64,000 nucleotides of DNA from Motilibacter aurantiacus. Its GTDB lineage: Bacteria; Actinomycetota; Actinomycetes; Motilibacterales; Motilibacteraceae. Shown in pieces: positions 1 to 64,000 of the stretch (its first letter is position 1; each line of letters begins with the position of its first letter). Under the pieces are notes generated by a model. It made no database searches. It was not told the origin of the DNA and was given only the letters and a program-made list of their open reading frames with translations. The position numbers and the translations under genes were made by a program. The stretch covers positions 1-64,000 of the forward strand of contig NZ_JAANNO010000012.1 in the NCBI RefSeq assembly GCF_011250645.1, in the 5' to 3' direction.

Positions 1-1
1 C

Positions 2-148
2 CTACCCGGGGTGTCTCACCTCAGCCTGACGCACAGGGTCCTCGCGCCAGGTGTCATCGGACAACAGGACCCGGAGCAGCACCCACGCGACCCCCATCAG
101 GGCGGCCAAGGCCAGCATGTCGCGTGCTTCCCGCAGGATGCCCTTCAC
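2..148 (-). CDS. small single-span membrane protein (48 aa), hypothetical
   Basis: A short open frame with GTG start at 148 and a GCGAGG ribosome-binding stretch four bases upstream; TAG stop at 4-2. The product begins with a short basic segment, then one hydrophobic helix at about residues 11-29 (LALAALMGVAWVLLRVLL), then a charged tail. The gene downstream on this strand lies outside the window. No family is recognised. It could be a small membrane peptide read with the YjdF-like gene upstream of it (98 bases away, same strand). Third-position GC is good but not as extreme as in its neighbours, so it may also be chance. Confidence 0.45.
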   Translation of the reverse strand: MKGILREARDMLALAALMGVAWVLLRVLLSDDTWREDPVRQAEVRHPG

Positions 149-248
149 TGCGCCTCGCCTCGGTGACGCCAACGGAAAGGGCAGCCCCCGGCCGACGAGA
201 CGCCGCGAACGGGCTCGGACAGCGACTTCCGGCCCTGATACCGCCCGT

Positions 249-884
249 TCAAGCGTCCACGTCCTCGTACGTGTTCACGCCGGGCACGCGTCGTACAGAT
301 CCCCATCCCCACCGCGCCCAGACCACGAGCAGTCCAGCGCCCACGGCGGAGCCGAGGGTGTCGCGCACCAGATCACCGACCGTGTCGTCATTGTTGATGG
401 ACAGGTCGGAGCCGAGCCAGGCATCCGAACGCCACTCGACGATCTCCCACACTGCACCGAGTGCGGTCCCCAGCGCGAGCGTGATGACGAAGATGCCGAC
501 GTAGTGCGGCAGGTGCGTCTCGTCCCTGGGGTCGGGCACCACGTCGGCCCGGGCCAACGCGATGTACGCCACCGGCGCGGTCAGCAGCGGCAGCGTGAAG
601 TGCACCAGGTCGTCGAACCGTACGAAGCTGTCGTAGAGCGCGAACGCCTCCCCGAAGCCCTGCAACGCCATCGCAGCCGTGAAGCACAGGTCGTAGACCC
701 GCGGCAGGTTGAGCGCCCGCGCGATCAGCGTGAGCCCGCCGAGCGCGGCGAGCACGAGCGCGCCGCCGCGGTCCCCCGCGAGGGCGAAGCCCGCCGCTCC
801 GAGCAGGATGGCGATCCTCAGCAGGTCGATGCCGTCGCGTACGACGGGGCTCCAGTCGCCGAGCAGCAGTGTTCGTCGGTCCAC
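249..884 (-). CDS. YjdF/DUF2238-like integral membrane protein
   Basis: 211 aa with about five or six membrane spans. Residue pattern seen: a DDLVHF segment in the first half, then GAVWEIVEWRSD and a late DDTVGDLVRDTLGSAVGA stretch. This acidic/histidine arrangement is typical of the YjdF (DUF2238) family of small inner-membrane proteins, whose biochemical role is unknown. The ATG start gives a leader of basic residues followed by the first span. It lies 32 bases downstream of the methyltransferase gene on the same strand and could be co-transcribed with it. Family call is fairly sure; function is not known. Confidence 0.75.
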   Translation of the reverse strand: MDRRTLLLGDWSPVVRDGIDLLRIAILLGAAGFALAGDRGGALVLAALGGLTLIARALNLPRVYDLCFTAAMALQGFGEAFALYDSFVRFDDLVHFTLPLLTAPVAYIALARADVVPDPRDETHLPHYVGIFVITLALGTALGAVWEIVEWRSDAWLGSDLSINNDDTVGDLVRDTLGSAVGAGLLVVWARWGWGSVRRVPGVNTYEDVDA

Positions 885-916
885 CTGTCCGGCCTACCCC
901 CGCACAGCCGCAGGAG

Positions 917-1624
917 TCACGCGGCTCTGCGCAGCCGCAGGACCAGGAAGCCGGGCTGGGACTGGAGCCGCGCGTAGTCCTCGGGCGCGCTGACCCGCAT
1001 CCTGTCGGTCGGGCGTGGCTCCAGGAGCAGGTCGATGACGAACCCGCTGTCGGTGGCGGCCTTGCACAGGTCCGTCAGGGGCGCACGCCAGTAGCGCACC
1101 TGCTGACGCCGCCCGTCCGGCAGGGCCCACGTGTCGCTCTCGAGGACGCGGTCGAAGTAGGAACCGCCCTTCCGCAGCCAGTCGGCGGTCGGATGCTGGG
1201 TCGATACCACCAGGGCGCCCTGCGGGCGCAGGACCCTGTGCAGCTCGGCGAACGCAGCTACCCGGTTCTCCACGTAGTGGATGGCCAAGGCGCAGACTGC
1301 GAGGTCGAAGGACTGGTCGGCGTACGGCAGGGCAGCGCCCAGCTCGGCACGGTCGATGCGCGCCCGGGTCCCGGCCCTCGTCCTGGCCAGGTCGACCATC
1401 GCCGGGCTGGCGTCGAAGCCGACGACCTCCGCGCCGGCAGCCAGCAACGCGCTGACGTAGAGACCCGGCCCGCAGCCGGCGTCCAGGACCCGCTTGCCGG
1501 CCACGGGCGCGAGGGCTGAGAGGACCGCCGGACGGTCGTACTCGGCGTTGAAGGGGCCGTCCTCGGCATGCCGGAGGTAGCCGTCGCCCATCTCGTCGTA
1601 CGCCGACCACAGCTCCTCGTCCAC
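917..1624 (-). CDS. class I SAM-dependent methyltransferase
   Basis: 235 aa. The SAM-binding motif I is clear at about residues 44-53 (VLDAGCGPGLY), followed by an acidic loop (VVGFDASPAMVDLAR) and a motif IV region (FDLAVCALAIHYVEN), the order found in UbiE/Methyltransf_11-type enzymes that methylate small molecules. The substrate cannot be told from sequence. It starts at ATG 1624 and its neighbours are a GGDEF gene upstream (102 bases) and the YjdF-like gene downstream, all on the minus strand. No membrane segment or signal peptide. Confidence 0.85.
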   Translation of the reverse strand: MDEELWSAYDEMGDGYLRHAEDGPFNAEYDRPAVLSALAPVAGKRVLDAGCGPGLYVSALLAAGAEVVGFDASPAMVDLARTRAGTRARIDRAELGAALPYADQSFDLAVCALAIHYVENRVAAFAELHRVLRPQGALVVSTQHPTADWLRKGGSYFDRVLESDTWALPDGRRQQVRYWRAPLTDLCKAATDSGFVIDLLLEPRPTDRMRVSAPEDYARLQSQPGFLVLRLRRAA

Positions 1625-1726
1625 GGTACGGACGCTAGAGGCAGGTCCGACGGCGCAGTCAGCGACCCGCTCGGCAACACCGGCGGCGCAGCCCGGCGAC
1701 CAGGTGCTGCGGGCCGGGCGCGGCAG

Positions 1727-3085
1727 TCAGGAGGTCGGGTTGGCCTTGTCCGCGTACATCGCCCGGTCCGCGGCCGCCAGCAGCTCCTCGGAGGTCTGGC
1801 CCGTGACCCACTCGGACACGCCGGCCGCGACGGAGATCTCGGGAGCGCTGGCGCGCAGCCGAGCGATGACCTGCTGGGCCGCCGCCGCGTCGGTGTCCGG
1901 CATGAGCAGGACGAACTCGTCGCCCCCCACCCGCGCGAGCTGGTCCTCCCGCCGCACGGCGGCGCGCCAGGCCCGCGCCGCCGTCTGCAGCAGCGCGTCC
2001 CCCGCCGCGTGGCCATGCTCGTCGTTGACGGCCTTGAGCCCGTTGACGTCGAGGACCGCGACCGCAAGGGGCCGCTCTGCCCGGCCCGCGTGAGCGACGC
2101 AGCGGTCGAGCTCGGTGCCGGCGGCGCGCCGGTTGGGCAACCCGGTGAGCGCGTCCTCCGCCGCAGCGGCGCCGAGCTTGGCGATGAGGTCCGCCCGGTC
2201 GATCGCAAGCGTGGCGTCGGCGGACAGCAGCGGCATCAGCTGGCGCACTCGCTGGGGTGGCTCGGGCAGTGCGGCCCGCCAGGCCACGACGAGCACGCCC
2301 ACTACCGTGCCTCTGCGGACGACCGGGTGGAACAGCCCGGCGGCGGCTCCCGATGCACGCACCAGCCCCGGGTCCGCCTGGGGGTGGGAGGCCAGGTCCG
2401 GCAGGAAGACGGGGACCCCGGAGTCGAACACTTCGCGCGTGACCGACCGCTGCTCCCCCAGCCCGCGCTGGGGCAGCAGCTCTCGCGCCGGCATGCCGTC
2501 CACGACAGCCCGCGCGGTCGCCGTCAGGCTGCCCTCGTGTGGCTCGGCGAGAAACACCCCGTCCGCCGCGCAGAGCTCCAGCGCCCCCCGGCAGAACTCG
2601 TCGCGCGCCTGCTGCGGGTCGTCCGCCTCGAGGATCGCCCGGGACAACGTGGTGAGCTGGGCCAGGTCGCCGATCAGCTGGCGGTCCGCGCTGAGCTGCG
2701 ACCGCAGCCGGCTCACGTCCCGGACCACGGTGAGCACGTGCTCCTCCGTCAACGGGACGTGGCTGACCAGCAACTGCAGGAACTGCCCGGACAGCGGGGA
2801 CGGCGCCTCGAAATCGGAGGCGACCCCGACCTGCTCGTCCAGGCAACGCGCGAGGTCTGCACGCAGTGTCAGGCCGGGCTGCCGGAGCAGGCCGGCCACC
2901 GCGGACTGCATCCCGGGCAGTGCGGCGCCGGCGAGCGCCTCGGCGGCCGTGTTGCCGGCGATGAGGACGAAGTCGTCCGGCGCAAGCCGGCGCCAGACCC
3001 ACGCCGCGTCCGGCCCCCGGGAGAACACCGGCCCGGCCAGCGCAACCATGTCATCGACGCCCACGAAGGGAGAGTTCCACTCCAC
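1727..3085 (-). CDS. PAS-like/GAF/GGDEF diguanylate cyclase
   Basis: 452 aa, soluble. An N-terminal PAS-like sensor region (about 1-130) is followed by a short coiled stretch (SRLRSQLSADRQLI), a GAF-like domain (about 150-280) and a C-terminal GGDEF domain. The active-site GGDEF motif is intact at 387-391, and an RxxD inhibitory-site motif (RRED) lies exactly five residues before it, so the enzyme should make c-di-GMP and be inhibited by its product. About 60 residues follow the motif, shorter than many GGDEF domains. No EAL domain is present. In a bacterium with a chemotaxis receptor and an exopolysaccharide operon in the same window, c-di-GMP control of motility or polysaccharide is plausible but not shown. 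Starts at ATG 3085, divergent from the kinase gene. Confidence 0.9.
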   Translation of the reverse strand: MEWNSPFVGVDDMVALAGPVFSRGPDAAWVWRRLAPDDFVLIAGNTAAEALAGAALPGMQSAVAGLLRQPGLTLRADLARCLDEQVGVASDFEAPSPLSGQFLQLLVSHVPLTEEHVLTVVRDVSRLRSQLSADRQLIGDLAQLTTLSRAILEADDPQQARDEFCRGALELCAADGVFLAEPHEGSLTATARAVVDGMPARELLPQRGLGEQRSVTREVFDSGVPVFLPDLASHPQADPGLVRASGAAAGLFHPVVRRGTVVGVLVVAWRAALPEPPQRVRQLMPLLSADATLAIDRADLIAKLGAAAAEDALTGLPNRRAAGTELDRCVAHAGRAERPLAVAVLDVNGLKAVNDEHGHAAGDALLQTAARAWRAAVRREDQLARVGGDEFVLLMPDTDAAAAQQVIARLRASAPEISVAAGVSEWVTGQTSEELLAAADRAMYADKANPTS

Positions 3086-3225
3086 GGGGCTCCCATTCTT
3101 CTAGAGCCGGTGCTGTCGCAACGACTCGCGACCGTCCCGTGCCCCCAGCGGCCGGCCGAAGGTCGGGGCGCGGCCGGGAAGGAATCGCGTGGCCCCTTGC
3201 CCCGTGCCGAGCCACAATCTCCCGG

Positions 3226-4221
3226 GTGAGCCCCTCGTCGCCTGCCGGGGCCGAGCTTGCGGCCATTCTGCGTGCCGCGTTCGGCTGGTCCGGGGACATC
3301 CGGGTCGACGCCGGCCCGCGCGGCGCGGAGGGGCGGATCTGGCGGGTGGCCGTGGAGAGCAGCCGCTACGCCCTCAAGGAGAGCATCGGGGCTCCTCCCT
3401 CCCCCGCCACCGTCGCCGCTCAGGTCAGGCTGATGCGCGACGCTGCGGCCGCCGGCGTCCACGTCACGGCCAGCCATGCGGACCGGCAGGGCCGCCACGT
3501 GCTCCCGGGCGTCGACGGCACGTGGCTGCGGCTCTACGACTGGCTCGACCTTCAGCCGGTCGTGCCGTCGGCGGAGTCCGCGCAACGCCTGGGGGCCCTG
3601 CTCGCGCGCCTGCACAGCAGCGCACCGCCCGCGGACGCGGAGCCGGACGGCGGCCGCCCCGCATCCTGGTACGACCTGGCCCCCTCGCCGTCGTCCTGGG
3701 CTCCGTTCGCCGAAGCGGACGCACCGTGGGCCGCCGCCCTGCGACGACGTCTCCCGGAGCTGCCCGCGCTCTGTGCCGTGGCGACGCCTGCCGACCCGCG
3801 CCGCTGCCTGCTCTGCCACCGGGACCTGCATCCGGAGAACGTCCTCCGGAAGCCGTCCGGGGGCCTGGCCGTCATCGACTGGGACGACGTCGGCCCGGCA
3901 GAGCCCGGCCGGGAGGTCGCGCAGATGCTGTTCGACTGGCTCTGCGACGGGTCGACGATCGACCTGGCAGCGGCGCGCGAGCTGTACGTGGCGTACGTGG
4001 GCGAGGGCGGTCCCGGCCGCATCAGCGAGCCGGCGGACTTCTCCATGCTCGTGGCGTCCCGCCTGAACTTCCTCCAGCACGAGCTGCGTGTCGCGCTGGA
4101 CCCCTCCGCCGAGCAAGGGCACCGGGACTGGGCAACGCGCGAGGTCGATGAGGCGCTCCGCATCCTGCCGACGGCGCGCCAGCTCCATGCGGTGCTGGAC
4201 GGCGTCGCTCGCCTGGGCTGA
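3226..4221 (+). CDS. aminoglycoside/choline-kinase-like phosphotransferase
   Basis: Protein-kinase-like fold of the APH/choline kinase family, 331 aa. The catalytic Brenner motif HRDLHPEN is complete, and the metal-binding IDWDDVG follows about 20 residues later. The frame is open further upstream to 3139, but the GTG at 3226 begins the conserved region and avoids a 29-residue basic leader of poor quality, so it is preferred. The substrate may be a sugar, an amino alcohol or an antibiotic; nothing decides between them. Divergent from the GGDEF gene and convergent with the DUF3592 gene. Confidence 0.8.
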   Translation: MSPSSPAGAELAAILRAAFGWSGDIRVDAGPRGAEGRIWRVAVESSRYALKESIGAPPSPATVAAQVRLMRDAAAAGVHVTASHADRQGRHVLPGVDGTWLRLYDWLDLQPVVPSAESAQRLGALLARLHSSAPPADAEPDGGRPASWYDLAPSPSSWAPFAEADAPWAAALRRRLPELPALCAVATPADPRRCLLCHRDLHPENVLRKPSGGLAVIDWDDVGPAEPGREVAQMLFDWLCDGSTIDLAAARELYVAYVGEGGPGRISEPADFSMLVASRLNFLQHELRVALDPSAEQGHRDWATREVDEALRILPTARQLHAVLDGVARLG

Positions 4222-4264
4222 CCCGGCCGGGGCCCCCGGCCCGCGTCACCGGGTGGCGGCAACG

Positions 4265-4280
4265 GCCGGCGCGCGCCGGC
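4265..4280. terminator. GC palindrome between convergent genes
   Basis: A perfect 16-base palindrome (GCCGGCGC then its complement) in the 75-base gap between the kinase gene and the DUF3592 gene, which point at each other. It could end both transcripts, but there is no T-run and GC palindromes of this size are common in such DNA. Confidence 0.3.
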
Positions 4281-4296
4281 GGCCGGGGAAGCGGGC

Positions 4297-4719
4297 TCAG
4301 CGCAGCGCGACCGCCAGGCCCAGCAGCCCGCCGAGGGCGAAGCTGCTCCCGGTCACCGTCAGGACGGCACCGAGGCATCCACCTCCGTGCCGCGGGCCGG
4401 CCAGGACGGCGTCGTCCGGCCTGGCCGGGTTCACGAGCACCCGGACCTGCCGGCCCACCGGGACGCGGAGCATCGTGGAGCCGTAGCGGTTGACGAACGT
4501 ACGCGGGACCCCGTCCGGGCCGGTGTACGTGACCTGCAGGTAGCGGGAGTCCGTGTTGCGGTCCCACGTGGCTCCCAGGACCGTGCCGGGCACGGCCGGC
4601 CAGGCGCGCGCTCGTCGCCGGCCGGCCGCGATGGTCCAGATCCCCAGGCCGGCGAAGGCCGAGCCGACCAGGGTGAACAGCCCTGCCGTGAGCTCGAGGG
4701 GCCCGAGGGCAGCGCGCAT
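4297..4719 (-). CDS. DUF3592 membrane protein
   Basis: 140 aa from ATG 4719 (an upstream GTG at 4749 would add ten residues without a better ribosome-binding site). Two membrane spans, one near the N terminus (LTAGLFTLVGSAFAGLGIW) and one at the C terminus, bracket a small beta-rich domain with the pattern AWPAVPGTVLGA, VTYT, VGRQVRVLVNPARPDDAVL. This two-helix layout with the late NPxxP segment is typical of DUF3592. Function of the family is unknown. Confidence 0.75.
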   Translation of the reverse strand: MRAALGPLELTAGLFTLVGSAFAGLGIWTIAAGRRRARAWPAVPGTVLGATWDRNTDSRYLQVTYTGPDGVPRTFVNRYGSTMLRVPVGRQVRVLVNPARPDDAVLAGPRHGGGCLGAVLTVTGSSFALGGLLGLAVALR

Positions 4720-4809
4720 GGGGCAAGGATGCACCATCGGCGCGAGCACCCCGCGGAGATCATCCCGCTGGTGTCGCTAGGTCGCCGGAGTGAGCTGTCG
4801 TGCAACGGC

Positions 4810-4847
4810 TCTGCGGCGCCCGCCGTGAACGGGGCGGGCGCCGCAGA
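4810..4847 (-). terminator. strong hairpin after the chemotaxis receptor gene
   Basis: A 15-base perfect stem (TCTGCGGCGCCCGCC pairing with its complement at 4833-4847) with an eight-base loop, six bases after the stop codon of the receptor gene. A good intrinsic terminator of the GC-rich type, without a long T-run. Confidence 0.75.
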
Positions 4848-4852
4848 AGGCG

Positions 4853-6439
4853 TCAGAGCTTGAACGTGTGGACGAGCTGGTCGAGCTCGGCCGCCGCGCG
4901 CGAGACCTCCTCGGCCGTCGTGGCGGTGTGCGAGGCACCGCTGGTCGTCTGCTCCGCGGCGGCTGCGATCCCGGCGATGTTCGACGAGATGTCCTGCGAG
5001 CTGGTCGACACCTCGGTGACGTTGCGGACCATCTCCGACGTCGTCGCCGACTGCTCCTCGACCGCGGCGGCAATCGCCGACTGCAGCTCGTCGATGCGGC
5101 CGATGACCTCGGTGATCTGAGCGATCGCCAGCGATGCCGCCTCGGCGTCGGCCTGGGTCGCTCCGACCCGGGTCGTGATGTCCCCGGTCGCCCGAGCCGT
5201 CTCCTGCGCCAGGTCCTTGACCTCGCCGGCCACGACCGCGAAGCCCTTGCCGGCCTCCCCCGCCCGCGCGGCCTCGATCGTCGCGTTCAGCGCGAGAAGG
5301 TTGGTCTGCTCGGCGATCGAGGTGATGAGCTTGACGACGTCGCCGATCTCCCGGGACGAGGCGCTGAGCCGGTCCAGCGTCTCCTGGGCGGCCTGTGCCG
5401 CCGCGACGGCGCTGGCGGCGGTGGCAGTGGCCTCCGAGGTCGAGGTGGCGATCTCACGGATCGCGGCGGTCATCTGCTCGCCGGCCGCAGCGACAGTGCC
5501 GATGTTGCCGGAGATCTGCTGGCTCGTGGCCGAGACGGACTGCGCCTGGGCAGATGACTCCTCCGCCCCGGAGGAGAGCTGCGTGGCGACGCTGGTCAGC
5601 TCCTCCGACGAGGACGCCAGCGTCGTCGCGTTGCCCGAGATTCCGCGGATGACGGCACTGAGGCGGTCCATGGTGGCGTTGATCGCCGAGGCGAGCTTGC
5701 CGACCTCGTCCTCGCTCACGTGGTCGACGCGCTGGTCCAGTCGGCCGGCCGCAAGGCCCTCGACGACCACCAGCGCCTTGCCGAGCGGACGCGCGACGCT
5801 GCGAGCGATCAGGAACGCGATGCCAGCCGAGAGAAGCAGCGCGAGGGCCCCGACGGCGACCAGGAGCGCGACCGCGGCGCGGGACGCGTCTCCCGCTCCG
5901 TCGGCCATGGTGGCGGCCGCCTCGGCCTCGACCGTGCGGAAGCCGTCCAGCAGCTCGAAGAGCTCGTTGGTGATCGGCACCGTCGTGCTCGTCCGGTAAT
6001 CGATGAAGCCCCGGACGTCGTTCGCCTGGGCCAGCTCGACCAGCTTCGCCGCCTTCGCGCGGTAGTCGGCCAGCTTCGTCTCGAAGGCCGCACGGTCAGC
6101 CTCGGCGGAGCTCGGGGAGCTGGCCTGGTACGCCGCCCATGCGCTGTCCACCGCGTCCTGGTCGCTGGCGAGGGTGTCGAGGATCTTCGCCATCCCGGCC
6201 GGGTCGGGGGTCAGGCCGAGGTTCGCGTAGTCGAACCGGACCTGTGCCAGCGCCGCGCGGGTGTCACCCACCGACTGGACAGAGGTGACGCCGCTGGACG
6301 ACAGCGTCTCGAGGTTGCCCTTGAGACCGCTGAGCCGGGTGATGCCCACGCCGAGGGCGAGCACGAGAAGCAGGCACACGACGCCGAACCCGACGGCCAG
6401 CTTGGCCGCAACCTTCAGATTGCGCAGACGCTTCAGCAT
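4853..6439 (-). CDS. methyl-accepting chemotaxis protein
   Basis: 528 aa from ATG 6439; the open frame runs upstream to 6562 but the extra 41 residues lack MCP features and would cover the promoter. Order: short cytoplasmic basic segment, TM1 (about 10-32), a periplasmic four-helix-bundle-like sensor of about 155 residues, TM2 (about 185-207), HAMP, then a long alpha-helical signalling domain. The hairpin tip that contacts CheA/CheW is seen ([19 protein letters not shown], then [15 protein letters not shown]). No che genes are in the window, so this is an orphan receptor. A FliA-type promoter lies just upstream and a strong hairpin just downstream, so it is probably a single-gene unit in the flagellar regulon. 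Confidence 0.95.
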
Positions 6440-6446
6440 GTCCGGA

Positions 6447-6474
6447 CCATCGGCCGGCGGCCGCAGGCCCTGAA
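6447..6474 (-). promoter_or_regulatory. FliA (flagellar sigma) type promoter
   Basis: On the minus strand, TTCA (6474-6471), 16 bases, then GCCGATGG (6454-6447). This fits the actinobacterial flagellar sigma pattern CTCA-N15/17-GCCGA recalled from Actinoplanes. The minus 10 element ends only seven bases before the ATG of the receptor gene, so the message would be leaderless or nearly so. The YjfB-like gene at 24906 has an almost identical element with the same spacing. Confidence 0.6.
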
Positions 6475-6609
6475 ACGAAGCGGCGACCGCCGGACGTGAG
6501 GCCGAGCACAACGGAGGAGTCCTGTGGCAGCAATGGCCCCGCCGTAGCCCCGGGACCGCCACCGGCAGGGGCCCGGGTGAGCGGCCCGTTCGCGATAGCG
6601 TCCCCGCTC

Positions 6610-7344
6610 ATGAGGTTGCGACCCGTCCAGGTGAACCTCAAGGCCCGCGACGACGTGGCGTTGGGCAGGTTCTGGGCCGCAGCGCTGAGCTGGGTGGCCG
6701 ACAGCCCCGAGCCGGGGGCGACAAGCGTGCGGCCGGAGGGCGCGGCCTGGCCACTGCCCACCGGCCTCACTCTCGACGTGATCGCGGTGCCCGATGCGGA
6801 GCCGGCCGGGGGCCGCACTCACATCGAGCTCGCCGCCCCGTCCGCGACGGGACACGCCGAGCTGGTCGCGCGGCTCGTGCAGCTCGGCGCCGAGCCACTG
6901 GGCGGGGCCCGGGACGGCTCGCGAACGATGCTGGCCGACCCCGAGGGCAACGCGTTCTGCGTCCAGGCCCCGGACCCGGTCCGCGCGGACACCGGGCCCG
7001 TTGCGGCGGTGGTCGTCGAGTGCAGCGGCCCTCGGGCCCTCGCCCGGTTCTGGGCGGAGGCCGTGGGTCTGGCGCCCCTGGACATGAGCGACGATCGCGT
7101 GCTGCTGCGCTCCCCGGCGGGAGCAGGCCCCTGCTTGGAGCTGGTGGCCACCTCGCACCTGGGCGGCCGCCGCAGCAGTGCCCACCTCGACCTGCTCGCC
7201 CGGCCGGTCGAGGCGCAACGGGCGGAGGCGGAGCGGCTCGCGAGGATCGGCGCGACCACGGCCGACATAGGCCAGGGAGACGTCCCGTGGCGGGTCCTGG
7301 CCGATCCCGAGGGCAACCTGTTCTGCATCCTCGGCCGCGGCTGA
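6610..7344 (+). CDS. two-domain VOC (glyoxalase-like) protein
   Basis: 244 aa from ATG 6610. Two tandem VOC halves: both begin with an F-W stretch (ALGRFWAAAL and ALARFWAEAV) and end with an A-DPEGN-FC segment (LADPEGNAFC and LADPEGNLFC), the usual end of a beta-alpha-beta-beta-beta unit. The frame is open upstream to 6496 but the ATG begins the domain. Members are small-molecule binding or resistance proteins or isomerases; many actinobacterial two-domain copies have no known substrate. It is followed after nine bases by the SMR pair and could be co-transcribed with it. Confidence 0.8.
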   Translation: MRLRPVQVNLKARDDVALGRFWAAALSWVADSPEPGATSVRPEGAAWPLPTGLTLDVIAVPDAEPAGGRTHIELAAPSATGHAELVARLVQLGAEPLGGARDGSRTMLADPEGNAFCVQAPDPVRADTGPVAAVVVECSGPRALARFWAEAVGLAPLDMSDDRVLLRSPAGAGPCLELVATSHLGGRRSSAHLDLLARPVEAQRAEAERLARIGATTADIGQGDVPWRVLADPEGNLFCILGRG

Positions 7345-7353
7345 CGCGACAGC

Positions 7354-7701
7354 GTGGGAAAGTTGCTGCTCCTTCCCGGAGCCATCCTCGCCGAGGTGAG
7401 CGGGTCGCTCGCGCTGAAGGCCGCGCTCGACCAGCCGGCCTGGTACGCGCTCGTGGTAGCGGGCTACCTGTCGGCTTTCGTCCTCCTCGGCGCAGTCCTG
7501 CGCTCCGGCATGGCGCTCGGGGTGGCGTACGGGGTCTGGGGTGCCTGCGGTGTCGCCCTGACCGCGGTGCTCGGAGCGGTGCTGTTCGACGAGCCCGTGA
7601 CCCTGCTCATGTCCTTCGGGATCGCGATCGTCATCGCGGGCGTGCTGCTGGTCGAGCTCGGGTCCCAGGCTACGCAGCCCGACAGGAAGCCCGAGCCTTG
7701 A
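7354..7701 (+). CDS. small multidrug resistance (SMR) family subunit 1
   Basis: 115 aa, four membrane helices. The essential membrane-embedded acid of the SMR family is present as Glu14 (AILAEVSG), and the YGVWGACGVALTAVLG segment matches the family's third helix. It has a ten-residue hydrophilic tail (QATQPDRKPEP) that its partner lacks. The stop codon overlaps the start of the second SMR gene (TGATG), so the two are translated together, as in two-component SMR pumps (EbrAB, YkkCD) that work as heterodimers. GTG start at 7354. Confidence 0.9.
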   Translation: MGKLLLLPGAILAEVSGSLALKAALDQPAWYALVVAGYLSAFVLLGAVLRSGMALGVAYGVWGACGVALTAVLGAVLFDEPVTLLMSFGIAIVIAGVLLVELGSQATQPDRKPEP

Positions 7702-8021
7702 TGGCCTACCTGTTCCTCGCGCTCGCGATCCTCGCCGAGGTGGCCGGCACGGCCTCGCTGCGGATGTCCGTCCAGGGGCACAAGGCGTGGTACGCCGCCG
7801 TCGCAGCGGGCTATCTGGCCGCGTTCCTGCTGCTGAGCGGGGCGCTGTCGCGCGGGATCGGGATCGGGGTGGCCTACGGGGTCTGGGCCGCGGCCGGCGT
7901 CGCCCTGACAGCGATCGTCAGCAGGCTCGCGTTCCACGAGCGGCTGAACCGCACGATGACCGCCGGCATCGGCCTGATCGTCCTCGGGGTCCTGCTGATC
8001 GAGCTCGGCGCGGCGCACTGA
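7701..8021 (+). CDS. small multidrug resistance (SMR) family subunit 2
   Basis: 106 aa, four membrane helices; the conserved acid is Glu13 (AILAEVAG), followed by the YGVWAAAGVALTAIV helix. It starts at ATG 7701, sharing one base with the stop of the first SMR gene, and ends just before a perfect palindrome. The two subunits are clearly paralogous, yet differ in loop charge and tail length, which in known paired SMR systems sets opposite membrane orientation. The exported compound could be a cationic drug, guanidinium or a metabolite; not decidable here. Confidence 0.9.
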   Translation: MAYLFLALAILAEVAGTASLRMSVQGHKAWYAAVAAGYLAAFLLLSGALSRGIGIGVAYGVWAAAGVALTAIVSRLAFHERLNRTMTAGIGLIVLGVLLIELGAAH

Positions 8022-8023
8022 CG

Positions 8024-8049
8024 GCTCCCGGTGCTCGAGCACCGGGAGC
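8024..8049 (+). terminator. perfect palindrome after the SMR pair
   Basis: A 26-base uninterrupted palindrome with 13-base arms (first arm GCTCCCGGTGCTC), two bases after the second SMR stop codon. It can fold with a four-base loop and is the likely end of the VOC-SMR transcript. Confidence 0.7.
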
Positions 8050-8332
8050 GGAAAGGGCGAGGCCATGTTCGGGCATCCGGCTGCACGTGTGCCGGTGGGG
8101 GCGTCGATCACGGTGTCGTTGTGCCACCGGAGCGGCCACCGCCCGATCGCGGACGCGGTGTCGCAGGTCACGCAGGCCCCGCGGCATCCCGTGGGTCGGC
8201 ACGACATGCATGGGAGCGCGGCATTCGCGGACCGGCGGATCACCGATGCTGTCTTCGGGCAACCTGCTTCGGGTCGAGCACGGCCAGGGCAGCACCTGGA
8301 CTGAGCGGCGTCCCAGCGGGCACCCTCGGCCC

Positions 8333-8500
8333 ATGGAGCAGTCGAGGTTCGCCATCCCGCTCGAGCAGCTGCTGCGCGACGCCCGGCCCCCGGCGTCCTC
8401 CTGGGTCGCCGCGGTCCGGGTCGCCGGCGTCCCGGCGTACGTCGCCGGCGACCTCGTCCAGGCTTGGAGCGACGGGGGCCACGGGGGCGACGGGGACTGA
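8333..8500 (+). CDS. small hypothetical protein (55 aa)
   Basis: Short frame with ATG at 8333 and nearly every third base G or C, as in real genes of this genome. The product has an N-terminal part that looks helical (IPLEQLLRDA) and ends in a Gly/Asp tail (WSDGGHGGDGD). No clear ribosome-binding site, no recognised family, no signal peptide. It stands alone between the SMR terminator and the phosphoesterase gene. The codon pattern supports it; the lack of a start signal argues against. Confidence 0.4.
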   Translation: MEQSRFAIPLEQLLRDARPPASSWVAAVRVAGVPAYVAGDLVQAWSDGGHGGDGD

Positions 8501-8600
8501 CACCCGCCCTTCAAGCCCTCGCTCGCCGTCGTTCACGCAGCGCTCACGCATCTGACCCAGCGTGGTGCGCAGTCGGGACGACCACGAGGAGAGGGACAGC

Positions 8601-9776
8601 ATGGACGGCGCGACCGAGCGCGGCATCGACCGTAGGAGCCTCATCCGGGCTGGAGGTGTCGGCGCCCTCGCCCTGGCCATGGGCACCGGCCTGGGGACCC
8701 CTGCCCAGGCGAAGACCGAGCGGGCGCCGAAGCGGCTGCGCTTCAACGCGGACGGTCGATTCAAGATCGTCCAGTTCAACGACACGCAGGACGACCACCG
8801 GACCGACCGCCGCACGCTCGAGCTGATGGGGCGCGTGCTCGACACCGAGCAGCCGGACCTGGTGGTCCTGGTCGGTGACAACATCAACGGCGGGCCGCGC
8901 ACCACCCTGGAGATGAAGCAGGCGCTCAACAACGTCATCCAGCAGATGGAGAGCCGGCAGATCCCGTGGGCCGCCACCTTCGGCAACCATGACGAGGACT
9001 CCACCGGGCGCACGGGCTTCGACGAGGCCGCACAGCTCGACTTCTTCCGCGGCTACCGCTGGAACGTCAACGACAAGGGCGCCCGCGACATCACCGGCAC
9101 CGGCAACATGAGCCTGCTGATCGACGACTCCGAGGGGAAGGCTCCCGCGTTCAACGTCTGGCTGCTCGACAGCGGCCGCTACGCCCCCGACACCATCGCG
9201 GGGCAGGACTTCGCCGGCTACCCCGACTGGGACTGGCTGCGCGGCGACCAGATCGGCTGGTACCTCGAGGAGTCGGCGCAGCTGGAGAAGCGCCAGGGCC
9301 GCAAGGTCCCCGGCCTCATGTTCCTGCACATCCCGCTGTGGGAGCACCGCTTCATGTGGTGGGCCTCGGTCGACAGCCGTACGGCCGCCGACCACCAGCG
9401 GGCGGTGCAGAAGCACTCCATCGTCGGGGAGCGCAACGAGGACGAGTGCCCCGGCCCGTTCAACTCCGGCATGTTCTCCGCGATCCAGCACCGTGGCGAC
9501 GTCAAGGGCGTCTTCTGCGGGCACGACCACGTCAACACCTACGTGGGCAACTACTACGGCGTGCTGCTCGGCTACGGCCCGGGGACCGGGTTCGGCACGT
9601 ACGGCCTCGGCGGCACCGACAACCACCGCCTTCGTGGAGCGCGGGTGTTCACCCTCGACCAGAACGTGGACGGCGTCCTCGTCGAGACGCACAACGTCTT
9701 CGCGAAGGACTTCGGGATCGACCTGACGAACAACGACCAGAGCGTCGACCCGCTCCCGCTCCCGCCCGGGCGCTGA
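8601..9776 (+). CDS. Tat-exported metallophosphoesterase
   Basis: 391 aa from ATG 8601, with GAGGAGAGGG upstream. The N terminus carries a twin-arginine signal (DRRSLIRAGG at 10-19, then a hydrophobic stretch and an AQA cleavage site near residue 37). The calcineurin-like metal motifs are in order: FND (61), VGDNINGG, FGNHDEDS, LHIPLWEH and CGHDH. This is the layout of the purple-acid-phosphatase-like Size1/DUF2-type phosphoesterases. It would fold in the cytoplasm with its metals and act outside on phosphate esters. Monocistronic: a strong hairpin follows. Confidence 0.9.
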   Translation: MDGATERGIDRRSLIRAGGVGALALAMGTGLGTPAQAKTERAPKRLRFNADGRFKIVQFNDTQDDHRTDRRTLELMGRVLDTEQPDLVVLVGDNINGGPRTTLEMKQALNNVIQQMESRQIPWAATFGNHDEDSTGRTGFDEAAQLDFFRGYRWNVNDKGARDITGTGNMSLLIDDSEGKAPAFNVWLLDSGRYAPDTIAGQDFAGYPDWDWLRGDQIGWYLEESAQLEKRQGRKVPGLMFLHIPLWEHRFMWWASVDSRTAADHQRAVQKHSIVGERNEDECPGPFNSGMFSAIQHRGDVKGVFCGHDHVNTYVGNYYGVLLGYGPGTGFGTYGLGGTDNHRLRGARVFTLDQNVDGVLVETHNVFAKDFGIDLTNNDQSVDPLPLPPGR

Positions 9777-9790
9777 GCGGGCCCTGGCCC

Positions 9791-9823
9791 GGACGGGGCG
9801 GCGGCGGTGCCGCTGCCCCGTCC
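9791..9823 (+). terminator. hairpin after the phosphoesterase gene
   Basis: Fifteen-base arms (GGACGGGGCGGCGGC and its near complement) with one mismatch and a three-base loop, 15 bases after the stop codon. Likely intrinsic terminator. Confidence 0.7.
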
Positions 9824-9928
9824 ACCTCAGCAACCGCACTTCCGTGTGGCGTATCTCACATGTGATCGATGCGCTCCCCACTGCACGGACCGCGCCACCA
9901 GGGCGCGGGCTTCGCAGGGGAGGAACAG

Positions 9929-10990
9929 ATGCGCAGCTCCAGGTCGAGGACCCTGGTCGGGCTCGTCACCGCAGCCGCGGCCGCGAGCGCGTTCGGGATC
10001 GGTGCCGGGCAGGCGTCGGCGGCGGACGGTGTCGGCAAGGGCGCAGCCGGCAAGGACGGGGTGTCGGCCATCGTCGTGGCCGACGCGGCAGAGCCCCCGG
10101 ACGAGGAGGCGCTGGGGGGCCGGGGCGTGGAGCCGCAGCCTGGTCAGCTCGCGGCGCTGACGACGATCCAGTCGCGCATCGCCGACTACGTCGCGAGGAA
10201 CGGCACGCGATACACGTTCGGCACGTACGAGGACCCGGAGACGGGGGCGATCGTCATCGACACGGACGCGCCCTCCGCAGTGGTCAACCAGGTGACGGGC
10301 GTGCGCACCGACCGCACCCTCAAGGGCCTCCAGGTCCAGACGAGGCAGGGCCGGATCGCCGACGCCTGGCACCGGCGGGACGACGTCCCGGCCTTCTACG
10401 GCGGCGGCGGCCTCTCCGCCGGCGGCGGCCTCTGCTCGACCGGTTACGCGGTGCAGAACGGCGTCGGCACGCGCTTCATGGTGACGGCCGGGCACTGCTA
10501 CGCCAACGGCACCGTGGTGCGCAACGAGTCCGGCTCGCAGGTGGTCGGCACGGTGACCGGCCGGGCGCTCGCCTCCCTGGGCTCCGGGGCGGTCGACATG
10601 GAGCTGCTGCAGGGCAGCTCCTACGCCGGTCGCGTCTTCACCGGTGGCGTCGTCAGCACGAGCAGCATCCCGGTCGTGTCGGCCGGCAGCGCCACTGTCG
10701 GCTACAGCGACTACTGCCACAGCGGCCGCACCACCGGGGAGCAGTGCGGCCACCGCGCCACGAGCGTGAACGCCCAGGTGTGCACCCAGACCGGCTGCAA
10801 GTCCCCCGTCATCGCGTACGTCGGCGGCGTGATCCAGCAGGGGGGTGACTCGGGCGGCGCCTTCTACGCCAAGGACAGCCGCGGCGCGTTCATCCGCGGC
10901 CACGTGATCGCGTCGAGCTCGACGACCGGCTACGTCGAGCGCTGGGACAAGGTGCAGAGCCGCTACGGCGTCAGCATCGTCACCGGCTGA
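9929..10990 (+). CDS. secreted trypsin-like (S1) serine protease with propeptide
   Basis: 353 aa from ATG 9929 (AGGGGAGGAA upstream). A Sec signal peptide covers about 1-32 (ending GQASA). A charged propeptide-like stretch of about 130 residues follows, then the chymotrypsin-fold domain. The catalytic triad is visible: His189 (VTAGHCYA), Asp223 (AVDMELL) and Ser308 (QGGDSGGAFY). Cysteines at 169 and 190, 263 and 273, 285 and 290 could form disulfides. Layout resembles the streptogrisin/alpha-lytic protease group of actinobacteria, where the propeptide guides folding and is then removed. A perfect 18-base hairpin ends the gene. Confidence 0.9.
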   Translation: MRSSRSRTLVGLVTAAAAASAFGIGAGQASAADGVGKGAAGKDGVSAIVVADAAEPPDEEALGGRGVEPQPGQLAALTTIQSRIADYVARNGTRYTFGTYEDPETGAIVIDTDAPSAVVNQVTGVRTDRTLKGLQVQTRQGRIADAWHRRDDVPAFYGGGGLSAGGGLCSTGYAVQNGVGTRFMVTAGHCYANGTVVRNESGSQVVGTVTGRALASLGSGAVDMELLQGSSYAGRVFTGGVVSTSSIPVVSAGSATVGYSDYCHSGRTTGEQCGHRATSVNAQVCTQTGCKSPVIAYVGGVIQQGGDSGGAFYAKDSRGAFIRGHVIASSSTTGYVERWDKVQSRYGVSIVTG

Positions 10991-11010
10991 CGGCCGCGCC
11001 TCCGGTACAG

Positions 11011-11058
11011 CTCGAGCCCTGCCGCACGCGCCACCCGCGCCGTGCGGCAGGGCTCGAG
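11011..11058. terminator. perfect 18-bp hairpin between convergent genes
   Basis: Arms CTCGAGCCCTGCCGCACG (11011-11028) and its exact complement (11041-11058) around a 12-base loop. It sits between the stop codons of the protease gene (+) and the lipoprotein gene (-) and probably ends both. Confidence 0.8.
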
Positions 11059-11077
11059 CGCGTCGGCGAACCGCCGG

Positions 11078-11683
11078 TCAGGACAGCTCGACCGGCCACG
11101 GCCCGCCGACGAGGACGGCCTGCCCCCCGGCCAGGTCGTCGACCAGCACCCGTGCATGGATCTCGTACGCCCCCGGCACGAGCGTCCGCCCTGCGGCCGG
11201 GTCGCAGGGCACGAGCACCACGCTGGCCGACAGCTCCTCCACGCGCCCGGGGACGAGGCGTACCCGCTCGCCGACCGAGTCCTGCGGCAGCGGCTCGGTG
11301 ACGATCCGCCCGCCCCGCACGAGGACCACCTCGGCGCTCGACCCGACGACGGCGTCGACTGCGGCAGCCGACGAGCTGATCCGCACGCTTCCTGCGAGGG
11401 CACGCTCCCCCGGGCCGACGCTCTCGGGGAACACGCCGTCCAGCACGAGCGGGCCGCCGGATGCCGGCGGGGCCGGCGCGCCGCACGCCAGCCCGGCGAG
11501 GCCCGCGCCGTTGACCGCGGGCGGGGCCGCGGGCCCGGTAACCGCGGCATCGGGCGCTGCCGCCTCGCCGGCGGGGGCCGGCACCCCGTCGGGCTCCTGC
11601 CCGCACGCCGCCGTCCCCACGAGGGGCAGGAGGAGGAGCAGCGCCGCTGGGGCGGAGCGGTGAAGGGCCTGGTGCGCGGTCAT
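11078..11683 (-). CDS. putative lipoprotein of unknown function
   Basis: 201 aa from ATG 11683. The N terminus is a lipoprotein signal: basic start, LLLLLPLV core and a lipobox ending TAAC with Cys27. A Pro/Ala-rich linker follows, then a beta-rich domain from about residue 70 containing PLVLDGVFPESVGPGE and a final PGAYEIHARVLVDD segment that looks like an immunoglobulin-like fold. Two further cysteines (CGAP and LVPCDP) may pair. No family recognised. Divergent from the HemK2-like gene. Confidence 0.7.
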   Translation of the reverse strand: MTAHQALHRSAPAALLLLLPLVGTAACGQEPDGVPAPAGEAAAPDAAVTGPAAPPAVNGAGLAGLACGAPAPPASGGPLVLDGVFPESVGPGERALAGSVRISSSAAAVDAVVGSSAEVVLVRGGRIVTEPLPQDSVGERVRLVPGRVEELSASVVLVPCDPAAGRTLVPGAYEIHARVLVDDLAGGQAVLVGGPWPVELS

Positions 11684-11876
11684 GCGGGCCTCCTCGGGAG
11701 GGCTGTCCCCCTTGGACGCCGCCGGGCACCTGCCCGTTCCGCGCGGGCCCTGCTCCGGGCCCGGCGCCACTCGGCAGCAAGATCCAGAGTGACGGGCCGA
11801 CGCGTACGTGATCGGGTGGGCGGGCAGGAAGCTCCCGGCGAGCGCAAACCGACCGGAGCCAGGAGACTGTCGAATC

Positions 11877-12614
11877 GTGAAATTGCTACGCCTTCCGGGC
11901 ACCTACCGAGCACAGGGCGACACCCAGCTCCTCGCGGAGACCCTGCGTCGCAGAGACCTCGCTGCCGGACGGCGCGTTCTCGACGTCGGCACCGGTGGAG
12001 GGGCGCTCGCGCTCGCCGCAGCCCGGGCCGGCGCCAGCGACGTGACCGCCGTCGACCTGTCCCTGCGCTCGGTCCTGACGGCCCGGCTCAACAGCCGCGT
12101 GAACCGCACACCCATCACGGTCCGGCAGGGCGACCTCTTCGCGCCGGTCCGCGGGGAGCGCTTCGGCCTCGTCCTCGCCAACCCGCCGTACGTCCCCGCG
12201 GCGAGCGAGCAGCTGCCCCGCCACCGCCGGGGACGGTGCTGGGACGCCGGCCGGGACGGCCGCGCCGTCCTGGACCGGATCTGCGCCGGGGTGCCGGACG
12301 TGCTCGCCGAGGACGGGGTGCTCCTGCTGACGCACTCGGTGCTCGCCGACGAGCAGCTGACCCTCGACCGGCTCGCCGCGGCGGGGCTCACCGCGGCCGT
12401 GGTCGAGCGGGCGCTCGAGCCGTTCGGCCCGGTGATGCGCCAGCGGGCGGCGATGCTGGAGGCACGGGGGCTTCTCGAGCCGGGCCAGGAGTCCGAGGAG
12501 CTCGTCGTCATCGAGGCCCGCCGTGCGGCGCCCGCCGTGCTCGAGGTGGACCTGCGCCGCCGGGTGGAGGACGAGACCGCGGACGGCCGCATCGGGGCCG
12601 AGCGTGCCGCCTGA
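11877..12614 (+). CDS. HemK2/MTQ2-like protein methyltransferase
   Basis: 245 aa, GTG start at 11877 with CAGGAGA upstream. SAM motif I is RVLDVGTGGGALALA (33-47); the amide-methylating NPPY motif is at 102-105, as in PrmC and N6-adenine or N5-glutamine methyltransferases. There is no N-terminal PrmC domain, so it matches the shorter HemK2/MTQ2 type, which modifies a glutamine in a protein. The last ten bases overlap the start of the CDGSH gene, which in turn overlaps the diiron gene, so the three are translationally coupled. The natural target is unknown in bacteria; the partner genes suggest a link to iron or redox biology. Confidence 0.85.
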   Translation: MKLLRLPGTYRAQGDTQLLAETLRRRDLAAGRRVLDVGTGGGALALAAARAGASDVTAVDLSLRSVLTARLNSRVNRTPITVRQGDLFAPVRGERFGLVLANPPYVPAASEQLPRHRRGRCWDAGRDGRAVLDRICAGVPDVLAEDGVLLLTHSVLADEQLTLDRLAAAGLTAAVVERALEPFGPVMRQRAAMLEARGLLEPGQESEELVVIEARRAAPAVLEVDLRRRVEDETADGRIGAERAA

Positions 12615-12816
12615 CGCGCAGCACCGGGTGGTGATCACCCCGGAGGGCCCGATCCTCGTGGACGGGCCGGTCGAGGTCGAGCTCCCCGACGGCCGGCGGG
12701 CGGTCTCCGAGCGCCCGGTGACCGCGCTCTGCGTCTGCGGCAACAGCCGCCGCTACCCCTTCTGCGACACGAGCCACCGCCGCCGTGTCCGCTCCGCTGC
12801 CGAGGAGGAACGTTGA
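12604..12816 (+). CDS. CDGSH-type iron-sulfur protein
   Basis: 70 aa, GTG start at 12604 inside the end of the methyltransferase gene. The 2Fe-2S signature of the CDGSH (mitoNEET) family is present: Cys43-x-Cys45-x2-Ser-x3-Pro-Phe-Cys54-Asp-x-Ser-His58. The usual Gly after Asp is Thr here. Three Cys and one His bind the cluster, a redox and pH-sensitive centre. Only one motif is seen, so the protein probably dimerises. Its TGA stop overlaps the TTG start of the diiron gene, which is a strong hint that the two proteins act together, for instance as electron donor and oxygenase. Confidence 0.88.
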   Translation: MPPDAQHRVVITPEGPILVDGPVEVELPDGRRAVSERPVTALCVCGNSRRYPFCDTSHRRRVRSAAEEER

Positions 12817-13826
12817 CCACCCCCACCGCGACCGCGCCGTCGACGGCGCCGGCGCTCCCCGCCGCACGGGGGCCGCTCTCGTCCGCGGTGGTGCGAGCCC
12901 TGCACGGCGAGGCGCTCCCCGCCGATCTCGACGTCGCCGGTGCCGACCCCTTGGGCGCCGACCTGCAGCTCGCGCTCTACATCTGCTACGAGCTGCACTA
13001 CCGGGGGTTCGACGGGGTCGACGACGACCTGGAGTGGGACCCGGCGCTCCTCGGGCTTCGCCGCCGGCTGGAGGAGGCGTTCCTCGCCGCTCTGCGCGCC
13101 CTGGTGCCGGGCGGAGGCGACGTGGCCGCAGAGATCGAGCCGTTGCTGGTCGAGCACGTGGACGCACCGGGCGTCTCCCGCCACCTGCGCCGGCGGGGTG
13201 AGCTCTGGCAGTTCCGCGAGTACATCGCGCTGCGCTCGCTCTACCACCTCAAGGAGGCGGACCCGCAGGCGTGGGTCATCCCGCGGCTCGAGGGCGAGGC
13301 GAAGGCCGCGCTCGTGTCGGTCGAGCACGACGAGTACGGCGCCGGACGCGGCGAGCGGATGCACGCCCGGCTCTTCGCCGACATGATGCTCGAGCTGGGG
13401 CTCACGGATCGCTACGGCGCCTACGTCGGCGTCGCGCCCGCACCTGTCATCGCCGAAGTCAACTTCATGTCCCTGTGCGGGCTGCGCCGCTCGCTGCGGG
13501 GGGCGCTCGTCGGCCAGTTCGCCGTCGTCGAGCTGACCTCCTCGCCCGGGTCCGACCGGCTCGTGCGCGCCGCCGAGCGGCTGGGCTGCGGCCCGGCGAC
13601 CGTGGCGTTCTACGCCGAGCACGTGGAGGCGGACGCGGTGCACGAGCAGGTCGTGCGGCACGGCATCATCGCGCCGCTCGTCGCCGGCGACCCGGAGATG
13701 GCCACGGCGGTCGTGTTCGGGATGCAGGCGGCCAACCTGCTGGACGAGCGGCTCTCCGCCCACGTCCTCGCCTCGTGGGAGCGCGGGCGCTCGGCGCTCG
13801 TCGGCCCGCTCGAGGACGCCGCCTAG
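12813..13826 (+). CDS. iron-containing redox enzyme (haem-oxygenase-like diiron family)
   Basis: 337 aa, TTG start at 12813 preceded by GAGGAGGAA. Mostly helical, with the sequence style of the iron-containing redox enzyme family of haem-oxygenase-like diiron oxidases/oxygenases. Candidate iron ligands in helices: Glu136/His145 (EYIALRSLYH), Glu171-His172-Asp173-Glu174, His184, and His270/Asp274/His277 (EHVEADAVH). This assignment of ligands is inference. A disordered Pro/Ala-rich N terminus of about 20 residues precedes the fold. Known relatives (UndA, SznF, BesC) use O2 and two irons to cleave or hydroxylate small molecules. The coupled CDGSH protein is a likely electron partner. A perfect hairpin follows. 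Confidence 0.82.
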   Translation: MTTPTATAPSTAPALPAARGPLSSAVVRALHGEALPADLDVAGADPLGADLQLALYICYELHYRGFDGVDDDLEWDPALLGLRRRLEEAFLAALRALVPGGGDVAAEIEPLLVEHVDAPGVSRHLRRRGELWQFREYIALRSLYHLKEADPQAWVIPRLEGEAKAALVSVEHDEYGAGRGERMHARLFADMMLELGLTDRYGAYVGVAPAPVIAEVNFMSLCGLRRSLRGALVGQFAVVELTSSPGSDRLVRAAERLGCGPATVAFYAEHVEADAVHEQVVRHGIIAPLVAGDPEMATAVVFGMQAANLLDERLSAHVLASWERGRSALVGPLEDAA

Positions 13827-13847
13827 CCCGGCGGCCGGCTCACGACG

Positions 13848-13883
13848 AGCACCTCCGACCCGCGCGCGGGGGTCGGAGGTGCT
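13848..13883. terminator. perfect 14-bp hairpin between convergent genes
   Basis: Arms AGCACCTCCGACCC and its exact complement around an eight-base GC loop, between the diiron gene (+) and the cold-shock gene (-). Probably bidirectional. Confidence 0.75.
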
Positions 13884-13919
13884 GATGCGCCTGAGCCGCC
13901 GGCTCGGCGGGGGACGGCC

Positions 13920-14843
13920 TCAGTCCACCGGCCGCACGTCCACCGCCTGCAGCCCCCGCTCGCCCGTCGTCCGCCCGAACTCCACCCGCTGGCCCTCGTC
14001 GAGGGAACGGTATCCGGACGCGTCGTCGATCTCGGAGAAGTGGACGAACACGTCCTCGCCGCCGTCGTCGGGCGTGATGAAGCCGAAGCCCTTCTGGCCG
14101 TTGAACCACTGGACCGTGCCCTGCACCAGGCCCCCGGGCACGTCGTCGGCGGGGTTGCGCTCCACCGGGCGCCGCGGCTCCCGGGTGCGCCCCGGCCCGG
14201 CGTCCCGGTCCCCCCGCCAGCTGCGGTCGTCGTCGCGCCGGTCGCGGCGAGCGGGACGCTCGTCCAGCACGCCGACGTCCTCGGCCTGCAGGCCGCGCTC
14301 CCCCTCGGTCACGACGAACTCGACCCGCTGGCCCTCCTCCAGGGAACGGAAGCCGCCGCTGCGGATCGCGGAGAAGTGCACGAACACGTCGTCGGGGGTG
14401 ATGAACCCGTAGCCCTTGTCCCCGTCGAACCAGTGGACGGTCCCCGTCACCAACCCGCCGCCCCGACGTCCGCCGGCCGGCCCCCGGCCACGGCCGTGGT
14501 CGTCGCGGGAGTCTCGGCGCGGCTGGTCCCGGTAGTCCCGGCGGGAGGAGTCACGCGCGTCCCGGGAGTCGCGACGCGGCTCGTCGCGGTATCCCCCACG
14601 GCTCTCCGGGCGGCTGTCGGTGCGGTTCGTCGGGCGCCCGCCCTGGGCGCGGACGTTCGAGGCGTGCAACCCGCGGTCAGTGGGGGCTGCGTCGAACTCG
14701 ACGCGCTGGCCCTCGTCGAGGGTCCGGAAGCCCCCCTCGTCCGCGATGGCGGAGAAGTGCACGAACACGTCCTCCCCGCCGTCGTCCGGGGTGATGAAAC
14801 CGAAGCCCTTCTCCGCGTTGAACCAGCGCACGCTGCCCTGCAT
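13920..14843 (-). CDS. protein with three tandem cold-shock domains
   Basis: 307 aa from ATG 14843 (AAGAGGG upstream). Three full cold-shock domains: 1-67, 131-193 and 239-307. Each has the RNA-binding RNP1 (KGFGFI or KGYGFI) and RNP2 (VFVHF) motifs. The linkers are disordered and highly charged: 68-130 is rich in RDSRD/RDYRD and ends in RGRG/GGRRGGG; 194-238 is Arg/Asp-rich. The middle domain lacks the four-residue GGED insert between RNP1 and RNP2. Bacterial cold-shock proteins are normally single-domain (about 67 aa), so this looks like duplication of a Csp with RGG-like linkers, giving a multivalent RNA-binding protein. Likely an RNA chaperone; the long upstream region could hold a regulated leader. 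Confidence 0.9.
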
Positions 14844-15236
14844 CCCACAACCCTCTTCCACCAGCCGGCCCGCCGCAGCGGGTTCGTTCCCTCCCACCTT
14901 CGCAGGCTCGCCGAGGCGGCCTCGCGTGGGGTGACGCCGCCCTGAGCCTTCCCCGGACGAGGCACGGGCATCCTGGCAACCCCCTTTCAGCCGCCGCGCG
15001 CGACCGGCACCGCGGATCGGCCCGTGTATCAGGACGGCTCCCACCCCTATCGGGAACAAAGCGCGGGTACGGCGGTGTTCAACCATTGCCTCCCCGAACG
15101 GGCGCGCAGCGCGACCGGGTGATGGCAGTTCAGTGATCTTGCTTGCCCGGGCACCGTTCGCCGGTGATACTTCGCGGGCCGCAGAACTATCGTCGTGGCG
15201 CACCCAAAGACGGGCGCGGATCGAGAGGTAATGCTC
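14844..15236. other. divergent intergenic region, cold-shock gene / multicopper oxidase
   Basis: 393 bases with no convincing gene. It carries the divergent promoters. The part at 15000-15150 is less GC-rich than its surroundings (for example the GTTCAACCATTGCC and CAGTTCAGTGATCTTGCTTG tracts), consistent with promoter DNA. No copper-regulator palindrome was recognised. The left part could be a 5' leader of the cold-shock message. Confidence 0.5.
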
Positions 15237-16709
15237 ATGGGCGAGCACAAAGCTGACCGGCTCCCGATGTCCCGACGCGCCCTGCTGGGCCTCGGCGTCG
15301 CGTCCGCGGCGACCTGGCTGCTGACCGACCCGTTCGCACCCGAGGTCGAGGCGGCGGTCACCAACCCCCTCACCCAGCCCGAGGTCCTCACGAGCGCGGA
15401 CGGCCTGCTCGAGGTCACTCTCGTCTGCCAGAAGGTCCAGACGATCGTGGCCGGCAAGGTGGTGACGGCCTACACCTACAACGGGAAGGTGCCCGGCCCC
15501 ACCCTCGTCGTGCACCCCGGCGACAAGCTCCGGATCAGGCTCGTCAACCAGCTCGACGAGACCACCAACCTGCACACCCACGGCCTCCACATCTCTCCGG
15601 AGGGGCGCGCGGACAACGTCCTGCTGCACATCGGCCCCGGCGAGACGTTCGACTTCGAGTTCGACATCCCCGAGGACCACTTCTGCGGGCTCAACTGGTA
15701 CCACCCGCACCCGCACGGCAACGGCGTGCTCCAACTGTTCGGCGGCATGGCCGGCGCGATCATCGTGCGCGACCGCGCCGAGGAGAACGCGCTGACCAAG
15801 CGCATCCCCGAGCGGGTCCTGGTGCTGCAGAGCCCCGAGTTCGACGCGACGGGGGCCCTCGTCCCCTTCACCGCGACCCTGGTCCGGCAGACGGTCGCAC
15901 ACGTCAACGGCCAGCGGGTTCCCACGATCGAGATGTCCACCGGGCAGACCGAGCGCTGGCGCATCGTCAACGCCTCCCCGGACCCGGCCTTCCACCTGCA
16001 GCTCGAGGGCCACTCGATGATCCAGGTCGGTGCCGACGGCCACCCGTTCGCGAAGCCCGTGCCCATCGAGCGGCTCTCGCTCACGCCGGGCCAGCGGGCC
16101 GACGTCCTCGTCAAGGCGGCGGCACCGGGCAGCTACCGGTTCCGCGCCCTGCCCTACAACATGGGCGCCGGCTTCTTCACCCCCGACCACGACGTGGCCA
16201 CGATCGTCACCCGGCGGGACAAGATCGTGCTTCCCGGCAGCACGACGCCCTTCTACCGGCCCTTCGAGGACCTGCGGCGGCGCCCCGTGGACAAGAAGCG
16301 CGAGATCGTCTTCTCCATGACCGGCGGCTTCACGATCAACGGCAAGGTCTTCGACCCGAGCCGCTGCGACCTCACCCTCGAGCTCGACACGGTCGAGGAG
16401 TGGACGGTGGTGAACAACAGCGTCCTGCTGCACCCGTTCCACATCCACGTCAACCCGTTCCAGCTCACCCACGTCAACGGCCAGCCGGTCGAGCGGCAGA
16501 GCTACGAGGACACCTACCCGGTGACGCCGAACGGCGGCAGCATCACGTTCCGCATGCCGATCCGCGACTTCGTCGGACGGTCCGTCTTCCACTGCCACAT
16601 CGTGCTCCACAGCGACCTGGGCATGATGGCGACCTTCGACATCGTCCCCAAGGGCGGCTCGGCGGCGGACATCCCCGCCCCGCACACGCAGCACGACCAC
16701 ACGACCTGA
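15237..16709 (+). CDS. Tat-exported multicopper oxidase
   Basis: 490 aa. ATG 15237 is chosen because GAGAGG lies eight bases upstream; GTG 15195 and ATG 15231 are in the same frame but less well placed. Tat signal [10 protein letters not shown] with a hydrophobic core follows about ten residues in. All four copper motifs are present: [26 protein letters not shown] and [13 protein letters not shown], giving the type 1 and trinuclear copper sites. The three-cupredoxin layout and length match laccase/CueO-type oxidases that oxidise phenols, metals or Cu(I) outside the membrane. No methionine-rich CueO insert is seen, so a copper-tolerance role is not specifically supported. Confidence 0.93.
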
Positions 16710-16723
16710 CCGGAGCGAGGGCC

Positions 16724-17359
16724 ATGCCCGCCACCCTTCCGCCCGGCCGGGAACTGGCCGGCCCGCGACTGCGGATGCTGCCGCTGTCCGAAGCCGACCT
16801 CCCGGAGGTCGGAGCGCTGCTCGCCGACCCCGAGGTCTACGCCTCCGGCTACGTCATGCACCGGCGCCCAGCGTCCGCGGCCGACGGCGTGGTGCTGGCG
16901 CGCGAGCGGTTCCTGGCCGGCCAGCGCGAGCTCGACGGCCGCGGCAGCGGCCGGTTGGCGTACGCGATCCGGCTCGCCGACGACGGCCCGCTCGGGCCGA
17001 GGGGTGAGCTCGTCGGGACCAGCTCGCTGCTGGAGCCGCACGTGACGAACGAGAGCATCCACGTGGGCTCGACCCTCTACGGCCGGCGCTGGTGGGGCAC
17101 GCAGGTCAACCCCGAGGCCAAGCTCCTGCTGCTCGCCCACTGCTTCGAGGACTGCGGCTACGGCCGGGTGAAGATCCAGACCGACGCCCTGAACACCCGC
17201 TCCCAGGCGGCCATCGCGAAGCTCGGCGCGGTCCGGGAGGGACTGCTCCGGCGGGACATGCGCCGGGAGGACGGGACGTTCCGCGACACCGTCGTGTTCA
17301 GCGTTCTCGCCGGGGAGTGGCCCGCCGTGAAGGCCGGGCTGGAGGCCCGGGCGCGCTGA
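16724..17359 (+). CDS. GNAT-family N-acetyltransferase (RimJ/RimL-like)
   Basis: 211 aa from ATG 16724, with GGAGCGAGG upstream, 14 bases after the oxidase stop, so probably co-transcribed. Pattern of a RimJ/RimL-type acetyltransferase: N-terminal [15 protein letters not shown], then [66 protein letters not shown]. The N-R-S-Q-A-A-I-x-K-L-G segment is the classic acetyl-CoA arm. The substrate may be a ribosomal protein, a peptide or a small amine; unknown. Confidence 0.85.
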
Positions 17360-17440
17360 CCGAGTGCGGCGCCGCGCGGGCAGGGCGGCGGGAGCCGTCC
17401 TCCCCAGGACGCCGTGCGCCGGCCGGCGGATGCGGCCTTC

Positions 17441-18580
17441 TCAGCCGTCGGGCGCGAGGACCACGGAGGCCGCCACCGCGCGCAGGTCGCCGGTGCGCTG
17501 CAGCACCGACCGCTGCCGGTGCGCCGACGTGCCCCGGGTGAGCAGCTGGGCCGCGAGCGCCGCGGCCTCGTCCCACTCCCCCGCGTCCTCGAGGTCCGGG
17601 CGGAGGAACGCGAGCAGCCGGTCCACCGCCGCGGCGGCCGGGACCAGCTCTCCGGCGACCGGGTCGAACAGCGCGTCGGACAACCCGTAGCGCGCCGCGC
17701 GCCATCGGGCGGCGCGCAGCAGCTCCGCGCGTACGTCGGCGGGGGCCACTCCTCGGTCGGCCTGCGCGGCGAGCACCCGGGTCAGCGACCGCAGCAGTGT
17801 CGCGTGGAGCACCACGTCGTCGATCTCCGTGCAGACGTCGCCGACGCGGAACTCTAGCGTCGGGTACCTCGCGGACGGCCGGACGTCCCAGTAGAGGTAG
17901 GACGAGTCCCCGATCACCCCGGTGCGGCGCATGTCCTCCACCAACCGGAGGTACTCGTCCCCGCTGCCGAGCGGCTCCGTGGGGCCGGTGATGGGCCAAC
18001 GGGCGAACCACTGGGTCCGGTAGCTGTCGTAGCCGGTGTCGGTGCCCTCGAAGAACGGGGAGCTGCCCGTCATGGCGAGGACCGTCGGCAGGTACGGCCG
18101 CGCCCGGTCCATGACGGCCACCGCCGTGTCCAGGCTCGGCACCGCCACGTGGACGTGGCATCCGGTGATCAGCTGCTGCAGGGCCAGCACTCCCCACTTC
18201 TCGAAGAGCTCGATGTAGCGCGGGCGAGCGGTGAGGCGCTGCTGCTCCCAGGTGGCGGACGGGTGTGTCGAGGCCACCAGCAGCGCGCCGCCCACCGTGG
18301 CCGCCGCCGCGGCGGCCTGCCGCCGGGCCACGGCCAGCTGGGACCGGAGCTCGCCCGCCGAGTGGCAGACGGGGGTCGCGGTCTCCAGCTGGGCGGTCGA
18401 GATCTCGGCCTGGATCCGGGGGCCCATCCGCCCCTGCATGGCGGCCGCGCTCAGCTCGGCGGAGTCCCGCAGGGCCAGCGTCTCGCCGTCGACGACGTGG
18501 TACTCCTCCTCCACGCCGATCGTCGCTCCTGCTGGCTGGGCCGGCGTCGACGCGCCCGACGGGGGGACGACGGTCGTCAC
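17441..18580 (-). CDS. YbdK-type carboxylate-amine ligase (glutamate-cysteine ligase 2 family)
   Basis: 379 aa, GTG start at 18580 with GGAGGA nine bases upstream; the open frame is longer but has no such site. Conserved GCS2 features: TIGVEEEYHVVD (ATP/Mg acid cluster) near the N terminus, AEISTAQLETATPVC, ITGCHVHVAV, and a late RFRVGDVCTEIDD. Family members make gamma-glutamyl amides; a weak glutamate-cysteine ligase activity is known for E. coli YbdK. Actinobacteria make mycothiol rather than glutathione, so the true substrate is open. A second GCS2-type gene is at 28966. Confidence 0.85.
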   Translation of the reverse strand: MTTVVPPSGASTPAQPAGATIGVEEEYHVVDGETLALRDSAELSAAAMQGRMGPRIQAEISTAQLETATPVCHSAGELRSQLAVARRQAAAAAATVGGALLVASTHPSATWEQQRLTARPRYIELFEKWGVLALQQLITGCHVHVAVPSLDTAVAVMDRARPYLPTVLAMTGSSPFFEGTDTGYDSYRTQWFARWPITGPTEPLGSGDEYLRLVEDMRRTGVIGDSSYLYWDVRPSARYPTLEFRVGDVCTEIDDVVLHATLLRSLTRVLAAQADRGVAPADVRAELLRAARWRAARYGLSDALFDPVAGELVPAAAAVDRLLAFLRPDLEDAGEWDEAAALAAQLLTRGTSAHRQRSVLQRTGDLRAVAASVVLAPDG

Positions 18581-18739
18581 GTGCTGATCCTCCCGGTCCG
18601 CCGTGGGAATGCCGTGCTTCCCACCCTGCCCGCCCCGAATCGCGCTCACGCCGCGGGGACGCGGGCCCCGCACGCGTAGGTGACCCCGGAACGGGCACCG
18701 GGCTCGTCGCTGCGACCGAGCACGGACGAGGAGTCGGAC

Positions 18740-20215
18740 ATGAGCCAGTCGAAGGACCAGTCGAGGGTGCCGGTGCTCGAGGCGCTGGAGGAGTTCCGCA
18801 GACGAGGCGACCTGGTCTTCGGCCCGCCCGGCCACAAGCAGGGCCGCGGCGTGGACGCGAGGGTGCTCGATGTCATGGGCGAGGGCGTCTTCCGGTCGGA
18901 CGTGCTGACGCTCAACGGGCTCGACGACCGCAGGGAGTCCCAGGGCGTGCTGTCCCAGGCCGAGGGCCTGATGGCCGACGCGGTGGGTGCCGACACCGCC
19001 TTCTTCTCCACCTGCGGCAGCTCACTGTCGGTCAAGACCGCGATGCTGGCGGTCGCGGGACCCGGTGAGAAGCTGCTGATCTCCCGCAACGCGCACAAGT
19101 CCGTGGTCGCGGCCGTCATCGTCAACGGGACGCGACCGGTGTGGGTGCACCCGCACTGGGACGAGCAGCTGGCCCTCGCCCACCCGCCGGAGCCGTCGGA
19201 CGTACGGCGCGAGCTCGAGGCGAACCCCGACGCCAAGGGGATGCTCCTCATCACGCCCACGGACTGGGGGACGTGCGCGGACATCGAGGGGGTGGCGCAG
19301 GTGTGCCACGAGTTCGGGGTGCCCCTCATCGTCGACGAGGCGTGGGGAGCGCACCTGCCCTTCCACGACGAGCTCCCGTCGTGGGGCATGGACGCAGGAG
19401 CCGACCTGGTGGTCACCAGCGTCCACAAGATGGGCGCGGCGGTCGAGCAGAGCTCGGTGTTCCACCTGCGCGGCGACCGGGTCGACCCGTCCGTCCTCAA
19501 GCAGCGCGAGGACCTGCTGGGCACGACCAGCTCGTCCAGCCTCGTCTACGCCTCGCTGGACGGCTGGCGCCGGCAGATGGCCGAGCACGGGCACGAGCTG
19601 CTCGGCCGGGCGCTGCAGCTGGCCTCGACCGCTCGAGGGGAGATCGACGCGCTGCCGGGCCTGTCGCTCATGGGGCGCGAGGTCGTCCGCCCGCAGGGGG
19701 CGTACGACCTCGACCCGCTCGCGATCACCGTCGACGTGCGCGGGCTCGGGGTCTCCGGCTACCAGGCGGCGGACTGGATGCGCGCCGAGTACCACGTCGA
19801 CCTGGGCTCGATGGACCAGTGCCGGGTGAGCGCCCGGCTCACCCACGCCGACGACGACAGCACGGTCAGCGCTCTCGTGGAGGCCTTCCGCCGGCTGGTA
19901 CGCGACGGCGACCGGATCGGGTCGCAGCCACAGGCGGAGCTGCCGCCCCCGCGCTCGCTCGAGCTGGAGACCGTCATGCTGCCGCGCGAGGCGTTCTTCG
20001 GGCCGGTGGAGCAGGTGGCCGCGGACCGGGCGGTCGGACGGGTCGCGGCCGAGATGGCCTCGCCCTATCCCCCGGGCGTGCCGGTGCTGGCGCCGGGCGA
20101 GCGCATCACCGCCGAGGCGATGGACTACCTGGTGACCGGCGTCGCCGCCGGGATGCTGATCCCGGACGCCGCGGACCCCTCCATGGCGACGGTGCGGGTC
20201 GTGGCCGACCGCTGA
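18740..20215 (+). CDS. PLP-dependent Orn/Lys/Arg decarboxylase-like enzyme
   Basis: 491 aa from ATG 18740 (GAGGAG upstream). Fold-type I PLP enzyme of the Orn/Lys/Arg decarboxylase family: substrate-entry GPPGHKQG near residue 28, the STCGSSLSVK cofactor phosphate loop, VDEAWGAHLPFH with the PLP-ring Asp, and the Schiff-base Lys230 in TSVHKMGAA. The N-terminal wing domain of the big inducible enzymes is absent, as in the short SpeA-type bacterial decarboxylases. Probable product is a polyamine precursor (cadaverine, putrescine or agmatine). Divergent from the YbdK-like ligase. Confidence 0.85.
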   Translation: MSQSKDQSRVPVLEALEEFRRRGDLVFGPPGHKQGRGVDARVLDVMGEGVFRSDVLTLNGLDDRRESQGVLSQAEGLMADAVGADTAFFSTCGSSLSVKTAMLAVAGPGEKLLISRNAHKSVVAAVIVNGTRPVWVHPHWDEQLALAHPPEPSDVRRELEANPDAKGMLLITPTDWGTCADIEGVAQVCHEFGVPLIVDEAWGAHLPFHDELPSWGMDAGADLVVTSVHKMGAAVEQSSVFHLRGDRVDPSVLKQREDLLGTTSSSSLVYASLDGWRRQMAEHGHELLGRALQLASTARGEIDALPGLSLMGREVVRPQGAYDLDPLAITVDVRGLGVSGYQAADWMRAEYHVDLGSMDQCRVSARLTHADDDSTVSALVEAFRRLVRDGDRIGSQPQAELPPPRSLELETVMLPREAFFGPVEQVAADRAVGRVAAEMASPYPPGVPVLAPGERITAEAMDYLVTGVAAGMLIPDAADPSMATVRVVADR

Positions 20216-20288
20216 TGCACGTGAAACAGGGCGTGCGCTTCACCGAAGCCGGTGACCGGATTATCGCTTCGTGCGTGAGCAGGCGTGG

Positions 20289-20420
20289 TCAGGCAGCCTG
20301 CGGCGCGCTCGCCGGGACGGGCGGGGCCTCGACCACCGGACGGCGACGACGGGCGAGCAGGGCACGCGTGCGCTCCGCGGTGTAGATGACGTTGCCGCTG
20401 GGCTTGTAGTCCGAGCTCAC
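20289..20420 (-). CDS. small basic protein (43 aa), hypothetical
   Basis: GTG start at 20420 with GAAGGGGGAA upstream. The product begins SSDYKPSGNVIYTAERTRALLARRRR and ends in a Pro/Ala tail. A short Tyr-containing head followed by an Arg-rich helix suggests nucleic-acid or membrane contact, but no family is recognised. Third-position GC is high. Lies downstream of the DUF2470 gene in the same direction as it and convergent with the decarboxylase gene. Confidence 0.5.
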   Translation of the reverse strand: MSSDYKPSGNVIYTAERTRALLARRRRPVVEAPPVPASAPQAA

Positions 20421-20575
20421 AGGATTCCCCCTTCGAGAAGCGGCCCCGTCGGCCGCGTACTGGAAGGTTCGGTCGGCACGGCACCGCCGGTGATGACCTG
20501 GCCGAGCGACATCCAAGGTCCCGGGACGAGGGGGGTCGAAGGGCCGGAGGGGCAACCCGACGGCGGGCCCGCGGG

Positions 20576-21325
20576 TCAGCCCTGCGGGCGGTCGAGCCGC
20601 GCGGCGAGCGCTGCGGCGGTGAGCGCGCGAAGAGCCGTGCCCGCCTCCTCGACGTCACGGACAGGCCGGGGGAACGGGACCCGGACGTCGCAGGAGCCGG
20701 AGAGCCGTTCTACTCGCAGGGTGAGCCCGTACCGGTCGAGCCGCAATGGCCGGGTGCGCCGGCCGCCGTCCAGCGCAGGCGGGCAGGCGTGCAGCAGCGC
20801 GTCGAGCTCCGGCCGGTGCGCGGCGTCGAGGTGCGCGACGAGGTCGGCCTCGAGGCAGCAGAGCGGGTCGGGGCCCGCCGTGGCGTACTCCTCGCCCTCC
20901 AGCTCGACCCGGCGCCCCTCCTCCTCCAGCGTGACCTCGACCGGGGTGAACCGCCACTGCCGCCCCTCGCCCAGCTCACCGTCCAGCGCACCATCTAGCT
21001 CGCCGTCCGGCTCCAGCCAGCCGGCGAGCATGGCGCGGGCGCGGACCCGGGCCCGCACGGCGACCGGAGCAATGTCGGTGAGCTCGACGAGCGCCGGCAA
21101 GCCGCCCTCCTGCCCGGCCTCGACGGCGATCCGGGCGTCATGGGGCAGGGCGAGCAGCAGGGCACCGTCCGGAGCAACCCTGTGCAGGCCTTCGAGGTGC
21201 GCCCGATGGGTGCCGGTCACCAGGGTCACCGACCCCGCGGCCTGGACGATCGACCGCACCCGCTCGGCGGCGGTCAGGCGGGGGCGGCCGGTCGGGGACC
21301 CGGCAGCGGCAGCAGAGATCGGCAC
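20576..21325 (-). CDS. DUF2470 domain protein, likely iron/haem related
   Basis: 249 aa, GTG start at 21325 with GAGGAGC upstream. N-terminal part resembles the flavin-reductase-like split-barrel half (LTAAERVRSIVQAAGSVTLVTGT), and the C-terminal part is DUF2470 (LEADLVAHLDAAHRPELDALLHAC, then TRPLRLDRYGLTLRVE), the domain found at the C terminus of HugZ/HutZ-type haem-utilisation proteins. Function as a haem oxygenase is not proven. The DtxR/IdeR-like box 20 bases upstream of the start fits iron control. Divergent from the S4 gene. Confidence 0.8.
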   Translation of the reverse strand: MPISAAAAGSPTGRPRLTAAERVRSIVQAAGSVTLVTGTHRAHLEGLHRVAPDGALLLALPHDARIAVEAGQEGGLPALVELTDIAPVAVRARVRARAMLAGWLEPDGELDGALDGELGEGRQWRFTPVEVTLEEEGRRVELEGEEYATAGPDPLCCLEADLVAHLDAAHRPELDALLHACPPALDGGRRTRPLRLDRYGLTLRVERLSGSCDVRVPFPRPVRDVEEAGTALRALTAAALAARLDRPQG

Positions 21326-21344
21326 GAGCAGCTCCTCGTCGAAG

Positions 21345-21363
21345 ATAGGTTAGCCTTGCCTTA
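21345..21363. promoter_or_regulatory. DtxR/IdeR-like iron box
   Basis: The 19-base element ATAGGTTAGCCTTGCCTTA matches the DtxR/IdeR consensus TTAGGTTAGCCTAACCTAA at 15 of 19 positions, with the left half-site perfect except for its first base. It lies in the 54-base gap between the starts of the DUF2470 and S4 genes, 20 and 17 bases from them, so an iron-loaded DtxR-type repressor bound here would cover both promoter regions. By family knowledge, this represses when iron is high. Confidence 0.7.
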
Positions 21364-21379
21364 GTCGATGAGGAGGAGC

Positions 21380-21991
21380 ATGAACACGTCCCGCCCGAAG
21401 GTCAAGCGCAGCCGCGCCCTCGGCATCCCACTGACCCCGAAGTGCGTGAAGTACTTCGAGGCGCGCCCCTACCCGCCGGGCCAGCACGGCCGCGGCCGCA
21501 AGCAGGCTTCGGACTACAAGGTCCGCCTGCTGGAGAAGCAGCGGCTGCGCGCGCAGTACGACATCAGCGAGAAGCAGCTGCGCAACGCCTTCGACAAGGC
21601 CTCCAAGGTCGTCGGGAAGAAGACCGGAGAGGCGCTGGTCGCCGACCTGGAGACGCGGCTGGACGCGGTCGTGCTGCGCGCTGGGTTCGCGCGGACCATC
21701 TACCAGGCCCGCCAGACCGTCACGCACCGGCACGTCGTGGTCAACGGCCGGCGGGTCGACAGACCGTCCTTCCGCGTACGCCCCGGCGACGTCGTCGCCA
21801 TCTGCGAGCGCAGCCGGGCCAAGCAGCCCTTCGTCGTGGCGGCGGCGGGCGCCCACACGGGCGAGCGCACCGCGCCGTACCTCGAGGTGCGGCTCACCGA
21901 GCTCGAGGCGCGCCTGCTGCGCATGCCGGAGCGCGCCGAGGTCCCGGTGATCTGCGAAGAGCAGCTGGTCGTCGAGCACTACTCGCGCTGA
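21380..21991 (+). CDS. rpsD: 30S ribosomal protein S4
   Basis: 203 aa from ATG 21380 (AGGAGG just upstream; ATG 21368 is in frame but has no site). The sequence is a typical actinobacterial S4: [55 protein letters not shown], and the S4 RNA-binding motif [20 protein letters not shown]. One cysteine lies in the N-terminal part (KCVKYF), but the four-cysteine zinc form is not seen. S4 starts assembly of the 30S body and, in many bacteria, represses its own operon. Here it is outside the alpha operon and shares an iron-box promoter with DUF2470. Whether it is the only S4 or a second copy cannot be seen from this window. Confidence 0.93.
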
Positions 21992-22086
21992 CACGACACC
22001 GACGGCACCAGCCCGCCGGAGGCGCAGGCCGGGCAGCCCGTCGCGGGGCGTTGCGCGCCGCGCGCCGGGTGCCGAGACTGAGGGCC

Positions 22087-24711
22087 GTGCTGCAGAGCCC
22101 GCTCGTCGGCCGCGACGCGGAGCTGAGGACGCTGTACGCAGCCCTGCGACGGCGCCCGGCCGAGGCCGTCCTGCTCACCGGCGACGCCGGGGTCGGCAAG
22201 ACCCGGCTGGCGCAGGAGGCGAGCCGCTCTCTCAGCGGTGCCGCAGCGCTGCTCGCGGTGGGCAGCGAGGCCGCGCGCACGATCCCGCTCGGCGCCTTCG
22301 CCGGAGTCCTGACCGGCGACCTGGACGGCGCGGGAGGCTCACTCGACCTGTTGCGTGCGGCCCGCACACGACTGGGCGAGCAGGCCGCTGCGGCCGGCGC
22401 CGCCCTCGTGGTCGACGACGCCCACCTGCTCGACGACGCCTCGGCCGCCCTCCTGCACCAGGTGGTCGCGGACCGCGACCTCCCGGTCGTCGCGACGGTC
22501 CGCTCGGGTGCCCGGCCACCCGACGCGGTGTCCGCCCTGGCCCGCTACCCCTGGGTCCAGCGCCTGGAGGTCGGGGTGCTCGACGAGGCGGACGTGGGCC
22601 GGTTGGCCGCCGCCACGCTCGGCGGCCCCGTCGACTCCCGGACGGCGCACGTGCTCGCCGACCTCAGCCGCGGCAACGCGCTCTACCTGCACGAGCTGCT
22701 GCGCAGCGCTGCGGCGGCCGGGCTGCTGGCGGAGCGCGGCGGGGTCTGGCTGCTGTCCGGGCCACCGCCCGCGCCCGCCGCTCTGGTCGAGCTGCTCGCC
22801 GCCCGGTTCGACCGGCTCGACCCCGGGGCGGCGGCCGCCGTCGAGCTGCTCGCGGTCGCCGGCCCGCTCGGGCTCGGATGGCTCGAGGAGCAAGCCGGCG
22901 AGGACGGGCTCGAGGAGCTCGAGCGGGCCGAGCTGATCGAGCTGCACGTCGACGGGCGGCGGCACGAGGTCCGGCTGGCCCATCCGCTCTACGGCGAGGT
23001 CGCACGGGCGCGGCTGCCGGCACTACGGGCCCGGCGCGTACGCCGTGCGCTCGCCACGTCCCTCGCCGGGACCAGCCTGCGTCGCCGCGGCGACGCCCTC
23101 CGGCTCGCCCTGTGGCAGCTTGACGCGGGGCTGCCGGGCGACGCCGGCGTCCTCGCCCGGGCGGCGGAGGAGGCGACCGTCGGCCTCGACTGGTCGGTCA
23201 CCGAGCGGGTGGCGGCCGCGGCCTGGCAAGCAGGTGCCGGCGTGCCCGCGGCCATCCGGCTCGCCGAGTCGATGTTCAAACAGGGACGGCGCGACGAGGC
23301 CCTGGCCCTCTTCGAACAGCTCCTGCCGCTCGCAGACGACGACGAGCAGCGCGTCCGGGTCATCAACGGCCAGGCCTACCTGTTGTCGAACCAGCTGGGG
23401 CGATACGCCGACGCCGTGGCCGCGGTCGAGCGCGCCCTGCCGACGATCACCGAGCCCGGCACCCGCGCCCTGCTCCTGCAGCGGCTCGCGTTCGAGCACG
23501 TGTTCGCCGGCCGCCCCACCCTGGCGTACCGCACCCTCGAGCCGTTGCTCGACCCCACGTCCCGCGACTACGCGCGCAGCTCCTACCCGGGCGCCCTCGC
23601 CCTGTGGATGCAGGGGCGGTTCGCCGAGGCGGTGGCCCTGAGCGTCCAGGGCGAGCGGTCGCACCGGGCCACCGGCGCCAGCCACATCCCGGCCGAGGTC
23701 CAGCTCGTGCCGCGGGTCCTGGCGCTGAGCGCGCGGGGGCAGCTCGCGGAGGCGACCACGTGCGCTCGCGAGCTCGTGGCGACCACCGCGGCGACGAACG
23801 ACGAGGAGCTGCGGGCGACCGGGGCGCTCGTGCTGCTGTGGGCGCTGCTGGCCGAGGGACGGCTCGCCGAGGCGCTGGACGTCGCGCGCGAGGGCGCCGC
23901 GATCAACCGCGAGCTCCACGACTCCGCCGCGCTGAGGTGGTGCCTGGGCGGGGTCGCGCTCGTCGCCGGACAGCTCGGCCAGGGCGACGTGGCGGCCCGG
24001 GCCGTCGACGAGCTCGACGCGGCCGAGCGCGGTGACTGGGCCCTGCTCGAGCTTGATCTGGTCGAGCGCGGCCGGGCCTGGGCGGCGGTCGCGCGGGGTG
24101 AGCTGGGCGCGGCCCACCGGGTCCTGGCCGCAGCGGCGGAGCGGGCGCGCGAGACCGGCCTGGTGGCGGCCGAGGTCACGCTCCTGTGCGACTCGGCACG
24201 GACCGGGAACGCCGACGGGGCCGGGCGCCTGGCCGAGCTGGCAGAAGCGCTCGACGCCCCGCTCGTGACGGCACAGGCAGCCCTGGCCCACGGCGTGGCG
24301 ACGGACGAGCCCGAGCTCCTGGAGCGCTCCGCGCTCCGGTTGGGCGAGCTCGGCTCCGCCCTGCTCGCCCGGGAGGCGGCGTCGCTGGCCGCGGCCGCGT
24401 ACACCCGGTCCGGTGACCCCCGCCGGGCGGCAGCCTGCCGACGGTCGGCCGCCCGGTGGGAGCAGGCCACGGCAGGGGCGGTCACGCCGGCCCTGACCGA
24501 CACGCCGGCTGCTGCAGCGCTGACCGGCCGGGAGCGCGAGATCGCGCTGCTGGCGGCGACGGGCCTGCGCAGCGGCGACATCGCCGCGGCGCTGGTGCTC
24601 TCCACGCGGACCGTGGAGAACCACCTCAACCGGGCCTATCAGAAGCTCGGCATCAGCACGCGGGCCGAGCTCCCGGCCGCCCTGGGCATGCCCGCGGACG
24701 AGGGGCTGTGA
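22087..24711 (+). CDS. large LuxR-family ATPase regulator (LAL type)
   Basis: 874 aa, GTG start at 22087, where the conserved VLQSPLVGRDAELRTL opens the ATPase domain. Order: P-loop NTPase with Walker A GDAGVGKT and Walker B ALVVDDAHLLD (about 20-180), a winged region, then a long helical array (TPR-like, about 330-790) and a C-terminal LuxR helix-turn-helix (TGREREIALLAATGLRSGDIAAALVLSTRTVENHLNRAYQKLG). This matches LAL/MalT-like regulators, which switch on ATP and a small ligand. The target genes are not evident; it is convergent with the YjfB-like genes. Confidence 0.92.
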   Translation: MLQSPLVGRDAELRTLYAALRRRPAEAVLLTGDAGVGKTRLAQEASRSLSGAAALLAVGSEAARTIPLGAFAGVLTGDLDGAGGSLDLLRAARTRLGEQAAAAGAALVVDDAHLLDDASAALLHQVVADRDLPVVATVRSGARPPDAVSALARYPWVQRLEVGVLDEADVGRLAAATLGGPVDSRTAHVLADLSRGNALYLHELLRSAAAAGLLAERGGVWLLSGPPPAPAALVELLAARFDRLDPGAAAAVELLAVAGPLGLGWLEEQAGEDGLEELERAELIELHVDGRRHEVRLAHPLYGEVARARLPALRARRVRRALATSLAGTSLRRRGDALRLALWQLDAGLPGDAGVLARAAEEATVGLDWSVTERVAAAAWQAGAGVPAAIRLAESMFKQGRRDEALALFEQLLPLADDDEQRVRVINGQAYLLSNQLGRYADAVAAVERALPTITEPGTRALLLQRLAFEHVFAGRPTLAYRTLEPLLDPTSRDYARSSYPGALALWMQGRFAEAVALSVQGERSHRATGASHIPAEVQLVPRVLALSARGQLAEATTCARELVATTAATNDEELRATGALVLLWALLAEGRLAEALDVAREGAAINRELHDSAALRWCLGGVALVAGQLGQGDVAARAVDELDAAERGDWALLELDLVERGRAWAAVARGELGAAHRVLAAAAERARETGLVAAEVTLLCDSARTGNADGAGRLAELAEALDAPLVTAQAALAHGVATDEPELLERSALRLGELGSALLAREAASLAAAAYTRSGDPRRAAACRRSAARWEQATAGAVTPALTDTPAAAALTGREREIALLAATGLRSGDIAAALVLSTRTVENHLNRAYQKLGISTRAELPAALGMPADEGL

Positions 24712-24744
24712 CAACGGCCCGCGCCCGCACGGCAGCGGGAGGGG

Positions 24745-24906
24745 TCAGAGGTAGAGGCCCGGGCGCTGGGGTGCGACCGCGGGCGGCAGCTCGGGCAGCA
24801 CCGCGAGCAGCTGGGCCGCCGCGTCCTGCCGGGAGTCGAGGACCCGGCGAAGCATGAGCACCTGCGCGGCACCGGGGTTGGCGTCGATCGGGGAGATCTG
24901 GGTCAT
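24745..24906 (-). CDS. YjfB-like putative motility protein, copy 2
   Basis: 53 aa from ATG 24906. The sequence QVLMLRRVLDSRQDAAAQLLAVLP matches the small YjfB family (helical, linked to motility in Bacillus). The C terminus ends PGLYL, exactly as in the gene at 25010. Third-position GC is almost total. A FliA-type promoter lies six bases upstream, so it is very likely expressed with flagella. Exact role unknown. Confidence 0.75.
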   Translation of the reverse strand: MTQISPIDANPGAAQVLMLRRVLDSRQDAAAQLLAVLPELPPAVAPQRPGLYL

Positions 24907-24912
24907 GCCCGC

Positions 24913-24940
24913 CCGTCGGCAGCGGAACGGCCGCCCTGAG
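24913..24940 (-). promoter_or_regulatory. FliA (flagellar sigma) type promoter
   Basis: On the minus strand, CTCA (24940-24937), 16 bases, then GCCGACGG (24920-24913), six bases before the ATG. The pair TCAGGGC...GCCGAyGG with 12 intervening bases is shared exactly with the chemotaxis receptor promoter at 6447-6474. Fits CTCA-N15/17-GCCGA. A leaderless or near-leaderless message is implied. Confidence 0.65.
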
Positions 24941-25009
24941 CTGCCGGCCACCATTCGATCGCGACGTCACCCGGGCGGATCAGCGCCGCGGGCCCGACAC
25001 GCCGAGGCG

Positions 25010-25171
25010 TCAGAGGTAGAGCCCCGGCTTGGCCGGGGTGGACGCCTGCGCGTCGGAGGGCAGCTCGGCGAGGAGCTTGGCGGCCTTGTTCTGGATGTCC
25101 GTCAGCGTGCGACGGATCATGAGCACCTCGACGGCGCCCGAGCCGGCGTTCGGGGAGGAGATCTTGTCCAT
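25010..25171 (-). CDS. YjfB-like putative motility protein, copy 1
   Basis: 53 aa from ATG 25171, a paralogue of the gene just downstream. Shared pattern: a short N-terminal Met-Asp/Thr-x-Ile-Ser part, VEVLMIRRTLTDIQNKAAKLLAELP, then a Pro-rich tail ending PGLYL. The two proteins are the same length and about half identical, a clear tandem duplication. No FliA element is visible before this copy. Lies between the other copy and the secreted Fn3-like gene, all on the minus strand. Confidence 0.72.
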   Translation of the reverse strand: MDKISSPNAGSGAVEVLMIRRTLTDIQNKAAKLLAELPSDAQASTPAKPGLYL

Positions 25172-25217
25172 ACCGCGAGTGTGGCCGGTCCCGCGAGCCG
25201 CAGGTGGCACCGGACGC

Positions 25218-25742
25218 CTAGAGCGTCCAGACAACACCCGATCGGCCCAGGTTCAGGTCACGGCTGCCGCCCACACCGGGCGCGGTCCGCTTGACGACCA
25301 CGTCGAGCCAGACGTCGTACGGCGCCTTGCGGGCCAGCCCGCGGATGGTGACGCTCATGGTGGCGAAGCACTGCGCGGACGGCTTGACCGTCGTCCACCT
25401 CACGGCCGGCTGCTCTCCGCTGACCAGCCGCTTGGGCACCGCGGCCACGCGGTACGCGGTGATGTCCGGGTCCTTCATGTGCCGCCACGAGACGGCCAGG
25501 GCCCCGTTGCGCGGGGTCACGCCAGGGGTGACCTGACGCTGGTAGCCGTGCGAGCGGGGGTCGCAGGCCGGCGGAGGGCTCACGGTGCCGGGCTGGCCGG
25601 TCCCGCGGCCGGGGCCGATCGGCGGCAGGACGACCTGCACGTCGGCCTCGGCGGGCGTGCCCGCCACGGCCGCGAGCGCAGCCAGCGCCCCGGCCAGGCT
25701 CAGCCCGGCGGCGAGGACGGGGCTGCGCAAGGACCTCCGCAC
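25218..25742 (-). CDS. secreted protein with fibronectin-III-like domain
   Basis: 174 aa, GTG start at 25742 with a strong AGGAGGAGG site upstream (the longer frame to 25808 has none). Signal peptide about 1-31 (LAAGLSLAGALAALAAVAG, then EADVQV), a Pro/Gly-rich linker, and a beta domain with GALAVSWRHMKDPDITAYRVAAVPK and LARKAPYDVWLDVVVK, the pattern of a fibronectin type III fold. Two cysteines (ACDPR and AQCFAT) may form a disulfide. Likely cell-surface or extracellular; no enzyme features. Confidence 0.75.
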   Translation of the reverse strand: MRRSLRSPVLAAGLSLAGALAALAAVAGTPAEADVQVVLPPIGPGRGTGQPGTVSPPPACDPRSHGYQRQVTPGVTPRNGALAVSWRHMKDPDITAYRVAAVPKRLVSGEQPAVRWTTVKPSAQCFATMSVTIRGLARKAPYDVWLDVVVKRTAPGVGGSRDLNLGRSGVVWTL

Positions 25743-26163
25743 CGCTGAACCTCCTCCTGCTCGCGCGACCTCGGCATGGCGACGCCGGCCCCGGCGCCTC
25801 GGGGGCAAGGCCGGGACCGGCGTACTACAACAACCGCGCAGTGTCTGCAGCCGGCGCGGCGCCGGGGCGGCTGCGCGTCCGCTCCGAGCCCTTCCTGCCG
25901 CTCGATGTGCTCATCGGCGGCCCGGCGTCCGACTTGAGCCGACACGCCCGGTCCTGGGGGCTCGTCAGGCCCGGGCCCGGTGCACCGGAGAAACGACGTC
26001 CGGTGGGAGCCCGGGCACCCTACTGACGCCGCCGGTGCCGCCGCTGCGAGGGCACGGGCCCTGAGGTCGCTCCGACCCGGCGACGGAGGCCGAAGCGCAG
26101 GGTAGGCGGCCGCCGGCACCCAGCCCGGCCCGAGCACAGCCTGGGCGGCTGCCACCGGATCGG
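25743..26163. other. divergent intergenic region
   Basis: 421 bases without a supported gene. Short open frames here have poor composition and no ribosome-binding sites. It carries the promoter of the Fn3-like gene to the left and, at the right end, the SOS box. Confidence 0.5.
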
Positions 26164-26179
26164 TCGAACGTATGTTCTA
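26164..26179. promoter_or_regulatory. SOS (LexA) box
   Basis: TCGAAC-GTAT-GTTCTA matches the mycobacterial/actinobacterial LexA box TCGAAC-N4-GTTCGA at all but one defined base. It ends only three bases before the ATG at 26183, so LexA bound here would block transcription of the radical SAM gene and release it after DNA damage. Confidence 0.75.
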
Positions 26180-26182
26180 CTG

Positions 26183-27238
26183 ATGCCCGTGCGATGGGAC
26201 AATCTGCGCCTCGACGCCGACGAGGAGCCCTCCCTGGGCGACGCGCTTCCACTGCTGCCCCGGGGAGCCGTGGCGCGCACCTTCGACACCCCCGCGTTCC
26301 GCGGCATGACCTTCTACGAGGTGCAGGCCCGGTCCGCGCTCAACCGGGTGCCGGCGGCCTCGCAGGTGCCGTTCTCGTGGACGGTCAACCCCTACCGCGG
26401 CTGCTCCCACGCCTGCCGCTACTGCTTCGCGCGCAAGACGCACGAGTACCTCGACCTGGACTCGGGTGCCGACTTCGACGCGAAGGTGCTCGTCAAGGTC
26501 AACGTCGCGCAGGTGCTGCGGCGCGAGCTGGCGGGCCGCCGGTGGAAGGGCGAGCACGTCGCCCTGGGGACGAACACGGACCCGTACCAGCGGGTCGAGG
26601 GGCGCTACCGCCTCATGCGGGGTGTCGTGTCGGCGCTGCGCGACGCCAACAACCCGTTCTCGATTCTGACCAAGGGCGTGCTCATCCTGCGCGACCTCGA
26701 CCTGCTCACCGACGCAGCCGACCGCACCGACGTGTCCACCGCGCTCTCCGTCGGCTTCGTGGACGAGACGCTCTGGCGCGGCGTCGAGCCGGGGACGCCA
26801 GCGCCGATGCGCCGGCTCGAGGCCGTGGCCGCCCTGAACGAGGCCGGCATCCGCTGCGGGGTGCTGATGGCGCCCATCCTCCCCGGTCTCACCGACTCCC
26901 CCGCCCAGCTCGAGGCCACCGTGGCCGCCGCCGCAGCGGCCGGGGCGGCGTACCTCACGCCGATCGTGCTGCATCTGCGGCCCGGCGCCCGCGAGTGGTG
27001 GATGTCGTGGCTCGAGCGCGAGCACCCCGAGCTGGCCGCCCGCTACCAGGCGCTGTACGCCGCCGGCTCCTACGCCCCCAAGGGCTACCAGGAGCACGTC
27101 GCGCGCCAGGTCCGCGAGCTGGCCGACAAGCACGGGATCGGTCGGCGGGCCACGACCCGCTGGCGCACCGGCCACGAACGCGCTCGGCTCGCCCGCCCCG
27201 CACCCGCTCCGGAGCCCGCCCAGCTGACGCTGCTCTGA
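26183..27238 (+). CDS. Rv2578c-family radical SAM protein
   Basis: 351 aa from ATG 26183. The iron-sulfur cluster triad is Cys74-x3-Cys78-x2-Cys81 in RGCSHACRYCFARKTHEYL, followed by a full TIM-barrel-like region (GTNTDPYQ, LTKGVLILRDLDLL, APILPGLTDSP, RPGAREWWMSW). This is the SplB-related Rv2578c family, related to spore photoproduct lyase. The chemistry is not known; the LexA box suggests repair of, or response to, DNA damage. The SDR gene follows after 23 bases, so the two may share the SOS control. Confidence 0.9.
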   Translation: MPVRWDNLRLDADEEPSLGDALPLLPRGAVARTFDTPAFRGMTFYEVQARSALNRVPAASQVPFSWTVNPYRGCSHACRYCFARKTHEYLDLDSGADFDAKVLVKVNVAQVLRRELAGRRWKGEHVALGTNTDPYQRVEGRYRLMRGVVSALRDANNPFSILTKGVLILRDLDLLTDAADRTDVSTALSVGFVDETLWRGVEPGTPAPMRRLEAVAALNEAGIRCGVLMAPILPGLTDSPAQLEATVAAAAAAGAAYLTPIVLHLRPGAREWWMSWLEREHPELAARYQALYAAGSYAPKGYQEHVARQVRELADKHGIGRRATTRWRTGHERARLARPAPAPEPAQLTLL

Positions 27239-27261
27239 GCGGGCCAGTACGGTGTCGGCCC

Positions 27262-28008
27262 GTGGTCACTTCGCGAGGCACTGCGGTCATCACCGGCGCG
27301 AGCAGTGGCATCGGCGCCGCGACGGCACGGGCACTCGGTGCGGCGGGCTTCCCGCTGCTGCTCGGCGCCCGGCGCGAGGACCGGCTCGGGGAGGTCGCCG
27401 ACGGCATCAGCGGCGTCGACGTGACGACGCGGCGCGTCGACGTCACGGACTCGGGCTCCGTCCGAGGGTTCGCCGCGGGGATCGAGACGTGCGAAGTCCT
27501 GGTCTGCAATGCCGGAGGCGCGCTCGGCCTCGACCCGGTGGAGAAGTGGGACGAGGGGCACTGGCGCTGGATGTACGAAGCCAACGTCCTGAGCCTGCCG
27601 CGGACCATCAACGCCTTCCTGCCCGCCCTGCGCCGTTCCGGAAACGGCCGGATCGTCGTCATCACCAGCGTGGCCGGGCACCAGACCTACGTCGGCGGCG
27701 CGGGCTACACCGGCGCCAAGCACGCCGCCGCCGCGGTCGTCGACACCGTGCGCCTCGAGCTGCTCGGGGAGCCGGTCCGCGTCATCGAGATCGCACCGGG
27801 GTTGGTCAACACCGAGTTCTCCGCCGTGCGCTTCTCCGGCGACACCGAGCGGGCCGACGCGGTCTACGACGGGATGACCCCGCTGACCGGCGAGGACGTC
27901 GCCGAGGTCGTCACCTGGGCGGTGACCCGGCCGGCGCACGTCTCGGTGGCGCGGATCGACCTGTTCCCCCGCGACCAGGCCTCGGCGCGTGACGTGCACC
28001 GCAGGTAG
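27262..28008 (+). CDS. short-chain dehydrogenase/reductase
   Basis: 248 aa, GTG start at 27262. NAD(P)-binding motif TGASSGIGAAT near the N terminus, the NAGG stabilising motif, and the catalytic Ser-Tyr-Lys set (SVAGHQTYVGGAGYTGAKHAA). A classical SDR, close to the NADP-dependent 3-hydroxy acid dehydrogenase YdfG group by its ITGASSGIG, EANVLSL and VIEIAPGLVNTEF segments. Cofactor preference is suggested by GARRED (basic residues), so probably NADP. Substrate unknown. Follows the radical SAM gene and ends at a hairpin. Confidence 0.85.
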   Translation: MVTSRGTAVITGASSGIGAATARALGAAGFPLLLGARREDRLGEVADGISGVDVTTRRVDVTDSGSVRGFAAGIETCEVLVCNAGGALGLDPVEKWDEGHWRWMYEANVLSLPRTINAFLPALRRSGNGRIVVITSVAGHQTYVGGAGYTGAKHAAAAVVDTVRLELLGEPVRVIEIAPGLVNTEFSAVRFSGDTERADAVYDGMTPLTGEDVAEVVTWAVTRPAHVSVARIDLFPRDQASARDVHRR

Positions 28009-28013
28009 CCGGG

Positions 28014-28050
28014 CGGGACGACGGGCGTGTGGAACGTGCTCGTCGTCCCG
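28014..28050 (+). terminator. hairpin after the SDR gene
   Basis: Ten-base perfect arms (CGGGACGACG at 28014 and its complement at 28041) with a 17-base loop, five bases after the SDR stop. Likely terminator of the radical SAM/SDR unit. Confidence 0.55.
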
Positions 28051-28325
28051 GCCGGGCCTCGTCGCGATCCCGGGTCCCTGTCGGTGTGGCCCGGGCGCTG
28101 TCGCGACACGGGCCGGGTCGACATCTCGGCCACAGGGGGCGGGGCCGAGCTCGGCATCGCCCGCAGCGGCGACTCCTGTGCCGCGGGCTTCGACGGGACC
28201 GCGGCCGGAGGCGGAGCGGACGGACCCGCACCCGGCCGGCACCGGCCCGGCCGGGACGGCTCGCAACGTGGCCGGACGCGGGCGGGGCTCAGCCACGTCG
28301 GGCCGAGCTGGAGGAGGCGGCCGCG
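28051..28325. other. intergenic region between convergent genes
   Basis: About 275 bases after the SDR terminator and before the end of the LURP-one-like gene. No gene, repeat or site is supported; the open frame on the plus strand starting at 28027 is Gly/Arg/Pro-rich and lacks coding signals. Confidence 0.4.
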
Positions 28326-28925
28326 TCAGCGCGACTGCAGCGCGTCGAGCGCGACGCACATCGCTGCCGCCACTCGCCCGTCGAGCCTTCCCCCGGGGAC
28401 GGTGACCTCGTAGCGGTCGCGCAACGAGCGCAGCCGCTGCGAGCTGAGCACCAGCTGGCCGGACTCGTCGACGAAGTCGAAGTGGAACCGGAACGGCGAG
28501 GGCAGGTCGTTGACGAACGGCAGCAGCTCCCAGGCCCGCCTGGCGAGCGCGACGTTCGCGTTGCGCTCTCGCCCCGTCGCCCGGACGCCGGCCGCCTCGA
28601 GGTGCCACGTGGACCGCAGCAGCGACTTGCCGAAGTCCTTCCGGAACAGGCCGACGGGCGTCCCCTCGGCGTCTCGGACGTCGTACGTCGCGCCGAGATC
28701 CATCCGAGAACGGGCCTTGAAGGAGAAGGCCGGCGTCCGCCGGTCCTCGTCCGCGTAGAACGTGACCTCCTCCTTGAAGGCGACCCGCTTCTGCTGGGCG
28801 AGGGCGAGCAGCGCCCCCGGGCTCCCGTCGGGCGCGACGGCACGGACCTCGTAGCGGTTCACCATCATGGCGACCCGCTGCAGCACCAGGAACCGCTCGA
28901 TGCCGAGCAGCGCTGTAGAGCTCAC
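28326..28925 (-). CDS. LURP-one-related (tubby-like) protein
   Basis: 199 aa from GTG/ATG start near 28925. A beta-rich sequence with the LURP-one-related pattern: an early RYEVRAVAPDG, FSFKARSRMDLGATYDVRDAEGTPVGLFRKDFGKSLLRSTWHLE, and a late FRFHFDFVDESGQLVLSSQRLRSLRDRYEV. Family members bind lipids or sense ligands; in bacteria they are uncharacterised. It lies 40 bases downstream of the GCS2-type ligase gene on the same strand, so is probably co-transcribed with it. No membrane segment. Confidence 0.75.
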   Translation of the reverse strand: MSSTALLGIERFLVLQRVAMMVNRYEVRAVAPDGSPGALLALAQQKRVAFKEEVTFYADEDRRTPAFSFKARSRMDLGATYDVRDAEGTPVGLFRKDFGKSLLRSTWHLEAAGVRATGRERNANVALARRAWELLPFVNDLPSPFRFHFDFVDESGQLVLSSQRLRSLRDRYEVTVPGGRLDGRVAAAMCVALDALQSR

Positions 28926-28965
28926 GAATTGCCCTTCGGAGAATCAGACGACACGGGACGGTGGC

Positions 28966-30441
28966 TCATCCGACCGGCCATTGGTGGACCGGCAGGTTCG
29001 AGTGCATCAGCTCGGCATAGCGCTGTGTCAGCAGCCGGAGGGCGGTCCGCCGGTCGCAGCCGGACCGCTCGAGGTGGGCGCACTGCTGCACCTGCCAGGT
29101 GGCGCCGTTGCGCCGGGCGATGCAGCGGCCCTCGATGACGCCGAGCAGCCGGTCGCGCACTCCGGCGTCCACCCCCGCGCTCTCGAGCCCCGCGTGCGCG
29201 AGCGGCAGCAGGTGCCGGAGGACGAGGTCCGGCGCGGCGATGCGGCCGGCCTCGGGCCAGGTGAACGAGGCGGCCATACCGTGCCGGGCGGCGGCGAGGA
29301 AGTTCTCCTCGGCGACCCGGAACGGCATCCGGGTCCAGATCGGGCGGTGCGCCTCGACCAGGGAGCGCAGGCAGCCGTAGTAGAAGGCGCCGTTGGCCAG
29401 GACGTCCACGACCGTGGGGCCCGCAGGCAGGACCCGGTTCTCGATCCGCAGATGGGCGACGCCGCCGACGGTGTCGTAGATCGGCCGGTTCCACCGGTAG
29501 ACCGTGCCGTTGTGCAGGGTGAGCTCGGAGAGCTTGGGGGCTCTGCCCTCCTCCGCGACCGCGACCGGGTCCTCCTCGTCGCACAGCGGCAGCAGCGCGG
29601 GGAAGTAGCGCAGGTTCTCCTCGAACAGGTCGAGCACCGAGGTGATCCAGCGCTCGCCGAACCACACCCGCGGTCGCACCCCCTGCGCCTTGAGCTCCTC
29701 GCTGCGCATGTCCGTCGCCTGCGTGAACAGCGGGATGCGCGTCTCCCGCCAGAGCTCGCGGCCGAGCAGGTACGGCGAGTTGGCCCCCATCGCGAGCTGC
29801 ACCCCGGCGAGGACCTGCGCGGCGTTCCAATGCGCTGCGAAGCGCTCGGGGCGCACCTGTTGGTGCAGCTGCACGCTGGTGCAGGCCGCCTCCGGCGCGA
29901 TGGTCGACGCGAGCGTCGACAGCACCTCCGGCCCGGAGATCTCCAACGGGATGTCCTCGCCGCGGGCGGCGAGGATCTGCTCGTCGAGCAGCGCGTAACG
30001 CGGGTCCTCCGACAGCGCGGCCCGCCCGACGTCCCCCTCGCGCAGCGTGGGCAGGATGCCGATCATCACGATGCCGGACCCGGCCTCACGGGCGCGCGCC
30101 TCGGCCGCGTCGAGGGCTCCGCGCAGCTCGTGCTCGAGCCCGTCCAGCTTGTCCCCGTCGAGCCGCCGCGGGTCGACGTTGACCTCGATGTTGAACCGCC
30201 CCAGCTCGGTCTGGAAGGCCGGGTCGGCGATCCGGTCGAGCACCTCGGCATTGCGCATCGCCGGCAGGCCCTGGGAGTCGACCAGGTTGAGCTCGATCTC
30301 CAGGCCCGTCAGCGGGCGCTCCCGGTCGAAGCGCCCCTCCGCGAGCATCAGCCCGAGCACGTCCAGGCAGCGATGGGCCTTCTGCCGGTAGCGGCGGCGG
30401 TCCTCGCGCGTGAACTCCTGCCGCTCGACACGTTTGCCCAT
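28966..30441 (-). CDS. GCS2-type carboxylate-amine ligase (glutamate-cysteine ligase family)
   Basis: 491 aa from ATG 30441. GCS2-superfamily features: LTGLEIELNLVD, LGRFNIEVNVDPR, ACTSVQLHQQVRP, LGANSPYLLG and a late RIENRVLPAGPTVVDVLANGAFYYG, which together form the ATP-grasp-unrelated ligase site that links an amine to gamma-carboxyl glutamate. It is longer than the YbdK-like protein at 17441 and only distantly related. It may make gamma-glutamyl compounds (ergothioneine or other thiols); the true substrate is unknown. Transcribed with the LURP-one-like gene; divergent from sbcD. Confidence 0.82.
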   Translation of the reverse strand: MGKRVERQEFTREDRRRYRQKAHRCLDVLGLMLAEGRFDRERPLTGLEIELNLVDSQGLPAMRNAEVLDRIADPAFQTELGRFNIEVNVDPRRLDGDKLDGLEHELRGALDAAEARAREAGSGIVMIGILPTLREGDVGRAALSEDPRYALLDEQILAARGEDIPLEISGPEVLSTLASTIAPEAACTSVQLHQQVRPERFAAHWNAAQVLAGVQLAMGANSPYLLGRELWRETRIPLFTQATDMRSEELKAQGVRPRVWFGERWITSVLDLFEENLRYFPALLPLCDEEDPVAVAEEGRAPKLSELTLHNGTVYRWNRPIYDTVGGVAHLRIENRVLPAGPTVVDVLANGAFYYGCLRSLVEAHRPIWTRMPFRVAEENFLAAARHGMAASFTWPEAGRIAAPDLVLRHLLPLAHAGLESAGVDAGVRDRLLGVIEGRCIARRNGATWQVQQCAHLERSGCDRRTALRLLTQRYAELMHSNLPVHQWPVG

Positions 30442-30534
30442 GCCCCCTCGATCCCCGGGCGGCAGAGGGGGCAATCCCCGCTCGCGCCGCGCGCCTCCCG
30501 GGTCTTGTCGGTGCCGCCTCCTACCGTGCCTGCC

Positions 30535-31683
30535 GTGCGCGTGCTCCACACCTCCGACTGGCACCTCGGCCGCTCCTTCCACCGCGAGGGGATGCTTGGC
30601 CCGCAGGCGGCCTTCGTCGACTTCCTCGTCGACCTGGTCCGGGCCGAGGGCGTCGACGTGGTGCTCGTCGCCGGTGACGTCTACGACCGCGCGCTGCCCT
30701 CCGTGGACGCCGTCCAGCTGTTCGACGACGCGCTGGCGCGGCTCGCCGCCACCGGGGCACGCGTCCTGCTGCTGAGCGGCAACCACGACTCCGCGTCCCG
30801 GCTCGGCTTCGGCTCCCGCCTGCTGGACCTGGCCGGCGTCCACCTGCGCACGGACCCGGGGCGCCTCGGCGAGCCGGTGGTCCTCGACGACGCGCACGGC
30901 CCGGTCGCGTTCTACCCGCTGCCCTACCTCGAGCCCGACGCCGTGGCCGGCCGGCTCGGCTGCCCGACCCGCAGCCACGCCAGCGTGCTCGGCGAGGCCA
31001 TGCGCCGCGTACGCGCCGACCTCGCGGGCCGTCCCGGCGCCCGCTCCGTGGTCGCCGCGCACGCGTTCGTGGCCGGTGGCCTGCCCTCCGACAGCGAGCG
31101 CGACATCACGGTCGGCGGGGTCAGCGTCGTGCCGGTGGAGACCTTCGCCGGGGTCGACTACGCGGCCCTCGGCCACCTGCACGGCGCGCAGGCCGTGTCC
31201 CCGTGGGCCCGCTACAGCGGCTCCCCGCTGGCCTACTCCTTCTCCGAGGCCGCCCACAGCAAGTCGGTCGCCCTGGTCGATCTCGGCCCGGACGGCCTGT
31301 CCGGGGTCGAGCTCGTGCCGTGCCCCGTCCCCCGCCCGCTCGCGCGGCTGCGCGGGACGCTCGACGCCCTGCTCGCCGACCCTGCGCTCGCCCGTCACGA
31401 GCAGTCCTGGCTCCAGGTCACCCTCACCGACCCGGCCCGACCGCGTGAGCCGATGGAGCGGCTGCGCGCCCGGTTCCCCCACGTGCTGGTGCTCGGGCAC
31501 GAGCCCGAGCTGACCGTCCGGGCCGCCGTCGCGTCCTACTCCGAGCGGGTCCGCGGGCTCGACGACCTCGCGCTGCTGCACGGCTTCGTGGAGCACGTGC
31601 GCGGCGGCGCCGCGAGCGCGCCGGAGGCCGCGCTGCTGCAGCAGGCCCTGGAGGCCGCCCGCCGGGCCGAGGCGGAGGCCTGA
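30535..31683 (+). CDS. sbcD: exonuclease subunit SbcD
   Basis: 382 aa, GTG start at 30535. Mre11-like nuclease with all phosphoesterase motifs in order: SDWHLG (DxH), AGDVYD, SGNHDS, VVAAHAF and LGHLHG. With SbcC it forms the nuclease that opens hairpins and cleans protein-blocked or hairpin ends at breaks. SbcC starts two bases after its stop codon, so the two are coupled. The C-terminal capping domain of about 100 residues is present. Confidence 0.97.
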   Translation: MRVLHTSDWHLGRSFHREGMLGPQAAFVDFLVDLVRAEGVDVVLVAGDVYDRALPSVDAVQLFDDALARLAATGARVLLLSGNHDSASRLGFGSRLLDLAGVHLRTDPGRLGEPVVLDDAHGPVAFYPLPYLEPDAVAGRLGCPTRSHASVLGEAMRRVRADLAGRPGARSVVAAHAFVAGGLPSDSERDITVGGVSVVPVETFAGVDYAALGHLHGAQAVSPWARYSGSPLAYSFSEAAHSKSVALVDLGPDGLSGVELVPCPVPRPLARLRGTLDALLADPALARHEQSWLQVTLTDPARPREPMERLRARFPHVLVLGHEPELTVRAAVASYSERVRGLDDLALLHGFVEHVRGGAASAPEAALLQQALEAARRAEAEA

Positions 31684-31684
31684 G

Positions 31685-34600
31685 GTGCGCCTTCACTCAC
31701 TCACCGCCACGGCGTTCGGCCCGTTCGCCGGGACCGAGTCCGTCGACTTCGACGCGCTGGCCTCCGCCGGGCTGTTCCTGCTCAGCGGCCCAACCGGCGC
31801 CGGCAAGACCAGCCTGCTGGACGCCGTCGTCTTCGCGCTCTACGGAGTGGTCCCGGGCGCGCGCCAGGGCGCCTCCCGGCTGCGCAGCGACCACGCGCCG
31901 GCCGAGCTGGCCACCGAGGTCGTCCTCGAGCTGACCGTGCGCGGCCGGCGCCTCCGGGTGGCCCGTCGGCCGGCCTGGGACCGGGCGAAGCGGCGCGGCG
32001 AGGGCGTGACCCGGCAGCCGGCGAAGGTGCTGCTCGAGGACCTCTCCTCCGGGGAGCCCGCCGTCCTCTCCACTCGGCTGGACGAGGCCGGCCACCTGCT
32101 CCGTGACCTGCTGGGGATGAGCGCCGAGCAGTTCTGTCAGGTGGTGCTGCTCCCCCAGGGTGAGTTCGCGCGCTTCCTGCGCGCCGACGCGGAGGCCCGG
32201 CGGGCCATCCTCGAGGCGCTCTTCTCCACCGACCGGTTCAGCGCGGTCGAGGGCTGGCTGGCAGAGCAGCGGCGCGCCAGCCGCGAGGCGGTGCAGGAGG
32301 CCGCGCTCGAGCTCACGCTGCTGTCCGCTCGGGCGGCCCAGGCCGCCGGCCGCGGCGGGCCGGACGACGACGGCGCCTCGGGCTCGCCGGACGCCGATCC
32401 GGACGCTGCCGGTCCCGACAGGCCGGCCGGGACCGACGACGACGCTGTGCTCGCGACCGTCCGCGACCTCGCCCGAGCAGCGCTCGCCGATGCCGACACC
32501 GCCACGGCCGCGGCCACGACCGCCGCCGAGGCGTGCCGGGCCGCCCGCGCGGCGGCGTCCGCGGCCCAGGAGCAGGGCCGCCGCCGGCGCGCCGCGCTCG
32601 AGCTGGCAGCCCGCCGGAGCAGGGTCGAGGAGTCGCGCGCGGAGCGCGAGCGTGCCGCCGAGCGGGTGGCGGGCGCGCGCCGGGCGGCTGCGGTGCTGCC
32701 CTACCTGGAGGCTGCGGCCACGGCGCAGGCCGCCGCCTGCGCCGCGACCCGCGCGGAGTCCGAGGCCCGCGCCGCGCTGCCCCGGCCGCTGCGGGCGGCG
32801 ACCGTCGAGGAGCTGCGCCGGGCGGCGGCGGCGGCCGCGGGCGAGTGCGGGGCCCTGGCCCTCCTCGAGCGCGACGAGGCCGCCGAGCGGGAGCTGCGCC
32901 GGCGGGCGGCGACGCTCGAGGGCGAGGCCGCCCGCCTGCGCAGCCGCCGCGAGGACATCGCGCGCGAGTCGGCCCTCCTTCCCGACCGGCTGGCCGGGGC
33001 GGTCGAGCGCAGGGACGCCGCGCGCGCGGCCGGGCCCGAGCTCGAGCGCTCGGAGGCGGAGGCGGCCGAGCTGACGGCGCGCGTCGCCGCCGCCATGCGC
33101 GCCGAGCAGCTCGCCCCGGCCGTCGCGGCCGCGTCCGCCGCGGAGCTCGCCGCGGTCGACCGCGCCCAGCAGGCCCGGGAGGCCTGGCTCGACGCCCGCC
33201 AGCGCCGGCTCGACGGCATGGCGGCCGAGCTCGCCGCCGGGCTGGGGCCGGGCAGCCCGTGCCCCGTCTGCGGCAGCTGCTCGCACCCGCAGCCGGCGGC
33301 CACGGGGTCGGCTGCGAGCGCCGACGAGGAAGCGGCGGCCCAGCGCGCCTCCGAGGCGGCGGAGGCGGAGCGGCGGCGGTGCGAGCAGGCGCACGCAGGG
33401 CTCCGCATCGAGCTGGCGGCGGCTCAGGCCGGGGCGGGCGGGATGCCGCTCGCCCGGCTGCAGGAGGACCTGGCGCGCGCCCGCGCCGCCACGGGCCGCC
33501 TGTCCGGGGTGGCGGGGCAGCTCGCCCGTTGCGAGCGGGCGGTCACCGATCTCGAGCAGGCGCAGGCGGCCCTCGTCGCGGAGGACCAGGATGTCGCGAC
33601 GCGCGAGGCGCAGCTGTCCGCCGCAGCGGCCACCGCGCTGGAGCAGGCGGGCGGACTGCGCGCCCGGCTCGACGCCGCCCGGGGGGAGGACGCCGGCGTG
33701 TACGCCCGCCGGATGCGCCTGGAGGCGCTGCGCTCGACGCTCACCGGCGCCGTCGAGGCGGCGGTCGACGCCGCCCGCCTCGTGGCGGAGGCCACCCAGG
33801 CCGAGGAGAACGCGCTCGAGGCCGCGCGCGAGCGGGGGTTCGGCGACGTCTCCGCCGCACGAGCGGCCGGGTTGGCGCCCGCCGCGCTGGCCCGGTTGGA
33901 GGGCCAGGTCGCGGCGCACGACGCCGAGGCCGCGGCCGTCGCCGACCGGCTGGCCGAGCCCGGGCACGCCGACGGCGCCCTCGAGGCGCTGCTGGCCGCC
34001 CCCGCTCCGGACGAGGCGGGCCTGATCGGCGCCGCCGAGCAGTCCGACACCGCGAACGCCCGGGCGATGGCCTGGGCGCACCGTGCACGCGAGCGCGCCG
34101 TCGAGCTGGAGCAGGTCAGCGTCGAGGTCGAGCAGGCCGTGGAGCGCATCGCCCCGCTGCGGGCCGCTGCGGAGGTGGCGTCCCGGCTCTCCACGCTCTG
34201 CGAGGGCACGAGCCCGGACAACACGCTGCGCATGCGGCTCTCGGCGTACGTGCTGGCGGCGCGGCTCGAGCAGGTCGCCGCCGCCGCGACCGAGCGGCTG
34301 CAGCGCATGTCGGGCGGCCGCTACAGCCTGGTGCACACCGACGTGGCCGGCGGCAGGGGCCGCGCGGGGCTCGGGCTCTCCGTGCTCGACGCGTGGACCG
34401 GCGCCGAGCGTGACCCGGCGACGCTGTCCGGCGGCGAGGCGTTCATGGCCTCGTTGGCCCTGGCACTCGGGCTGTCCGACGTGGTCACCGCCGAGGCCGG
34501 CGGGGTCCTGATGGAGACGCTCTTCGTCGACGAGGGCTTCGGCGCCCTCGACGAGGAGACGCTCGACGAGGTGCTCGACGTCCTGGACGGCCTGCGCGAG

Positions 34601-35131
34601 GGCGGCCGGGTCGTGGGCCTGGTCAGCCACGTGTCCGAGCTGCGGGCGCGCATCCCCGCGCAGGTCCTCGTGGCCAAGGGCCGCAGCGGCTCGACCGTCG
34701 GCCTCTCCGCCGCCGTGCAGGCCCACCTGTCCTCGACTGCTCCCGCCGTGGCCGCTTCCTCCGGCGCAGCCTTTCCTGGCGCCGCTGCCCCTGGGGCGGC
34801 CGTCCCGGCGCAGGCCGCGGCCCGCTCGCTGCCGCCGGCCGCCGTCACCGCGCACGTTCCTGTCGTCGTCCGGGCGCGAGCCGCGTCCCCGCAGCACCTC
34901 GCGCCGCAGGAGCCCTTCACGTCGACGGGGGCCCGCGCGGCGGACGCCGTTCCCGCCGACGTGCCGACCGAGCTCCGGGCTGACGTGCCGGCGGGCGCGC
35001 CGGAGCCGCGGCGAGCGGCGAAGGGGCGGCGGCGCAGGGCGGTGCCCGAGGAGACCGGCCAGGGGCTGCTCTTCGGCGACGGGCCGGAGGACGCCACCCC
35101 TGCGCCCACCGCGGGCAGCGACGCCGCCTAG
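31685..35131 (+). CDS. sbcC: exonuclease subunit SbcC (SMC-like ATPase)
   Basis: 1148 aa, GTG start at 31685. N-terminal Walker A GPTGAGKTS, a long Ala/Glu/Arg-rich coiled coil, the zinc-hook Cys526-Pro-Val-Cys529 in the middle (with an extra nearby Cys), then the ABC signature LSGGE and Walker B TLFVDEGFGALDEET near residue 915-965. The hook pairs two SbcC coils by zinc. From about 1010 to 1148 the protein carries a long Ala/Pro-rich, low-complexity tail not found in the core family. Works with SbcD in repair of DNA ends. Confidence 0.96.
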   Translation: MRLHSLTATAFGPFAGTESVDFDALASAGLFLLSGPTGAGKTSLLDAVVFALYGVVPGARQGASRLRSDHAPAELATEVVLELTVRGRRLRVARRPAWDRAKRRGEGVTRQPAKVLLEDLSSGEPAVLSTRLDEAGHLLRDLLGMSAEQFCQVVLLPQGEFARFLRADAEARRAILEALFSTDRFSAVEGWLAEQRRASREAVQEAALELTLLSARAAQAAGRGGPDDDGASGSPDADPDAAGPDRPAGTDDDAVLATVRDLARAALADADTATAAATTAAEACRAARAAASAAQEQGRRRRAALELAARRSRVEESRAERERAAERVAGARRAAAVLPYLEAAATAQAAACAATRAESEARAALPRPLRAATVEELRRAAAAAAGECGALALLERDEAAERELRRRAATLEGEAARLRSRREDIARESALLPDRLAGAVERRDAARAAGPELERSEAEAAELTARVAAAMRAEQLAPAVAAASAAELAAVDRAQQAREAWLDARQRRLDGMAAELAAGLGPGSPCPVCGSCSHPQPAATGSAASADEEAAAQRASEAAEAERRRCEQAHAGLRIELAAAQAGAGGMPLARLQEDLARARAATGRLSGVAGQLARCERAVTDLEQAQAALVAEDQDVATREAQLSAAAATALEQAGGLRARLDAARGEDAGVYARRMRLEALRSTLTGAVEAAVDAARLVAEATQAEENALEAARERGFGDVSAARAAGLAPAALARLEGQVAAHDAEAAAVADRLAEPGHADGALEALLAAPAPDEAGLIGAAEQSDTANARAMAWAHRARERAVELEQVSVEVEQAVERIAPLRAAAEVASRLSTLCEGTSPDNTLRMRLSAYVLAARLEQVAAAATERLQRMSGGRYSLVHTDVAGGRGRAGLGLSVLDAWTGAERDPATLSGGEAFMASLALALGLSDVVTAEAGGVLMETLFVDEGFGALDEETLDEVLDVLDGLREGGRVVGLVSHVSELRARIPAQVLVAKGRSGSTVGLSAAVQAHLSSTAPAVAASSGAAFPGAAAPGAAVPAQAAARSLPPAAVTAHVPVVVRARAASPQHLAPQEPFTSTGARAADAVPADVPTELRADVPAGAPEPRRAAKGRRRRAVPEETGQGLLFGDGPEDATPAPTAGSDAA

Positions 35132-35142
35132 CGTTGCCCGGC

Positions 35143-35703
35143 GTGGGGACGGACGGGACGAGTGGCCGCGCGACCAGCTCGGGTACCGACGGCGAGGCGG
35201 GCCGCCCGTACGCCGTCCTGGACATCGACGGGGTGCTGGCCGACGTACGCCACCGGCTGCACCACCTGGAGAGCCGTCCGAAGGACTGGGACGCCTTCTT
35301 CGCGGCGGCACCGGCCGACGGGCTGCTCGCCGAGGGTGCCGCCGTGGCGGCGACCCTGGCCGCAGACCACAAGATCGTCTACCTCAGCGGACGGCCCGCC
35401 TCCTGCCGGGCCGACACCCTGGCGTGGCTGCGGGCCCACGGCCTGCCTCCGGGCCGGGTCGTCCTGCGCTCGATGCGCGATCGGCGGCCCGCCCGGGCCG
35501 TGAAGGTGGAGCGGCTGCGCGAGCTGGCCCGGACGGCGCCGGTGCGGATGGTGGTCGATGACGACGAGGCGGTGGTGGACGCCGTTCGGGCGGCCGGGTT
35601 TCCCGTACTGCACGCCACGTGGATGACCGCGCCGGCGCCCGCGTCAGGCCGGGCCGCGCAGCAGACGCTGTTCGACGCGCAGGAGCATGAAGGGCGTACC
35701 TGA
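35143..35703 (+). CDS. HAD-family phosphatase, PNK 3'-phosphatase-like
   Basis: 186 aa, GTG start at 35143 (12 bases after sbcC; TTG 35134 is also in frame). HAD motifs: VLDIDGVLADVRHRLHHL (DxDG), YLSGRP with the motif II Ser, KVERL (motif III Lys) and VVDDDEAVVDA (motif IV acids). The HRLHHL plus LSGRPASCRADTLAWLRAHGLP pattern is like the phosphatase half of T4 polynucleotide kinase. Directly downstream of sbcDC, a role in trimming 3'-phosphates at broken DNA ends is plausible. A short disordered N terminus precedes the fold. Confidence 0.75.
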   Translation: MGTDGTSGRATSSGTDGEAGRPYAVLDIDGVLADVRHRLHHLESRPKDWDAFFAAAPADGLLAEGAAVAATLAADHKIVYLSGRPASCRADTLAWLRAHGLPPGRVVLRSMRDRRPARAVKVERLRELARTAPVRMVVDDDEAVVDAVRAAGFPVLHATWMTAPAPASGRAAQQTLFDAQEHEGRT

Positions 35704-35774
35704 CCGTTCCCCTTCCGCGCGGCGGGGCGACCGCCAGGGGCACGGCGCGGGGTCGCGACCGAGAAGGAGGGTGC

Positions 35775-36920
35775 TTGTTCGACGAGGGAAGCCTGTGGCG
35801 CTCGCTGCTGGTGCTGGCGACGACCGGGGTGGCCGCGGCGGTCGCCGGCTGGCTGTCCGGCCAGGTCGTGACCCGGGTGCCGCCGCCGCGCTACCGCGGC
35901 TTCGCCCGCCGGGTGCACGAGGCCTGTCACCGGGCATGGGTCTGCACCCTCGTCTCCTTCGCGCTGCTGCAGGCGCTGGATGCCGCACCGCTCCCGGCGG
36001 ACGACGTCCAGCGGGTGGTCCGGCACGCGCTGGTGATCGCGACCATCGCCGCGGTCTCGTGGCTCGTGGTGAAGGTGCTCTTCGTCGCGCAGGACGCGGC
36101 CTTCACCCGGCTGCGGGTCGACGTCACGGACAACCGGCGGGTCCGCAAGATGCGCACCCAGATCCTCATCGTGCGTCGGATCACGGCTGCCGTCGTGACC
36201 GCGGTCGGCATCGGGGCCATCCTGATGTCCTTCGACACCATGCGCACCGTCGGCGCCTCCCTGCTGGCCTCCGCAGGCATCGCGGGCGCGATCGCCGGGT
36301 TCGCCGCCCAGGCCACTCTGGGCAACGTGTTCGCCGGTATCCAGCTCGCCTTCACCGACGCGCTGCGCATCGACGACGTGGTGGTCGTCGAGGGCGAGTG
36401 GGGCCGTATCGAGGAGCTGACGCTGACCTACGTCGTCGTGCACCTGTGGGACGAGCGTCGCCTGGTCCTGCCGACCAGCTGGTTCACCAGCAACCCCTTC
36501 CAGAACTGGACCCGCAAGGAGTCGCGGGTGCTGGGGGCCGTCCAGCTGCACCTGGACTTCGCCACCCCGCTGGAGGAGCTGCGCCGGCACGCCCGCGACG
36601 TCATCGAGGGGTCGCCGTTGTGGGACAGGCGCGACTGGGTCCTGCAGGTGACCGACACGACGGAGACGACGATGGTCGTGCGCGTGCTGGCGTCCGCACA
36701 CGACGCGCCCAGCGCGTTCGACCTTCGGTGCGACATCCGCGAGCAGCTGCTCACCTGGCTCCAGCGCAACCACCCGTACGCGCTCCCTCGCACGCGGGCC
36801 GAGATCGCCCCGACCGCCGGCAGCCCGTTCCTCGTCGCGTACGAGGGCTCGGGCATCGAGAAGGGCATCGAGAAGGAGATGGACGAGGGCACGCCGGGAC
36901 GGGCAAGGTCGGGCGCGTGA
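35775..36920 (+). CDS. MscS-family mechanosensitive channel
   Basis: 381 aa, TTG start at 35775 with AAGGAGG four bases upstream. Three N-terminal spans, then the pore helix region typical of MscS (ASLLASAGIAGAIAGFAAQATLGNVFAGIQLAF), and the beta/alpha cytoplasmic cage (RIDDVVVVEGEWGRIEEL, TWFTSNPFQNWTRKE). Opens under membrane tension to release osmolytes during osmotic downshock. Its last four bases overlap the start of the GH16-like gene. Confidence 0.92.
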   Translation: MFDEGSLWRSLLVLATTGVAAAVAGWLSGQVVTRVPPPRYRGFARRVHEACHRAWVCTLVSFALLQALDAAPLPADDVQRVVRHALVIATIAAVSWLVVKVLFVAQDAAFTRLRVDVTDNRRVRKMRTQILIVRRITAAVVTAVGIGAILMSFDTMRTVGASLLASAGIAGAIAGFAAQATLGNVFAGIQLAFTDALRIDDVVVVEGEWGRIEELTLTYVVVHLWDERRLVLPTSWFTSNPFQNWTRKESRVLGAVQLHLDFATPLEELRRHARDVIEGSPLWDRRDWVLQVTDTTETTMVVRVLASAHDAPSAFDLRCDIREQLLTWLQRNHPYALPRTRAEIAPTAGSPFLVAYEGSGIEKGIEKEMDEGTPGRARSGA

Positions 36921-37699
36921 CCACGCTGCCCCCCGGCCGCTCCCGGCTCGCCTTCGCCGACGAGTTCGATGCCCCGACGCTCGACCGGTCGGTGTGGCTA
37001 CCGCACTACTTGCCCGCCTGGAGCTCGCGGGCGCGGAGCGCCGCGACGTACGAGATCGAGGGCTCCTGCCTGCGGCTGTCGATCCCGCCCGGCCAAAGGG
37101 TGTGGTGCGCCGGGGACCACACGCCGCCGCTGCGCGTCTCGGCAGTCCAGTCCGCGAGCCGGTCCGGGCCCGTCGGAAGCACCCGGGGCCAGCAGCCCTA
37201 CCGCCCGGGGCTCACCGTACGGGAGGAGCAGCCGTCCTTCGTGGGCTGGGCCCCCGACTCCGGGTACGTCGCGATCCGCGCTCGTGGCGTCGTGTCCGCC
37301 CGGTCGATGGTCGCGTTCTGGCTCGTGGGGCTGGAGGATGTCCCGGAGCGCAGCGCCGAGGTGTGTGTCGCCGAGATGTTCGGTCACGCGGTGGTGCCGG
37401 GCCGGTCGACAGCGGTCGGGACGGGGCTGCACGCCTTCCGCGACCCCGAGGTCCGCGAGGACTTCGCCGCCCTCGACCTGCCGCTCGACGTGTCGGAGTT
37501 CCACGTCTACGGCGCAGACCGGACGGACGGGCGCGTCGACTTCTACGTCGACGGCGAACTGGTGCGCACCTGCACCGGCGCGCCGTCCTATCCCATGCAG
37601 TTGATGATCGGCGTGTTCGACTTCCCGGAGCGTTCGACGGGTGACGACGCAGCCGCGGTTCCCGAACTGATCGTGGACTGGGTGCGCGGCTACCTGTAG
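36917..37699 (+). CDS. GH16-like protein with altered catalytic motif
   Basis: 260 aa, GTG start at 36917 overlapping the MscS stop (GTGA). Concanavalin-like fold of GH16: FADEFDAPTLDRSVWLPHY, YEIEGSCLRLSIPPG, FWLVGLED, and the region of the active site at 148-153. The standard ExDxxE is here EVCVAE: the two Glu (148 and 153) are kept, but the Asp is Cys. No signal peptide is seen, which is unusual for a polysaccharide hydrolase. It may be a weak enzyme or a binding protein. Confidence 0.75.
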   Translation: MTTLPPGRSRLAFADEFDAPTLDRSVWLPHYLPAWSSRARSAATYEIEGSCLRLSIPPGQRVWCAGDHTPPLRVSAVQSASRSGPVGSTRGQQPYRPGLTVREEQPSFVGWAPDSGYVAIRARGVVSARSMVAFWLVGLEDVPERSAEVCVAEMFGHAVVPGRSTAVGTGLHAFRDPEVREDFAALDLPLDVSEFHVYGADRTDGRVDFYVDGELVRTCTGAPSYPMQLMIGVFDFPERSTGDDAAAVPELIVDWVRGYL

Positions 37700-38031
37700 C
37701 CCGGGTCGACGACGATTCTTGATCCGTTTCCGATAGCGGAGACGACGAGATCGCGTCAATAACTCGAAGTGGTCATGGCGCGCTCGGGGGTGGACCCAGC
37801 ACAGTGCGGATCGGCCTGGACAGCGGGCCGCCACTCCGGGGGGAGGTGGGTTCTCGCGAGGCGAGCGCCATGTCGCCGCCGACCCGCCGTGCCGACCGCC
37901 GACCGGAATGCACGCCTCCGACACCCCTTCCGCCCGCCGGCTCCTTTCCCAGCCGCCGGAGGTGGCCGGGAGAGGCCGGCCGGAGAGCTGCGCGCTCCGG
38001 GATCCGCCACGATCCGAGGAGACAGCTGATC
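37700..38031. other. intergenic region before the beta-helix gene
   Basis: 332 bases. The first 100 contain less GC than average (ATTCTTGATCCGTTTCCGATAG and TCAATAACTCGAAGTGG), consistent with promoter DNA. No gene and no recognised riboswitch fold was seen; a long leader of the beta-helix gene is possible. RBS GAGGAG lies before ATG 38032. Confidence 0.4.
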
Positions 38032-40710
38032 ATGAGAACCCTGTTCAGGCGCGGAGCTGCCGCGGCCGCCGCGGCGCTCGTCGCGTCGCTGATGCTGGCC
38101 CTGCCCGCGGGCGCCGCACCCCCTTACGCTGTCGTGACCCCCGCCGCTCCCGACGGGTGGCAAGCAGCCAACGTCCGCACCGACGCCTCGGTCGCGATCA
38201 CGACGTCGCAGCCGCGAGGCGCCGCACCCGACGGCCTCGGCTCGCTCGAGCTCACCACGAGCACCGTCACCAGCGGCCAGGACAAGGCCGACTACGCGAA
38301 GTACTGGGGCGTCCTGCCGGGCCGCACACTGGGCGATCTGAGCGCCCTGAGCTACGAGTTCTACCGCGCCTCGAGCAGCACCACCGCCCAGCATCACGCG
38401 CCGGCGTTCCGCCTCGCCTACCGGAATGCCGCCGGGCAGGCCGGCTATCTCATCTGGGAGAACGTCTACAACGGCGGGAGCACGTCCGCGCCCGTTCCGG
38501 TGGACCAATGGCTCGCACGGAACATCCGCAACGGGTATTTCTGGATGCGGACGTTCAACCCGGGCTTCAGCGTGGAGCGCTACGACGTGACGCTCGACCA
38601 GTGGAGGGACGGCGCCTCCTATCCCGGCTCCCACGTCCTGGGGCCCGACACGAGCATCGTCGGTATCGAGGTGGGCGTCGGCTCCGGCTGGGGCGGCTCC
38701 TCGCGAATGTTCGTCGACACCCTGTCGGCCGCTTTCGGCCCCGACGAGGTCTCGGCGAACTTCGAGCCCACCCCGGCCCCGCAGTGCGCCACCACCTGTT
38801 ACGTCGACGCGGTCAACGGCAGCGACGCGAACGGCGGGACCGGCCCGGCCGACGCCAAGAGAACGGTCCAGGCGGCGGTGGACCAGGTGTCCCCCGGCGG
38901 CCGGGTGGTCGTCGCGGCGGGGACCTACCGCGAGCAGGTGACGGTCGCGAAGGACGGCCTGCGCATCAGCGGCGCGGGGCAGGGCAGCACGGTGCTCCAG
39001 GGCACGAGCTGCTCCGGCGCCGGGCTCACCCTGCCGGGCACCCGCAACGGCTTCACGGTGGAGGACCTGTCCGTCGCCGGTTACGACGTGGGTGTCTCGC
39101 TCGGCGTCACGGGTGACGCGCAGAGCAACGTGCTCATCGAGGACGTCACCGCGACCGGCAACTGCAGGCACGGGCTCTTCCAGCAGGCCGGCACGGTGAC
39201 GGGCATGACGGTCAACCGGGTGACGGCCTCGAACAACGGGACACCCGGGTCGGGTGGGCGCGGCCTCTGGGTCATCAACGGGGTCAAGACCGACCTGACG
39301 GTCACCGGCGGCACGTTCAGCGGCAATGCGCTCGTCGGCATCGACATCAGCGACGGCAACGTCACCGGCCTCACCCTGCAGGCGAACACGGTGGAGAACA
39401 ACGGCGACGCCGGCATCAGCGTCCTCGGGGCGAAGGGGCCCGCGGCCAACCTGGTCGACGGCAACACAATCCGCAACAACGGCCGGTACGGCATCGAGCT
39501 CAAGTCGTCGAACGGGAACGGGAACGCCGGCGGCGCGGGCAGCCTCGTGATCTCCCGCAACGTCGTCGAGCGGACCGTGCCCGCGACCGACGCCCGTGAC
39601 TCGGCCGGCATCGCCGTGGTCCGGCGCTCCGGGCAACCGGCGTACAACCAGGACCAGCCGGCCGGCGCGGTCGTCGCGGAGAACGAGGTGCGGGGCTACA
39701 CGCGGCGGGCAACCGGGGCCACCGGCGACGGCTTCGGCATCGTCGTGGAGGGCCTGTCCAACACGGTCCGCAACAACACCCTGTCCGGCAACGACGTGGG
39801 CGTCCAGGTGCAGGGCGGCAACACGGCCAACGTCCAGAGCACGCCGTTCTTCGACCGGGGGGACGCAGCTCAGGGCGACGCCACCGTGAGGCACAACTCC
39901 ATCGCCGGGAACGGCACCGGGCTGCGGGCCGCCGGGGCGCTGGCGGTCGTGACGCTGAACGCGGAGAACGACTGGTGGGGCTCGAACACCGGGCCCAGCC
40001 CGACCGGTTCGGGGGACAGCGTGGAAGGCTTCGCCGACTACGACCCCTGGCTCTGCACCGGGACCGACACCTCGCCGGCCCCCGGCTTCCAGCCCGACAT
40101 CCAGGCCTCCCCCTGCACTCCTCCGGGAGGCACCCTCGTGGTCACCAAGTACAACGACAAGAACCGGAGCGGGGCGCGCGACGCAGGCGAGGTTGCCCTG
40201 GCCGGCTGGACGATCACCGTCAGCCGGAACAGCCTGCCCGTGGCCGGCGGGACGACCGACCAGGACGGCAACGTCACCTTCAGCGCCCTGCCGCCCGGCA
40301 CCTACACGGTCTGCGAGGAGGCGCAGAGCGGCTGGCAGAACACCGACCCGAGCAACGGCAGCGGGTGCAAGACCACGACGGTCACCAGCAGCGCGGTGAC
40401 GAACGTGCTGCTCGGCAACGCCACGCCGTTCACCGTCGAGGCGCGCGACATCGGGGTCGGCGCCAACCGCCCCTTCGGCGCCGCGGTCGCCGCCGTGTCC
40501 GCGCCCGGCATCCCGAACTCCCAGTTGACGGCCACGATCAACTGGGGTGACGGGCCGACGACCGCCGGGTCCATCGCCGGGTCGAACGGCTCGCCCGGGG
40601 TGTTCGGGTTCCACTCCTACGCGGCTCCCGGGACCTACACCACGACCGTGACCGTCACCGGCCCCGGCGGGGTGGTCGTGACGGACACCGGCACCATCGT
40701 CGTGAGCTGA
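38032..40710 (+). CDS. secreted right-handed beta-helix protein with SdrB-like and PKD-like domains
   Basis: 892 aa from ATG 38032. Signal peptide about 1-28 (AAAAALVASLMLALPAGA). A jelly-roll-like N-terminal domain (about 30-250) is followed by a DUF1565-type start (CYVDAVNGSDANGGTG) and about nine rungs of parallel beta-helix (NTVENNGDAGISVLG, NTIRNNGRYGIELKS, NTLSGNDVGVQVQGG). Then an SdrB-like segment (NDKNRSGARDAGEVALAGWTI with GTYTVCEE) and a C-terminal PKD-like domain (GDGPTT, YAAPGTYTTTVTVTG). No sorting signal is seen. Likely a secreted surface adhesin or a polysaccharide lyase/binder; no lyase residues can be assigned. It fits the neighbouring polysaccharide island. Confidence 0.85.
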   Translation: MRTLFRRGAAAAAAALVASLMLALPAGAAPPYAVVTPAAPDGWQAANVRTDASVAITTSQPRGAAPDGLGSLELTTSTVTSGQDKADYAKYWGVLPGRTLGDLSALSYEFYRASSSTTAQHHAPAFRLAYRNAAGQAGYLIWENVYNGGSTSAPVPVDQWLARNIRNGYFWMRTFNPGFSVERYDVTLDQWRDGASYPGSHVLGPDTSIVGIEVGVGSGWGGSSRMFVDTLSAAFGPDEVSANFEPTPAPQCATTCYVDAVNGSDANGGTGPADAKRTVQAAVDQVSPGGRVVVAAGTYREQVTVAKDGLRISGAGQGSTVLQGTSCSGAGLTLPGTRNGFTVEDLSVAGYDVGVSLGVTGDAQSNVLIEDVTATGNCRHGLFQQAGTVTGMTVNRVTASNNGTPGSGGRGLWVINGVKTDLTVTGGTFSGNALVGIDISDGNVTGLTLQANTVENNGDAGISVLGAKGPAANLVDGNTIRNNGRYGIELKSSNGNGNAGGAGSLVISRNVVERTVPATDARDSAGIAVVRRSGQPAYNQDQPAGAVVAENEVRGYTRRATGATGDGFGIVVEGLSNTVRNNTLSGNDVGVQVQGGNTANVQSTPFFDRGDAAQGDATVRHNSIAGNGTGLRAAGALAVVTLNAENDWWGSNTGPSPTGSGDSVEGFADYDPWLCTGTDTSPAPGFQPDIQASPCTPPGGTLVVTKYNDKNRSGARDAGEVALAGWTITVSRNSLPVAGGTTDQDGNVTFSALPPGTYTVCEEAQSGWQNTDPSNGSGCKTTTVTSSAVTNVLLGNATPFTVEARDIGVGANRPFGAAVAAVSAPGIPNSQLTATINWGDGPTTAGSIAGSNGSPGVFGFHSYAAPGTYTTTVTVTGPGGVVVTDTGTIVVS

Positions 40711-40721
40711 CGGACGAAGCG

Positions 40722-40753
40722 GGCTCCGGGAGGCGGCGCGCCCTTCCGGAGCC
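40722..40753. terminator. hairpin between convergent genes
   Basis: Eight-base perfect arms GGCTCCGG and CCGGAGCC flanking a GC-rich 16-base loop, between the beta-helix gene (+) and the tandem glycosidase gene (-). Probably bidirectional. Confidence 0.55.
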
Positions 40754-40770
40754 GCGCTCCGGATCGCGGG

Positions 40771-42855
40771 CTACCGGCCGAGGGAGTCGCCACCGACCCC
40801 GAAGTGGCGCTTCCACGACGCCCGGGTGCCGCTCACGCCCGACAGCGGAAGGGCGCCGTTCGCCGTGCTCTCGACGTAGGCGTGATAGGCCACCACGCGC
40901 TCGCGCACGATCTTCGCGAGCTGGTCCGCGAAGGCCCAGTCGTCGCCGGAGCCGTCGCTGCGCGCGCCGTCGGTGACTGCCCACTCGGAGATGCTGAGCG
41001 GCTTCCCGTGGGCCTCGGCGAAGGCGAGAAGCTGGCCGAGCCCGCCGGCCAGGCCGAGCTGGTACGTGAACCGGGCCGGCTGCGCGCGGCCGACCGCGGC
41101 CGGGGCGAAGTCGTACTGCGCGATGCCGATGACGTCGACGACGTCGTCGCCCGGGTAGTACTTGTCGAAGGCGATGGGCCGCCAGTTGCCGTTGACCGTC
41201 CAGTCGAAGGTGAAGTCGGCCCCGGGGACGGATCGCATGGCCTTCACGACCCGCGCCCAGTAGGCCTTCCAGTTGGCGAAGTCAGCGTCGGTGGCCCCGA
41301 TGTTGTCGAAGGCCCAGTCGCCGTTCGCCTTGGCCCCCAGCCGGACGACGGTCGAGCCGAGGCCGCGGGCCACGAGGTTGCGGGCCAGCGCCCGGGCACG
41401 CTCGTCGTACTCCCCGGCCGCGCCGCGGGCCCGCCAGTCGGCCGGGAGCCCCTTGGGCGCGAGCGACTGGGTGAGGACGAGCGTCCGGGCGCCCCTGCCG
41501 TCGCGCACCCACTGCGGCCACTGGTACTCCGGGTAGGCGGCGACGGGCATGTGAATCATCCACGGGTCCTCCCAGTCGGCCCAGGACGTGGCGGCGTCGT
41601 TGTGGACCACCGCGCAGTCGAGCTGCTTGCCGACCAGCCAGCCGAACTCCTTGAGCTTCTGCAGGCTGTTCTGCGCGCTGACGCAGGGGGTCTTGGAGTC
41701 GCCGGCGGTGACTGTGCCCCCCTGGCCCCCCTGGCCCCCCTGGTCCTGCTGGCCGGGGGTGGGGGTGGGCGTGGGGGTGGGCGCCGCAGGGCCCGAGCCG
41801 GCCAGCGAGTCTCCGGTCGCGCCGAAGTGACGCTTCCAGGAGGCCCGCGACCCGGGAAGGTCCTGTAGCCGGATCGTGCCCGAGTTCTCGGCGTTGAAGT
41901 ACGAGTGGTAGCGCACGTGGTTCTCGCGGACCACCTGGGCGATGCGGTCGGCGAAGTACCAGTCGTCGTTCGCCCCCATGGGGTCGACCGAGCTGTCGAG
42001 CAGCCCCCACTCGGGGATGCTCACCGGCTTGCCCCGCTCACGGGCGAAGCGCAGGAGGGCTCCCAGGCCGTACGGCTGGTCACGGAGCGCCTCCCAGCGC
42101 AGCGGCTGCTTGACGCCGACGTCGGGGTTGACCGAGTCGTACTGGTCGATGCCGATGATGTCGACGACATCGTCGCCGGGGTAGTACTTCTCGAACGGCA
42201 CGGGCCGGTAGCCCGCGTTCACCGTCCAGTCGAACTCGAACGCGGCGCCGGGGACGGCGTCCATGATCCGCGTCGCGCGGGCCCAGAAGGAACGCCACTG
42301 CGCGTACTCGGCCTCCGCGTTCCCGACGCTGTCGAAGTACCAGTCCCCGTTGGCCTCGTGGCCGAGCCGGATGATGGCCTTGCCCATGCCCCCGGCGACC
42401 AGCTTCTCGGCCAGGGTGCGGAAGTGCTCGTCGTACTCCCCGGAGGCGCCCCGGGCGCGCCAGTCGCCCTCGATGCCGACGGGCACGAGGGCCTGCGTGA
42501 CGACGATCGTGCGCTGTGCGGCAGGGTCCTGCACCCAGGCCGGCCAGGCGAACTGCTTCTGCTCGGTCGGCATGTGCAGGAACCAGGGGTCGGACCACTC
42601 GGCCCAGGTCGTCGCCTCGTCGTTGAAGACCATGGAGCAGTCGAGCTGCTTGCCGACCAGCCAGCCGAACTGCTTGAGCTGGTCGAGGTCGTTGGAGGTG
42701 TACGCGCAGACGGTCTTGTCGTTGCGCACCTGGGTGGCCGTCCGGTCGGACGCCCCGGCGGACGTCGAGGCCAGAGCCGGCAGGGAGGCAGCGCTCACGC
42801 CCAGCGCGGCGCACAGGGCGCCGACGCGGAGGGCTCGAAGGGCTGACAGGCGCAT
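40771..42855 (-). CDS. secreted protein with two GH26-like domains, second one degenerate
   Basis: 694 aa from ATG 42855, with a signal peptide of about 30 residues. Two homologous (beta/alpha)8-type domains: about 45-350 and 385-694, joined by a PT-repeat and QGG-repeat linker. Domain 1 keeps the expected acid/base pair His166-Glu167 (GHEANGDW) and the nucleophile Glu282 (PEWG), as in GH26-like mannanases/glucanases. In domain 2 the pair is Ala508-Lys509 (GAKANGDW) and Asp237 is replaced by Ala579, while Glu624 (SEWA) remains, so the second domain is probably inactive and may bind sugar. Both domains begin with a matching C-x22-C and end in SWKRHFG. Divergent from the related gene at 43058. 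Confidence 0.85.
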   Translation of the reverse strand: MRLSALRALRVGALCAALGVSAASLPALASTSAGASDRTATQVRNDKTVCAYTSNDLDQLKQFGWLVGKQLDCSMVFNDEATTWAEWSDPWFLHMPTEQKQFAWPAWVQDPAAQRTIVVTQALVPVGIEGDWRARGASGEYDEHFRTLAEKLVAGGMGKAIIRLGHEANGDWYFDSVGNAEAEYAQWRSFWARATRIMDAVPGAAFEFDWTVNAGYRPVPFEKYYPGDDVVDIIGIDQYDSVNPDVGVKQPLRWEALRDQPYGLGALLRFARERGKPVSIPEWGLLDSSVDPMGANDDWYFADRIAQVVRENHVRYHSYFNAENSGTIRLQDLPGSRASWKRHFGATGDSLAGSGPAAPTPTPTPTPGQQDQGGQGGQGGTVTAGDSKTPCVSAQNSLQKLKEFGWLVGKQLDCAVVHNDAATSWADWEDPWMIHMPVAAYPEYQWPQWVRDGRGARTLVLTQSLAPKGLPADWRARGAAGEYDERARALARNLVARGLGSTVVRLGAKANGDWAFDNIGATDADFANWKAYWARVVKAMRSVPGADFTFDWTVNGNWRPIAFDKYYPGDDVVDVIGIAQYDFAPAAVGRAQPARFTYQLGLAGGLGQLLAFAEAHGKPLSISEWAVTDGARSDGSGDDWAFADQLAKIVRERVVAYHAYVESTANGALPLSGVSGTRASWKRHFGVGGDSLGR
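41717..41782 (-). repeat. tandem repeats in the glycosidase linker
   Basis: Three perfect 9-base copies of CCCCCCTGG (plus strand, 41717-41743) encode QGGQGGQGG, followed by a GGGGGTGGG-type run (41755-41782) encoding Pro-Thr repeats. They make the flexible linker between the two domains. Lengths in multiples of three would change linker length without a frameshift. Confidence 0.8.
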
Positions 42856-43057
42856 GGGACATGCCTCACGGTCGGAGGAGGGGGATGTCTCAGCCATCGA
42901 CCTGCTCGTTCCCGCGCTGCAGGAGGATCCCCCGGTTGGCGGATAGCGGCTCGGCGGCCTGCGCGGGCCGAACGGGTGAGGGCGGCGCTGGGCACTGGGG
43001 TCGAGATCTTGACGCACCGACGCACCAGGAGTACGTCCTCGTCCCTGGAGCCTCCCC

Positions 43058-44869
43058 ATGCGTCGCCTCGCCCGGCCGCTGCTCGCGCTGGCCGTGTCCC
43101 TTGCCGCCCTCGCGGCGCCCGCTACCGCCGGCGCCGCCGCGAGCACGCCCCGCCACACCGCGGAAGGCGGCGCCGCCGGGGACACCAAGACCTCCTGCGT
43201 CTACACCGCGCACAAGGTCTCCCGCATGGCCGACTTCTCCTCGCTCGTCGGCCGGGAGTCCACCTGCGCGGTCGTGTTCAACGACGTCGCCACCGACTGG
43301 GCGACCTGGTCCAAGCCCTGGTTCCTCACCCACAGCAGCCCGGAGTACAACTGGGCCTCCTGGTACCGGGCCGGCAACGGGACGCGGACCCTCGTCGTGA
43401 CGCAGGCGCTGGTGCCGACGACGCTGCCTGCGGACTGGCGGGCACGCGGCGCGGGCGGCGAGTACGACGGCCAGATCCGCGAGTGGGCGGCGAACCTGGT
43501 CCGCCACGGCCTCGGGGACGTGGTCGTCCGGCTCGGCCACGAGGCCAACGGCGACTGGTACTTCGACCACATCGGCCGCAGCGACGCGGAGTACGCCGAC
43601 TGGCGCGCCTTCTGGCGGCGCTTCGTCCTCGTCGCCCGGTCGGTGCCGGGCGCCGCCTTCGAGTTCGACTGGACCGTGAACGCGGGCTACCGCGGAGTGC
43701 CGTTCGAGAAGTACTACCCCGGTGACGATGTGGTGGACATCATCGGGATCGACCAGTACGACGTCCTCGCGATCGTGCCGTGGCCGGTGCCGGTCACGCC
43801 GGAGGCACGGTGGCAGGCGATCCTGCGGCAGCGGTACGGCATCACCGAGCTCATGGCGTTCGCCGACGCCCACTGCAAGCCGCTCAGCCTGCCCGAGTGG
43901 GGCCTGCAGCCGGCCGGCTCGGGCGGGGGCAGTGGTGGCGGCGACGACCCGTACTACGTCGACCGCATCGCCGAGATCGTGCGCACCAGTGCCGTGCGCT
44001 ACCAGGGGTTCTGGCACAAGGAAGCTCCTCCCAGCCAGATGGCTCTGGAAGCGAACCCCGGCGCCCTCTCCGCGTATCGCTCCCACTTCGGCGCCCGGGG
44101 CGACGCTCTGGGCGATCCGGTCGTCGCCGCGGCGCCCTCGGCGGCCCCTCCCGCTCCCACGCCTGCTGCGGCCGGGCCGACCACGCCCTCCACGACACCT
44201 GTCCCGTCGCTGCCGGTGGCGTCGCCGATCGCCCCGGCGGCCGCTGCGGCGCCCGCTCCCCCGGCGCCCGCGGCCCCGGAACCCGCTGCGCCGCCGACGG
44301 TCGCCGCTCCGGCCGTCCCCGCTCCCGCTCCGGCCGGGGCCTCGCCGAGCGTCGCCGCGGGGGCGCGGGCGGGGACGACGTTGCGCGTGCCGCGCTCGGC
44401 GGTCCGTGCGCGGGCAGGCGCTCGGCTGACCCTGCGCGGGTCGCTCTGCCGCGAGGGCGTGGGCCTGCCCGCCCGGCGGGTACGCCTCGAGCGGCGGACC
44501 TCGGCCGGCTGGGCCCTCGTCGCCACCCGGGCCACCAGCACCGGGGGCGGCGTGACGTTCCCCCTGCCAGCGGTGGCCAGCGCGACGTACCGGATGCGAT
44601 TCCTCGGGGCCGCGGGGCTGCCCCCCGCTGCCAGCGCGACCGTGCAGGTCACGGTGACGCCGAAGCTCACCGCCCGGGCCGGCAGGAGGGCCGTCGTCGG
44701 CACGGTGCTGCCGGCCAGGCGCGGGACCCCGGTGGCCCTCGTCCGGGCCGGACGGGTCGTCGGGAGCGGCCGGACGGACGCCTCCGGCAGGTACGCCCTG
44801 CGCGCCCTGCGTCCGGGGGCGTACACCGTGCGGGCGGCAGGCACCGCGGTGCCGGTCCACGTCCGCTGA
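43058..44869 (+). CDS. secreted GH26-like glycosidase with Ig-like C-terminal domains
   Basis: 603 aa from ATG 43058; signal peptide about 1-28. One GH26-like domain (about 40-350) with the same catalytic set as domain 1 of the neighbour: GHEANGDW and LPEWGL, and the conserved YYPGDDVVDIIGIDQYD. A Pro/Ala-rich linker of about 100 residues follows, then two beta-sandwich domains (RVPRSAVRARAGARLTLRGS and TPKLTARAGRR...GRYALRALRPGAYTVRAAG) of the Ig and carboxypeptidase-regulatory type, likely for cell-wall or polymer binding. It is divergent from its paralogue and ends eight bases before the polysaccharide operon's last gene. Confidence 0.85.
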   Translation: MRRLARPLLALAVSLAALAAPATAGAAASTPRHTAEGGAAGDTKTSCVYTAHKVSRMADFSSLVGRESTCAVVFNDVATDWATWSKPWFLTHSSPEYNWASWYRAGNGTRTLVVTQALVPTTLPADWRARGAGGEYDGQIREWAANLVRHGLGDVVVRLGHEANGDWYFDHIGRSDAEYADWRAFWRRFVLVARSVPGAAFEFDWTVNAGYRGVPFEKYYPGDDVVDIIGIDQYDVLAIVPWPVPVTPEARWQAILRQRYGITELMAFADAHCKPLSLPEWGLQPAGSGGGSGGGDDPYYVDRIAEIVRTSAVRYQGFWHKEAPPSQMALEANPGALSAYRSHFGARGDALGDPVVAAAPSAAPPAPTPAAAGPTTPSTTPVPSLPVASPIAPAAAAAPAPPAPAAPEPAAPPTVAAPAVPAPAPAGASPSVAAGARAGTTLRVPRSAVRARAGARLTLRGSLCREGVGLPARRVRLERRTSAGWALVATRATSTGGGVTFPLPAVASATYRMRFLGAAGLPPAASATVQVTVTPKLTARAGRRAVVGTVLPARRGTPVALVRAGRVVGSGRTDASGRYALRALRPGAYTVRAAGTAVPVHVR

Positions 44870-44877
44870 GCGCGGCG

Positions 44878-46194
44878 TCATGCCGGCCCCCATTCGGCCC
44901 GGCGCCGCCGCAGCACCCAGGCGGCGCCGAGGCCGAACAGCACCACGTTGAGCACCTCGCCGGCGAGCCAGGCCCGGCCTACCTCCGCGAGGGAGTCGGC
45001 GGACGTCAGCACGAGGCCGATGACGAGGGCGGCGTTGGCCAGGTTGACGAACACGCTGAAGAAGACGCGCCGGTCGAGCAGCAACACGGTGCCGAACACG
45101 TAGTTGGCGCCGACGAGCGCCGCGGAGACGATCAGGTAGCGCAGCAGCGTGCTCGCCCCGGCGTCGTAGCTCGAGCCGAAGAGCGACAGCAGCAGCGGGG
45201 CGCCGGCGTAGGCCACGCCGAGCACCGGGAGCAGCACGGCGGCGAGCAGGAGGGAGCCCTTGCGCAGCAGCGCGAGCCGCCCGGCCTCGGCGTACGAGCC
45301 CTCCGCGAGCATCGAGCGGCTGACCATGTTGCCGAGCAGGAAGAGCAGATTGGCGACCTGGTACGCGACGTACCAGAAGCTGGCTTCGGCCGTTCCCAAC
45401 GTTCCGACGACGAGGAGCGGCACCACCATCCCGGGGATGCTCCCGGTCATCGCCGAGGCGTACGCGCCGGCGGAGAAGCGCCAGAGCGCGTCCAGCGCGC
45501 CGCGGTCCATGCGCAGCCGGGGCCGGTAGCCGTCCCGCCGGCACAGCGTGAGGACCAGGAGGGAGGCGCCGATCAGCCACGCCGCCGTCTGGGCGCAGTA
45601 CGCGGCGAGCGCTCCGAGCGGCAGGAACGCCACGAGCGCCCCCAGCCGGACGGCGCTGCTGACGCAGGTGACCGCGACGACCCGGCCGCTCGCCCGGTCG
45701 GCGACGAAGACCGCCTCGACCACGCTGAGCAGGCCCGAGGCGAGCGTCCCGAGGAGCAGCGCGGGGACCACCGCGGCCCCGCCCTCGGCTCGCAGCTCGG
45801 CCGTCAGCGGGCTGAGCGCGAGGACCAGCGGGACGGCGACCAGGGCCATGCCGGAGGCGGTCAGGCAGGTGTCGAGCATGGCTGCCCGGTCGCGTGCGGT
45901 CGGCAGCATGCGGACGACGGAGTAGCCGAGCCCGAGCCCGGCGACGTTGACCGCCAGGGCCGTGGCCGAGAGCGCGGAGGTGGAGACGCCGAGCTGCGCG
46001 GGCGGGTAGAGCCGCGCGGCGATGAGCGTGAAGCAGAAGCCGGCGGCGGCGCCGAGCAGCTGGTTCAGCACCAGCAGGAAGGACCCGCGGACTAGCCCGT
46101 CGGACAGCAGCCGCCGCGCGGCGCGGACGGGGCCCCGTCGCGGTGCGGGGACCGAGGCCGCACCCGCGGGGACCTCCCGCTGCGAGACGGTCAT
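44878..46194 (-). CDS. Wzx-like polysaccharide flippase
   Basis: 438 aa from ATG 46194, about 12-14 membrane helices. Typical MATE-like/Wzx pattern: N-terminal GSFLLVLNQLLGAAAGFCFTLIAARLYPPAQLG, and later GNMVSRSMLAEGSYAE and LLRYLIVSAALVGANYVFGT. It would move lipid-linked repeat units across the membrane. Last gene of the operon; its start overlaps the acetyltransferase stop by four bases. Ends eight bases from the convergent glycosidase gene. Confidence 0.85.
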   Translation of the reverse strand: MTVSQREVPAGAASVPAPRRGPVRAARRLLSDGLVRGSFLLVLNQLLGAAAGFCFTLIAARLYPPAQLGVSTSALSATALAVNVAGLGLGYSVVRMLPTARDRAAMLDTCLTASGMALVAVPLVLALSPLTAELRAEGGAAVVPALLLGTLASGLLSVVEAVFVADRASGRVVAVTCVSSAVRLGALVAFLPLGALAAYCAQTAAWLIGASLLVLTLCRRDGYRPRLRMDRGALDALWRFSAGAYASAMTGSIPGMVVPLLVVGTLGTAEASFWYVAYQVANLLFLLGNMVSRSMLAEGSYAEAGRLALLRKGSLLLAAVLLPVLGVAYAGAPLLLSLFGSSYDAGASTLLRYLIVSAALVGANYVFGTVLLLDRRVFFSVFVNLANAALVIGLVLTSADSLAEVGRAWLAGEVLNVVLFGLGAAWVLRRRRAEWGPA

Positions 46195-46766
46195 CGGCGC
46201 CGTCCCCTGGCCTCGATGGTGCGGACGACGACGGCGGGATTGCCGGCGACGACGACCCAGGGCGGGACCTCGCCGCGGACGACCGAGCCGGCTGCGACCA
46301 CGCTGCCCTCGCCGATGGCCGTGCCGGGCAGCACCACCACACCGCGGGCGAGCCAAACGTCGTCGCCGATCGTCACCGGCGCGGTGCGCACTCCCGCGCC
46401 CGGCTCGATCTCGTGGAAGTTCGTGTCGTAGACGGCGCAGAGGTCCCCGATGCGGACCCGCGAGCCGATGGTCACCGCCGACTCGCAGTGCACGACCGTC
46501 CCCTGGTTCAGGAACACCTCATCGCCGAAGCTGATGACCCCCGAGGGGCCGCAGCCGATGCCCACCGGGAACTGCGCGCCACCGATGCTGAGCCGCCGCC
46601 CGGCCACGATGCGCCCGCGGTTGGAGATCCGCGGCCGCGGGCCGGTGACCGACGGGTACGCGCCGTGGGCCACCTTGTGCAGGCGCAGCAGCGCCTCTGC
46701 GCGGGCCACTCGTACGCCCGCCGCTCCGGCCTGCGCAGCCGCCCGGAGCGCGGAGCCGCCGCTCAC
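46191..46766 (-). CDS. left-handed beta-helix (hexapeptide) acyltransferase
   Basis: 191 aa, GTG start at 46766. Hexapeptide-repeat rungs are clear (VISFGDEVFLNQGTVVHCESAVTIGSRVRIGDLCAVYDT, then VTIGDDVWLARGVVVLPGTAIGEGSVVAAGSVVRGEVPPWVVVAGNPAVVV), with the His of the CoA-acetyl site probably in NFHEIE. WbbJ/Maa-type sugar O-acetyltransferases have this form. It probably decorates the exported polymer. Overlaps genes on both sides by four bases. Confidence 0.9.
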   Translation of the reverse strand: MSGGSALRAAAQAGAAGVRVARAEALLRLHKVAHGAYPSVTGPRPRISNRGRIVAGRRLSIGGAQFPVGIGCGPSGVISFGDEVFLNQGTVVHCESAVTIGSRVRIGDLCAVYDTNFHEIEPGAGVRTAPVTIGDDVWLARGVVVLPGTAIGEGSVVAAGSVVRGEVPPWVVVAGNPAVVVRTIEARGRRR

Positions 46767-47896
46767 GCCCCCACCGACCCGGCCGGCTGCAGAGCGCGCG
46801 GCTCGGCCCCTGCCAGCTCGCCGAGGAACAGCTGGGTGGCACGCGCCGCGTCGTCCCAGCCCCAGCTCATGACACCGGCGTGCCCTGCCGCACCGCGGGC
46901 GGCCAGCTCCTCGGACCGGGCGGCCAGGGCTCGCTCCAGGGCGGCCCCGAGCCCCCCGGGCGAATAGCGGAAGCAGGCCTCGTCGGGAAGGTCCGCCAGC
47001 GCGGCGAGCCGGGGCACGACGAGCGGCCGGCCCATCGTGAGGGCGAGCCGGGCCGAGCCGCTCGTGGTGACGGACCGGAAGGGCAGGACGACCGCGTCAG
47101 CGGCGCCGAAGTACGCCGCGACCTGCCCGTCGGGCACGTGGCCGAGGCGGAGCTCGACACGGCCGGCGCAGCGCGCCGCGGCCCGGTGGAGCCGCCGTGC
47201 GAGGCCGCTGTCGGAGCACCGGCCGGCCACCACGACGCGGGCGCCGGTGCGATCGAGCAGGCCCGCGGGCAGCTCGGCGACCGTGTCCAGCAGGTCCTCG
47301 ACGCCCTTGTAGTCCTGCACCGCCCCGAAGAAGAGCAGCACGCGGCCGGCGGGCGGGATCCCGAGCAGGGCTCGCGCACGCTCGCGCGGCGGGACCGGGC
47401 CGTACACCCCCGGATAGGGGCCGTGCGGGATCTCGGCGACCGGAGGCAGCCGCGGCACGAGCTCGGCGAGGCGGCGGGTGGTCTCGCCACCGTGCACGAT
47501 CACTCCGGATGCGCGGCGCAGCAGGGCCCGGCGAGCGCGGACGTCGTCGGCGAACACGCGCTCGTGCGGCAGCACGTTGTGCGCCGTCCACACGACTCGC
47601 ACCCCGCAGAGGCGGGCGGTCCCGAGGAGGACGACGAACCACGCCTCGGCGAGCCGACGCAGCCAGGGCAGACGGGCCCTTCCGGGAAGCACGAAACGGT
47701 AGACCCAGTGCAGGTGAAGGACGCGCGTCCCGCGGGCGCGCTCGAGGAGCAGCTGGATCGGCAGCAGGGCCAGGTTGAGCGTGTGGCTGCGCGTCGCCTC
47801 CCCCAGGTAGCCGACCGTCGCGCCGCGTGCCCGCAGCTCGGCGTAGAGCAGCTCCTGGTACGGGTTCGGGTCCCGCGGGTAGGCGGTGACCCTCAT
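46763..47896 (-). CDS. glycosyltransferase family 4-like (GT-B)
   Basis: 377 aa from ATG 47896. GT-B fold with the N-terminal VLHLHWVYRFVLPG and VWTAHNVLPHERVF, then a donor-binding half with LLFFGAVQDYKGVEDLLD and FRSVTTSGSARLALTMGRPLVVP, typical of retaining GT4 enzymes. Probably cytoplasmic, adding a sugar to the lipid-linked oligosaccharide. Overlaps the GT2 gene upstream and the acetyltransferase gene downstream by four bases each. Confidence 0.87.
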   Translation of the reverse strand: MRVTAYPRDPNPYQELLYAELRARGATVGYLGEATRSHTLNLALLPIQLLLERARGTRVLHLHWVYRFVLPGRARLPWLRRLAEAWFVVLLGTARLCGVRVVWTAHNVLPHERVFADDVRARRALLRRASGVIVHGGETTRRLAELVPRLPPVAEIPHGPYPGVYGPVPPRERARALLGIPPAGRVLLFFGAVQDYKGVEDLLDTVAELPAGLLDRTGARVVVAGRCSDSGLARRLHRAAARCAGRVELRLGHVPDGQVAAYFGAADAVVLPFRSVTTSGSARLALTMGRPLVVPRLAALADLPDEACFRYSPGGLGAALERALAARSEELAARGAAGHAGVMSWGWDDAARATQLFLGELAGAEPRALQPAGSVGA

Positions 47897-48789
47897 GCGC
47901 GGGCCTTCGCCACGTGGCTGAGCGCGCCGGCGCCGTAGCAGAGATGGTCCAGCAGGGTGCGCAGCGGCTGGTGCCGCCGGTTGCGCCACAGCGGCAGGAG
48001 GAGCAGCAGCGGGTACGGCCGCAGGCGCAGGGTCAGGGGCAGGCCGAGCAGGAACACCGGGTACGCCACGAGGATCGGGTCCTGCCGGGCCATCGTCGCC
48101 CACCGCTGCCGGTTCCGGTGCTTGAGGTAGAGCCGGGCGCGGCCGGCGCCGTAGTACCAGGCGCGCTTGGCCTGCCGACGGGCGCCGCCCCACTCGTGGT
48201 CGAGCCGCGCGCCGGCGACCCGGCGGATGCGGTAGCCGGCGTCGTTCAGGCGCCAGGTGAAGTCGCTGTCGGAGCAGTAGTCGAAGGCCTCGTCGAAGCC
48301 CGCGACCGCGTCGAAGGCGGCACGGGTGAAGGCCAGGTTGATCGTGGCGCACTCGGCGACGTAGTCCTCCGTCACCGTGTGCGCGTCGTAGACGCTCGGC
48401 CCGCCGAGGCTGCCGGTCACCCCGCACGTGACCGACTCCTCCCCGCGCACGATCGGCGCGACCAGCTCCTCGAGCCACCCCTCGTGCGGCCGGCAGCCGG
48501 CATCGGTGAAGACGACGACGTCGCCGGAGGCCACGCGTACGCCGCGGTTGCGCTGCTCCGGGATCGTGATGCGCTTGCCCGGCACCGGGGCGAAGTCGAC
48601 CCACCGGACGTCGGGGTGCGAGCGACGGATGTCGTCCAACCGCCCCTGCGACGCGTCGACCACGACGAGCTCCACGACCGGGTCGACCGGCAGCGCAGCC
48701 GCGGCCGCCGTGCCCGCGTCGGCGAGCGCCGTGAGGGTGCCGTCGAGCGCCCGCTCGTTCTTGCTGATGACGACGACCGAGACACGCAT
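47893..48789 (-). CDS. glycosyltransferase family 2 with C-terminal membrane segment
   Basis: 298 aa from ATG 48789. GT-A fold: VSVVVISKNERALDGTL, VELVVVDAS, VVFTDAGCRPHEGW (in place of the DXD), and FDEAFDYCSDSDFTWRLNDAG with the ED-type acid. A hydrophobic stretch (PVFLLGLPLTLRLRPYPLLLLLPLW) near residue 250-275 could anchor it to the membrane. Start overlaps the polymer-like gene's last base. Confidence 0.87.
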   Translation of the reverse strand: MRVSVVVISKNERALDGTLTALADAGTAAAAALPVDPVVELVVVDASQGRLDDIRRSHPDVRWVDFAPVPGKRITIPEQRNRGVRVASGDVVVFTDAGCRPHEGWLEELVAPIVRGEESVTCGVTGSLGGPSVYDAHTVTEDYVAECATINLAFTRAAFDAVAGFDEAFDYCSDSDFTWRLNDAGYRIRRVAGARLDHEWGGARRQAKRAWYYGAGRARLYLKHRNRQRWATMARQDPILVAYPVFLLGLPLTLRLRPYPLLLLLPLWRNRRHQPLRTLLDHLCYGAGALSHVAKARA

Positions 48790-51074
48790 CAGCGGAAGAC
48801 CTCCGAGGATCCGGTGGAGTACACGACCGCCTTGTAGTGGTCGAGGAAGGCGGCGGGGAACTCGTAGGTCGCCTGGAAGCGGCCCGCGCCTCCGCGGGCC
48901 CGCCCGTCGACCACGTTGCGGGACGCCGCGAAGACGTACGCCCGCTGGTCCAGCGCGCCCGGCGCGAGGTCGGGGAAGATCCCGTCCTGTCGGCCCGAGT
49001 GGGCGAGCAGCGTCAGCTGGCCGTAGCGGTCGGTGTAGACGGGGGCGTCGGCCTTGACGTTGCGCCCCAACCAGCGCGCCGCCGCCACGTCCTGTGGGCT
49101 GGTGTCGAAGCGCTCGACGTGCTCGCCGCGGTCGGACAGGTTGCCCGGCGGGGTGCCGCCGACGAGCAGCGGGCGCAGCCCGGACGCGTCCGTGAAGGCC
49201 AGCGTGAGCGCGGCTGCAGCCACGAGCGTGCCGAGCGGGGCCGTGGCGGCGCGCCGCTTCCGGGCGACGGCCGACAGACGCTCCGCGAGCAGCCCGAGGC
49301 CGATCACGAGCACCACCGACGTCTGCAGCGCGAGCCGCTCGGGGTTGTAGGCCACGGACACGGACCCGCTCAGCCGGGTGACGGCGGTCAACGCCAGCAG
49401 GACGAGGGCGAGAAGGGCGAGCTCGCGGTCGCGGCGCCCGCGCAGGAGGGTGACCGCCAGGTGGAGGGTGCCCACCACCAGCCCGAGGTTGAACAGCTGG
49501 CGGAGCAGCGTGACCGCCGCCGCCACCGGGCCGGCCAGGCCGGGAGCCGCACCGGCCTCCACCGGCGCCGCGGAGGCGACCGCAGGGAAGCGCGCCTGCT
49601 CGCTGGGGCCGTACGGCAGCAGCCACGGCCGCGACGAGTACCTGCGGTCGACTTCAGCGAAGTACTCGGCAGGCGTGGTCGTCTCGGTGACGTTGCCGGA
49701 CAGCCACGTCGACAGCGCGGAGCCCCCGGAGCGGTTGGGCAGCAGCTGCACCCCGTCCTGCGACAGCGCCGACGCGAACGACGTCACGTTCGTCGTGGAC
49801 TCGGTGACCTCCGAGTTCCACACGAAGGTGAACCCCGCCATCCAGAGGACGAGAACCGCGCTGAAGACCGGCTTGGACGTCCGCGGCCGCCGGGCGAGCA
49901 GCCGCCCCAGCTCGGCGAGCACGGCCACCGCGCACAGGGCGAGCACGGTGACGTACGCGCTGGAGTAGTGCGACAGCACGAGCCCCGACCCCAGCACCAG
50001 CAGCGCGCCCTGCACGCCGGCGCGCGGCCCCGTCGCCAGGAAGGCGGTCACCAGCAGGGCGACGAAGAGCAGCAGCCCGGCCTCCTGCCGGGCCAGGGCC
50101 GGCATCTGCGGCACCAGCGTGCCCTGCAGCACCACCAGGGCGCCGCACACGTACGCCGTGCGCGGGCGCAGCCACCGGCAGGCCAGGGCGTACACGCCCA
50201 CCGGCAGCAGTGCGCCGAGCGCCGGGTAGAGGACGGTGAAGACGTGGACGCCGTCGACCCCGCTGAGCCGGGCCAGCGCGACCGGGACGGCCGTGATGCT
50301 GAGCATCGCCGCGTACGCGTCGCCGGGGACGACCAGCCATCGGGACGCGGCGAGGGTCCGGGAGAAGACCCCGAACTCCTGCTGGATGTCGAAGCCGTAG
50401 AGGCCCTCTCCGTGCAGCGAGTAGGACCAGAGCAGGGTCAGGAAGGCGGCGTAGAGCACGACGGGGCGCAGCGCCTCCGGCGCGGGGCGCAGCAGCGGAG
50501 TCGCGACGACGAGCAGGCCGGCGGCCACGACCGCGACGCCGAGGGCGGCCGGGCCCCGCCCGCTCCCCAGCAGCTGGGCGCCCACTGCGGCGAGGAGCGG
50601 GACGGCCAGAGCCGCCCAGGCCCAGGAGACGCGGTCGGGCACGCGGGGCCGGGGCAGCTCGGCGTCGCGCAGCAGGCACACCGCCGCGAGAGCAAGGAGG
50701 GCCAGGTCCAGGGCGACGAGCAACGGCACGGTGCGCAGCGGTCGGCCCTGCCCCAGGGCGCCGAGCAGGGCGTTCTCGGCCAGCACGACCAGCGTCAGCA
50801 CCGCCAGGCTCGCGGCCGGGACGACGACCGCCCGGGCCGCCCCACCGACCTCCACGCGGAGGGCACGGAGCAGGAGCGCGCCCGGCACCACGAGCAGGAA
50901 CGCGAGCGCCAGCACCGTGGCCGACGGGTTGGCCCTGGCCGCGACGGCGAGGTGGAAGGCGGCCCCGGCCGCCGCCGGCCAGGCCAGGTCGGCCGGGGTG
51001 ACCCGCCGGACGACGACCGGGCGGTCGTCGACGAGGGCGCCCTGACGCGGGATCCGGACGGGCGTGACGGTCAC
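48789..51074 (-). CDS. large polytopic membrane protein (DUF2206-like), polysaccharide polymerase candidate
   Basis: 761 aa, GTG start at 51074, with about 14 membrane spans and a large exported C-terminal region (about 640-761). A conserved-looking GFDIQQEFGVFSRTL loop sits in the middle, with DGVHVFTVLYPALGALLPVGVYAL after it. This layout is like DUF2206 and GT-C-type or O-antigen polymerase/ligase proteins. No Wzy signature was firmly recognised. It is the best candidate for polymerase or lipid-linked sugar transferase in the operon. Confidence 0.65.
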   Translation of the reverse strand: MTVTPVRIPRQGALVDDRPVVVRRVTPADLAWPAAAGAAFHLAVAARANPSATVLALAFLLVVPGALLLRALRVEVGGAARAVVVPAASLAVLTLVVLAENALLGALGQGRPLRTVPLLVALDLALLALAAVCLLRDAELPRPRVPDRVSWAWAALAVPLLAAVGAQLLGSGRGPAALGVAVVAAGLLVVATPLLRPAPEALRPVVLYAAFLTLLWSYSLHGEGLYGFDIQQEFGVFSRTLAASRWLVVPGDAYAAMLSITAVPVALARLSGVDGVHVFTVLYPALGALLPVGVYALACRWLRPRTAYVCGALVVLQGTLVPQMPALARQEAGLLLFVALLVTAFLATGPRAGVQGALLVLGSGLVLSHYSSAYVTVLALCAVAVLAELGRLLARRPRTSKPVFSAVLVLWMAGFTFVWNSEVTESTTNVTSFASALSQDGVQLLPNRSGGSALSTWLSGNVTETTTPAEYFAEVDRRYSSRPWLLPYGPSEQARFPAVASAAPVEAGAAPGLAGPVAAAVTLLRQLFNLGLVVGTLHLAVTLLRGRRDRELALLALVLLALTAVTRLSGSVSVAYNPERLALQTSVVLVIGLGLLAERLSAVARKRRAATAPLGTLVAAAALTLAFTDASGLRPLLVGGTPPGNLSDRGEHVERFDTSPQDVAAARWLGRNVKADAPVYTDRYGQLTLLAHSGRQDGIFPDLAPGALDQRAYVFAASRNVVDGRARGGAGRFQATYEFPAAFLDHYKAVVYSTGSSEVFR

Positions 51075-52189
51075 GCAGCGCTCCGCTCCGCGGCGGGCCG
51101 CGCAGCGCCAGCAGCGGCCCCTCGGCGCGGCGCCGCGAAGCGAGCGCGCTCGGACAGCAGGCCGGAGGCGAGGCCGGCGTCGCTGGCGGCCTCCTGCAGG
51201 GCCTGGACGTAGGGGTAGAGCAGGAGCTCGGGCCGCCGCTCGCGCACTGCCCGGACCGGCCAGGTGGCGAAGAGCGCCTGCGGCAGGGCGAGCGCCCCCA
51301 CCGCGAGCGCCGGCCGGCGCAGCAGCGCCGCGGCGGTGACGCCGGCGAGCACGGCGACCGGCAGCGGGTAGGCCGTGGGCGAGAGGCCCTCGTGCTTGAA
51401 GTACATCCGCGCGTTGCCCCGGCCGTAGGCACGGCTGCGGCGCAGCGTGTCCGCGAGCCCCGGCTCGAAGTCGTGCTCGACGAGCGCGTCGGGGACGAAC
51501 AGAGGGGGCACCTCGCCGCCCAGGACCTGTCGACGGCAGAAGTCCTCTTCCTCCCCGCCGAAGCGGAACCTCTCGTCGAACCCGCCGAGGCGCTCGAGCA
51601 GCTCGACACGGAAGGCCATGCTGGCGCCGACGACGGAGCTGACCGGGCGTCGGCCGCTGCGACGTTCCGGAAAGGCGCTTCGCTGCAGGTACAGCCCGAG
51701 ACGGCGGGCCAGCCCGTCGCCACCCTCGAGCAAGGAGGCCTCGAGGGGGCCCAGCGGGTTGTTCTCGCGCAGGTAGCGCAGCACGAAGGTGTCGGTACGG
51801 CTCCCGCGGACGGCCCCGCCGCAGGCCACGAGGAGGGGGTCGGCGTCGAGCGCGCCCAGCAGCCGCTCCACCCAGTCAGGTCGCGGGCGGCAGTCGTCGT
51901 CGGTGTACGCCACCACCGGTGCCGCGGCTGCGCGCCAGCCGGTGTTGCGGGCGGCGGCCAGCCCGCGGTTGCGCGCGTGTCGGACCACGCGGACGCCCGC
52001 AGCCGCCGCCACCGCGGCGGTGTCGTCGGCGGACCCGTCGTCCACGACGAGGACCTCGATCTCGTTGCGCACGGTCTGCGCGGCGAGAGCCTGCAGGACG
52101 TGGGGCAGGGTGTCGGCGCCGTTGTAGCAGCAGACGACGACCGTCGCCCGGGGCGTTCCTCCCCTCACCCCTGTCCCTTCGGCGGTCAC
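51071..52189 (-). CDS. glycosyltransferase family 2 with C-terminal membrane segments
   Basis: 372 aa, GTG start at 52189. GT-A fold motifs: ATVVVCCYNGADTLPHVLQAL, VLVVDDGSADDT, VVAYTDDDCRPRPDWVERL (TDDD metal site) and RFGGEEEDFCRR. Several hydrophobic stretches follow at about 285-345, so it may be membrane bound. Overlaps the neighbours at both ends by four bases. Confidence 0.88.
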   Translation of the reverse strand: MTAEGTGVRGGTPRATVVVCCYNGADTLPHVLQALAAQTVRNEIEVLVVDDGSADDTAAVAAAAGVRVVRHARNRGLAAARNTGWRAAAAPVVAYTDDDCRPRPDWVERLLGALDADPLLVACGGAVRGSRTDTFVLRYLRENNPLGPLEASLLEGGDGLARRLGLYLQRSAFPERRSGRRPVSSVVGASMAFRVELLERLGGFDERFRFGGEEEDFCRRQVLGGEVPPLFVPDALVEHDFEPGLADTLRRSRAYGRGNARMYFKHEGLSPTAYPLPVAVLAGVTAAALLRRPALAVGALALPQALFATWPVRAVRERRPELLLYPYVQALQEAASDAGLASGLLSERARFAAPRRGAAAGAARPAAERSAA

Positions 52190-53352
52190 GTCGTGGCCCC
52201 CGTCCGCTCGGCCGGCCGGTCGAGCGTGGCCAGCACCTGCTGCACGAGGCGGCGCGGCGACGCGGCGTCGACGATCTCGGCGTACCGCTCCTGCCAGCCG
52301 CTGCCCGACGCCGCCTGCAGCCCGTCGATGACGCCGTCGGCGACATCGGCCGGCGCGAGCGAGGCGAACGTCGGGAGGACGCCGGAGAACACCTCGCCGA
52401 GCCCGCCCACGGACGTCGCCAGCACCGGGCGGCCGGCGGCGAGCGCCAGCCCGGCCACGCCGCTCTGCTCGGTGGCCGTGTAGGGCAGGACCACCAGGTC
52501 CGCGGCGGCGAACCAGCCGGCGACCTCCGGGTCGGGGACGCGGCCCACGAACCGGACGGCCGCTCCCAGGCCGAGCTCGTCGACGCGCGCGCGCACCGCG
52601 TCGAGGTAGTCGCGGTCGGCCTGCTCGAACCGGCCGAACGCCGGCGGCCGGGGGCGGACGTCCCCGGCCACGACGAGGCGCAGCCCGGAGACCGCGGCCG
52701 GGTCGCGGTCGCGCAGCACCGCCAGCCCCTCCACCAGCTCGCGCAGCCCCTTCTCCACGTGCACGTAGCCGAAGAGCAGCAGCACGCGGCTGCTGCCCAG
52801 AGCGTGCCGCTCGCGCAGCTCGCGCCCCGACACCGATCCAGCGGGCAGCGGGTACACGGGGTGCGGGTGGACGAGGACCCGGTCGGCGGGGATGCCCACC
52901 TGGCCGTGCGCCGTCGCGGCAGCGGCCGCGGTGTGCACGTGAGTGCGGTCGGTGGCCCGCGCCACGAGCCGGTAGTACGCCCGCCCCGGACGTCCCAGCC
53001 GCGCCAGGTCGCGGGTCACCTCGTGGTGCGTGACCACGACGTCCGCGCCGTGACGGCGCAGCGCCGCGGTCAGCAGCCACAGGGGCAGCAGGCCCGGGCC
53101 GTAGGTCGCGACGGAGTGCTGCACGTGGACGGCGTCCGGCCGCCACGACCGCGCCGACCGGTACGCGGCCAGCCAGCGCCGCGGCGACCAGCCCACCTGC
53201 CCCAGCACGGGCACGTCGCGCCCGGGGCGTGCGGTGGGCGTCAGCGCGGCGACCTCCACGCCCTCCTCCGCGTACGCCCGGCCGAGCCGCGCGGCGTAGT
53301 CGGCGATACCGTCGGGCGCCGGAGGCAGCGGCGCGACGAGGACCAGCCTCAC
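52186..53352 (-). CDS. glycosyltransferase family 4 (GT-B)
   Basis: 388 aa, GTG start at 53352. N-terminal VRLVLVAPLPPAPDGIADYAARL, VVVTHHEVTRDLARLG in the acceptor half, and LLFGYVHVEKGLRELVEGL with VLPYTATEQSGVAGLALAAGRPVLATSVGG in the donor half, as in GT4 enzymes. Adjacent to a second GT4 gene; probably extends the same oligosaccharide. Confidence 0.88.
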   Translation of the reverse strand: MRLVLVAPLPPAPDGIADYAARLGRAYAEEGVEVAALTPTARPGRDVPVLGQVGWSPRRWLAAYRSARSWRPDAVHVQHSVATYGPGLLPLWLLTAALRRHGADVVVTHHEVTRDLARLGRPGRAYYRLVARATDRTHVHTAAAAATAHGQVGIPADRVLVHPHPVYPLPAGSVSGRELRERHALGSSRVLLLFGYVHVEKGLRELVEGLAVLRDRDPAAVSGLRLVVAGDVRPRPPAFGRFEQADRDYLDAVRARVDELGLGAAVRFVGRVPDPEVAGWFAAADLVVLPYTATEQSGVAGLALAAGRPVLATSVGGLGEVFSGVLPTFASLAPADVADGVIDGLQAASGSGWQERYAEIVDAASPRRLVQQVLATLDRPAERTGATT

Positions 53353-54548
53353 GGTCGGTACACCTCCGCCAGCCCGGCGGCCAGGGCGTCCCAGTCGAAG
53401 CTCGCGGCCCGCTCGGCGGCTCCGCGGCGCCTCGCGGGCAGCTCGGCGAGCACGCGCTCGATCGCGTCCGCCAGCTCCTCCGGGCGGGCGGGGCACACCT
53501 CGCCGTCCACACCGGGCCGGATGAGCGCCCGGGCGAAGTTGTCCTCGGCGTCGCTCGTCACCACGGGGGTGCCGCAGGCGAGCGCCTCGAGCGCGACCAT
53601 CCCGAACCCCTCCCGCTCGCTGGGGAACGCAAGTACGGACGTGCTCTTCATGAGTGCGAGCACGTCCCCCCGGCGGTCGAGCGCCCCGCGGAAGCGGACG
53701 CTCGCCGCGAGCCCGAGCCGGTGGGCCAGGCCGCGCAGCCGGGTCTCCTCCGGGCCCTGGCCGATGACGTCGAGGCTCAGCCGGACGCCGCGCCCGTGCA
53801 GGACGGACAGCGCCTCGAGGAGCACGTGGACGTTCTTGTGCGCGAGCAGCCGGCCGACGCAGAGCAGATCGGCGGCATCGACTGCCGGCTCCACGCGGTC
53901 GATCTCCGCTCGGTCGACGCCGTTCGGCACGACCACGACGTGCGCCCGGCCCCTGCTCACCTCGGCCAGCCGTTCCGCCGTGCCGCTGGACGCGGCCACG
54001 ATCACGTCGGGCAGGGCGACCGCACGGCGCTCGCAAAACGAGGCGACGCTCCCGAGCGGGCCGAGGTAGCGCCGCCAGTAGGCCTGGCCCCAGACCTCGT
54101 GCCAGGTGACGACGAAGGGGCGCCGCTTGATCGTCGCGACCACCCGCAGCGGGAAGAGGTGCAGGAACGGGATCGCGTCGGCCTCGAGCACGTCGAACCG
54201 CTCGCGCAGCATCCGCAGGCAGGAGACGGCGAAGACCACGCCCTGGCGGATGGAGCGGCGGGAGCCGGCGTACAGCGGGACGTAGGGCGCCATGGCGTGC
54301 AGGACCACGTCACCCTCGCGGTGCTCCGTCGGCCCGTCCCACCAACGCATCGTGAAGACGTGCGCCTCGACGCCGTGCCGGCTCAGCCTTGACGTCAGCG
54401 CGTGCAGCCGCTCCTCCTTGCCGCCCTTGTGGAACGGATGGACGGCGTCGGACACGACAGCGACGCGCACCCTCGTAGTTGTCCTGGTAGTTGTCCTCGT
54501 CCGGGCCGCCGACGCGGACGCCTCGGGCGCAGGTGCCTCAACCGCCAC
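53349..54548 (-). CDS. glycosyltransferase family 4 (GT-B)
   Basis: 399 aa, GTG start at 54548; the first 26 residues are a Thr/Arg-rich leader, and a later GTG (VRVAVVSDA) could be the true start. Core GT4 features: VAVVSDAVHPFHKGGKEERL, VVTWHEVWGQAYWR, VVVPNGVDRAEID, CVGRLLAHKNVHVLLEAL and FPSEREGFGMVALEALACGTPVV. The best GT4 of the set, retaining, using a nucleotide sugar. Overlaps the small membrane gene by 11 bases. Confidence 0.88.
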   Translation of the reverse strand: MAVEAPAPEASASAARTRTTTRTTTRVRVAVVSDAVHPFHKGGKEERLHALTSRLSRHGVEAHVFTMRWWDGPTEHREGDVVLHAMAPYVPLYAGSRRSIRQGVVFAVSCLRMLRERFDVLEADAIPFLHLFPLRVVATIKRRPFVVTWHEVWGQAYWRRYLGPLGSVASFCERRAVALPDVIVAASSGTAERLAEVSRGRAHVVVVPNGVDRAEIDRVEPAVDAADLLCVGRLLAHKNVHVLLEALSVLHGRGVRLSLDVIGQGPEETRLRGLAHRLGLAASVRFRGALDRRGDVLALMKSTSVLAFPSEREGFGMVALEALACGTPVVTSDAEDNFARALIRPGVDGEVCPARPEELADAIERVLAELPARRRGAAERAASFDWDALAAGLAEVYRP

Positions 54549-55032
54549 AGGTGGCGCTCCCTCCCGTGCTGGCCGCCGGGTCCGTGGCCGGCAGCACCCA
54601 ATAGCTGATCCGCGAGCCGGGCCCGTCGTCGGGCGTCAGCTCGACCTGCACCCGGTTGCGCTGGGCGCAGTCGGCGACGTGCACCCGCACCGGCACCACG
54701 GCCGACCCTTCGGCCGCCAGCTCCAGGCGTCCGGAGGCGAGGGGACGGGCGCCCGCCTCCGGGCCGACGTACACCTGCCAGGTGAAGCCCCGCGCCTTGT
54801 CCGAGACGTTGTGGACGTCGAAGGCGAACCGGGCGCTGCCCGTGGCGGCCACGGACTCGGGGAGGAGTTCAGCATCGCTGAATGACAGTTCGGCGAACGC
54901 TTCTTCGGCTCCCTTCAGCCCGGCCGACCGCAGGAGCCCTTGCGCTGCGGGCATCTGCAGCGCACTCGGTATTGCCAGCGCGAGCACGGCAACCGCGGGG
55001 ACGACCACCCGTCCGGGCAGGGTGGGCCTCAC
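54538..55032 (-). CDS. membrane-anchored or secreted beta-sandwich protein
   Basis: 164 aa, GTG start at 55032. One N-terminal hydrophobic segment (VVVPAVAVLALAIPSALQ) acts as signal or anchor, followed by a beta-rich domain with FAFDVHNVSDKARGFTWQVYVGP and VVPVRVHVADCAQRNRVQVELTPDDGPGSRISYWVLPA, like a CARDB or DUF1616-type Ig fold. No enzyme residues. It sits between two glycosyltransferase genes and may hold or chaperone the polymer or an export component. Confidence 0.6.
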   Translation of the reverse strand: MRPTLPGRVVVPAVAVLALAIPSALQMPAAQGLLRSAGLKGAEEAFAELSFSDAELLPESVAATGSARFAFDVHNVSDKARGFTWQVYVGPEAGARPLASGRLELAAEGSAVVPVRVHVADCAQRNRVQVELTPDDGPGSRISYWVLPATDPAASTGGSATCGG

Positions 55033-55985
55033 TCCCCTGCCTCTGCCGCGGCGGGGACCCGTAGCGCGACGTTCGAGGGCGCGTCGGGCAGCGAGAGCAC
55101 CACGCGCTCGGCGGTCGTCGCCGGGCGCGCAGGCACCACGTGCAGATGACGCTGTGACGTGTCGGCGAGCAGCGCGGCCGCCGGCTGCGAGAGCCGGACC
55201 CGGCCGAGCACGCGGACACAGGACACCGCGTCACGCCAGCCGATCTTCTTGCCCGCCGCCCGGGTCCGGGAGTAGTACGACACCGGCACCTCGAACGGCC
55301 GGTAGCCGTGGCGCAGCACGCTCGCCGTGATCTCCGTGTCCAGGCCGAACCGCGTCTCCGTCAGGCGCATGCCCCGCAGCAGGTCGAGCGGCACGAGCTT
55401 CAGGCAGGTGTGCAGGTCGCTGATGTAGCTGTCGAACAGCACGTTCGCCAGCATCGTCATCGCCTTGTTCCCCGCTCCGTAGCGGAAGGACGAGTAGACG
55501 GTGTTCGCCCCGAACAGCCGAGTCCCGTAGACCACCTGCGCACGCCCGGCCATCACCGGGGCCAGCAGTCGGGGGATGTCCTCCGCCGAGTACTCCAGGT
55601 CCGCGTCGAACGGCAGCAGGTGGGTCCCCCGCGCCACCGCCATCCCGGTCAGCAGGGCGGCGCCCTTGCCCAGGTTCCGCACGTGGCGGTGGATCTGCAG
55701 CCGCGGGTCCTCGAACCCGCTGAGCTGCTCGTACGTGCCGTCGCTGCTGCCGTCGTCGACGACGATCAGCTCGATCGGGCAGGGGTACGGCGCGTCCAGG
55801 ACGTGCTCCACGGCACGGCGGATCGTGGCGGCCTCGTTGTAGGCCGGCATCACGATCGAGAGGAAGACCTCCCCCGGGCGACCGGGTGCCGGCAGGGGGC
55901 CTCCCTCCGGCTCGTCGTCGGCGGCGCGCTTGCGGATCAGCGTGTCCGACGGCTGGCCACTCGGCGGCAGCATCCTCGGAGTCAT
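55029..55985 (-). CDS. glycosyltransferase family 2, dolichyl-phosphate-sugar synthase-like
   Basis: 318 aa from ATG 55985. GT-A fold of the DPM1/undecaprenyl type: FLSIVMPAYNEAATIRRAV, LIVVDDGSSDGT, NLGKGAALLTGM, LPFDADLEYSAEDIPRL, and DLHTCLKLVPLDLL. Such enzymes make polyprenyl-phosphate sugars as donors. First gene of the ten-gene operon; its promoter region lies upstream to 56100. The C-terminal 70 residues (TAERVVLSLPDAPSNVAL) are an extra, unrecognised tail. Confidence 0.88.
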   Translation of the reverse strand: MTPRMLPPSGQPSDTLIRKRAADDEPEGGPLPAPGRPGEVFLSIVMPAYNEAATIRRAVEHVLDAPYPCPIELIVVDDGSSDGTYEQLSGFEDPRLQIHRHVRNLGKGAALLTGMAVARGTHLLPFDADLEYSAEDIPRLLAPVMAGRAQVVYGTRLFGANTVYSSFRYGAGNKAMTMLANVLFDSYISDLHTCLKLVPLDLLRGMRLTETRFGLDTEITASVLRHGYRPFEVPVSYYSRTRAAGKKIGWRDAVSCVRVLGRVRLSQPAAALLADTSQRHLHVVPARPATTAERVVLSLPDAPSNVALRVPAAAEAGE

Positions 55986-56555
55986 GCGACCTTCCCCTCT
56001 TTCCCTGGGTCTTGACGCTCAGCAGTCGGCCGGTCACAGAGAGCACGGTAGTTATGTCAGATCTCGTGAGGGTTAATGACCTCTTACCTCAACGTGAAGG
56101 TCTGAGCACCCACTGTAACGATCTTGATCGACAAGGAGCCGCTCGGCCGCGCAGCGCGACGGACAATTCGCCCGAACGAGTGCCTATGCCGCTCCACGCG
56201 GCGTGACAGGAGCGGCGCCGGGACGCCCTGCCGACGGCGACACGTCGGCATCGACGCAGCCGCACTGCCGCTCGGTTCCACGGACCCAGCGGGCCCGCGG
56301 CCCAGGGGGGCCGTACCCACTACTGATCGTTTCCGAACGGGTGAGCTGCGTAACAATGACCATGGTCCGGGCGGGGGGCCCGCGGTAGGCCGCGCAGCAG
56401 CGGACGGGCTAACCCGTGCGGCCGTATCCCGGCGAGTGGTTCACGTCTCCTGGGTGACAGGAAGGCCGGACACGCCGGAGGCGTTGAAGGTGGCGCGGAC
56501 CACAGCCGAAGAGCACTCTGAGAGGGCTCGGCACGAGCCAGAAGGGAGGCTTGCG
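55986..56555. other. intergenic region before the polysaccharide operon and DUF5999 gene
   Basis: 570 bases with no convincing gene. Around 56040-56120 the DNA is less GC-rich (TATGTCAGATCTCGTGAGG, TTAATGACCTCTTACC) and holds an imperfect 16-base palindrome at 56086-56101 (ACCT...AGGT, six of eight pairs). It may hold the operon's promoter and an operator. Promoter for the DUF5999 gene should lie in the right half. Confidence 0.45.
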
Positions 56556-56750
56556 ATGAAGTGCACACATCTGCCCGCCTGTCCGGCGGCGGACGCCGTG
56601 GATCACGAGGCGGCAGCCATCGTGTCCGGCCACCCTGAGCAGGGGTGGTTCCTGCTGTGCAACGGCGTCGTCATCTTCGACGACACCGGGCACCTGTTGC
56701 CGAACGGCAGGGCGGTCGCCCCGCACCGTGCGATGACCAACGCGGCCTGA
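56556..56750 (+). CDS. DUF5999 family protein
   Basis: 64 aa from ATG 56556 with GAAGGGAGG upstream. The sequence matches DUF5999: CTHLPACPAADAVDHEAA, HPEQGWFLLCNGVVIFDDTGHLLPNG and APHR. The CxH...C pattern near the N terminus plus a later Cys may bind a metal. Function unknown; widespread in actinobacteria. Ends just before the run of three hairpins. Confidence 0.85.
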   Translation: MKCTHLPACPAADAVDHEAAAIVSGHPEQGWFLLCNGVVIFDDTGHLLPNGRAVAPHRAMTNAA

Positions 56751-56754
56751 GCCG

Positions 56755-56816
56755 GTGCCCGGCGACAACGCCGGGCACGCGGCTCGGGCCGCGTGCCTGC
56801 CCCTCGGGGCAGGCAC
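56755..56816. terminator. three overlapping perfect hairpins between convergent genes
   Basis: Three perfect inverted repeats in a row: 56755-56778 (10-base arms, ACAA loop), 56775-56796 (nine-base arms, TCGG loop) and 56793-56816 (11-base arms, two-base loop). Each shares four bases with the next, so the middle one competes with the outer two. They separate the DUF5999 gene (+) and gcvP (-) and probably end both messages. Confidence 0.75.
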
Positions 56817-56825
56817 GAGAAGGGC

Positions 56826-59741
<2,916 letters not shown>

Positions 59742-59770
59742 GAGGCCTCCCGGGCATGACGGGTCAGGGC

Positions 59771-60000
59771 CTCCCCCTCTGTCCTGGTGCCTGAGAGCTT
59801 CACCGGCCCACATCGTCGGGGCCCGGCTTTCACCGTCGGCGAGCGGTCGGCTCCCGCGCCGTACGCGATGTCCGCGTACGAGGAGCCGCCGTCTGCTTTC
59901 CAGAGGTGTCTGTCCCGAACGGTCCGTGGGCCTGAGAGGTTCGTGGGGAGAATTGCTCCTTCGGCGCGCCTCCGCCGGCTGCGGAGGCGACTCTCCCGTC
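59771..60000 (-). promoter_or_regulatory. tandem glycine riboswitch
   Basis: On the minus strand the leader of gcvP contains two copies of the glycine aptamer core. The first ends CGCCGAAGGAGCAATTCTCC then CTCTCAGGC; the second ends GGTGAAGC, then CTCTCAGGC, then AGGACAGAGGGG. These are the well-known conserved blocks of the tandem glycine riboswitch. Glycine binding normally turns gcv genes on. Confidence 0.85.
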
Positions 60001-60073
60001 CGGGGTCGTCGACGCACCTACCCTAGCCGAGGAAGGACGCCCCTGCCGGGCACGACCGGCGCCGGGAGGGGCC

Positions 60074-60712
60074 TCAGCCGGTACGGCGAGCGCGCCGCTT
60101 GGCCAGCTCGTCCAGGGACGCAGGCGTGCCTGACTCGTCGGCCTCGCCCTCGGCGTCGGGGCGTACGCCGGGAAGCTCGGCGAGCGAGCCCTCGACCTCA
60201 CGCCAGACACGGCCGACGGCGATGCCGAACACGCCCTGGCCACCCTGGACCAGGTCGACCACCTCGTCGGCAGAGGTGCACTCGTAGACGCTCGCCCCGT
60301 CGCTCATGAGCGTGATCTGGGCGAGGTCCTCCACCCCGCGGTCGCGCAGGTGATGGACGGCCGCCCGGATGTTCTGCAGCGAGACGCCGGTGTCCAGCAG
60401 CCGCTTGACGACCTTGAGCACGAGGATGTCGCGGAAGGAGTAGAGCCGCTGGGACCCCGAGCCCGCCGCCGAGCGCACGCTCGGCTCCACCAGGCCGGTC
60501 CGTGCCCAGTAGTCCAGCTGGCGGTAGGTGATGCCGGCCGCGGCGCACGCGGTGGGGCCGCGGTAGCCCATGTCGTCCGGCAGCGTGGTCAGCTGGCCCG
60601 GGAAGAGCATCTCCTGGGTGGCCTTGGGTAGCCGCCCCGAGGAGTCCCGTGCCGTGCTGCCGACCGCTCCGCTCGCGGAGACGCCACCGTCCGAGCCGGT
60701 ACCCCGGGCCAT
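60074..60712 (-). CDS. MerR-family regulator (Rv1830-like)
   Basis: 212 aa from ATG 60712. MerR DNA-binding domain at about 45-115: GYRGPTACAAAGITYRQLDYWARTGLVEP, then GSQRLYSFRDILVLKVVKRLLDTGVSLQNIRAAVHHLRD. A disordered N terminus of about 45 residues and an unknown C-terminal domain flank it. By position in the conserved block (gcvH-FHA-MerR-DUF151-MerR-gcvP) this is the counterpart of M. tuberculosis Rv1830. Function there is linked to growth but not well defined. Confidence 0.85.
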   Translation of the reverse strand: MARGTGSDGGVSASGAVGSTARDSSGRLPKATQEMLFPGQLTTLPDDMGYRGPTACAAAGITYRQLDYWARTGLVEPSVRSAAGSGSQRLYSFRDILVLKVVKRLLDTGVSLQNIRAAVHHLRDRGVEDLAQITLMSDGASVYECTSADEVVDLVQGGQGVFGIAVGRVWREVEGSLAELPGVRPDAEGEADESGTPASLDELAKRRARRTG

Positions 60713-60901
60713 GCCGTCCTCCGTCCAGCCGTCGCGGGTCTGCGTCAGGGGCCGGGGAAGGGCGTCCAGGCTGCGGCCTGATCTGCTCCCACCGGTGGAA
60801 CTACAGCGACGGCGTTTCCCTCCGAACGGTACGGGGGTGGCGAGTGCGGGGTCAACGAGCCGCCTGGGCGTGTCGCGGCCGGGTCTGCGGTTGGCGGACG
60901 G

Positions 60902-61390
60902 TCAGCCCGAGCTGCCCGGAGCCCCGCCGGCCTCGAAGTCCTCCGGTGAGATCGAGTCGAGGAACTCGCGGAACTTCTCCACCTCGTCCTCCTGCTCGTC
61001 CGGGATCGCGATGGCTGCCTCGTCGAGGACCGCGTCCGCGCAGAAGATCGGGCTCGACGTGCGCAGGGCCAGCGCGATCGCGTCCGACGGCCGGCTGCTG
61101 ACCTCCACCCCGCCGGAGAGCCGGAGCTCGGCGTAGAAGACGCCGTCACGCAGGCCGGTGATGCGGACCTGCTCGAGCTCGCGGCCGACCGCGCCGAGCA
61201 CGTCGCGCAACAGGTCGTGGGTCAGCGGCCGCGCGGGCACGACACCCTGCTGGGCGAAGGCGATGGCCGTGGCCTCGACCGCTCCGATCCAGATGGGCAG
61301 GTAGCGCTCACCGTCCGCTTCCTTCAACAGGACGATGGGCTGGTTCGAGGGCATCTCTACCCGGACGCCGACGACGTCGAGCTGGCGCAC
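60902..61390 (-). CDS. bifunctional nuclease family protein (DUF151)
   Basis: 162 aa, GTG start at 61390. DUF151 pattern: VGVRVEMPSNQPIVLLKEADGERYLPIWIGAVEATAIAFA, THDLLRDVL, VFYAELRL and RPSDAIALALRTSSPIF. Family members act on DNA and RNA in plants; the actinobacterial protein (Rv1829) is conserved in this operon but its role is unclear. Acidic C-terminal tail of about 30 residues. Confidence 0.92.
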   Translation of the reverse strand: MRQLDVVGVRVEMPSNQPIVLLKEADGERYLPIWIGAVEATAIAFAQQGVVPARPLTHDLLRDVLGAVGRELEQVRITGLRDGVFYAELRLSGGVEVSSRPSDAIALALRTSSPIFCADAVLDEAAIAIPDEQEDEVEKFREFLDSISPEDFEAGGAPGSSG

Positions 61391-61475
61391 TCGGCAACCC
61401 TACCTCTCACGGACGGGCTCTGCGGCCCCTCGAAACGGTCCTTGTGCGGCACTGCCTGCCCACCGCGGTCCCGGC

Positions 61476-62225
61476 CTATCCGCGGTGGAGCGCGGCCTTC
61501 ACCAACAACGCGTGCAGCCGGACCGAGAGCGCGCCCAGCTCGCGGGTGGCCTCCTCGGCCCTGGCCTGAGCCTCCGGGCTGCGCTGGCGCAGCAGCGGCC
61601 GGGTGACCTGCTCGACCAGGCCGGCCTCCCGGTCGGCTGCGGTCTTGAAGGGGCGCAGGTGGCGCGGCTCGACGCCGAACCGGGCCAGCTCGCCCACCGT
61701 CCGCGCGATGAGCAACGCGTCGCCGTCGAAGAAGCCGTCGGCCGTCGCCGGGGCGACCAGCCCGTAGCCCTCGATCTCGCGCAGCGCCGACTCCTCGATA
61801 CCGGCCGCCTCGCACAGCTCGCTGCGCGCGAGCCGCAGCCCTGCCCCGTCGCGCCGGAACGTCTCCGGCCCGGGGAACCCGCCCGCGTCGGGCGCCGGCC
61901 GCGGCGCGCGTGGCGCCCCGGACTGGTCCTCCGGCGGCTCGAGCCCCCGGTCGATGGCGTCCAGGTGCTCCTTGATCACCCGCAGCGGGAGGTACCGGTC
62001 ACGCTGCGCGCGCAGCACATAACGCAGCCGCTCCACGTCCTCGGCGGCGAACTTGCGGTAGCCCGACGCCGTCCGCTGCGGCTCGACCAGGCCCTCGGCC
62101 TCGAGAAACCTGATCTTGGAGATCGTGACGTCCGCGAACTCCTGGCGCAGGGCGGCCAGGACCTCGCCGATGCTCATCGTCGCCATGCCCCGCGCGGGAC
62201 CGACGCCGGCGGGCAGCGGCCTCAC
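61476..62225 (-). CDS. ftsR: MerR-family cell-division regulator (FtsR-like)
   Basis: 249 aa, GTG start at 62225, overlapping the FHA gene by four bases. MerR domain at about 15-85 (MSIGEVLAALRQEFADVTISKIRFLEAEGLVEPQRTASGYRKF) followed by a second helical domain. It is the counterpart of Rv1828 and of Corynebacterium FtsR, which activates ftsZ. Unlike many MerR proteins it has no cysteine-based metal site. Confidence 0.87.
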   Translation of the reverse strand: MRPLPAGVGPARGMATMSIGEVLAALRQEFADVTISKIRFLEAEGLVEPQRTASGYRKFAAEDVERLRYVLRAQRDRYLPLRVIKEHLDAIDRGLEPPEDQSGAPRAPRPAPDAGGFPGPETFRRDGAGLRLARSELCEAAGIEESALREIEGYGLVAPATADGFFDGDALLIARTVGELARFGVEPRHLRPFKTAADREAGLVEQVTRPLLRQRSPEAQARAEEATRELGALSVRLHALLVKAALHRG

Positions 62226-62770
62226 GCCACGGCTCCTCCACCGCTCGGCAGGAACACCATGCGGTACTTGCCGACCTGGACCTCGTCGCCGTCGACGAGC
62301 ACGACCTCGTCGATGCGCTCGCGGTTGACGTAGGTGCCGTTCAGGCTGCCCACGTCGCGGACGGTGAAGCCGGCACCCACGCGGACGAACTCCGCGTGCC
62401 GCCGGGACACCGTCACGTCGTCGAGGAAGATGTCGCTCTCCGGGTGGCGCCCCGCCGTCGTGACGTCCTCGTCGAGGAGGAAGCGGCTGCCGGCGTTGGG
62501 GCCACGGCGCACCACCAGCAGCGCCGAGCCCGGCGGCAGCGCCTCGACCGCTGCGAGGTCGGCCGCGGAGACCGCGGGAAGGTCACCGCTCGCGTCGGCG
62601 TCGGTCTCCGCGGAGGTGCCCGGGCCGACCGGGGCCAGCCCGGAGATGGACTGCGTCGACGTGATGTCCGCCCCACCGGGGCCGCCGGCGGCGCGCAGCG
62701 AGCTTCCGCAGTTGCTGCAGAAGCGGGCGTCGTCGGGGTTCGCGTGTCCGCAGTTCGTGCAGACCGGCAT
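62222..62770 (-). CDS. garA: zinc-ribbon FHA-domain protein (GarA/OdhI-like)
   Basis: 182 aa from ATG 62770. An N-terminal zinc ribbon (Cys4, Cys7, Cys18, Cys21), a flexible Ser/Thr-rich linker (about 28-75), and a C-terminal FHA domain with GRHPESDIFLDD, SRRHAEF and GSLNGTYVN, the phosphothreonine-binding set. In Corynebacterium and mycobacteria OdhI/GarA control the oxoglutarate dehydrogenase switch when an N-terminal ETTS is unphosphorylated. That exact ETTS is not seen here (ITSTQS), and the zinc ribbon is extra, so the partner set may differ. Confidence 0.85.
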   Translation of the reverse strand: MPVCTNCGHANPDDARFCSNCGSSLRAAGGPGGADITSTQSISGLAPVGPGTSAETDADASGDLPAVSAADLAAVEALPPGSALLVVRRGPNAGSRFLLDEDVTTAGRHPESDIFLDDVTVSRRHAEFVRVGAGFTVRDVGSLNGTYVNRERIDEVVLVDGDEVQVGKYRMVFLPSGGGAVA

Positions 62771-62951
62771 GCGTGGGGCCTCCTCGATGTGGGCCTCGTC
62801 GGAACAGCAGGTCTCCACCGTAGTGCCGCAACCTAAGGCTGTCGGCACCGACCGTCAACCGAAGGTCGAGGGTGAGACTGTGCCCCGGCTGCGATGCGCA
62901 ACCGGCGGGCCGGGACGTACCCACCTTCCCGGCCGCCCCACCGCGCAGCCG

Positions 62952-63329
62952 TCAGGAGGCGCCGGTCTGGGCCGCGTACGCGTCGGCGTCGAGCAGCCCG
63001 GCCACCTGGGCGGCGTCGGCCGGCTCCACCTCGAACATCCACCCCTCGCCGTACGGGTCGGAGTTGATCAGCTCGGGCGTCGCCTCGAGCGCCTCGTTGC
63101 AGGCCGTGACCGTGCCGGTCACCGGGGAGTAGACGTCGCTGACGCTCTTGGTCGACTCGACCTCGCCGCAGGGCTCGCCGGCCCGCACCGAGGCGCCGAC
63201 CTCGGGGAGCGTGACGAAGACGACGTCACCGAGGGCGTCCTGGGCGAAGTCGGTGATGCCCACCCGTACGGTCGCGCCGTCGCGGACCCACTCGTGCTGG
63301 GGGGTGTAGCGGAGCTCCTGGGGCAGCAC
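62952..63329 (-). CDS. gcvH: glycine cleavage system H protein
   Basis: 125 aa, GTG start at 63329 (GAGAGG upstream). Lipoyl domain with the modified Lys61 in GEVESTKSVSDVYSP, and the typical YTPQHEWV start and NSDPYGEGWMFEVEP end. It carries the aminomethyl group from GcvP to the T-protein. The gcvH-FHA-MerR-DUF151-MerR-gcvP order is the standard actinobacterial one. Confidence 0.97.
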   Translation of the reverse strand: MLPQELRYTPQHEWVRDGATVRVGITDFAQDALGDVVFVTLPEVGASVRAGEPCGEVESTKSVSDVYSPVTGTVTACNEALEATPELINSDPYGEGWMFEVEPADAAQVAGLLDADAYAAQTGAS

Positions 63330-63413
63330 GTCACGCCTCTCGTCATGGGCGGGCGGCCCGGCCGCCGCCCTGCCAGTGCGCTCGCATTGTGGCGGGTGAG
63401 GGTCGTGGCGGCA

Positions 63414-64000
63414 TCACCCGCCCGCGCCTCCGGCCCCGGGGCGAGCGTAGTCGGGGCTCCTCGCCTCGTGCAGCGCGTCGACCTCCAGGCTGGTCCGCCG
63501 GGCGAGGTCGGGCGTCAGCCCCGCCGTCTGCAGCGACTCCAGCACCCCTCCCGGGATCCCGAGGGCCGACTCGAGGGCGTCCGGGTCGCCGATCGCCCGC
63601 AGGACGTACGGAGGCCGGACCAGGACGCCGTCGGCCAGCACGCCCGGCGCGTCCGCCGCCGGCGCGTCCGCCGCCGGCGCGTCCAGGAACGCGGTGCTGG
63701 CCACGATCCGGACGTTCCCCAGCTGCAGCGCCTCGGCCCCCGCGTCGCGCAGCTCCTGCACGGCGTCGAGCAGCTGGCTCGCCGCCAGCACCCCCTGCGG
63801 GTCCGCGATCCGCAGCTCGATCCCCGGCCCCTCGGCCGGCAGCGTCCCGGCCAGGATCCCGAGCACGTCCGCACGGCGCTGCGCGTCCTCGACGGCGGCC
63901 AGCGAGCCTCCCGCGCCCGACGCCAGCTTCTCGTAGGACTCCTCGAGCTCGCGCTCCTCGGCCCGCAGCCGGGCCGCCCGCTCGTCGACGTCGTCCAGGA
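63414..64000 (-). CDS. DUF881 family protein (5' part beyond window)
   Basis: Partial, open to the right edge. It begins inside a coiled coil (DDVDERAARLRAEERELEESYEKL), then GIELRIADPQGVLAASQLLDAVQELRDAGAEALQLGNVRIVAS and a late GIPGGVLESLQTAGL. The DUF881 family is a set of membrane-anchored proteins conserved near gcvH in actinobacteria. The N-terminal membrane anchor would be outside the window. A 15-base tandem repeat inserts an Ala-Pro-Ala-Ala-Asp repeat. Confidence 0.85.
   Translation of the reverse strand, partial: LDDVDERAARLRAEERELEESYEKLASGAGGSLAAVEDAQRRADVLGILAGTLPAEGPGIELRIADPQGVLAASQLLDAVQELRDAGAEALQLGNVRIVASTAFLDAPAADAPAADAPGVLADGVLVRPPYVLRAIGDPDALESALGIPGGVLESLQTAGLTPDLARRTSLEVDALHEARSPDYARPGAGGAGG
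63646..63684 (-). repeat. 15-bp tandem repeat inside DUF881 gene
   Basis: Unit GGCGCGTCCGCCGCC on the plus strand, two full copies (63646 and 63661) and the first nine bases of a third, adding residues in a surface loop (repeating APAAD). Confidence 0.8.

Follow-up and report, generated by a model that had tools for sequence, protein, structure and literature searches.

What does a glycosidase gain from carrying a second copy of its own fold in which the acid/base residue appears to be missing? The question is raised by a gene in a 64,000-nucleotide stretch of Motilibacter aurantiacus DNA (hereafter the window), which encodes P0001, a putatively secreted protein with two GH26 domains. A preliminary description made from the sequence had proposed tandem GH26-like domains with an inactivated second copy, and suggested that the second copy binds sugar. 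It mentioned neither the GH26 domain of the adjacent gene nor the polysaccharide cluster that points to the likely substrate. The observation has been confirmed, and the interpretation is partly supported: mapping on a homologue, the predicted fold and the relatives compared all speak for tandem GH26 domains with a catalytically impaired second copy, while sugar binding is plausible. Dead GH26 proteins are already known. Neither the tandem arrangement nor the link with the exopolysaccharide cluster described below was found in the literature searched. With an intact barrel and a dead copy in one chain, P0001 is well suited to testing whether a glycosidase that has lost its activity turns into a binding module.

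Layout of P0001 and its locus

P0001 consists of an N-terminal signal peptide, a first GH26 domain (D1), a PT/GQ-rich linker and a second GH26 domain (D2), in that order (Table 1). D1 and D2 are 53-54% identical. Both score above the curated Pfam GH26 cut-off of 20.2 bits (28.8 for D1 and 22.7 for D2), as does a third domain, D3, in the divergently transcribed neighbour. The Pfam GH26 profile found no further matches in the genome beyond these three. An NCBIfam search returned nothing useful, and a scan for promoters and terminators found none.

Table 1. Features of the P0001 locus, with positions in the window.
Feature	Position	Strand	Basis
GH16-like protein	36917..37699	+	Pfam Glyco_hydro_16, 23.4 bits; linked to the cluster only by lying near it
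Secreted right-handed beta-helix protein with SdrD-B domain	38032..40710	+	Pfam; linked to the cluster only by lying near it
Gene for tandem GH26 protein P0001 (694 aa)	40771..42855	-	Open frame; Pfam PF02156, E 1.5e-12
P0001 D2, GH26 domain (aa 385-694)	40774..41703	-	Residues; clade alignment; AlphaFold2 model (mean pLDDT 92.6, pTM 0.92); CtLic26A Z 26.3, rmsd 2.9, 264 aligned
D2 nucleophile E624, retained	40984-40986	-	
D2 A579	41119-41121	-	
D2 A508-K509 at acid/base site	41329-41334	-	
P0001 linker, PT/GQ-rich (aa 351-384)	41704..41805	-	Sequence
P0001 D1, GH26 domain (aa 45-350)	41806..42723	-	Residues; CtLic26A mapping; AlphaFold2 model (mean pLDDT 89.5, pTM 0.89); CtLic26A Z 24.8, rmsd 3.3, 270 aligned
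D1 nucleophile E282	42010-42012	-	
D1 D237	42145-42147	-	
D1 acid/base E167	42355-42357	-	
P0001 signal peptide (about aa 1-30)	42766..42855	-	Read from the sequence (MRLSALRALRVGALCAALGVSAASLPALA), without a predictor
Divergent neighbour (603 aa): signal peptide, intact GH26 domain D3, PA-rich linker, C-terminal segment	43058..44869	+	Pfam
Wzx-type polysaccharide flippase	44878..46194	-	Pfam Polysacc_synt_3
Hexapeptide-repeat transferase	46191..46766	-	Pfam
GT4-type glycosyltransferase	46763..47896	-	Pfam; relatives L078, L079, L082
GT2-type glycosyltransferase	47893..48789	-	Pfam; relatives L078, L079, L082
DUF2206-like multi-pass membrane protein, possible polymerase (inferred)	48789..51074	-	Pfam, 35.5 bits against a cut-off of 35.6; relatives in same clusters
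GT2-type glycosyltransferase	51071..52189	-	Pfam
GT4-type glycosyltransferase	52186..53352	-	Pfam
GT4-like glycosyltransferase	53349..54548	-	Relatives L078, L082, L112, L113
GT2-type glycosyltransferase	55029..55985	-	Pfam

The active site of D2

GH26 belongs to CAZy clan GH-A. The closest solved fold to both D1 and D2 is that of CtLic26A, a GH26 lichenase of Clostridium thermocellum (PDB 2BV9), whose solved chain is a single GH26 domain with only about 17-20% identity to either. Matches to other clan GH-A families have lower Z scores and were put down to the common barrel. Both domains of P0001 are modelled as GH26 barrels, and D2, predicted with confidence to be one, has kept the fold.

The catalytic residues were located by alignment to CtLic26A with a family profile (HMM). 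The glutamate of the HE motif (E167 in D1, where D2 has K509) falls on residue 109 of the CtLic26A chain, and the glutamate of the PEWG motif (E282 in D1, E624 in D2) on residue 222. In that enzyme residue 109 is the acid/base and residue 222 the nucleophile (Taylor et al. 2005). D1 has glutamate at both positions, which are those of CtLic26A. D2 by this alignment lacks the acid/base glutamate, having K509 there, and keeps the nucleophile E624. In addition A579 replaces a conserved aspartate (D237 in D1). Because the HE and PEWG glutamates fall on known catalytic residues of CtLic26A, the alternative that the catalytic residues of the family lie elsewhere and are kept in both domains does not hold. 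D2 has probably lost catalytic activity. All of the residues named in the preliminary description (H166, E167 and E282 in D1; A508, K509, A579 and E624 in D2) are correct. One of them has been dropped as a sign of inactivation. Position 166 is variable, with Y or F in relatives that carry both glutamates, and since it is not invariant the change from H to A alone would mean little.

How unusual is this change? A comparison set of 85 distinct GH26-like domains was drawn from the fetched loci (95 frames). The catalytic pair is E/E in 81 of the 85; the exceptions are D2 (K/E), L075 (D/K), L097 (E/R) and one gap, which makes D2 the sole domain with lysine at the acid/base position. D2 retains 60 of the 69 columns that are invariant in the seven other members of its clade. 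Its nine departures, in D1 numbering, are Y52S, E167K, Y216W, D237A, W254F, P281S, G284A, L285V and I305L. Five of these lie at most four residues from one of the three catalytic positions (E, D and E; p = 0.026, hypergeometric), nearness being scored as a window along the sequence, whereas 2 of the 30 departures in other clade members fall within the same window. The active-site change in D2 is not put down to chance, because E/E is so prevalent and because the departures cluster near catalytic residues. Of the cleft motif, D2 keeps a large part (R, N, W, FDWTVN, YPGDD and the nucleophile), together with several conserved aromatic positions, two of them swapped aromatic for aromatic.

Origin of the tandem

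D1, D2 and D3 form a clade (support 100/100) with proteins from two genomes of another class (G464 and G833), two actinobacterial MAG proteins (L082 and L083) and a phage-contig protein (L101/L031). Within it D1 pairs with D2 (support 100/99), so the tree indicates that the tandem stems from a duplication more recent than the split from D3. There is no sign that D2 has since decayed faster. Its branch length (0.51) is like those of the intact D1 (0.39) and D3 (0.47), and pairwise omega is effectively equal for D1-D3 (0.65) and D2-D3 (0.64), values used only for comparison between pairs, as Nei-Gojobori dS is distorted by the extreme codon composition (GC3 about 0.96). These similarities in the sequences argue against decay.

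So far the tandem form has been seen in a single genome. Among the 95 frames P0001 alone carries a pair of GH26 domains (the two frames of this kind are copies of the same gene), and no relative was found in the four other genomes of the host's family. The relatives recovered by tblastn came from a contig scan with the wider alignment; queries with D1, D2 and D3 alone gave none. No match was found in phage GenBank records. Plasmid matches were Streptomyces glycosyl hydrolases with query coverage of at most 70% and were set aside. The phage relative itself (L031, 5881-7197, identical to L101) lies on IMG/VR contig 3300014501_000025, where only a few genes separate it from one that matches capsid families. 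It is 42-43% identical and keeps both catalytic glutamates. It could be a depolymerase against the polysaccharide of the cluster next to P0001.

The adjoining polysaccharide cluster

Positions 44878-55985 encode a Wzx flippase and glycosyltransferases recognised by Pfam, as in a Wzx/Wzy-dependent exopolysaccharide cluster. The sole candidate for the Wzy polymerase is the DUF2206-like membrane protein, whose match lies just under the Pfam cut-off. Elsewhere in the locus, the C-terminal segment of the D3 protein has weak Ig-like/CarboxypepD_reg matches. The usual catalytic motif of GH16 is not evident in the GH16-like protein (AEMFGH); this too may be a relative of the glycosidases whose active site has changed.

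All four clade loci with enough flank (the window, G464, G833 and the actinomycete MAG L082) adjoin the same DUF2206/glycosyltransferase/Wzx cluster, and its gene order is largely the same in G464, G833 and L082. The L083 and G881 loci are cut by contig ends. In contrast, such a cluster is absent from all 20 of the regions compared around actinobacterial GH26-like genes outside the clade (4/4 vs 0/20, p about 1e-4), where the queries came from the cluster in the window and its relatives and would miss unrelated flippases. Matches to the GH26 clade occur in three genomes, and matches to the DUF2206 protein in only seven of the genomes searched, including all three. G923 has the cluster genes and no GH26 nearby. 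In this clade, then, GH26 domains go together with a single conserved polysaccharide cluster across two classes of the phylum, and a further relative lies on a phage contig. Therefore, the substrate can be sought directly.

What D1, D2 and D3 may do

There is precedent for a glycosidase encoded with the machinery whose product it processes. The wpsE gene is the GH26 gene of wps-1, a Wzx/Wzy cluster of Actinoplanes missouriensis, and its deletion gives partly abnormal sporangia, according to a 2026 study (PMC13390465). Its authors note that Wzx/Wzy clusters encoding a GH26 enzyme had until then gone uncharacterised (PMC13390465). WpsE resembles the window locus in being encoded inside a Wzx/Wzy-type exopolysaccharide cluster. 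It differs from P0001, in a comparison made by description, in having one GH26 domain (residues 38-320), with no tandem or dead copy mentioned in the text consulted (PMC13390465). The PelA hydrolase of the Pel cluster acts on its own polymer (PMC9894940), which is what is proposed here for D1 and D3. Because their active sites are complete, and given the PelA and wpsE precedents, D1 and D3 are most simply seen as endo-glycosidases for the polymer made next door. The PelA hydrolase differs from them in glycosidase family and export pathway.

A picture of the whole can be put together from these elements. P0001 would be a secreted exopolysaccharide-processing enzyme built of two GH26 barrels. 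With complete active-site residues and a conserved gene order, D1 and D3 would be retaining endo-glycosidases whose target is the polymer that the adjacent DUF2206/GT/Wzx cluster makes and exports. D2, arising by duplication within the lineage, would have lost the acid/base (Glu to Lys) and the conserved Asp while retaining its fold, its nucleophile and much of the cleft motif. It would now be non-catalytic, holding D1 on this polymer in the manner of a carbohydrate-binding module. The chance that this is right as a whole falls just short of even. A neighbouring gene is no proof of substrate, and the tandem form comes from a single genome.

Sugar binding by D2 is plausible, and the retained fold, nucleophile and aromatic positions fit with a ligand. 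Still, the nearest precedent calls for caution. GH26B of Segatella copri, the best studied of the dead GH26 proteins that were found, was speculated to be a binding protein, yet neither mannans nor xyloglucan nor manno-oligosaccharides were bound when offered (PMC12704710). Like D2, it belongs to a secreted GH26 protein, has had catalytic residues replaced and has active GH26 enzymes encoded next to it. Unlike D2, it is free-standing, has lost both catalytic residues and belongs to a glucomannan utilisation locus (PMC12704710).

What if D2 binds no specific sugar and is instead a structural or regulatory domain, for example a spacer, a dimer contact or a decoy? The S. copri result would suit this, as would the swap of charge in the active site, where K509 is expected to face E624 and could close the cleft. 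However, so much of the cleft motif has been retained that such a role seems unlikely, if by no means far-fetched. A duplicated domain might also simply have drifted after losing its function, and D2 would then be a relic. This agrees with the loss of active-site residues and with the restriction of the tandem to one genome, but a relic would hardly be expected to have an intact frame, the coding GC pattern, a branch length and omega like those of intact copies and so many of the invariant residues. We consider it improbable.

Could D2 still be an enzyme? Some retaining glycosidases without an acid/base still work by means of another proton donor or an activated substrate, and D2 does have its nucleophile. 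However, lysine for glutamate together with loss of the conserved aspartate makes ordinary hydrolysis unlikely, and both glutamates persist in nearly all of the relatives; very little probability remains for an active D2. The last alternative concerns the substrate. Known GH26 enzymes act mostly on beta-glucans or mannans, and two other secreted or polysaccharide-related proteins are encoded nearby (36917..37699 and 38032..40710). Perhaps the GH26 proteins digest foreign polymers of this kind and the neighbouring cluster is unrelated. The cluster adjoins the clade in four distant loci and is missing from the 20 regions compared around other actinobacterial GH26-like genes, which makes this highly improbable as well.

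Related changes in other GH26-like proteins

Changes that are the mirror image of that in D2 occur in two other actinobacterial proteins. In L075 (from G594) the nucleophile is replaced by lysine (GWDADLPG...IAKWG), and in L097 by arginine (HEANGDW...VSRWG). In all three domains a base replaces the lost carboxylate and an acid stays at the other position. From K509 in D2 and the basic residues at the nucleophile position of L075 and L097, one could speculate that the GH26 barrel has repeatedly given rise to glycan-handling pseudoenzymes, each time with a base for one carboxylate opposite the other, and that D2 is a home-made binding module for the organism's own exopolysaccharide. This broader idea is tentative and we rate it as doubtful.

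Two further arrangements are of note. An Opitutaceae MAG (L087, 9647-12979) has two adjacent GH26 genes, duplicated but not fused. A viral contig (L102, 7566-9137, IMG/VR contig 3300010052_000153) encodes a GH26 domain with an additional segment on its C-terminal side.
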